NCBI GenBank assembly: GCA_025774805.1
Contig: JALGZR010000080.1
Span: 1-28,659, forward strand
From: a bacterium
Lineage (GTDB): Bacteria; ARS69
Reading direction: 5' to 3'
DNA length: 28,659 nt
Below the pieces are notes generated by a model, which worked only from the letters and a program-made list of their open reading frames with translations, searched no databases and was not told the DNA's origin. A program made the translations under genes and the position numbers. Shown here one piece after another: positions 1 through 28,659 of the stretch. The number at the start of each line of letters is the position of its first letter. The stretch's first letter is position 1.

Positions 1-51
1 GAGCCCGGACCGCGTATCAGGATGCGCGCTGTGTCCCGCCCTCCGGCATTT
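1..51. other. non-coding window edge
   Basis: Short stretch beyond the stop codon of the first minus-strand gene. I see no terminator hairpin with a T-run and no start of another gene. Confidence 0.4.
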
Positions 52-2124
52 CTACTCCGACCCGGGACCCTCCGGGGCGCTCCCGCCCCGCTGCCGCCGG
101 AGGTGCGCGAGGAACTCCCGGGCCTGCGGGTCCGAGGGATCCAGTGCGAGCGACCGCTCGACGGACGCGATCGCCTCGTCCAACCGCGCCTGGTAGAACA
201 GTGCAACGCCGAGGTTGTAATGGGCCGCGGCCATCTCCGGTTCGAGACGGATCGCCTCGCGGAGGTGTCCCTCCCCCTCCTCGCTCCGGCCCGATTCGAG
301 AAGCAGGGCGCCGAGGTTGTAGTGGGCCTCGGGGAGCTCGGGCGCCAGACGCAGCGCGTCGCGCAGGGCCGCCTCCGCCTCGGCCGGGCGGCCCTGTTCG
401 GTGTGCGCGACCGCCAGGTAGTACATCGCGTTCGCCCGGACCTCGCGCAGGTGTTCCTTCCCCGCCCGCGACGTCGCGTCGACCGCGAGCACCTTCTCGA
501 GGTGTGCCTCCGCCTGGGCGTACTCACCCCTCCGAACCAGGCACTGCCCCAGATCCGTGAGCGCTTCGGCGTTGAGCGGGGCCCGCTCGACGATTCGACG
601 GAGGTGCTCCTCCGCCTTTCCCCACTCCTCGCGGCCCAGATAGAGCGTCGCCAGCTTCTCCTCGAGCCGCAGGGATCGGAAGAGGCCCCAGCGCTCGGTC
701 CACTCGAGGTGCCCGATCGCCTGCTCGGCCAGTGGCGCCGCCTGCGGATCGCCGAGGGAGGTCGCCACCCGATAGCGCTCGAACCCGGCGTAGCCCAGGT
801 GCTTGTGGTACTGGACCATTCCGCTGTGCACCGAGAACGCCAGGAACAGGACCATCAGCGTCGCGAACACCCGGCCGGCGGGACGGAGGCGGCCGTTCCG
901 CTTCAACGCGCGGTCGATGATCTCGACGTTCGGCCGGTGGAAGAGTCGCAGGAACACGGCCACCGCGTACGCCACCGCCCCCCCCAGACCGATGGTGAGC
1001 AGGAAAGGAATCGCGTCGTAGAGCTGGCGATAGACCGCCAGCGTGGCCACGAACACCACGGCCATGAGGAGCTCTTCCAGGGCACTGAAGTGATACGTCC
1101 GCTCGGGCATTCCGCTGCGGGCGTACGCGACGATCCCGAGCAGCCCCGCCGCCATCAGGAAGGGCACCAGGTCGAACCGGCCCGCCCACCACTGCTGCGC
1201 GCCGGGCCAGAAGAGGGCGACCAGGAGCGCGACCGCGAAGAGAGCGAGGCTGAGGAGAATCCACCGTCCCTCGTAGAGCCGGCGGAACGTGGGGCGGGTC
1301 CAGCCGTAATGCAGCGCGTTCTCCGGGCAGGAGCTCACGCAGTCGAGGTCCTTCAGGCAGCGCGGGTTCACGATGGTCCCGTGCTTCGCGACCTCCTCGT
1401 GGACGCGAACGTCGGACGTGCAGACGGCGGTGCACGTGCCGCACTGGGCGCACTTGTCGTCGACGACGATCCGTCCCGGGGCGAACCGATCGGCGATCAT
1501 GAAGAGCACGCCGTACGGACACCCGTACGTGCAGAAGGCGCGGGAACCGAGCACGTACACGATGAGGAAACCGCAGACGAGAAACGTCAGCGCCGTGATC
1601 CAGGGATCGGGAAGGTTTCTCCAAAAATCGGTCGTCACGAAGGAGCTGATGCCGTCGAGATCGGTCTGGGTCCGGAGCGCAGGGAACGCCCGCCCTTCCC
1701 ACATCCGGACGATCTGCGGCCAGCCGAACATGTAGAGGAGCACCAGCGGCGGCACGAACAGGAGAATCCGCGAGCGGATCATCCGCGGGCGCACCTTGAG
1801 CTTTTTCAAAAGCCAAGAGGAGTACTCCTGGAGGGTCATCATGTGGCAGCCCCAGGAGCAGAAGAACCGTCCAAAAATGAACGTGGCGATCGTGACGAGC
1901 AACATCAGGAGGAATCCGGCGGTCACGATGCCGAGCTCGGCCGTGAACATCACCTCGTGCAGCTCGAGGGGGGCGAGCGTCTTCCCGGCGATGAGCCAGT
2001 GCGCCACGTGCAGGGAAATGAGCACGTAGACCATCGTGAGCGTGAAGGCCCTCCACTTCGTGTACTTGGAGGTCGGCAGCGGTTGCGGGATCGCCTTGGT
2101 GCGCGCTTTCTTGGCCATGCTCAT
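52..2124 (-). CDS. NapH/CcoG-like 4Fe-4S polyferredoxin membrane protein with C-terminal TPR repeats
   Basis: A predicted membrane electron-transfer protein of about 690 residues. Hydrophobic segments flank two paired-Cys motifs of the NapH/CcoG (RdxA) type, FCSWGC (C89, C93) and CTYGCPYG (C198, C202). A ferredoxin region follows with CAQCGTCTAVC (C225-C235) and a second, less regular set, CLKDLDCVSSCP (from C256). Further membrane segments lie at about 285-420. From about residue 480 to the end are tandem TPR units, recognisable by repeats such as AHYNLGVALFYQARLDEA. NapH-type proteins usually end after the ferredoxin part, so the TPR tail is an added interaction module. I chose the ATG at 2124, with GGGAAG upstream; ATG 2118 and GTG 2151 are alternatives. 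It follows the DUF362 gene by about 73 bp and is probably cotranscribed with it. The electron donor and acceptor are not known. Confidence 0.85.
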   Translation of the reverse strand: MSMAKKARTKAIPQPLPTSKYTKWRAFTLTMVYVLISLHVAHWLIAGKTLAPLELHEVMFTAELGIVTAGFLLMLLVTIATFIFGRFFCSWGCHMMTLQEYSSWLLKKLKVRPRMIRSRILLFVPPLVLLYMFGWPQIVRMWEGRAFPALRTQTDLDGISSFVTTDFWRNLPDPWITALTFLVCGFLIVYVLGSRAFCTYGCPYGVLFMIADRFAPGRIVVDDKCAQCGTCTAVCTSDVRVHEEVAKHGTIVNPRCLKDLDCVSSCPENALHYGWTRPTFRRLYEGRWILLSLALFAVALLVALFWPGAQQWWAGRFDLVPFLMAAGLLGIVAYARSGMPERTYHFSALEELLMAVVFVATLAVYRQLYDAIPFLLTIGLGGAVAYAVAVFLRLFHRPNVEIIDRALKRNGRLRPAGRVFATLMVLFLAFSVHSGMVQYHKHLGYAGFERYRVATSLGDPQAAPLAEQAIGHLEWTERWGLFRSLRLEEKLATLYLGREEWGKAEEHLRRIVERAPLNAEALTDLGQCLVRRGEYAQAEAHLEKVLAVDATSRAGKEHLREVRANAMYYLAVAHTEQGRPAEAEAALRDALRLAPELPEAHYNLGALLLESGRSEEGEGHLREAIRLEPEMAAAHYNLGVALFYQARLDEAIASVERSLALDPSDPQAREFLAHLRRQRGGSAPEGPGSE

Positions 2125-2197
2125 GTCTTCCCGATGGGGCTCGATCGGCACGACGGGCGTACCCCGGCGATCGAAGCGCTCGCGAGAGGCCGGGCTC

Positions 2198-4006
2198 TCA
2201 CCGGAGGATCGTCACCTTCCCGGAGATCGGGTTTCCGGTCCCCGTCACACGGAAGAAGTACGTCCCGGGCGGCACGCGCCGCCCGCTGCTGTCCCTTCCG
2301 TTCCAGAGTGCTTCGTTCTCCTCGTCCGCCCACAGGCGGGCCGGTATCGAACGCAGGAGCCTCCCCGCCGCGTCGTAGACGTCCAACCGGCCCTCGCCTC
2401 CGCTTCGCGAGAGGAAGCGGATCGCGGTCCCCTCGCCGGAGGGATTGGGGAAGACGCCGAGAGGGGCCGGCGCGTCCGGCACCGCCGGAACGGGATCGAT
2501 GCTCACGAGATCGCAGGTGTTGGCCTGGATCTGGTCCAGCTGGTTCGTCACGGTGATGCCGGCCGTGAGCATCTCGTCCATGGAGGCGTCGAGGTACTCC
2601 CGGAACTCGCTCGTGGAGTCCGCCGGATCCTGCATGGGATAGGACGGGTGGCCGTTCGCGACGATGGTCGGAACGAGAATGTTCGTGGTCGCCCAGATGT
2701 CGAGCGCCACCGGATCCCATCCCGCCACCAGCTTGTCGACCCGCGTGGCATCCCCGTACGGGCACCACGGTCCGCCGCTCGGGTGGGCCAGGATGTAGAT
2801 GCAGTCGAGGATGTTGAGATCCGCCATGCGCACCTGCGACAGGAACGTCCCCTGACCGCCGTGGCGCACCGCGGCGTGCGCGTTGGTCATCAGCCCGGTC
2901 GTCATCGTTCCCATGTGATTCTTGACGGCGGCGGTCACGCCGTACACCGCCCCGTGGCACTTCAGCACCGGGACGTTGAGGAACGTCAGGTTGGAGTCGT
3001 CGTACTCCTCGAGGACCGGATTCCAGATTCCGTGCTTCAGGCTCACATACTTCCCGCCGGGGGTCTCGAACTTGGGGTAGGAGACCTTGAGCGGGGGCAT
3101 TGTCAGCCGGGGGCCGACCACGTAGCCGTCCTGCATGTCCCCCTCGGAGTACTCGTACACCCGGGTCACGCGGATCTCGTCCCACAGATACGAGCCTACG
3201 GGATGTCCGAGCCCCGCGAAGTGGCTCACGACGTCGATCGCGGACTGCGTCGTGTCCTCCGCGTTGCTTCTCGGCCAGTCGAGCGTTCCGTACCCCTGGG
3301 TGTTCTCGACGACGACGACCTCGCCCAGGAATCCGTCCGGGTGCTCCAGGACGCGCGCGATGAGACCTCGCAGAAGGTCGGTGTTCGTTCCCCCGCGCTG
3401 GTTCCACTGCGAGTTGATCTTGATCAGAACGACGTCCCTGGTGCCGACCACGCCGTCCGGGCCCGACTCGGGACCGGAGACCGCGGAGCGGTAGAATTTC
3501 AGTCCCCCCGCCCCCATGCAGGCGATGAGGCCGTCGAGACCGAGGTGATGGTCTCCCGAGGGCCCCCCGGCGTCCTCGACGACGTAGAGCTGCGCGGTGT
3601 AGTCCCCCCTCGGCGCGAGGGGGGGTCCGTCCGGGACCGCCGGGACCCTCGTCGAGTCGGCGAACCCCCCGAGGCACAGAACGGCCACGCCGGCGGCGTA
3701 GGTCGCGAGGCGGGGCCGCCCTCTCCCGAGGTGGCGGATGGCCCGGTGCAGCAGATAGGCGAGCGGGAGACCGAGCAGAACCTGCACGCTTCCCAGGGCG
3801 GCCTGCTGGCAGGGATAGGTGATCCGGGACGGCCTCCTCCCCGATCGCAGGGTCAGCCAGAGGAGTGAAAGGACCCCCAGAATAACCGGAGGAAGGGTGA
3901 GTCGACGGGCCCATCGCCCCAAGGGGCCAGACGGGTGCCCGTTCTCCGGCGGTTCTTTGGGGATGTCAGGTCGTCCGTGCTTTCGGCATCGGTCGGAAGA
4001 AGTCAT
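2198..4006 (-). CDS. DUF362 domain protein with N-terminal membrane region and C-terminal FlgD-like domain
   Basis: About 602 residues. The N-terminal 120 residues hold roughly three hydrophobic segments and the motif ITYPCQQAALGS, which often precedes DUF362 domains. The central part (about 125-490) is DUF362-like, with features such as VLIKINSQWNQRGGTNTD, FLNVPVLKCHG, AAVKNHMG and GWDPVALD. DUF362 proteins often accompany iron-sulphur proteins, but their biochemical role is poorly known. Residues about 515-602 look like a FlgD-type Ig domain (FPNPSGEG, VYDAAGRLLRSI, SSGRRVPPGTYFFRV), of the sort found at the C-terminus of secreted proteins in FCB-group bacteria. ATG 4006 is preceded by AAAGGACGGG; GTG 4009 is directly adjacent and equally possible. 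It is the first gene of a two-gene minus-strand unit with the polyferredoxin. The exposed tail implies the DUF362 part is outside the cytoplasm. Confidence 0.82.
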   Translation of the reverse strand: MTSSDRCRKHGRPDIPKEPPENGHPSGPLGRWARRLTLPPVILGVLSLLWLTLRSGRRPSRITYPCQQAALGSVQVLLGLPLAYLLHRAIRHLGRGRPRLATYAAGVAVLCLGGFADSTRVPAVPDGPPLAPRGDYTAQLYVVEDAGGPSGDHHLGLDGLIACMGAGGLKFYRSAVSGPESGPDGVVGTRDVVLIKINSQWNQRGGTNTDLLRGLIARVLEHPDGFLGEVVVVENTQGYGTLDWPRSNAEDTTQSAIDVVSHFAGLGHPVGSYLWDEIRVTRVYEYSEGDMQDGYVVGPRLTMPPLKVSYPKFETPGGKYVSLKHGIWNPVLEEYDDSNLTFLNVPVLKCHGAVYGVTAAVKNHMGTMTTGLMTNAHAAVRHGGQGTFLSQVRMADLNILDCIYILAHPSGGPWCPYGDATRVDKLVAGWDPVALDIWATTNILVPTIVANGHPSYPMQDPADSTSEFREYLDASMDEMLTAGITVTNQLDQIQANTCDLVSIDPVPAVPDAPAPLGVFPNPSGEGTAIRFLSRSGGEGRLDVYDAAGRLLRSIPARLWADEENEALWNGRDSSGRRVPPGTYFFRVTGTGNPISGKVTILR

Positions 4007-4286
4007 CACGCGACCCGTCCTTTCTCTGCCGCCGTCCCTGCGTCGGAGCCGGTGAGGGCTCCGCGCACCGTCGGGCGGTGCGCCCGGAAGGGGGGGGTGG
4101 TCCGGTAGGGGTGGCGGAGCACGATAGGCTGCTCTTCCATTCTGTCATTCTAGACCCCGAGCGGCAACCGCGTCCCGGATGTCCCCGGACCCGCGGAAGG
4201 GCCCCGGGGTGTCGTCCACGCAGGCGGGCGGTTCCACCGGAGTCGACGCGGGATCCGGGTCACCGACTCTGCCGACCTCACCGCTC

Positions 4287-4300
4287 GGCGGATCTCCGCC
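4287..4300. repeat. inverted repeat GGCGGA-TC-TCCGCC
   Basis: A 6-bp inverted repeat with a 2-bp spacer, sharing its half-site with the palindrome at 4341-4359. It could be a regulator-binding site; with so small a loop it is unlikely to be an RNA hairpin. Confidence 0.35.
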
Positions 4301-4340
4301 TCCGTTCCCAGGATATCGGACTCGCGAAGGGTTGGCCTTT

Positions 4341-4359
4341 ATCCGCCAGCGAGGCGGAT
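4341..4359. promoter_or_regulatory. palindrome ATCCGCC-N5-GGCGGAT
   Basis: A perfect 7-bp inverted repeat with a 5-base centre, about 250 bp upstream of the kinase start. There is no T-run on either strand, so an operator is at least as likely as a terminator. Confidence 0.4.
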
Positions 4360-4430
4360 TCACGGTGTCCTCGAAACCAGGCCTTCGACCCGGACCGCGC
4401 GGCAGGAAGGAATGGTCCGCTGGACTCGAC

Positions 4431-4481
4431 GCCGGAGTCCCGCCGGAGTATTCATGGGCCGAAGCTCATTTGCGCCGGAGT
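4431..4481 (+). repeat. three direct copies of GCCGGAGT at helical spacing
   Basis: GCCGGAGT occurs at 4431-4438, 4442-4449 and 4474-4481, with starts 11 and 32 bases apart (about one and three DNA turns). A related CCGGAGT lies at 4237. The cluster is 125-180 bp upstream of the kinase start, where an activator array could sit. Confidence 0.35.
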
Positions 4482-4607
4482 TTTTCCCCCGGTCGGCCTG
4501 CGCGGGGGGGCGGAGCGGAAGTGCCGTTGGATCCGCCCACCCTCGGGGCCCGAGGATAGCCTCTCGCGCGTGGGCCGGTGCAGCAGGCTCCGCCGTGAGG
4601 TCTCTGT

Positions 4608-6143
4608 ATGAGACCCAAGATCGGCCATCAGCTGGTACTGGCCGTGGGATTCGTCTCACTGGCGGTCTTCAGTGTCCTCGCCTACTCCCTGGTCGGCTCG
4701 CATCAAAAAGCGATGCTCGATCAGATGAACCAGCAGGCCGATCAGCTCACCGAGACCATCAAGAGCAGCACCCGCCACGCGATGCTCCAAAACCACCCCG
4801 AGAGTGTCCACCGGATCATCGACACCATCGGCCGGCAGAAGGGGATTCGTAAGGTCCGGATCTTCAACAAGGAAGGACAGATCATTTACTCCCCGGACAA
4901 GTCCGCCGTCGGCACCTTCGTCGACAAGCGAGCGGAGGCCTGCTTCAACTGTCACGTGGCCGACGCGCCCCTCGAACGCCTCCCCATGCAGCAGCGGACC
5001 CGTACCTTCCGGGAAAGCGGTGGACGCAGAAGCATGGGCATCATCAGCCCGATCTACAACGAACCCGCCTGCTGGCAGGCCGCCTGCCACGCCCACAGCC
5101 CTGATCAGTCCGTGCTCGGTGTGCTGGATCTCACCATGTCGCTGGAAGGCGTGGACCGCCAGATACTGAGCAGCCGGAACGGGGTCATCCTGCTCACCGC
5201 CATCTCCATCCTGGGCACGAGTACCATCATTTGGCTTCTCTTCCACTTTCTCGTGGGCAAACCCGTCCGGGAGCTCGTGGACGCGACCCAGAGCGTCGGT
5301 AGCGGGGACTTCACCTATCGGATCGACGTCAAGCGGAACGACGAGCTGGGACAGCTGGGACGCTCTTTCAACGAGATGACCCAAAGAGTCACCGAGGCCC
5401 AGTCTCAACTCTACCAGTCGAACAAGCTGGCGTCGGTCGGGAGGCTCGCGGCGGGAATCGCCCACGAGCTCAACAACCCGTTGACCGGAATCCTGACGTT
5501 CAGCAGCCTCCTCACGAAGCGTACCGGCAACGACGAAGGCGTCCGCGACGATCTCGAGGTGATTGTCCGGGAGGCGAAGCGTTGTCGCAGCATCGTCAAA
5601 GGGCTGCTGGACTTTTCGAGACAGGCTCGACCGCGCAAGAGCGATGTGGATTTCAACCAGATTCTCGGTCGGGCCCTGGGGATCGTGGACCATCAGCTCA
5701 GCGTGAACAACATCACGGTTGTCCGGAACTTCACCGAGCCGCTCCCGGCGGTTCGGGTGGACTCGGACCAGATGATCCAGGTGCTGATCAATCTCCTGGT
5801 CAACGCCTCGGATGCCATCGGACCGAACGGTGGACGGATCGTCGTAGGCACCGATGTCCGGGAGAGGGAGAGCGGTCGGTGTGTGAGGGTCCGGGTGGAG
5901 GACAGCGGCTGCGGGATTCCCGCCCCGGATTTGGAGAGGATCTTCGAACCCTTCTTCACGACCAAGGGAACCGAGGGGACCGGACTGGGCCTCTCGGTGG
6001 TCTGGGGGATCATCCACGAGCACGACGGCACGATCACCGTTGACAGCGAGCCTGGGCGCGGCACCACGATCACCGCTTGTTTCCCGATCCATCAGATTTC
6101 GACTTCGGATGTCGAGGAGCTCGGCCATGAGCGAACTGCGTGA
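4608..6143 (+). CDS. sensor histidine kinase with c-type haem motifs in the periplasmic domain
   Basis: 511 residues. TM1 is at about 8-30 and TM2 at 192-216, enclosing a periplasmic domain of about 160 residues. That domain contains CFNCH (C112, C115, H116) and a second motif CWQAACH (C155, C160, H161; spacing CX4CH), both of which could attach haem c. A HAMP linker follows at about 214-267, then a HisKA domain with the phospho-acceptor in GIAHELNNPLTG (H286), and an HATPase domain with the N-box LINLLVNASDAIG, G1 DSGCGIP, FEPFFTTK and GTGLGLS. The ATG has GAGG 7 bases upstream. Its end overlaps the response regulator gene by 17 bases. Known periplasmic haem c sensor domains in metal- and sulphate-reducing bacteria suggest redox or gas sensing. 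Here it would report on the respiratory complex encoded downstream. Confidence 0.93.
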   Translation: MRPKIGHQLVLAVGFVSLAVFSVLAYSLVGSHQKAMLDQMNQQADQLTETIKSSTRHAMLQNHPESVHRIIDTIGRQKGIRKVRIFNKEGQIIYSPDKSAVGTFVDKRAEACFNCHVADAPLERLPMQQRTRTFRESGGRRSMGIISPIYNEPACWQAACHAHSPDQSVLGVLDLTMSLEGVDRQILSSRNGVILLTAISILGTSTIIWLLFHFLVGKPVRELVDATQSVGSGDFTYRIDVKRNDELGQLGRSFNEMTQRVTEAQSQLYQSNKLASVGRLAAGIAHELNNPLTGILTFSSLLTKRTGNDEGVRDDLEVIVREAKRCRSIVKGLLDFSRQARPRKSDVDFNQILGRALGIVDHQLSVNNITVVRNFTEPLPAVRVDSDQMIQVLINLLVNASDAIGPNGGRIVVGTDVRERESGRCVRVRVEDSGCGIPAPDLERIFEPFFTTKGTEGTGLGLSVVWGIIHEHDGTITVDSEPGRGTTITACFPIHQISTSDVEELGHERTA

Positions 6144-6924
6144 TCTCCTCGTCGTCGAAGACGAGCCTGTCGTCCGTCAGGCCGCCAAGCGAGTCCTCCA
6201 GCCGGAGGGGTGGAGCGTCGACGTGGCAACGGATGTGGCGGGCGCCCGCGAGAAGATGGCCCAGGCCACCTACAAGATCATCCTCTCCGACCTCAAGCTT
6301 CCGGGGTCCCCCGGATTCGAGCTGATTCAGGCGGCCAAGGAGATGGACAGCGCAACCCAGGTCATCATGATTACGGGCTACGCTACGCTGGAATACGCCA
6401 TCAAGTCCCTCGAACTCGGCGCCTTCGACTTCGTACCCAAGCCCTTCGATCCCTACGAGCTGCTTGGCGTCGTGCGCCGCGGGCTCCGTTTCCGGAGCCG
6501 GTTGACCCGGAAGGAGGGCGCCGGGGCGGTGTGCGAGCTGCAGGCCGCGGACGGCGAGCCCTCCGGCGAGCGCTTCCTTCTGGGCCGGCACGCATGGGTG
6601 CTCCTCGATGAGGACGGCTCGGCGAAATGCGGAGTCGCCGACTCGTTCGCCGGGACCGTGGACGACGTGGAGACGATCGAGCTGCCGGGGGTCGAACAAC
6701 GTCTCGCCCAGGGCGACCGAATGGCACGAATCGTCTCGCGGGATCGGCTGGTCCATCGCGTATGGGCACCGCTGGCCGGTCTCGTCATTGCAACCAATCC
6801 ACGACTCAACGACGACGCGGATCTCATCAGCCGAGATCCTTATCGCACCGGATGGTTGGTCCAGATCATCCCCGATCGTCCCGACAAGGAGCTGAAGCTG
6901 CTGAAGCGACAGTCGCAGATGTGA
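6127..6924 (+). CDS. response regulator with GcvH-like output domain lacking the lipoyl lysine
   Basis: 265 residues. Residues 1-125 form a receiver domain with the acidic pair E11/D12, phospho-acceptor D55 (SDLKLPG), T83 and K105. Residues about 150-250 align closely with the glycine cleavage H protein: GRHAWVLLDEDG, the ELPGVEQRLAQGD segment, WAPLAG and the C-terminal DPYRTGWLVQI. The lysine that carries lipoate in GcvH is absent; its position is R or D depending on a one-residue gap, and there is no Lys in that segment. There is no DNA-binding, AAA+ or enzymatic output domain, so the output is probably a protein contact. The start overlaps the kinase gene and has GAGGAG 7 bases upstream. 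The kinase is the probable phosphodonor. The receiver is clear; the function of the output domain is unknown. Confidence 0.9.
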   Translation: MSELRDLLVVEDEPVVRQAAKRVLQPEGWSVDVATDVAGAREKMAQATYKIILSDLKLPGSPGFELIQAAKEMDSATQVIMITGYATLEYAIKSLELGAFDFVPKPFDPYELLGVVRRGLRFRSRLTRKEGAGAVCELQAADGEPSGERFLLGRHAWVLLDEDGSAKCGVADSFAGTVDDVETIELPGVEQRLAQGDRMARIVSRDRLVHRVWAPLAGLVIATNPRLNDDADLISRDPYRTGWLVQIIPDRPDKELKLLKRQSQM

Positions 6925-6953
6925 CGACCCCGCCACAAGTGAAGGAGACGTCG

Positions 6954-8140
6954 ATGTTGGAGAAGGTGCCATAGTCCCGCAGATTGTCATACTCACGTTT
7001 GCCGCGTTCGTCATCATCGACCTGCTGCTGCGACTGGCCTTCAGGAAGCGGGACGAGGCACGCGCGCGGAGGGAACGCCACGAAGCCCTCGACCTCGGCC
7101 TCACCCTGGAGTTTGCGGACGAGGCCGCGAGCCTCAAGCGCGTCGAGGTCGTTGATCCGAGAGCGAAGATCCTGGCCGTGGACGACGAGCCGGTCGTGCT
7201 CGACAGCTTTCGGAAGATCCTGGTCCTGGAGGGCTTCTCTGTCGACACGGTGGAAACCGGGTCGGAGGCCCTGGGGTTGATCCGCGAGCACGAATACGAT
7301 TTCGTCTTTACCGATCTCAAGATGCCCACGATGGACGGGCTCGAGGTGACGAAGGCAGTCAAACACCTGCGACCCGACATCGACGTGGTGATGATCACGG
7401 GATACGCGACAATCGAGTCGGCCGTCGATGCCATGAAGTACGGGGCCATGGACTACGTTCAGAAGCCCTTCTCCGCGGACGAACTGGCCGGCTTCGCGGC
7501 AAAACTGCTGATCCGCCGGCAGGCTCGACTCGAGGGGCTGAACCCGCCCAAGGTTCGCCTCATCACTCCCGATTCGGCGGAAGAAGAGTCCGCTCGCGTC
7601 ATCAACGTTCCCGGAGGCATATACGTCTCCCGGGAGCACGTCTGGGTCGGGGTGGAGATCAACGGAGAGGCCCGTGTCGGTCTCGACGACTTCGCCCGCA
7701 AGACCCTGGTGGAGTGTGACGAGATCGAGTTCCCCCGAAAGGGTCGCCGAGTTGTCAAGGGAAGGCCCCTCTTTTCGATCAGGCGGGGAGAGTATCAGAT
7801 GATCTTTCCGTCCCCGCTTACTGGAAAGATCTCGAAAGTAAACCACGACCTGGACTTCTACCTCGATGTGCTCTCGATGCGACCCTTCGCCGATGCGTGG
7901 ATCTGCTCCGTCCTGCCGGAGGAGCTGGGCAGCGACCTCGTAGATCTCAAGATCGGCGCCGAGGCGATCCCTCTCTACGAGGAGGACATTCGTGTGTTCG
8001 CCAAGGCAGCCTCCGCGAAGGAGCGGGAGACCGGTGCGTCTCCCGCCGCAGAAGCGAAGATCGGCGACATGGAGCGGGCACGCCGGGATCGGGCGTGGGA
8101 GACCTTTGCCGAGTGCTTTCTGGGAGATGGTGGGCAATGA
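6954..8140 (+). CDS. membrane-anchored response regulator with GcvH-like domain; 5' end disrupted by an apparent frameshift
   Basis: The coding frame covers at least 6983-8140. It encodes an N-terminal membrane segment (QIVILTFAAFVIIDLLLRL), a charged linker, a receiver domain starting at KILAVDDEPVVLD with the phospho-acceptor Asp (FTDLKMPTMDG) near 7313, and a GcvH-like domain at about 7601-7915 (YVSREHVWVGVEING, FPSPLTGKI). The lipoyl lysine position is Glu. No ATG, GTG or TTG occurs in this frame upstream of the membrane segment. A well-placed AAGGAG and ATG at 6954 are one frame off and reach TAG at 6972 after six codons. A single missing base between 6957 and 6975 would restore the gene. 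An in-frame GTG at 7178 would cut off the first beta strand of the receiver. The 3' end overlaps the next gene (ATGA). Confidence 0.75.
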
Positions 8141-8694
8141 CGACCGGCATGGAGAAGGATCAGTACCCGCCACCGCGACGCGGGCGTAGAGCTCATCCCA
8201 CCCCGGCCCGCCTGACTCTGGCGGTCGGAATCCTGGCCCTACTGCCGGCTTTGGTCGCCTCGGGTTCGGAATTGGACGAGGGGACCGCGCCGCCGGAGGT
8301 GATCTTCCGACGCGCCTCGGTAGGCGATGTCGAATTCCCTCATGCTTTGCACACCGAGGACGTCGGCGTCGACTGTGTCGAGTGCCACCACGAAACAAAC
8401 GCGGCTCGCCTCGACATACCCCACGAGGCTTACTTCAACGATTCATGGACCGACTGCCAATGCTGTCATCAGGGAGCGCAGGTGGCAGGAAAGTCGCGGG
8501 CCTGCTCCGCCTGCCACCCGGCAAGCCCGACCGGTATCGCGGACGAGAGCATGAGCTCCAAGGTCGTGATCCACATCAGATGCTGGCAATGCCACGAAAT
8601 CGGGGTGGGCGCGGAAGCCAGTCGTGAGTGCGCTTTCTGCCACCAAGCTTCTCGCGCGGCGAGCGGGACCGGGACGGCCTTCCCGAACGACTGA
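8137..8694 (+). CDS. periplasmic pentahaem cytochrome c of the Hmc/Qrc-like complex
   Basis: 185 residues. A charged N-terminus precedes a hydrophobic export or anchor segment at about 25-42. Five CXXCH motifs follow: CVECH (C80), CQCCH (C107), CSACH (C123), CWQCH (C149) and CAFCH (C165). Upstream histidines such as FPHALH are suitable axial ligands, as in cytochrome c3/c7-type proteins. The ATG at 8137 overlaps the preceding stop codon, so translation is probably coupled. It precedes genes for a four-cluster ferredoxin and an NrfD-type subunit. This is the order found in Hmc, Qrc and related membrane complexes, where the multihaem subunit exchanges electrons with periplasmic cytochromes. It is much smaller than the hexadecahaem HmcA, so it is an analogue in position rather than that protein. 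Confidence 0.9.
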   Translation: MTTGMEKDQYPPPRRGRRAHPTPARLTLAVGILALLPALVASGSELDEGTAPPEVIFRRASVGDVEFPHALHTEDVGVDCVECHHETNAARLDIPHEAYFNDSWTDCQCCHQGAQVAGKSRACSACHPASPTGIADESMSSKVVIHIRCWQCHEIGVGAEASRECAFCHQASRAASGTGTAFPND

Positions 8695-8720
8695 CGACGA
8701 ATCTCCGGAGGAGTGGGTCC

Positions 8721-9566
8721 ATGAACAGACGAGGGTTCTTGAAGGTCACCGGGTGTGTCGGCGCCGCGCTGGCCACCGGTCGAGCAGACGCCTCGGAGCC
8801 GCCGGGGAAAGGGACGGAGTTCTTCGGTGTCCTTGTCGATACCACCCGATGCATCGGCTGCCGCTCCTGCGAAAGGGCCTGCTCGATCGAAAACGGCAAC
8901 CCCGTGCCCGACGTCGAGAACGACGATGCCCTCGAGAACGAGCGAGACACCAGCGAGACGCAGTGGACCGTGGTCAATCGTTACGAGACCTCGAGGGGAG
9001 AGGTCTTCGTCAAGAGACAATGCATGCACTGCTGGCAGCCGGCCTGTGCCGCGGCCTGTCTCACCAAAGCCATGTACAAGACCGAGGAAGGCCCGGTGAT
9101 CTGGCGATCCAGCAAATGCATGGGCTGCCGCTTCTGCATGGTGTCCTGTCCGTTCGACGTTCCCAAGTTCGAGTACCACTCTTGGAATCCTCGGATACAG
9201 AAATGTACGATGTGCTGGCATCGGACGCGTGAAGGCGGAAGGACGGCGTGCGTCCAGGCGTGTCCGACCGATGCCCTGATGTTCGGAAGGAAGCGCGATC
9301 TCATGGAGATCGCGCGAGTGCGGATCTACAACCACCCGGACCGGTACACGCACAAGATCTACGGCGAGCACGAGGTCGGCGGCACCGGCTGGCTCTATCT
9401 CTCCGCGGTGCCGTTCGAGGAGATCGGGTTCGACCGCGACGTGGGCACCACCCCGTATCCGGAATACACGCGGGACTTCCTCTACGGAGTACCCCTCGTC
9501 TTGTTTGGCCTGCCGGCCCTGCTTCTCGGCTTGAACGTAATGGCCAAAGAGGGATCCGAGGCGTAG
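8721..9566 (+). CDS. Tat-exported ferredoxin-like subunit with four [4Fe-4S] clusters (HmcB/QrcC/DsrO type)
   Basis: 281 residues starting with a Tat signal (NRRGFLKVTG). Sixteen cysteines are arranged for four [4Fe-4S] clusters: CIGCRSCERAC (C44-C54), CMHCWQPACAAAC (C101-C113), CMGCRFCMVSCP (C133-C143), and C162/C165 with C177/C181. A hydrophobic segment at about 250-272 (YGVPLVLFGLPALLLGL) should anchor the C-terminus, as in HmcB. The ATG at 8721 follows CCGGAGGAG. Subunits of this family pass electrons between a catalytic or cytochrome subunit and an NrfD-type quinone site. The flanking pentahaem cytochrome and NrfD-type genes support that role here, on the periplasmic face. The Tat motif makes the periplasmic location firm. 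Confidence 0.93.
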   Translation: MNRRGFLKVTGCVGAALATGRADASEPPGKGTEFFGVLVDTTRCIGCRSCERACSIENGNPVPDVENDDALENERDTSETQWTVVNRYETSRGEVFVKRQCMHCWQPACAAACLTKAMYKTEEGPVIWRSSKCMGCRFCMVSCPFDVPKFEYHSWNPRIQKCTMCWHRTREGGRTACVQACPTDALMFGRKRDLMEIARVRIYNHPDRYTHKIYGEHEVGGTGWLYLSAVPFEEIGFDRDVGTTPYPEYTRDFLYGVPLVLFGLPALLLGLNVMAKEGSEA

Positions 9567-9581
9567 CCAGGAGTGAACACG

Positions 9582-10841
9582 ATGGATGCGGTCACCCGAG
9601 CTCGACTATGGCCCGAGTTCATCCGTGTCATCCGATTCCTGAGATCCGAGATGAAGCCCAAGGGTCCGCTGGTGACGCCCTTCAACTTGATTTCGATTCC
9701 CGTCATCCTCCTCGGATTGGGAATCCTGGTCGTCCGTTTCACCAAGGGATTGGGTGCGGTGACGAACCTGAACCAGGCCTATCCGTGGGGATTCTGGATC
9801 GGCTTCGACGTGGTCACGGGGGTCGCATTCGCGGGGGGAGCATACATCATCTGCTTTGCGGTCCACGTAATGAAGATGGAGAAATATCATCCCATCGTCC
9901 GCGTCACGGTCCTCAACGGCCTGCTGGCGTACGTGTTCTATGCCGGGGCCCTGGTTCTCGATCTCGGCCGCCCGTGGAACATCATCAATCCGATCATCGG
10001 CAACGACTTCGGATACAGCTCGGTCCTGTTCCTGGTCTCCTGGCACTTCCTGCTCTACATGATTGCCGAGTTCGTGGAATTCTCCCCGGCGATCGCCGAA
10101 TGGCTCCGGTGGAGACGAGTCCGGAGGTTCTTGAACACGTTGACTCTGGGTGCCGTGATCTTCGGTATCACACTCTCGTGCCTTCACCAGTCGGGACTCG
10201 GTGCTCTCTTCCTGATGGCCAAGCCGAAGATCCACCCTCTCTGGTACTCGGAGTTCATCCCCATCTTCTTCCTCGTCTCCAGCATCTACTCGGGGCTGTC
10301 GATGATCATTCTCGAGGGCACCATCAGCCATCGGGTGTTCTCGTCTCAGCTCGACCACGACCGACACAAGGAGTTCGACGAGATCATCTTCGGACTGGCC
10401 AAAGGTGCGGCCATCGGCATGTTCGTCTACTACTTCTTCAAGGCGCTGACCTTCGTCCACGATCACCACTGGAATCTCATGGGGGATTTCTGGGGATTCT
10501 GGTACCTGCTCGAGGTGGTGGGCTTCGTGTTGCTCCCCTGCGCGCTGTTCGCCAACGGGGCCAGAAACCGCCGGATCAAGGTCATTCGACTCGCGGCAGT
10601 ACTGGCGCTGGTGGGGATCCTCCTGAACCGTCTGAACATTTCGCTCATCGCGTTCAACTGGAACTCGCCCGTGAAGTACTGGCCATCCTGGGAAGAGATC
10701 GTCGTGACGCTGATGGTCGTGTTCACGGAGATCTGGGTCTTCCGCTGGATCGTTCTTCGGATGCCGGTGATGCGGGAGGCACACACCCTTCCCACGCGGC
10801 CCGGGAAACCGGCTCGACAGCAAGCGGGATTCCCGGGGTGA
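9582..10841 (+). CDS. NrfD/HmcC-type integral membrane quinone-interacting subunit
   Basis: 419 residues with about ten hydrophobic segments. Features typical of the long NrfD-family (HmcC/HybB/QrcD) subunits are present: YPWGFWIGFDVVTGVAFAGG near the N-terminus, DLGRPW, and SCLHQSGLGALFLM in the middle. The family binds menaquinone without haem and connects it to a periplasmic ferredoxin subunit. I chose ATG 9582 because AGGAG lies 8 bases upstream; GTG 9573 would be too close to that site. The gene begins 15 bases after the ferredoxin gene and is followed 19 bases later by the small HmcD-like gene. The direction of electron flow (quinol oxidation or menaquinone reduction) cannot be read from the sequence. 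Confidence 0.92.
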   Translation: MDAVTRARLWPEFIRVIRFLRSEMKPKGPLVTPFNLISIPVILLGLGILVVRFTKGLGAVTNLNQAYPWGFWIGFDVVTGVAFAGGAYIICFAVHVMKMEKYHPIVRVTVLNGLLAYVFYAGALVLDLGRPWNIINPIIGNDFGYSSVLFLVSWHFLLYMIAEFVEFSPAIAEWLRWRRVRRFLNTLTLGAVIFGITLSCLHQSGLGALFLMAKPKIHPLWYSEFIPIFFLVSSIYSGLSMIILEGTISHRVFSSQLDHDRHKEFDEIIFGLAKGAAIGMFVYYFFKALTFVHDHHWNLMGDFWGFWYLLEVVGFVLLPCALFANGARNRRIKVIRLAAVLALVGILLNRLNISLIAFNWNSPVKYWPSWEEIVVTLMVVFTEIWVFRWIVLRMPVMREAHTLPTRPGKPARQQAGFPG

Positions 10842-10860
10842 CGCGACGGAGGAACGTCTC

Positions 10861-10983
10861 GTGGAAACCTACACCTATGTCAACATCTTCGAGACCAAGG
10901 GGCTGGAGTATCTGCTGCTCATGGCCTTCTTGGTACTCTTCATCTTCTTGGTGCGCTACGTGCGGGAGCCGAAGAGGAAGTAG
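10861..10983 (+). CDS. HmcD-like 40-residue single-pass membrane subunit
   Basis: A small gene of 40 residues with GTG start and GGAGG 7 bases upstream. The product has a polar aromatic N-terminus (ETYTYVNIFETKGLEY), one membrane helix at about 17-34, and a basic tail REPKRK. In Desulfovibrio hmc operons a tiny membrane protein, HmcD, follows HmcC; size, position and layout match. It is the last gene of this plus-strand operon. No HmcE or HmcF homologues follow, since the next genes are convergent. Confidence 0.8.
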   Translation: METYTYVNIFETKGLEYLLLMAFLVLFIFLVRYVREPKRK

Positions 10984-11045
10984 GGGGACGCGGAGGCGGG
11001 ACGCCGCCAGACGTGAGCAGGGAAACGAACGCTCCCTCGGAACAT

Positions 11046-11073
11046 GGCCGGACCGGCGCGGGAGGGTCCGGTC
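11046..11073 (+). terminator. candidate terminator hairpin of the plus-strand operon
   Basis: CCGGACC (11048-11054) pairs with GGTCCGG (11065-11071), extendable by two pairs, around a 10-base loop. TCTTCG follows instead of a clean T-run, so it could also be a 3' stability hairpin. Confidence 0.45.
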
Positions 11074-11118
11074 TTCGCACGTGCGATGATCATCAGTCCC
11101 ACGCATTCGGGGAAAGCA

Positions 11119-11138
11119 GGATCGGGGACCCCCGATCC
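11119..11138 (-). terminator. candidate terminator hairpin of the minus-strand operon
   Basis: GGATCGG and CCGATCC form a near-perfect palindrome centred on a G-rich/C-rich core, about 30-50 bases beyond the stop of the molybdopterin gene. No T-run is visible on the minus strand. Confidence 0.45.
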
Positions 11139-11166
11139 CGGACGTCTGAGCTCCCTGTGCCGAAGC

Positions 11167-13464
11167 TCACATTCCCCGGCGGCGCATGTCCCGACGCCGG
11201 GCCTTCCGGACCGACACCGCCACCAGGAGCCCCGCCGGCGAGCCCTCCGTCCCTATCCGATCGGACGTGGTGAGGAGGTGCGCGAGCCCTTCCGGCTCCT
11301 TTTGGGTCGCGCTGCCTCCCTGCACGTCGGATAGGAAGCCGTAGTGCTCGGGCAGGAAGAGCACTCCCGGGATCACCCGATCGGTCAACCAGAGGCGGGC
11401 GGTCGCCGATCCGCGCTCCGAGGTCACGGTGACCCAGTCGCCGTCGGTCAGCCCGAGCCCGCTCCCGTCGTCCGGGTGCATCTCGAGCTGCGCGGTCGGG
11501 GCCTCGTAGTGGAGCTCGGCCGTCCGCCCGGTCCGCACGCGGGACCGGAAGTGCTCCCGGAGCGGCCCGACGGTCGCACCGAGGCCGGAGGGAACCGGCG
11601 GCGATCTCCAGACCGGGTCGGCGGCGCCGTCCGCGGTCATCCGGACCGCCCCCGGCTCGTCTTCGGAGGCGCAGGGCCAGGGGACGTCGAGCTCCTGGCG
11701 GAGACGGGAGAAGGAGATCCCACCCGCCTCGAAGGGGGTCCCTCGGGAGATCGCGCGCCAGCGATCCCATTCGGGCGCGGAGGATGGGAAGAGCCGCTCG
11801 AACGTGCCCGGAGCCACGATGGCTCGGGCGATCTCGGTGAGCGTCCGCTCGGCGTCGCGCGCCTCTCCCGGCGGCTCGGTGGCCCGCTCCAGAAGCTGAC
11901 AGCGCCGGTCGAGCGTCATCATCGTCCCGGACGATTCCCCGGACACGAGACCCAGGGGCAGAACGACGTCGGCCAGGAGGGTCGTCTCGGACGGAACGTG
12001 CGTCGACGTGACCGCGGTGAAGGCGCTCCGCAGCGCATCCCGCCAGGCCCCCGAATCCGGCATCTCCGCGGCGGCGTTGGTCCGGTGGACGAGGAGCGCA
12101 CCGAGGCGACCCTCCCGAACCGCGGCCGGCCACTCGAGGAACGTGAGCCCGGGGCGGGCGGGCAGCGCGTCGGAGGTGACGCCCCACTCCCGCGCCGTCT
12201 TCTCGCGATCGCCCGGATCGTCGAGGCGGCCTCCCGCGGGCAGCCACCCCGGTCGGATTCCGAACGCCACGACCCCGGTCGCGTTCGCCCCGCGGGGCAG
12301 GAAGAGCGGGCCTTTCCCCGGACTCCCCCACCGTTCCGTCTCCCGGTGCAGCCGGGCCACGGCGTGCGCGAGCGCCGCCCCGGTCGGCGAGCCGAGCGCC
12401 GTCGGTCCGACGATCGTCACGGGCTTGCGCGCTTGATTCCACGCGTCGCGAAGAGCGGCGATCGGGGCGGCGTCGATTCCCGTCGCCCGACGACCCGCCA
12501 GAGCGTTCACGGCCGCCAGCTCCCGCCCCGGTCGCGGTCGGAGGTGGAGGTCCGCGATTCCGGCCGCGAGCGTCTTCCGGAAGTCGACGAGCAAGACGCG
12601 GCACGTCCCCGCCCGGCGGCCGTCGAGCACGCGGTAGAAGAGATTCGGATGGCTCTCCGCGAGGTCTCCCCCGATGAGAACGCAGAGATCCGCGGCGTCG
12701 ACGTCCTCCACCGTGCCGGGGTTGGCCGCGACGCCGAAGACGTCCGCGCAGGCGTCGTAGGCGTGCAGAGCGTCGAGACGGGCGGGCGTGTCGAGATGAT
12801 CGGTTCCCATCCCGGCCCGGACCAGACGGGCCAGAACGGAGTAGGTCTCGCACGTCTCGCCGTCGGAGGCCAGCACGGCGACGCCCCCGGCCCCGATGCT
12901 CTCGCGCACTCTCCGGAACCTCTCCGCCACGGTCGCGAGCGCCTCGTCCCACGACACCGGCTCGAGACCTTCGAGAGTTCCCTTCGTCTGGGGGTCGCGC
13001 CGAACGAGCGGTTGAAGCGCGCGATCTTCGCCGGCGGCCGCCGTTCCGGTGAGCGCCCGCGCGCGGGGGCACAGACGGCCGAAGCCGGTCCTCGACCGGG
13101 GGATTCCCTTGACCGCGACGAGCTTCCCCTCCCGGGCGCCGAGAAAGACCGGCTCCCCGAGCCCGCAGAGGTCGCAGACCGAGCGCGACCAGCGATCGAC
13201 GTCGCCCGCGAGGGGCGAGCCGCCCCCGGCCACCTCCTCCGGCGCGCCGCCCCCGGCCGCCTCCTGCGCCGCGGCCTCCCCGCCGAGGAGGCCACGGCGG
13301 AGGTCGGGAAGCGTCGCCCCCACCGCGAGCGTCACCGCGCAGCGGCCGCACTGACCGAGGAAGCGCCGGCGACTGATCACGGGTTCGCGGCCGAAACCGG
13401 CCGCCGGCCCGCCGCCGGCCACGATGCCCTCTTGGGGGAGGGAGAGGGGACGGCGACCGCTCAT
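11167..13464 (-). CDS. Tat-exported molybdopterin-oxidoreductase-like protein with altered cluster and metal ligands
   Basis: 765 residues. A Tat signal (ISRRRFLGQCG, about 30-40) is followed by a low-complexity linker and then a domain of the NapA/FdhG-like molybdopterin superfamily, ending in a MopB C-terminal beta-barrel region (AQLEMHPDDGSGLGLTDGD, VIPGVLFLPEHYG). The N-terminal cluster motif is incomplete: CDLCGLGE (C97, C100) has E104 where the third Cys is expected, and the fourth is C132 (GRLCPRA). The segment matching the active-site ARLC motif of NapA-type enzymes reads ARLDAL, so D231 replaces the Mo-ligating Cys. The ATG overlaps the upstream stop (ATGA) and has GGGAGG upstream. 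As the last gene of the cytochrome b6-type operon, it may be a periplasmic oxidoreductase or a non-catalytic structural subunit. Substrate unknown. Confidence 0.82.
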   Translation of the reverse strand: MSGRRPLSLPQEGIVAGGGPAAGFGREPVISRRRFLGQCGRCAVTLAVGATLPDLRRGLLGGEAAAQEAAGGGAPEEVAGGGSPLAGDVDRWSRSVCDLCGLGEPVFLGAREGKLVAVKGIPRSRTGFGRLCPRARALTGTAAAGEDRALQPLVRRDPQTKGTLEGLEPVSWDEALATVAERFRRVRESIGAGGVAVLASDGETCETYSVLARLVRAGMGTDHLDTPARLDALHAYDACADVFGVAANPGTVEDVDAADLCVLIGGDLAESHPNLFYRVLDGRRAGTCRVLLVDFRKTLAAGIADLHLRPRPGRELAAVNALAGRRATGIDAAPIAALRDAWNQARKPVTIVGPTALGSPTGAALAHAVARLHRETERWGSPGKGPLFLPRGANATGVVAFGIRPGWLPAGGRLDDPGDREKTAREWGVTSDALPARPGLTFLEWPAAVREGRLGALLVHRTNAAAEMPDSGAWRDALRSAFTAVTSTHVPSETTLLADVVLPLGLVSGESSGTMMTLDRRCQLLERATEPPGEARDAERTLTEIARAIVAPGTFERLFPSSAPEWDRWRAISRGTPFEAGGISFSRLRQELDVPWPCASEDEPGAVRMTADGAADPVWRSPPVPSGLGATVGPLREHFRSRVRTGRTAELHYEAPTAQLEMHPDDGSGLGLTDGDWVTVTSERGSATARLWLTDRVIPGVLFLPEHYGFLSDVQGGSATQKEPEGLAHLLTTSDRIGTEGSPAGLLVAVSVRKARRRDMRRRGM

Positions 13465-14477
13465 GACCCACCTCCCGGAGACGACGCGGCCCCGGCGTCC
13501 GGCCCGGCGTCCGGCGCGGGACGGCGGCGGATCTCGCCCGCCATCCCGATCGGGGTCCACCGCCGGATCAGGGGATCGGAGTTCTCGAGCCGGTAGCGCG
13601 CGTTGCGCTCACTGTGACACTGAACGCAGAGCGGAACGAGGAACTCGATCGTCTCGTCGGTGAGTCGTCGCGGATCCTTGGGATGGCGCCCAACCGTGAT
13701 CGCGGAATCGTGAAGCGTGACCCGATCCCTCCGGTAGTCCCCCGTCTCCCTCAGAATCGGGGACTCGGGCATGTGGCAGAAGACGCAGTCGGGCGCCCGG
13801 ATGTCTCCGTCCGGGCCGACGGGATGTTCGGCGAGAACCGTGCCCATCCTCGAGGCGGGGAATCCCTGCACGTGCTCGGAGTCGAGATGGCAGCCGGTGC
13901 AGAGCGCCACCGAGCCGATGAGTCCGCGATCGGTCGCGTGCGCCTCGTGACAGGAGATGCAGCGCATCCCCGGAGCCCGCTCGGGTCCGTGCCCGGAGGC
14001 GAGGAACTCCTCGACCTGCGGAGCGTGACAGACGATGCACCGGTCGACCCCGGGCTTCGTGATGAATCCCTCCTCGTGCGTTCCGTGACAGCTTCCGCAG
14101 AGGACCCCGGCCTTCGCGTGGGCGCTCTCGAGCCAGTCCGTGACGGCGAAGGACGTCTGGCTGACCGAGTGACAGCGCAGGCAGAGGGATCGGTACGCGG
14201 GCCCCTCCGGCTCCGCCCACGCGTCGCCCACCGGAATCGCTCGGGTGAGCTGCCCGGGCGGAACCTCCATGTCTTCGAATTCCTGCGAGAGCCCGGGGGT
14301 GTCGGGCCCGGTCACTGCTGTCGCCGGGTCGGCGGCACCGGAGGAGCCGGGGGGAGGCAGGGGGGGATCGTCGCCGCCGCAACCGAGACCACCGAGGACG
14401 AGGAGTCCGAGCCCGGGGATCAGCCGGCACCGGGCCGCTCCGCGAACCCACTCCGTCCATCGCTCGAGGCCACCCAT
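13461..14477 (-). CDS. heptahaem cytochrome c, exported
   Basis: 338 residues. The N-terminal hydrophobic stretch LIPGLGLLVLGGLGC looks like an export signal, possibly with a lipobox ending at C33, followed by a Pro/Gly-rich linker. Seven CXXCH motifs follow: CLRCH (C99), CGSCH (C127), CIVCH (C147), CISCH (C173), CTGCH (C193), CVFCH (C231) and CVQCH (C284). Additional His residues such as SAHAKAG, SGHGPE and CHEAHA suit bis-His coordination, and the spacing recalls the HAO/c554/NrfB-like multihaem superfamily. I prefer ATG 14477, which has AGAGG 6 bases upstream; ATG 14483 is possible. It lies 34 bases after the hexahaem cytochrome gene and overlaps the molybdopterin gene. Within the operon it probably relays electrons between the Rieske/cytochrome b core and the Mo-like subunit. 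Confidence 0.88.
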   Translation of the reverse strand: MGGLERWTEWVRGAARCRLIPGLGLLVLGGLGCGGDDPPLPPPGSSGAADPATAVTGPDTPGLSQEFEDMEVPPGQLTRAIPVGDAWAEPEGPAYRSLCLRCHSVSQTSFAVTDWLESAHAKAGVLCGSCHGTHEEGFITKPGVDRCIVCHAPQVEEFLASGHGPERAPGMRCISCHEAHATDRGLIGSVALCTGCHLDSEHVQGFPASRMGTVLAEHPVGPDGDIRAPDCVFCHMPESPILRETGDYRRDRVTLHDSAITVGRHPKDPRRLTDETIEFLVPLCVQCHSERNARYRLENSDPLIRRWTPIGMAGEIRRRPAPDAGPDAGAASSPGGGS

Positions 14478-14511
14478 GCGCATCCTCTCGACCGGCGGCC
14501 CGGCCACCGGC

Positions 14512-16161
14512 TCAACCACCGGGCGCGTCCGTGGGGGCGCGCTCCAGGACGCTCGGGCCGCCGTCACGGTGGCGTCGGGGATGGTGACACTTCACGCAGA
14601 CGTTGATGTCGCCCGCCTCGCCGGGAACGTTTCGCCGGCTCACCGCCTCGCGGGCCAGTCGGGAGGAGTGAGCGAGCAGAGCATTACCGCGCGCCTCGTC
14701 GCCTTTTCCGAGGAGCTCCTCGCCGACGAGCATCATCTCATTGTAGCGCTCGCCGGGACCGTGACAACCCTCGCACGTGACACCCGGCTCCGCGTACGTG
14801 CCGGCTGTCGAATCGTAACCGGTCGAGTGACAGGGAAGACAGGGCGTGGGATCGACTTCGTCCGCGAGACGCTCGATGCTGCGGAACTTGGTGGCGAGCC
14901 AGCGCCGGCTGTGCTCGCGGTGCTGGACCTCGTGACAGCCGAGGCACTTTCCGGAGCCGACGTAGCGGAGCGGACGCCCGCGCACCGAGAAGATCCACGG
15001 ATCGATGCCGGCCATCAGGAGCGCGCTCTCGTCCGGCTCGTCCCCCTCGCGATCTCCCGGCTCGAAGTAGGCCTCGGCCGTGAGCCACCACTCCGCCCAC
15101 GCGGCCGCCGCGGCCGAGTCCTCGTCCGCGACCTCCCGCTCTCCGGACCGTTCCAGCGCGGGATCGATTCCGGTGATGCGACGGAGCTCGTCCCGGGCCA
15201 CCTCCCGCACGGCAGGATCCGGGCTCGACAGCTCCTCGATCCGGGCGCGGAACGAGCGCGGCCCCGCTCCGAACCCGGCGGCGGTGAGCAGCCCCCGGTG
15301 CGCGTCCATCACCGACAGGGCGCGACCGCTTCCCCGGTGACAGACGGTGCACGGCACGTCGCGGAACACCTCCATCGCCGGCAGGGGGGGATGAACGCCG
15401 GGCGGATCGTCGAGCGTGCCGTGGCACGTCGGGCAACGCGCCACCTCGCTCCGGCCGGGGGAGACGATCTCCCGTATCCGGATCCGCCGGTTCCGCAGTC
15501 GGGCGAGCGCGGACTCCCGCGTCGCCACCGGCTCGAGAAGACGCGACCGCACCGTCTCCAGGCTGTCGCGAACGCTCGTGAGCTCCAACGCCTCCAGTCG
15601 AAGCATCCTCGCCTCGCCCTGCTTCTCCTCCAGGAGCGCGCGCCACTCCCGAACCGGACCCTCGATCGCGACCAGCCGGTCACCGAGGGAGTCGCGAATC
15701 GCCCAGAGCCGCCCGAGGCGCAACGTGTCGGGCGGCCAGCTCCCGCTCTCGGCGGCGTAGGCGGCGCGGACCCGGTCCAGCGCGTCGGTCACCTCGCGGT
15801 GGAGCCGCGTCGTCTCGGGCTCGCGCAGCCGGCGATCGGCGAGGCGGAGCTCTCCACGGATCTCATCGACCTCTTCCTCGATCTCCTGGAGACGGGTTTG
15901 CACCGCCGAGAGACGAGCGGTCGACGCGGTGGTGTCGGCGCGGAACTCGCGGAGCCGCACGTCGATCCGCTCCAGCTCGGCGCGGAGCTCCGGCCGCTCG
16001 AGTTCCGATCGGGCCTGCGCGAGCTCTCTCTCGAGCCGGTCGGTCTCGCGGCGAACGAGCTCCTCCTGATACCGGCGCCACTTCGGAAACGCGTCGTCCC
16101 AGAGCGTCCAGACCGTGACCGCGAGAAGGGCGAGAACGAGAAGCGCGAACGCGGAACGCAC
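14512..16161 (-). CDS. membrane-anchored coiled-coil hexahaem cytochrome c
   Basis: 549 residues. An N-terminal membrane helix (3-20) is followed by about 200 residues of almost pure coiled coil (about 30-232, rich in E, R, L and A heptads). The haem part then begins: CPTCH (C243) and CTVCH (C271); after a helical spacer come CLGCH (C406), CLPCH (C441), CEGCH (C463) and CVKCH (C522). The last four, with CLGCHEVQHREHSRRW, resemble cytochrome c554-type tetrahaem domains. The spacer contains a HEAT-like helix pair (DPAVREVARDELRRITG). The start is GTG with GAGG 7 bases upstream, 9 bases after the subunit IV gene, so stoichiometric production with the b-type core is likely. It probably replaces cytochrome f/c1 as acceptor for the Rieske protein, with the coiled coil acting as stalk or oligomerisation unit. 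Confidence 0.88.
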   Translation of the reverse strand: MRSAFALLVLALLAVTVWTLWDDAFPKWRRYQEELVRRETDRLERELAQARSELERPELRAELERIDVRLREFRADTTASTARLSAVQTRLQEIEEEVDEIRGELRLADRRLREPETTRLHREVTDALDRVRAAYAAESGSWPPDTLRLGRLWAIRDSLGDRLVAIEGPVREWRALLEEKQGEARMLRLEALELTSVRDSLETVRSRLLEPVATRESALARLRNRRIRIREIVSPGRSEVARCPTCHGTLDDPPGVHPPLPAMEVFRDVPCTVCHRGSGRALSVMDAHRGLLTAAGFGAGPRSFRARIEELSSPDPAVREVARDELRRITGIDPALERSGEREVADEDSAAAAAWAEWWLTAEAYFEPGDREGDEPDESALLMAGIDPWIFSVRGRPLRYVGSGKCLGCHEVQHREHSRRWLATKFRSIERLADEVDPTPCLPCHSTGYDSTAGTYAEPGVTCEGCHGPGERYNEMMLVGEELLGKGDEARGNALLAHSSRLAREAVSRRNVPGEAGDINVCVKCHHPRRHRDGGPSVLERAPTDAPGG

Positions 16162-16170
16162 GATCCGACC

Positions 16171-16959
16171 TCAGAGATTGAATCCGACGCGGGGGAAGCT
16201 CACCAGATACTGGAGATCGAAGGCGAGCCGCAGCGCGATCTTGATCCCGGTGCCGATCATGGCGAGCAGCAGGAGCGCGAACGTCCACCGCCGCACGGGA
16301 GTGAAGCCTTTCCAGGTCCGCACGCGCCGAACGATGAGCATTCCACCCCCGACGAAGAATGCGAGCACCAGGGGCACACCCACCCAGTTCGGCAGCGCGC
16401 GCGACGCACCTGATAGCTCGGCATGCACCCCGGTCGCCCCCGGCCACACCCACGCCCATCCCGGACCCCGGAACCAGAGACCGATCGCGATGAGCAGGAA
16501 CCAGCCGACGAGACCGACGAGGAAGATGGCCATGGCCATGGGCCGCCGCCGGAACGCGTAGAGCCCCATTCCCGTCCGGGTCGGGTCGATGTAGGGGACC
16601 GCGCAGAGACCGAAGATGATGACCAGCGGAATGCCCACTCCCGCCACCCACGGATCGAAGTAGACGAGAAGCTCCTGGAGTCCCACGAAGTACCAGGGGG
16701 CCTTGGCCGGATTCGGCGTCCGGGTGGGATCGGCGGGATCCTCGAGCGGCGCATCGAAGACCAGCGAGATGACCATGAGTCCGATGACGAGGACGAGCGT
16801 CGCCAGCGTCTCGCGAAACAGGAGATTCGGCCAGACCGGCACGAGGTCGGTCCGATCGGGGGGGGCGGGGCTGGCCCCGGGCGGATGCACGTCGCCGAGC
16901 ACGCGTCCCCCGGCCGGGTCCCGGGCTCCTTCCCTTCGAGGGGGCGGTCCGCTCGTCAC
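16171..16959 (-). CDS. cytochrome b C-terminal / subunit IV-like protein (extended)
   Basis: 262 residues. The first 40 residues are polar. The motif NPAKAPWYFVGLQELL (83-98) marks the subunit IV/cytochrome b C-terminal domain at the quinol-oxidation site. The usual PEWY is APWY (A87-Y90), so the conserved Glu is missing. About five membrane segments follow (52-68, 106-124, 142-162, 190-210, 226-245), two more than plant PetD, so the C-terminus is extended. GTG 16959 is preceded by GGGAGG with a 5-base gap, 17 bases after the cytochrome b6 gene. The split b6/IV arrangement is that of b6f-type complexes. A longer open frame upstream overlaps cytochrome b6 out of frame and is not part of this gene. 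Confidence 0.9.
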   Translation of the reverse strand: MTSGPPPRREGARDPAGGRVLGDVHPPGASPAPPDRTDLVPVWPNLLFRETLATLVLVIGLMVISLVFDAPLEDPADPTRTPNPAKAPWYFVGLQELLVYFDPWVAGVGIPLVIIFGLCAVPYIDPTRTGMGLYAFRRRPMAMAIFLVGLVGWFLLIAIGLWFRGPGWAWVWPGATGVHAELSGASRALPNWVGVPLVLAFFVGGGMLIVRRVRTWKGFTPVRRWTFALLLLAMIGTGIKIALRLAFDLQYLVSFPRVGFNL

Positions 16960-16976
16960 GATTCCCTCCCGTCGCC

Positions 16977-17738
16977 TCAATAGCGGGCGAGCACGCCGCC
17001 GTCCCGGCGCACGCGATAGAAGTGGACCGCGAGAAGAATCACCAGGATGACGGGAACGACCACGCAGTGCAGCACGTAGAAGCGGAGAATCGCCGCATCG
17101 CCGACCACGCGGTCTCCGAGCAGGAGCGCGCGGACGTCGTTGCCCTCTCCGACGACCGTGAACGGGCCGAGGTGGCCGACGATCGGGGCGGCTCCCGCCA
17201 TGTTGGTCCCGACGGTCACCGCCCAGTAGGCGAGTTGGTCCCAGGGAAGGAGGTAACCGGTGAAGCTCAGGAACAGAGTGAGCACGAGGAGCATCACCCC
17301 GACGACCCAGTTGAACTCGCGGGGCGGCCGGTACGCTCCCGCCAGGAAGACGCGCGCCATGTGGGCGATCACGAGGAGCACCATCGCGTGCGCGCTCCAC
17401 CGGTGCAGGTTCCGGAGCAGCCGGCCGTACGGAACGGTGTGCATGATGTCCTCGATGTCCGCGTACGCGTACTCCGCGGTCGGACGGTAATAGAACATCA
17501 GGAGGATTCCGGTGACGGTCACGATCACGAAGGAGAGGAACGCCAGCCCGCCCATGCAGAACGTGCGGCGAAACCGGAGCGAGGCCGCGGAGATCTGCAG
17601 GGGATGGAGATGCAGGAAGACGTTCGAGACGATGACCGCGAGTCGCGAACGGGGCGTCTGGGGAACTCCGGTTCGGAAGATCGATCGCCAGAGCTGACTG
17701 TCGCGGAGCGCCCGGAACCGTTCTCTCCCTCCGGACAC
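16977..17738 (-). CDS. petB: cytochrome b6-like protein with haem ci cysteine
   Basis: 253 residues, four membrane helices. The haem b ligands are H112 and H126 in the second helix ([15 protein letters not shown]) and H224 and H239 in the fourth; the 15-residue spacing of the second pair is the b6 rather than the mitochondrial b pattern. FCMGG followed by [11 protein letters not shown] matches the region of cytochrome b6 where a Cys covalently binds haem ci; C61 is that residue here. The [16 protein letters not shown] segment lies at the quinol-oxidation site. The GTG start has GGAGG 8 bases upstream. Together with the Rieske and subunit IV genes it forms the core of a menaquinol:cytochrome oxidoreductase. 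The symbol refers to the family; the complex is not photosynthetic as far as the window shows. Confidence 0.93.
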
Positions 17739-17778
17739 GCGACTTACCTCCGTTTCCCCGGCGACCGCGCGAGCGCCG

Positions 17779-18297
17779 TCACAGCCGGACGAAGAATCGC
17801 GGATCCCGCACCGCCCGATCGAGCGGGGCCCGGAGAGAGGAGTCGACCAGCACCTGGTCGTGCTCCACGCGGATCGCGAGGCGGTGCAGGGGCTCCACCG
17901 CCGGACCGTTCAACGCCTCTCCTTCGGGCGAGAAGCGGCTGCCGTGACACGGGCAGCGAAACAGGCCCCGATCGGGCATCCAGCGTGGCGTGCAGCCGAG
18001 GTGGGTGCAGACCGCCTCGAGCGCGAACAGACGCGCGTCCCGGTTCACGATCCACAGCCCGTGACGGCTCACCCAGCGCGTCGTCACGGCCGGTGAACGA
18101 TAGTCCTGGATCGTCCCGAGCTCGACGGGGCCGCCCGTGCCGTGCAGACCCTGCGGTCGGAGAAACCGGATCGTGCACGGGACGGACGCCGTCAAAAGAA
18201 CGCCCACTCCTCCCCATCCGATGCCTTGGAGCAGACGCCGGCGGGCTAAGGACCGGGGGTCGTCCAGACGGTCTGGAATCGATTCGGCCGAATCCAT
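17779..18297 (-). CDS. petC: Rieske [2Fe-2S] protein
   Basis: About 172 residues. An N-terminal twin-arginine region ([19 protein letters not shown]) gives one membrane anchor and suggests Tat insertion. The cluster motifs are CTHLGC (C97, H99, C102) and CPCHGSRF (C115, C117, H118), with both disulphide cysteines present, as in high-potential Rieske proteins of bc1/b6f complexes. The start is uncertain: ATG 18297 or ATG 18306, both overlapping the end of the flavoprotein gene by about 50-60 bases, and neither with a strong ribosome site, which suggests translational coupling. The cytochrome b6 gene begins 40 bases downstream. Confidence 0.92.
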
Positions 18298-19838
18298 AGC
18301 TCCCATCTCAGCGCTCGGGAGGGGCAACCGGCGACACAATCCCCGCAGCGCATGCAGAGGTCATCGTGAACCGTGAGTCGCGAGGCGCCGTTCACGATCT
18401 GTCGCCAGGCGAGCGCGCCGTGGGCGCATCGCGTCTCGCATCCTCCGCAGAGAACGCATCGCTCCGCGTCGAGCGTGAGACTCAGATCGCAGCGCAGGCA
18501 GCGACCCGCCTCTCCGGGGACGACGGCGAACGGGAGAACGGAGAAGCTCTCGGGCCTCTCCGGCGTCTCGCCGATCGACTCCGGCGCACCGGGAGGGCCT
18601 CCCTCGGCCGGCGCCCGGGCGGGACGCTCCCCGCTCCAGCGGCCGGACCGCGCCAACCAGCTCACGATCGCGACGGCCGCCTCCCGGCCGGCCGCGATTG
18701 CCTCGACCACGGTTCCGCCCCCGGCCGACGGAGCCCGGTGCGCGAACACGCCGGGAACGCGGGACAGGGGAGGCATCGACGTCGGGGACTGCCCGATCGA
18801 GAAGACGACCGCATCGCACGACCGGAAGTGCCCGCTCTCGGCAACTTCCTCGACCCGTCTCTCGCGGGGCGGAGCGTCGCCGTCCTCGAGCCGCGTCCGG
18901 ACGCACCGCACCCCTTCGAGAGTATCGGCTTTCCAGACGAGCTCGTTCACGCCCATCCACGGATGAATGCGAATTCCCTCCGACTCCGCGGCGGCGATCT
19001 CGTCCCCGAAGGCGGGCAGGTGCTCCCGGCCCCGCCGGTAGAGGATGGCGACCTCGGAGGCCCCGACCCGGAGCGCCGTCCGGGCGGAGTCGATCGCCCC
19101 GTTGCCGCCGCCGACGACGACCACGCGCTTGCCGTCCAGCCGGGCCCTTCCTCGGGCGACGTCCCGGAGGAACGCGATCGCGGTCCGGCTGACGGGGGCG
19201 GTCCGCCAGCCGGGCACCCCGGGCTCCCGATCGTCTCCCGCCCCGGTCGCGAGAAGCACCGCCGCGTACCCCTGGTCGCGGAGGGCCCGGAGCTGCTCCT
19301 CGCTCTCGAGGCGGAAGCCCGGCTCGAAGCGGATGCCCAGGGAGAGGATCCGCCGGATGTCCGCCTGGGCCACCTCGGGGGGTAACCGGAAGTCGGGAAT
19401 GCAATCTCTCAGAAGTCCCCCGGGATGATCGTCCCGGTCGAACAGCGTCACCTGCGCCCCGGCGACCGTGAGGTCGTGGGCGGCGGCGAGCCCGGCGGGG
19501 CCCGCTCCGATGATCGCCACCTCGGGGCCGCCGCCGCGCGGCAGGAACTGCATGTCCGGCGGGGGGTCGTGAGAATACGTCACCCACCGCTTGAGATCGC
19601 ACACCTGCACCGCGGTCCCGCTTCCCCGGAGTCGGCACGCGGATTCGCAGGGACGGGGGCAGATCCACCCCAGGACTCCGGGGAAGAGGCTGTCGCGATA
19701 CGCGATGCGCCACGCTCCGGCCGAGTCGCCCCGGGCGATCGCCCTTAAGAAGCCGGGGATGTCCTTGTCGACGGGGCAGGCCGCCCGGCAGGGAGGACCC
19801 GAGCCCTGGCAATCGCTCCGCTGCGGTCCGCCATCCAT
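18246..19838 (-). CDS. GltD-like FAD/NAD(P)H oxidoreductase with C-terminal 2[4Fe-4S] ferredoxin domain
   Basis: 530 residues. The N-terminal segment has GltD-type cluster cysteines (C10, C17, C21; C60, C64, C68, C80). An FAD-binding fold starts at VAIIGAGPAGLAAA (about 107-120) and an NAD(P)H-binding fold at VVVVGGGNGAIDSA (about 239-252). The C-terminus carries CVLCGGCETRC and CMRCGDCVAGCP, two [4Fe-4S] clusters, preceded by an extra CLRC pair. The protein lacks an export signal, so it acts on the cytoplasmic side. In glutamate synthase this module takes electrons from NADPH; here no glutamate synthase large subunit is nearby. The gene begins 3 bases after the preceding stop (GAGGG upstream) and its end overlaps the Rieske gene. 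Similar flavoproteins are encoded in anammox Rieske/cytochrome b operons and are proposed to link quinol and NAD(P). That role here is inferred. Confidence 0.9.
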   Translation of the reverse strand: MDGGPQRSDCQGSGPPCRAACPVDKDIPGFLRAIARGDSAGAWRIAYRDSLFPGVLGWICPRPCESACRLRGSGTAVQVCDLKRWVTYSHDPPPDMQFLPRGGGPEVAIIGAGPAGLAAAHDLTVAGAQVTLFDRDDHPGGLLRDCIPDFRLPPEVAQADIRRILSLGIRFEPGFRLESEEQLRALRDQGYAAVLLATGAGDDREPGVPGWRTAPVSRTAIAFLRDVARGRARLDGKRVVVVGGGNGAIDSARTALRVGASEVAILYRRGREHLPAFGDEIAAAESEGIRIHPWMGVNELVWKADTLEGVRCVRTRLEDGDAPPRERRVEEVAESGHFRSCDAVVFSIGQSPTSMPPLSRVPGVFAHRAPSAGGGTVVEAIAAGREAAVAIVSWLARSGRWSGERPARAPAEGGPPGAPESIGETPERPESFSVLPFAVVPGEAGRCLRCDLSLTLDAERCVLCGGCETRCAHGALAWRQIVNGASRLTVHDDLCMRCGDCVAGCPSRALRWELWIRPNRFQTVWTTPGP

Positions 19839-19841
19839 GGG

Positions 19842-21005
19842 CTATCCCTCGTCCTCTCCGGACTCCACGTCGGGCACGACGACACGGAGCTTCAGCCGAT
19901 CGAGGCCGGGAACGCTTCCCGCGTCCCAGCTCGCGAGGGCGTCCTTTTCCGAAACGTCGAGCCGGATGTGCGTGAGATCGGCGGGAAGCTGACCCAGGTA
20001 GGGGTCGACGGGAACCCAGCCGTCGAGCCAGACCTCCGCCCAGTGGTGGAGATAGAAGGCGGTCCGGCGCGCCACGAATCCGAGACGGGAGCGGGCCGGT
20101 ACGCCGGCCGCCCGCGCCATCTCGACGAACGCCCGGGTGAACTCGGTGGCATCGCCGCTCCTCTCGCGCAGGACCACGGCGGTCTCCGGTGTGCCCTCGC
20201 GGTACTCGCGCACGATCATCTCGTCCAGCCAATCGAGGATGAGCTCGATCCGCTCCTCGGGTTCGCTCTCCGATCCGATCGCCTCGGCCACCGCCCGCAG
20301 GAGATCCTCATCGGAAGAGGCATCGACCCGGCCGGCTTCCTCCCCCTCCCGCGGCTCGACCTCTTCCATCACGATCTCTCCCCGGTTCGGCGCCCGCCGT
20401 GTCCACTTTACGAGCTTCTGTCCGTCGTCGTTCGCGAAGAACCGGCTGAGATCCAGTCGACGATCGCCCTCGACGGCCACGCGCAGGGATCCGTTTTCGA
20501 CCCGGATGTCCTTCAGGGAGGCGGGGAAGCGTCCGATGCCGCTCAGCTCCCGGTTTACCCGGAGGAAGGGAAGGAGCTCCGGATCCACCGCATTGGCCGT
20601 ACGAGCCCGTCGCTCGGAATCGAAGATCAGAAACCCCAGAATTACCTTCACGTCCGCCGGCGAGATGCCCGACCCCGACTTCCGGCTCATGCGGTTCACG
20701 TAGGCGTCCCATTCGTCGCCCCGCAGCGTGGAGTTGATGGGGCGGGCGAGTGTGTGGCACTTGCAGCACTTGCGCGCGAAGTGGGCGTACGCCTGCTTCT
20801 GATCCTCGGGATAGGCGCTGACGTCGATCCATGCGGGACCAAGATCGGCGTCGAACACGCGGAGCTCCTCTTCGTCGGCCGCGTCCTGGGCGCGGGCGAC
20901 GGGGCCTCCGAACCCGAGCGTCAAGAGCGATACAGCGACGGCGAAGCGCCCGACGGTCGAGACCCGCCGGGTCGCGGCGGATCGCGCTGAGAACCGGGAT
21001 CCCAC
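19842..21005 (-). CDS. exported monohaem cytochrome c fused to a transglutaminase-like domain lacking its catalytic Cys
   Basis: 387 residues. A signal peptide ends near VARAQ (about residue 40). One CXXCH (CCKCH, C80-H84) lies in a short cytochrome domain with M106 as a possible axial ligand (NRMSRKSGSG). From about residue 240 the fold is transglutaminase-like: GDATEFTRAFVEMARAAG, GVPARSRLGFV, HHWAEVWLDGWVPVDP. The His (H321) and Asp (D334) of the triad are present, but the nucleophile position is A286 in GDATE where active members have GDCTE. It is therefore probably a binding domain rather than an enzyme. The GTG start has GGAGGGG upstream, and the gene sits 38 bases after the barrel gene and 3 bases before the flavoprotein gene, inside the operon. 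Confidence 0.85.
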   Translation of the reverse strand: MGSRFSARSAATRRVSTVGRFAVAVSLLTLGFGGPVARAQDAADEEELRVFDADLGPAWIDVSAYPEDQKQAYAHFARKCCKCHTLARPINSTLRGDEWDAYVNRMSRKSGSGISPADVKVILGFLIFDSERRARTANAVDPELLPFLRVNRELSGIGRFPASLKDIRVENGSLRVAVEGDRRLDLSRFFANDDGQKLVKWTRRAPNRGEIVMEEVEPREGEEAGRVDASSDEDLLRAVAEAIGSESEPEERIELILDWLDEMIVREYREGTPETAVVLRERSGDATEFTRAFVEMARAAGVPARSRLGFVARRTAFYLHHWAEVWLDGWVPVDPYLGQLPADLTHIRLDVSEKDALASWDAGSVPGLDRLKLRVVVPDVESGEDEG

Positions 21006-21043
21006 GTGATGCCCCTCCGTGTCGTTCGGGCCCGGATGTCCCG

Positions 21044-22171
21044 TCAGTAGGTGATCACCGCGCCGAGATGGAGGACGTCCACCTCGGCGAAGTCGGTGAA
21101 GCGCCAGCGTTCGTATTGGAGCCGGAACGCGTAGTCGATCGTCGGCTTCACGTTGGCGCCCACGGTAAAGCGGACGATGGCCGAGGACTCGTCGTTGTTC
21201 GTGCCCAGGGGGACACCCTCGCGGAGCAGTCCGTCGAATCGTCCCACCAGGTCGAGGTACCGGCCGACCGGAGCCTCGACCTGCGCGTAGAACCCGTCCT
21301 TGTGCACGATGTTCAATCGATCGTCGTCGAGGACGTCGGTTCCGCGGTGCAGGTACTCCCCGCGAAGTTGGATTCCGCGCACGTACACCGACCCGTCGAT
21401 GCCCCAGGCGTCGTAATCGTAATCGCCGTCCGGATCGTAGGTGCCGCGCAGATAGGACCCTCCGAGGGCGAAGGGCCCCTGCGCGAGCGCGAGGCGGCCC
21501 CCCCAGGACGGGGAGTCGTTGTTGTCGATGACCCCCGCATCGGCCACCTGGTTCTTGAACGTGAAATCCCGGGGCGAAGAGGACTGGAAGCCGTTCACTC
21601 CGTAGACCGCGTACCAGATCTGCAGCTGGTCACGAATCCAGACGTCACCGAACAACGAGGCGCCGTGATCGACGTAGGGCATGGGCAACACGCCCAGATT
21701 GAACTGCGTGCTCTGGTAGCGAATCATGTGCCCCATCGCATAGGGGAGCGGCTTCGAGAGGAACGCGTCGTTCGCCGGGTCGTGACGCAGATAGAAATCG
21801 CCGAACGGGACGTTGATCCGCCCCGCCTCCGCGCTGAGACGCCGGTGGAGACGGATCTCGGCGTAGGCCTGATCGACGGTGATCCCGTGGCAGCTCGTGC
21901 AGATCCTGCCGTTGAACGAGAGCCTGTCCGAGACGTCGACGGTCGCCTTCAGGCTCCACTCCACGAGGGAGCCGGCGTACCCGAGGACATCTTCTCCCTC
22001 CGCCGGGTCGTCGAGGATGTTCGTGTGGTCGAGCGTGATCGACCCCGACCAGTTCCAGCGGGCGGCATCGGCCGGCGATGCCGTCAAAAGCATGAGAAGC
22101 AGGACGACCGCGACCGGGAAGGGACGGGCGCCGGGCCGCGGCCGGTCCCTAGTTGCACTCTTCGGGATCAT
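21044..22171 (-). CDS. outer-membrane beta-barrel-like protein with an internal CXXCH motif
   Basis: 375 residues. A signal peptide (hydrophobic VAVVLLLMLLT, cleavage near ADA-AR at about 36) is followed by alternating polar/hydrophobic strands rich in aromatic and charged residues. The protein ends in a strand finishing HLGAVITY with a terminal aromatic residue, all typical of outer-membrane porins. ICTSCHG (C91, C94, H95) near the third strand is a potential haem c site, unusual in a barrel. The ATG lies inside the end of the preceding lipoprotein gene (23-base overlap) with AAGGAG about 10 bases upstream. Its place among cytochrome genes suggests an electron conduit or porin-cytochrome role, by analogy with MtrB/PioB, but no clear sequence kinship to those is visible. 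Confidence 0.75.
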   Translation of the reverse strand: MIPKSATRDRPRPGARPFPVAVVLLLMLLTASPADAARWNWSGSITLDHTNILDDPAEGEDVLGYAGSLVEWSLKATVDVSDRLSFNGRICTSCHGITVDQAYAEIRLHRRLSAEAGRINVPFGDFYLRHDPANDAFLSKPLPYAMGHMIRYQSTQFNLGVLPMPYVDHGASLFGDVWIRDQLQIWYAVYGVNGFQSSSPRDFTFKNQVADAGVIDNNDSPSWGGRLALAQGPFALGGSYLRGTYDPDGDYDYDAWGIDGSVYVRGIQLRGEYLHRGTDVLDDDRLNIVHKDGFYAQVEAPVGRYLDLVGRFDGLLREGVPLGTNNDESSAIVRFTVGANVKPTIDYAFRLQYERWRFTDFAEVDVLHLGAVITY

Positions 22172-23537
22172 CGGGCGCCGCTCCTTCCAGTATCCAGACG
22201 CGCATCTTCTCCTGAAGAAATGGGAACACGGGGGGGAACTGATCCGGAGGCATGGGGTCTCCGGCCCACGTCTCCTCGGTCGTCTCCGCGGTGATCTTGT
22301 TGTAGAGGAAGCTGGCCTCCGGTCGGCCGGGAGCGACGATCGGGAACGCCGTCGTCAGGCCGCCCGTTATCAGGCCGGAGTAGGTCCGGAGATCGTACTC
22401 CATGCTGGGCCACTCCGAAGTGTTGGGATTGTGGCAGAACGTGCACATGCTCCACTCGATGATGTCTCGCATGATGTCGTCGCAAAACGTGTACGTTCCT
22501 TCCGCCAGCACCTCCATCGGAATCGGGTCGGAGTATCCGGTGGTCCCCCAGGCGTTCGTGACTTCCAGCGTGATCGCGTGGGTCCCCACGGTAAGGTACT
22601 GAGCCTGAGTCTCCCGGCCGGTGCCGATCGACCCGTCGACGCTCGAGCGCCAGATGATCTGATCGGGCGGGATCGGGATCTCGTCCTCCTCGGTGTCGGA
22701 CACGGTTCCCTCCAGGACGAGAATGCCGCGGGTGGCGACCGTGTCCATGTCCCCGGCGGGGAAGTCGATCTCGGCGACCGGCACGCCGTTGTTCACGTAG
22801 ACCTGCACGGGGTCGCTCACCCCGACGCTGCCCAGGGTGGTCGTCGCCTTGGCCGTGAGAACGTACCGGCTCGTGGGGAGCAGCCTCGTGTCGAGCTCGT
22901 ACGTCCAGGGAGGCGTGGTGAGCTCTCCGACGGGGAAGATCCCGGCGAAGAACTCCACCTTCTCGATGTCCGGCGCCGCCCCGGGGAAGTCGACGGCGAT
23001 GGGGAGCCGGCCCTTCACCAGAGCGCTGTCGGGGGGAGAGGTGATGACGACCTCGGGGCCGAGATTGAAGACCTGCGCGTAGACCGCTCCACTGGTCCCC
23101 GTGTTTCCGGCCGCGTCGACCGCTGTGGCCTCGAGGCGGTGGGTGCTCGCCTCGTCGAGAATTGTGGTGTCCCACATTAACGTCCAATCCGGCCCGGGAA
23201 CGTCGACCGCCGGTCCGCCATCGATGGTGAGCGAGACCTGAGCCACCCCCACGCTGTCCTCGGCTTGGATCGCGACCGGATAGGTGGAGCCGCTCACCGG
23301 AGTGGCGTGGGCACTGTCAGGGCCGGACGGCGCCAGGAAGCTCACGGTCGGCGGGGTCCGATCCGTCGGGGTGACGGGGCCGGTGGGGGGATCGTCCTCG
23401 TCCCAGTAGCGATCCCACTCCGAACAGGCGGATCCAAGGACCAGACCGATGGCGGCGAGGAGGGCGAGCGTGACGGATCTCGGCCCGGGGAAACGGGGTT
23501 TGCGCCACTCTGGGGTCGGTTTCGGGTGCGAGATCAT
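22149..23537 (-). CDS. lipoprotein with three Ig-like domains and C-terminal monohaem cytochrome domain (copy 1)
   Basis: 462 residues. Lipoprotein signal ending LVLGSAC (C38), then a Pro/Thr-rich linker. Three beta-sandwich repeats follow: about 62-162 (IDGG, ATAVDAAGNTG), 165-268 (PEVVITSPPDSALVKG, with FFAGIFPVGELTTPPW) and 272-350 (PKD-like, LEGTVSDTEEDEIPIPPDQI). The C-terminal region has CTFCH (C365-H369) and a later DPMPP Met, the pattern of surface-associated monohaem domains. It is a close paralogue of the next gene upstream, both beginning MISHPKPTPE. ATG 23537 is conserved between the copies; ATG 23546 is an alternative. The product is probably a lipid-anchored cytochrome working with the barrel encoded directly after it. 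Confidence 0.85.
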   Translation of the reverse strand: MISHPKPTPEWRKPRFPGPRSVTLALLAAIGLVLGSACSEWDRYWDEDDPPTGPVTPTDRTPPTVSFLAPSGPDSAHATPVSGSTYPVAIQAEDSVGVAQVSLTIDGGPAVDVPGPDWTLMWDTTILDEASTHRLEATAVDAAGNTGTSGAVYAQVFNLGPEVVITSPPDSALVKGRLPIAVDFPGAAPDIEKVEFFAGIFPVGELTTPPWTYELDTRLLPTSRYVLTAKATTTLGSVGVSDPVQVYVNNGVPVAEIDFPAGDMDTVATRGILVLEGTVSDTEEDEIPIPPDQIIWRSSVDGSIGTGRETQAQYLTVGTHAITLEVTNAWGTTGYSDPIPMEVLAEGTYTFCDDIMRDIIEWSMCTFCHNPNTSEWPSMEYDLRTYSGLITGGLTTAFPIVAPGRPEASFLYNKITAETTEETWAGDPMPPDQFPPVFPFLQEKMRVWILEGAAPDDPEECN

Positions 23538-23546
23538 CCCTGGCAT

Positions 23547-23914
23547 TTCGGCACGGTGAGTGACGCGGCGTCTCCGCGGTCAGGGGAGGGTCCTACGAGC
23601 TTACACTCCGGAAATCCGGAGGACAAGGGCCATCATAGCAAGAGGTTACGTCGCGAAATCGATCAGGGCCGGACGCGGGACAGAGTTGCCCCGAGGGCCG
23701 CTCGGGATGCCGGGATTCCGCCGAAGGGAGGGCAGGCCAGCCTGCAATTCTCACCAGGCTCGTCGCGAGGCTGCGGATAGCCGTGTTTGGCGAGGAGACG
23801 GGGGGCTTTCGCCCGAGGCGGGGCCGTAGCCCCGTCGCAGGGCGGAAGCCCCGCAGCGACGAAGTCAGGCGCGGCTTTGCCGCTGCCGCAGCAGAGGCTG
23901 GTGAGATGCGCAGG
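23547..23914. other. intergenic region between duplicated lipoprotein genes
   Basis: About 370 bases with no credible gene. It contains a promoter-proximal block conserved with the region upstream of the paralogue (23638-23651), a small hairpin CTCCGG-AAAT-CCGGAG at 23606-23621, and a long nested inverted repeat at 23739-23916. Confidence 0.6.
23638..23651 (-). promoter_or_regulatory. conserved upstream block ACGTAACCTCTTGC (copy 1)
   Basis: This 14-base block is identical to 25440-25453 and lies exactly 101 bases before the conserved ATG in both paralogues. It may contain a -35-like element or regulator site. It may also be only a remnant of the duplication. Confidence 0.4.
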
Positions 23915-23916
23915 CT
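23739..23916. repeat. long nested inverted repeat (178 bases)
   Basis: Outer arms 23739-23760 and 23895-23916 match at 18 of 22 positions. Next, TCGTCGC..CTGCGG (near 23760-23776) faces CCGCAGCGACGA (23851-23862). Inner arms GGGGCTTTCGCCC (23802-23814) and GGGCGGAAGCCCC (23840-23852) differ by one base, and the tip is CGGGGC-CGTA-GCCCCG (23819-23834). The right arm includes the stop codon of the upstream lipoprotein gene. It could act as a terminator, a 3' processing element or a small non-autonomous mobile repeat. Confidence 0.6.
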
Positions 23917-25339
23917 AGCCGCACTCTTCGGGGTCATCGGGTGCGGCCCCTTCCAGGATCCAGACGCGCATCTGCTCCTTGAGGTAATCGAACACCGGGG
24001 GAAACAGGAGGGGCGGAGGAGGAGGCATGGGTTCTCCGACCCAAGCGTCCACGCTGTCCCACACCGCGGTGATCTTGTTGTAGAGGAAGCTGGCCTCGGG
24101 TCGACCGGGAGAGACGATCGGAAACGCCGTCGTCAGGCCGCCCGCCATCAGACCGGAGTAGGTCCGGAGATCGAGCTCCATGTTCGGCCACTCCGACGAG
24201 TCGGGGTTATGGCACTTCGTGCACTGGCCCCATACGATGATGTCGTCCATGATGTCTTCGCAGAACATGTAGGTGCCCTCCGCCAGTACCTCCACCGGAA
24301 TGGAGTCGGATCCGCGGGTCCCCCACGCGTTCGTGACCTCGAGCGTCACCGTGTGCGATCCCACGGTGAGATTCTGGACCTGGATGTTCAGGCCGGTGCC
24401 GATCGGTCCGTCGAGATCCGAACGCCAGACGATCTGGTCGGGTGGAATCGGAATCTCGTCTTCCTCGTCGTCGGACGCCGTCCCCTCGAGAACCAGAGTG
24501 CCTCGAGTGGCGAACTTCCATGGAACGGGAGCGCCCACCGTATCCACTGCCGGGATCGGAAAGTCGATCATCACGTCCGGTATGCCGTTGTGGACGTAAA
24601 TCCCTACCGGGGGGTCGCTCACCCCGACGCTACCGAGGCTGGTCGTTGCCTTGACCGTGAGGACGTACCGGCTCGAAGGTAGCGGCCTCGTATCGAGAAC
24701 GTACGTCCAGGGGGGCGCCGTGAGCTCACCGATGGGGAAAATCCCGGCAAAGAACTCCAACCTCTCGATATCCGGCACCGCGCCGAGAAACTCGACGGTG
24801 ATCTCCAGCTGGCCCTTCACGAGCGCACCGTCGGCGGGGGAAGAGATGACGACCTCGGGACCGAGATTGAAGACCTGCGCATAGACCGGTCCGCCGGTTC
24901 CCATGTTGCCGGCCGCGTCGACCGCCGTCGCCTCGAGCCGGTGGGTGCTCGTCTCGGCGAGAACCGTCGTGTCCCACATCAACGTCCAGCCCGGTCCGAG
25001 GACATCCAGCGCCGGTCCGTCGTCGATGGTGAGCGCGACCTGAACGACCCCCTGATCGTCGTCCGCGTCAATTACGATCGCGTAGGTAGAGCCCTTGACG
25101 GCCGTGGCGTGGGCCGGGTCCTGGCCCGAGGGTGTCAGGAAGCGCACGGTGGGGGGCACCGTATCGGAAGGCGTCCCGGGTCCGGTGGGGCCGGTGTCCT
25201 CGTTCCAGTATCGGTCCCACCTCGAGCAGGCCGACCCCATGACCAGGCCGAGGGTCGCGAGAAGGGCGACCAGGACGTTCCTTCGTCGGAAGGAAGGGGA
25301 TTCCCGCCGCTCTGGAGTCGGTTTCGGGTGCGAGATCAT
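23915..25339 (-). CDS. lipoprotein with three Ig-like domains and C-terminal monohaem cytochrome domain (copy 2)
   Basis: 474 residues, organised like its paralogue: lipobox VMGSAC (C38), three Ig/PKD-like repeats, then CTKCH (C373-H377) with a later EPMPP Met and the shared ending EGAAPDDPEEC. Small insertions account for the extra length, including a VGAPVPWKF stretch in the third repeat and a Pro run after EPMPP. It is the first gene of the long minus-strand series, and its upstream region resembles that of copy 1, so the duplication included regulatory DNA. ATG 25339 is conserved in both copies; GTG 25348 is in frame. Whether both copies share one transcript is not clear because of the 370-base gap and the strong inverted repeat between them. 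Confidence 0.85.
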   Translation of the reverse strand: MISHPKPTPERRESPSFRRRNVLVALLATLGLVMGSACSRWDRYWNEDTGPTGPGTPSDTVPPTVRFLTPSGQDPAHATAVKGSTYAIVIDADDDQGVVQVALTIDDGPALDVLGPGWTLMWDTTVLAETSTHRLEATAVDAAGNMGTGGPVYAQVFNLGPEVVISSPADGALVKGQLEITVEFLGAVPDIERLEFFAGIFPIGELTAPPWTYVLDTRPLPSSRYVLTVKATTSLGSVGVSDPPVGIYVHNGIPDVMIDFPIPAVDTVGAPVPWKFATRGTLVLEGTASDDEEDEIPIPPDQIVWRSDLDGPIGTGLNIQVQNLTVGSHTVTLEVTNAWGTRGSDSIPVEVLAEGTYMFCEDIMDDIIVWGQCTKCHNPDSSEWPNMELDLRTYSGLMAGGLTTAFPIVSPGRPEASFLYNKITAVWDSVDAWVGEPMPPPPPLLFPPVFDYLKEQMRVWILEGAAPDDPEECG

Positions 25340-25381
25340 CGCTAGCACTTCGGCGCGGTGGAAACCTGGCCACTCCGTGAT

Positions 25382-25398
25382 CGGAGGAGGCTCCTCCG
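25382..25398. repeat. small hairpin CGGAGGA-GGC-TCCTCCG
   Basis: A perfect 7-bp stem with a 3-base loop in the leader of the second lipoprotein gene, between the conserved block and the start codon. It could affect translation or mRNA stability. Confidence 0.4.
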
Positions 25399-25439
25399 AA
25401 GCTTACTCTTGGAGAATCGGGAGTACAAGAGTCTCCGTC

Positions 25440-25453
25440 GCAAGAGGTTACGT
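25440..25453 (-). promoter_or_regulatory. conserved upstream block ACGTAACCTCTTGC (copy 2)
   Basis: Identical to 23638-23651 and at the same distance (101 bases) from the conserved start codon. This supports a common promoter or leader in both paralogues. Confidence 0.4.
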
Positions 25454-25468
25454 GATGCGACGGAGCTG

Positions 25469-25532
25469 GCCTGCAACTCTCGCCATCCCCTGCTGCGGCA
25501 GCGGCTCGCCGCGCCTGGTGAGAGATGCAGGC
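25469..25532. repeat. 64-base inverted repeat related to the element at 23739
   Basis: GCCTGCAACTCTCGCCA (25469-25485) faces TGGTGAGAGATGCAGGC (25516-25532), 15 of 17 paired. The loop contains CTGC-TGCG-GCAG and GCGGC-TC-GCCGC. Its ends match those of the longer element at 23739-23916, so both seem to derive from one ancestral hairpin. Confidence 0.55.
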
Positions 25533-25580
25533 TCGGGAGGGCGGCGGACGGAGAGCGAGGAGGCGGCAGGAGGGCGTCCA

Positions 25581-25597
25581 GGCGTCTCGATGACGCC
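25581..25597 (-). terminator. candidate terminator after the K+ channel gene
   Basis: GGCGTC-TCGAT-GACGCC is a perfect 6-bp stem with a 5-base loop, 14 bases beyond the channel stop codon on the minus strand. No T-run follows, so termination is only a guess. Confidence 0.4.
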
Positions 25598-25610
25598 CGA
25601 AGGCCCACCC

Positions 25611-26690
25611 CTACCGTGTCGCGTATTCCGTCAGGCGGTCGATCTGCTCCTGGGGCCCGAGCACGATCATGACGTCGCCCGCGGCGAGACGGACATCGGG
25701 TCCGGGGTTGTACATGGCCGGGCCCGGGCCCCCACCCCGCCGGAGCGCGAGCACGATGAGCCCGGTCTCCTGGGGGATACGAGCCTCGGCCAGACTCTTG
25801 CCCGCGAGGTGCGATCTCTCCGGCACGACGGTCTCCTCGAGATGCAGCGCGAGCTCCGTGGCGAACGTCGTCGCGTCGAGAAAGCTCACGACGCTGGGCT
25901 TCAGCAGGGTCGCCGCGAGGCGGGCGCCGCCCGTGACGGTCGGCGAGACGATGTGGTCGGCCCCGGCCCGGTGCATCTTGGCGATCGATTCCTCGTCGCT
26001 GGCCCGCACCGCGATTTGGAGATGGGGGCCGAGGGCACGGGCGGTGAGACAGAGAAAGAGGTTGTCGGCATCGTCACGAAGGCTCGCGGCCAGACCCCGG
26101 GCCCGGTCCACGCCGACGGTCTCCAGTGTCGCATCGCTGGTGGCATTGCCCTCGATGACCGGAAGACCGGGGTATCTCTCACGAAGATCCATCACTCGGT
26201 CCGGAGAGCTCTCGATCACGACGACCTCCGCGCCGGCTCGGATCATCTCGTCGACGATCACCCTCCCCATGCGCCCGGCCCCGCACACAATGTAGTGTCC
26301 CGACATGCGATCGACACGTTTCATCATTCGCCTCTTGCGGAAGACCCCTCCCAGATCGAGCTCGATGAACAGGGCCGTCGTCATCGCCCAGAGCAGCCCG
26401 AGTCCGAGGAGGCTCAGACCCAAGAGCCCGATGGTGAAGGCCCGCCCCGCCGGAGAGAGAGGATGGGTCTCCTCGTATCCCACGCAGGTCGCGGTGATCA
26501 CCGACATGTAGAGGGCGTCGAACCAGCTCCACCCCTCCTCGACGTGGCGATACCCCACCGCCCCGATCGTGAGGACGACACCATAGTAAAGCAGGATCCA
26601 GAGGAATCTCTGCCCGAAGCGCGTCATCACTCCGCGGAGCGTCACCCGGAGAACGCGCCGGCTCGGGGAATCATCGATCGTTCCGCTCAC
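25611..26690 (-). CDS. two-TM potassium channel with RCK (TrkA-N/TrkA-C) domains and atypical filter
   Basis: 359 residues. TM1 (about 28-46), a pore helix and filter (VITATCVGYEETHPLS, 64-79) and TM2 (84-108) precede an RCK domain with a Rossmann motif GHYIVCGAGRMG (131-142), the acidic VVIES strand end, and EGNATSDATLETVGV. A TrkA-C domain (about 275-359) ends the protein. The layout matches MthK/YugO-like channels, which gate K+ flow in response to bound ions or nucleotides. The filter reads CVGYEE instead of the usual TVGYGD, so the second filter glycine is E73. The GTG start has only a weak ribosome site; an internal ATG at 26627 is possible. It seems unrelated to the electron-transfer operon downstream. 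Confidence 0.88.
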   Translation of the reverse strand: MSGTIDDSPSRRVLRVTLRGVMTRFGQRFLWILLYYGVVLTIGAVGYRHVEEGWSWFDALYMSVITATCVGYEETHPLSPAGRAFTIGLLGLSLLGLGLLWAMTTALFIELDLGGVFRKRRMMKRVDRMSGHYIVCGAGRMGRVIVDEMIRAGAEVVVIESSPDRVMDLRERYPGLPVIEGNATSDATLETVGVDRARGLAASLRDDADNLFLCLTARALGPHLQIAVRASDEESIAKMHRAGADHIVSPTVTGGARLAATLLKPSVVSFLDATTFATELALHLEETVVPERSHLAGKSLAEARIPQETGLIVLALRRGGGPGPAMYNPGPDVRLAAGDVMIVLGPQEQIDRLTEYATR

Positions 26691-26805
26691 GCCGCGGGAG
26701 TATACGCGAGGCGAAGTGAACCGGAAGAACTATCCGCACTCGCCGGACCCCGGTCCCGACGGGGGGAGTCTGGCGGAATGCCCGCCCCGCCTCGTATGCC
26801 TTCCG

Positions 26806-27441
26806 CTACGCGCCCTCTTCGTGCGAGGGGCCGTCGAGGGGATCGAACTCCCGGCTTCCGATCTCCCGCCACCAACGATCCCTCTCGTGGGGATCGCCGT
26901 GGAAGGTGATCTCGGCGAGTACCGCGTCGAAGACGTCGAACAGAAGGAACTCGCGACGGAGGTTCGAGAAGGGGGCGGGCGGCTCTCCACTCTCGGAGCG
27001 GAACTTGAACGCGAACCGCGTTCGAAGCATCACCGGAAGGTGAGCCATGGAGTTCGTCGGTACGGCCTCCACCGAGTAGGCCTGCGGGTCTTTGTGGTTC
27101 CGGCCGACGAGGATCGGCTGGAGATCGAACCGACGTCCCTCCGAGTAGCACTCCCATCCGATCTCGAGGTAGTCGAGCTCGCAGAGCTCTTCGACCGTGA
27201 CGGGGCGCTTCACCTCGTCCACGAAGTCGTCCAGGAGATCAGTGAACAGCGGCAGAAGGAACTCGCGGTGCCGCTCCGCCAGGAGAAGCAGGTCCTTCAA
27301 AGTGACCTGGTCGTGCAGGCGGACGATCGTGCGCAGGAAGTAGGGTAGTTCATCGGTGACGTCCCGCATGACGGAGTCGCGAACCGCCGGATCCCAGACG
27401 GATGCCCTCAGCACTCCACCCGGTAGCAGAATCATCTCCAT
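26806..27441 (-). CDS. hypothetical soluble protein
   Basis: 211 residues, not recognised. No signal peptide, membrane helix or Cys cluster is visible. The sequence is rich in acidic, Leu and aromatic residues, with a long helical first half (SVMRDVTDELPYFLRTIVRL, then LKDLLLLAERHREFLLPLF) and a more beta-like second half. The ATG at 27441 has GGGAGG about 9 bases upstream and is much better than the longer in-frame extension, which is Arg/Gly-rich and looks non-coding. It ends 115 bases before the channel gene in the same direction, so cotranscription is possible. I assign no function. Confidence 0.75.
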   Translation of the reverse strand: MEMILLPGGVLRASVWDPAVRDSVMRDVTDELPYFLRTIVRLHDQVTLKDLLLLAERHREFLLPLFTDLLDDFVDEVKRPVTVEELCELDYLEIGWECYSEGRRFDLQPILVGRNHKDPQAYSVEAVPTNSMAHLPVMLRTRFAFKFRSESGEPPAPFSNLRREFLLFDVFDAVLAEITFHGDPHERDRWWREIGSREFDPLDGPSHEEGA

Positions 27442-27874
27442 GAACGAACACCTCCCGTCGCCGACGGCGCCATTCTGGCCCCGGCCTCTTCCGATTGCAA
27501 GGCCCCGGAGAGCACGGGGACCGCGAGCCGGGACTTCTCCGGGCGGTAGCCGCCCCCCGGGCCCGCGCCGGTCGCGACTCCGCGCGGGAAGGCCCGGTCT
27601 CCCCGGGCGCGTCCGGTCCCGGTTCCCCGCGGCCCGTCGGGAAGATGGGTGGCTTCCCCCTTCATCGGTTGTAAGAGACACCGGGATCAGGGCTTTCGGA
27701 CCGGTGGGGTTGCCCCGGGGCTCCCCGATCTGGGATCATGGAGGGGGACCGGGCGTGGCGACAGTGTGGCGACAGATCCGTCGACGGGCCCGTTCCGGCG
27801 CGAAACTCCCGACCGTCCCTCGGTTCCGTCCTCCATCGTGTGGGAGGGCGCACCGCTATCCGGAGGCTCATCCC
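27442..27874. other. divergent intergenic region
   Basis: About 430 bases between divergent genes; both promoters should lie here. I see no tRNA, no credible small gene and no clear -35/-10 pair. The only distinct signal is a tandem direct repeat at 27755-27775. Confidence 0.55.
27755..27775 (+). repeat. tandem direct repeat GTGGCGACAG x2, 11-base period
   Basis: GTGGCGACAG at 27755-27764 and again at 27766-27775, separated by one base, 100-120 bases upstream of the secreted-protein start. The spacing of about one helical turn fits a direct-repeat operator, but chance is not excluded. Confidence 0.3.
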
Positions 27875-28659
27875 ATGCTGAAGCGCAGGTTCCCGTCGGT
27901 CACCCTTCTCGCGGCCCTCCTGCTGACTCTGGCCTCCCCCGGGCTCGGAACGGCGGGTTTGCAGGCATGGCGGATCGACTCGGGAACCGTCACCGTGTCG
28001 TTGAGCCCGAGCCGTCTCGACAACCTCGGGATGTCCCTGGTCAACCCGCGGCACACCGCGGACGTCTCCCTCGATCGGGCGGTCCAGCTCTTGCTCGAGC
28101 CCCCGATTCACTCCTTCACCGTCGTCGCGAGCCCGGACCTCGACTTCGTCACCGACAACGGGGCCTTCGATCACTTCGTCGAGGGAACGGTCGCCGTTGC
28201 CGTGAGCGGCGGGCTCGCCTTCCGGACGGAACACCTCCGGACCGGACGCGCCCTGGACCCGCTCTTCCTCTACGATTTCTCGGTGGAGATCGACCCGTCC
28301 CAGGAGCGCCTCGTGCTGGGGCTGCGGGGTCAGGATCCCTCCCTCGCAATTCCCCTGCAGGTGAAGAACTCCGACCTTCACTTCCATGCGAAGAGCGGAG
28401 TCCTCTCCGTGCGGATGGGCGATCTCTTCCTCTCGGAGGCGTGGGCGGAGCGGCTCGGGCAGCCCTCCCTGGCCGGGCGGCTGCTGGGAGCCTTCGACCT
28501 GCGACTTTCCGGCACGATGCTCCGGGGTGCCGAGATCATCGAACGGGAGCCGGACCTCGGCCGCTCCGGAGAGCGCGCCTTCCTCGACGTCTCCGTCGAC
28601 GAGGTCTACGGACTGACCAGCTTCGGCCACGAGGGAACCTACCCGAACGGGGAGTCGGG
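27875..28659 (+). CDS. secreted protein of unknown function (partial, runs off the window end)
   Basis: An open frame of 261 codons with no stop before the window ends. It has an ATG with GGAGG 8 bases upstream and a clear signal peptide (MLKRRFPSVTLLAALLLTLA, cleavage after about residue 27). The mature part is beta-rich, with alternating segments such as VSLSPSRLDNLGMSLV, VEGTVAVAVSGGLAF and DFSVEIDPSQERLVLGL. It resembles extracellular or cell-surface proteins in composition, but I recognise no family. The C-terminus is missing, so length and any sorting domain are unknown. It is divergent from the hypothetical gene at 26806-27441. Confidence 0.78.
   Translation, partial: MLKRRFPSVTLLAALLLTLASPGLGTAGLQAWRIDSGTVTVSLSPSRLDNLGMSLVNPRHTADVSLDRAVQLLLEPPIHSFTVVASPDLDFVTDNGAFDHFVEGTVAVAVSGGLAFRTEHLRTGRALDPLFLYDFSVEIDPSQERLVLGLRGQDPSLAIPLQVKNSDLHFHAKSGVLSVRMGDLFLSEAWAERLGQPSLAGRLLGAFDLRLSGTMLRGAEIIEREPDLGRSGERAFLDVSVDEVYGLTSFGHEGTYPNGES

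Follow-up and report, generated by a model that had tools for sequence, protein, structure and literature searches.

The closest described relatives of the operon analysed here are the Kustd1480-1485 and Kuste4569-4574 complexes of anammox bacteria. They contain an NAD(P) oxidoreductase, a hexa- or octahaem cytochrome c replaces cytochrome f, and production of NAD(P)H by bifurcation has been proposed for them (PMC12954380). Co-migration of the Kuste4569-4574 subunits was observed, and the Rieske protein Kustd1480 was measured at +335 mV (PMC12954380). Octahaem b6 operons have been noted in Nitrospina, Kuenenia and Methylomirabilis (PMC3578206). The extHIJKLMNOPQS cluster of Geobacter encodes a porin, a Rieske protein, cytochrome b6, subunit IV and several multihaem cytochromes c together (PMC5877670), and in the Nap cluster of Caldithrix abyssi a Mo protein of the NapA family is grouped with Rieske/cytochrome b and multihaem cytochromes c (PMC5317091).

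We compared these systems with an operon in a stretch of 28,659 nucleotides (the window), which is contig C18 of the draft genome G000 (284 contigs, contamination estimate 5.06%). The operon shares with the anammox complexes a Rieske protein, cytochrome b6, subunit IV, a GltD/NfnA-like subunit with an Fe-S chain, and multihaem cytochrome c; its Rieske protein has Ser plus Phe, as in Kustd1480 (PMC12954380). Unlike the anammox complexes, it has no HAO-like octahaem cytochrome and adds a Mo-family protein, a heptahaem cytochrome, a transglutaminase fusion and an outer-membrane barrel. The FAD Gly-Asp is also lost in the operon; the Kuenenia proteins themselves were compared with it at the level of architecture. 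The octahaem b6 operons have in common with it the Rieske protein, a split cytochrome b and multihaem cytochrome c, but here six plus seven haems are carried by two proteins and extra modules are present (PMC3578206). In its published description the Caldithrix cluster is a nitrate reductase accompanied by NapM and NapGH (PMC5317091), whereas our operon has substitutions at the ligand and Fe-S residues and no Nap partners. The Geobacter cluster includes a selenocysteine cytochrome as well as a rhodanese, and its description mentions no GltD-like, Mo or transglutaminase genes (PMC5877670). The best match of our b6 was the ExtP model, at 265 bits against a cut-off of 290, and subunit IV scored 56 bits with ExtQ, for which the cut-off is 150. 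These scores and the gene content rule out that the operon is a Geobacter Ext cluster. The first-pass annotation of this DNA knew of no described complex with the full set; this stands for the exact set, but both its core and the idea of adding modules to such a core have been described before.

Results

Open reading frames and family searches identified nine co-directional, tightly packed genes on the minus strand between positions 22171 and 11167 (Table 1). Intergenic spacing across the run is about -60 to +80 nt, and all nine genes of the tightly spaced or overlapping run reported in the first-pass annotation were found within this span. The 13 multihaem c sites claimed there were also counted again, six CxxCH motifs in the hexahaem and seven in the heptahaem cytochrome; the barrel and the haem/transglutaminase protein have one more each. 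Upstream lie two tandem Ig-domain monohaem genes (23546-22149 and 25348-23915), 73% identical and running in the same direction as the operon. The start of the barrel gene overlaps the end of the nearer one by 23 nt, so the transcription unit may start further upstream.

Table 1. Genes of the operon, in order of transcription, and its possible upstream members
Feature	Coordinates	Strand	Evidence
Outer-membrane barrel, porin type, one CxxCH at residue 91	21044..22171	-	Porin_4 1.1e-6
One-haem c domain fused to transglutaminase-like domain, Cys to Ala	19842..21005	-	Transglut_core 3.6e-18
GltD-like subunit with Fe-S cysteines at the N-terminus, Rossmann motifs for FAD and NAD, no FAD Gly-Asp, C-terminal 2x[4Fe-4S] ferredoxin	18246..19838	-	
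Rieske [2Fe-2S] protein, CTHLGC...CPCHGSRF	17779..18306	-	PF00355 8e-11
Cytochrome b6 with haem-ci Cys61	16977..17738	-	PF00033 3e-44
Subunit IV, KAPWYF replacing PEWY	16171..16959, start uncertain	-	ExtQ model 56 bits; petD model 28 bits
Hexahaem cytochrome c, membrane-anchored, coiled-coil	14512..16161	-	six CxxCH; Cytochrome_C554 2e-9
Heptahaem cytochrome c, probable lipoprotein	13461..about 14483	-	seven CxxCH
Mo-pterin-family protein, NapA/formate dehydrogenase relative	11167..about 13380	-	PF00384 3e-33; PF01568 1.5e-19
Possible upstream members: tandem Ig-domain monohaem (PSCyt1) proteins	22149..25348	-	membership from spacing alone

The core of the operon belongs to a known kind. Both cluster-binding motifs of the Rieske protein (CTHLGC and CPCHGS) are in place. 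Cytochrome b6 has four hydrophobic segments and the His pairs H112/H126 and H224/H239 (13 and 14 residues between), and its Cys61 occupies the haem-ci position, which is Cys in 51 of 82 relatives. His43 of b6, which may correspond to His62 of Kustd1481, is invariant throughout the subfamily, and the C-terminal Arg/Lys of b6 is conserved. The PEWY motif is absent from subunit IV; the KAPWYF found instead occurs in essentially all relatives, which makes it a trait of the subfamily. Family searches gave no match to the cytochrome f family among the nine proteins, and multihaem cytochromes c take its place. The host carries the futalosine menaquinone gene MqnC, above cut-off, and two COX1 genes. 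The b6-type quinol-oxidase core proposed earlier, with its Rieske, b-haem and haem-ci ligands intact, is upheld, as are the architecture shared with anammox Rieske/b complexes that have NAD(P) oxidoreductases and, through MqnC, menaquinone as the quinone. A menaquinol-oxidising Rieske/b6 complex with a predicted 13-haem periplasmic wire is well supported.

To survey the neighbours of b6, we took 80 loci that encode the b6 proteins closest to ours, drawn from many phyla; 42 of these loci had good flanks. A GltD-like gene adjoined b6 in 23 of these 42 loci, and a cytochrome with at least four haems was found beside it in 32. The core of GltD-like subunit, Rieske protein, b6, subunit IV and multihaem cytochrome c is a familiar one, occurring commonly across many phyla. 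Add-on modules recurred as well. Ethylbenzene-dehydrogenase-like proteins lie between Rieske and b6 in L008, L010 and L013 and, going by the size and order of its genes, in L145 as well. In L030, L034 and L041 the multihaem gene is followed by a type II DMSO-reductase/NarG-like protein of about 1200 residues; in L027 such a protein lies upstream. Psr/NrfD-like proteins occur near b6 in L047, L058 and L069, an arsenite-oxidase-like protein in L009 and a Qrc-like one in L070. Under strict limits, a Mo-enzyme was found within 9 kb of b6 in 8 of the 42 loci, against a chance rate of 1-2% that was estimated from hit density and is uncorrected for the relatedness of the loci. In seven loci a haem-motif barrel, of a family different from that in the window, lies just upstream of GltD or Rieske. 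The survey thus documents the recurrence of GltD-like genes, various Mo-enzymes and haem-motif barrels beside the b6 family in many phyla.

Conservation was followed in five genomes of this little-known phylum, all in one family. Only one genome besides that of the window, G004, from a different genus, has the operon, so that two genera carry it, and the G004 copy is interrupted by a contig break. On contig C732 of G004, the last part of the transglutaminase gene is followed by GltD, Rieske, b6 (78% identity), subunit IV and the first part of the hexahaem gene. Contig C554 holds the end of the hexahaem gene (79%), the heptahaem gene (70%) and the Mo gene (61%), after which gene order diverges. 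Compared with its two G004 parts, the hexahaem protein is 54-79% identical. Eight of the nine genes, all except the barrel, are collinear in G004 across its two contigs, which speaks against a binning artefact. The first-pass annotation had staked its interpretation on conservation next to the b6/Rieske core in relatives, and in G004 the flavoprotein, multihaem and Mo genes do adjoin that core.

Of the two multihaem cytochromes, the hexahaem protein has an N-terminal hydrophobic segment (residues 3-21), and the G004 heptahaem orthologue shows a lipobox-like LVAAC, suggesting that the heptahaem cytochrome is probably a lipoprotein. No match to the heptahaem protein was found outside the two genera in 386 sampled genomes. 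The transglutaminase-like domain has Ala in place of the catalytic Cys (GDATE), a residue that is Cys in 6g49 and in the paralogue of the same genome; this was seen in the window only, because the site lies outside the G004 coverage. The last 58 residues of the fusion are conserved upstream of GltD in G004, with homologues having been sought in the five phylum genomes and in the flanks of the b6 loci.

The Mo-family protein is homologous to NapA and formate dehydrogenase of the DMSO reductase superfamily over near full length, in alignments to PDB entries. Like them it has a Tat-like signal and pterin-dinucleotide domains, and its PF00384 and PF01568 domains are complete. It differs at three sites in both genera: the Cys/Sec metal ligand is Asp, the third Cys of the [4Fe-4S] site is Glu (CxxCxxxE...C), and the relay Lys is Arg. 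Few parts of the protein are as well conserved as the active-site stretch, with RLDALHAYDAC identical in both genera. Aligned Nap/Fdh-type homologues keep the usual residues, the exceptions being L015 (Arg for Lys), L134 (unaligned at the ligand) and L009 (arsenite-oxidase type). Among 386 sampled genomes, no close relative was found outside the two genera (294 bits, vs more than 1570 within them), and within this sample the idea that the Mo protein or the heptahaem cytochrome is common elsewhere was rejected. An AF2 model built from 17 sequences was uninformative (pLDDT 37). A decayed pseudogene was also rejected, given the full open frame, the 61-66% identity in the other genus and the identical active-site stretches. 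The earlier term "degenerate Mo-pterin" protein needs correcting: the domains are complete and of the DMSO-reductase family, and they carry three specific, conserved substitutions. Their combination is absent from the homologues aligned here and, judged from the alignments, defines a subclass. The protein would not be a standard nitrate reductase or formate dehydrogenase, and chemistry of that sort is unlikely; it could be either a new enzyme class or a scaffold.

In the GltD-like subunit, the FAD Gly-Asp was found in every one of 40 relatives, but the window and G004 have Arg-Ala or Asp-Ala there, and a stretch before this site is missing in both genera. The subunit retains GxGxxG, the NAD motif and all 15 Fe-S-type cysteines tested. 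Loss in both genera of a Gly-Asp that is invariant in the relatives weakens the link to cytoplasmic NAD(P)(H) drawn in the first-pass annotation. Most likely, the subunit relays electrons through its Fe-S clusters, its flavin site being lost or altered, and does not act as a normal NAD(P)H enzyme. It might still bind FAD through the intact GxGxxG fold, the NAD motif being intact too, but an NAD(P)H link in this operon is doubtful.

Discussion

The best explanation of the operon as a whole, which we hold to be probable though far from secure, is a menaquinol-oxidising Rieske/b6 complex with multihaem cytochromes c in place of cytochrome f and with attached modules that have been repurposed. A membrane-anchored multihaem cytochrome would replace cytochrome f in this complex. 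The first electron would pass from the Rieske cluster to the hexahaem and heptahaem cytochromes and on to periplasmic or outer-membrane partners, such as the Mo-family protein and the haem-motif porin. The second would travel through the b haems and haem ci, either to quinone in an ordinary Q cycle or into the Fe-S clusters of the GltD-like protein. The attached GltD-like and Mo-family modules would have taken on new roles in this lineage. The direction of electrons, the physical assembly and the terminal partners are what we infer from the encoded proteins. Enzyme parts that have no usual catalytic residues, two of them altered alike in two genera, suggest that these parts have been given new jobs. 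Operon organisation and the anammox precedent make a single supercomplex plausible; the Mo and porin parts could also act independently of the core.

Whether the barrel belongs to this system is the point at which the best-surviving alternative enters. The barrel, with the Ig-domain monohaem pair, may be a chance neighbour outside the system, which we consider a serious possibility but would not bet on. The gene scores 29.2 bits with Porin_4 (cut-off 27) and encodes a signal-like N-terminus and a final Tyr; an AF2 model from its one sequence was uninformative (pLDDT 30). Among the five genomes of the phylum, that of the window was the only one in which it turned up. Nor does it show detectable homology to the haem-barrels that accompany other such complexes: identity with the FARKY-type haem-barrel of other GltD/Rieske/b6 loci was rejected at an hhalign probability of 2%. 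However, the fragmented G004 genome, in which no match was found, has a contig that ends inside the transglutaminase gene, so the expected barrel site lies beyond it. The gap between the barrel and the transglutaminase-fusion gene is 38 nt, a different family of haem-motif barrels holds a comparable place in the seven surveyed loci, and Geobacter ext likewise joins a porin to Rieske/b6 (PMC5877670).

A full anammox-type mechanism is a second alternative. Quinol bifurcation would reduce NAD(P)+ at a functional flavin site, driven by downhill periplasmic reduction on an active, Asp-ligated Mo enzyme in the place of Kuste4574. The core is the same as that of Kuste4569-4574, for which bifurcation has been proposed, the Rieske Ser/Phe pattern matches that of Kustd1480 (+335 mV), and the conserved b6 His43 and C-terminal Arg/Lys are compatible with the interface haem b modelled in the anammox complex, which takes a His from each b6 monomer. 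The GxGxxG and NAD motifs of the GltD-like subunit are intact. NarG-type enzymes bind Mo through Asp. Yet the FAD Gly-Asp is gone and the stretch preceding it is missing in both genera, no substrate is known for the Mo protein, and its third Fe-S Cys is Glu. We therefore judge this mechanism unlikely for the present operon.

Quite improbable, in our estimate, is a scaffold reading, in which the Mo-family, GltD-like and transglutaminase-like proteins would all be poor in cofactors and the operon would encode no more than a quinol:multihaem-cytochrome oxidoreductase running an ordinary Q cycle: the three enzyme modules have no canonical catalytic residues, and cofactor-free Mo-family subunits are known in the NuoG, Qrc and alternative complex III families, but the pterin-dinucleotide domains are complete, the Mo active-site stretch is the same in both genera and the GltD-like subunit keeps every Fe-S cysteine.

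The repurposed-module reading also has a bolder form, which we regard as a long shot. The operon would encode a quinol-bifurcating Rieske/b6 supercomplex, in which a flavin-free Fe-S relay forms the cytoplasmic arm and hands low-potential electrons to ferredoxin instead of NAD(P). Its high-potential arm would end in a new Mo-enzyme class, with an Asp ligand and a Glu-ligated cluster, and 13 haems would lead from there towards a haem porin in the outer membrane.

What appears distinctive here, from the comparison of encoded proteins, is the confinement of the heptahaem cytochrome and the Mo protein to two genera in our sample and the conserved loss of canonical residues. That Mo-enzymes from several unrelated families sit next to one and the same b6 core suggests a respiratory platform built in modules. 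In anammox bacteria, the Rieske/b complexes equipped with NAD(P)-type subunits count as candidates, so far unproven, for bifurcation based on quinol. With the architecture and every Fe-S cysteine retained but the flavin motif gone, the present lineage offers a natural test of whether the flavin, and hence NAD(P), is essential.

Redox genes flanking the main operon

The plus-strand gene cluster of the window is convergent with the main operon, and its end abuts the gene of the Mo-pterin-family protein. This cluster appears to encode another redox module linked to quinone, the second in the window. At the window start, a polyferredoxin gene was read from its translation.

Coordinates of redox features in the window and in related loci
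Feature	Location	Strand
CcoG-like polyferredoxin membrane protein, TPR-like C-terminal part	window 52-2151	-
Convergent gene cluster	window 4608-11089	+
Sensor kinase with CxxCH-type motifs	within window 4608-11089	+
Two response regulators	within window 4608-11089	+
Five-haem c7-like cytochrome	window, about 8130-8694	+
Tat-type Fe-S protein	window 8628-9566	+
NrfD-like membrane protein	window 9573-10841	+
Two tandem Ig-domain monohaem (PSCyt1) proteins	window 22149-25348	-
Tandem Rieske/arsenite-oxidase-like pairs	L009 2744-9253	
Second Rieske/b6-type cluster	L159 5630-9647	
NapA-like protein	L161 7529-10497	

The two PSCyt1 copies are lipoprotein-like and 73% identical to each other, and the barrel gene lies immediately downstream; they might pair with the barrel at the surface. 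Eight related loci (L014, L019, L043, L052, L054, L057, L062 and L073) encode a barrel-like family with the N-terminal haem motif FARKY.TSC.TCH and Phe as the last residue. At seven of these loci the gene of this family closely precedes GltD or Rieske; the L019 protein has no match in Pfam or NCBIfam.

Molybdenum enzymes beside Rieske/b6 clusters

At L008, L010, L013 and L145, ethylbenzene-dehydrogenase-like Mo enzyme genes (that of L145 judged by gene size and order) separate the Rieske gene from the b6 gene; where the locus extends far enough, subunit IV and an octahaem cytochrome come next. Is this a Rieske/b6 complex dedicated to a hydrocarbon-type Mo enzyme? At L030, L034 and L041, the multihaem gene of the GltD/Rieske/b6 cluster is directly followed by a type II DMSO-reductase/NarG-like protein of about 1200 residues, which at L027 is placed upstream instead. 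At L009, a Rieske gene and an arsenite-oxidase-like Mo gene are paired twice in tandem, both pairs directly 5' of a Rieske/b6/octahaem cluster.

Besides the operon of the window, the same genome carries another Rieske/b6-type cluster on contig C38 (L159), which includes a separate 18-haem cytochrome. Contig C11 of this genome (L161) encodes a NapA-like protein keeping the usual Cys and Lys residues, likely together with NapD; the window's Mo protein is thus an additional, divergent relative.
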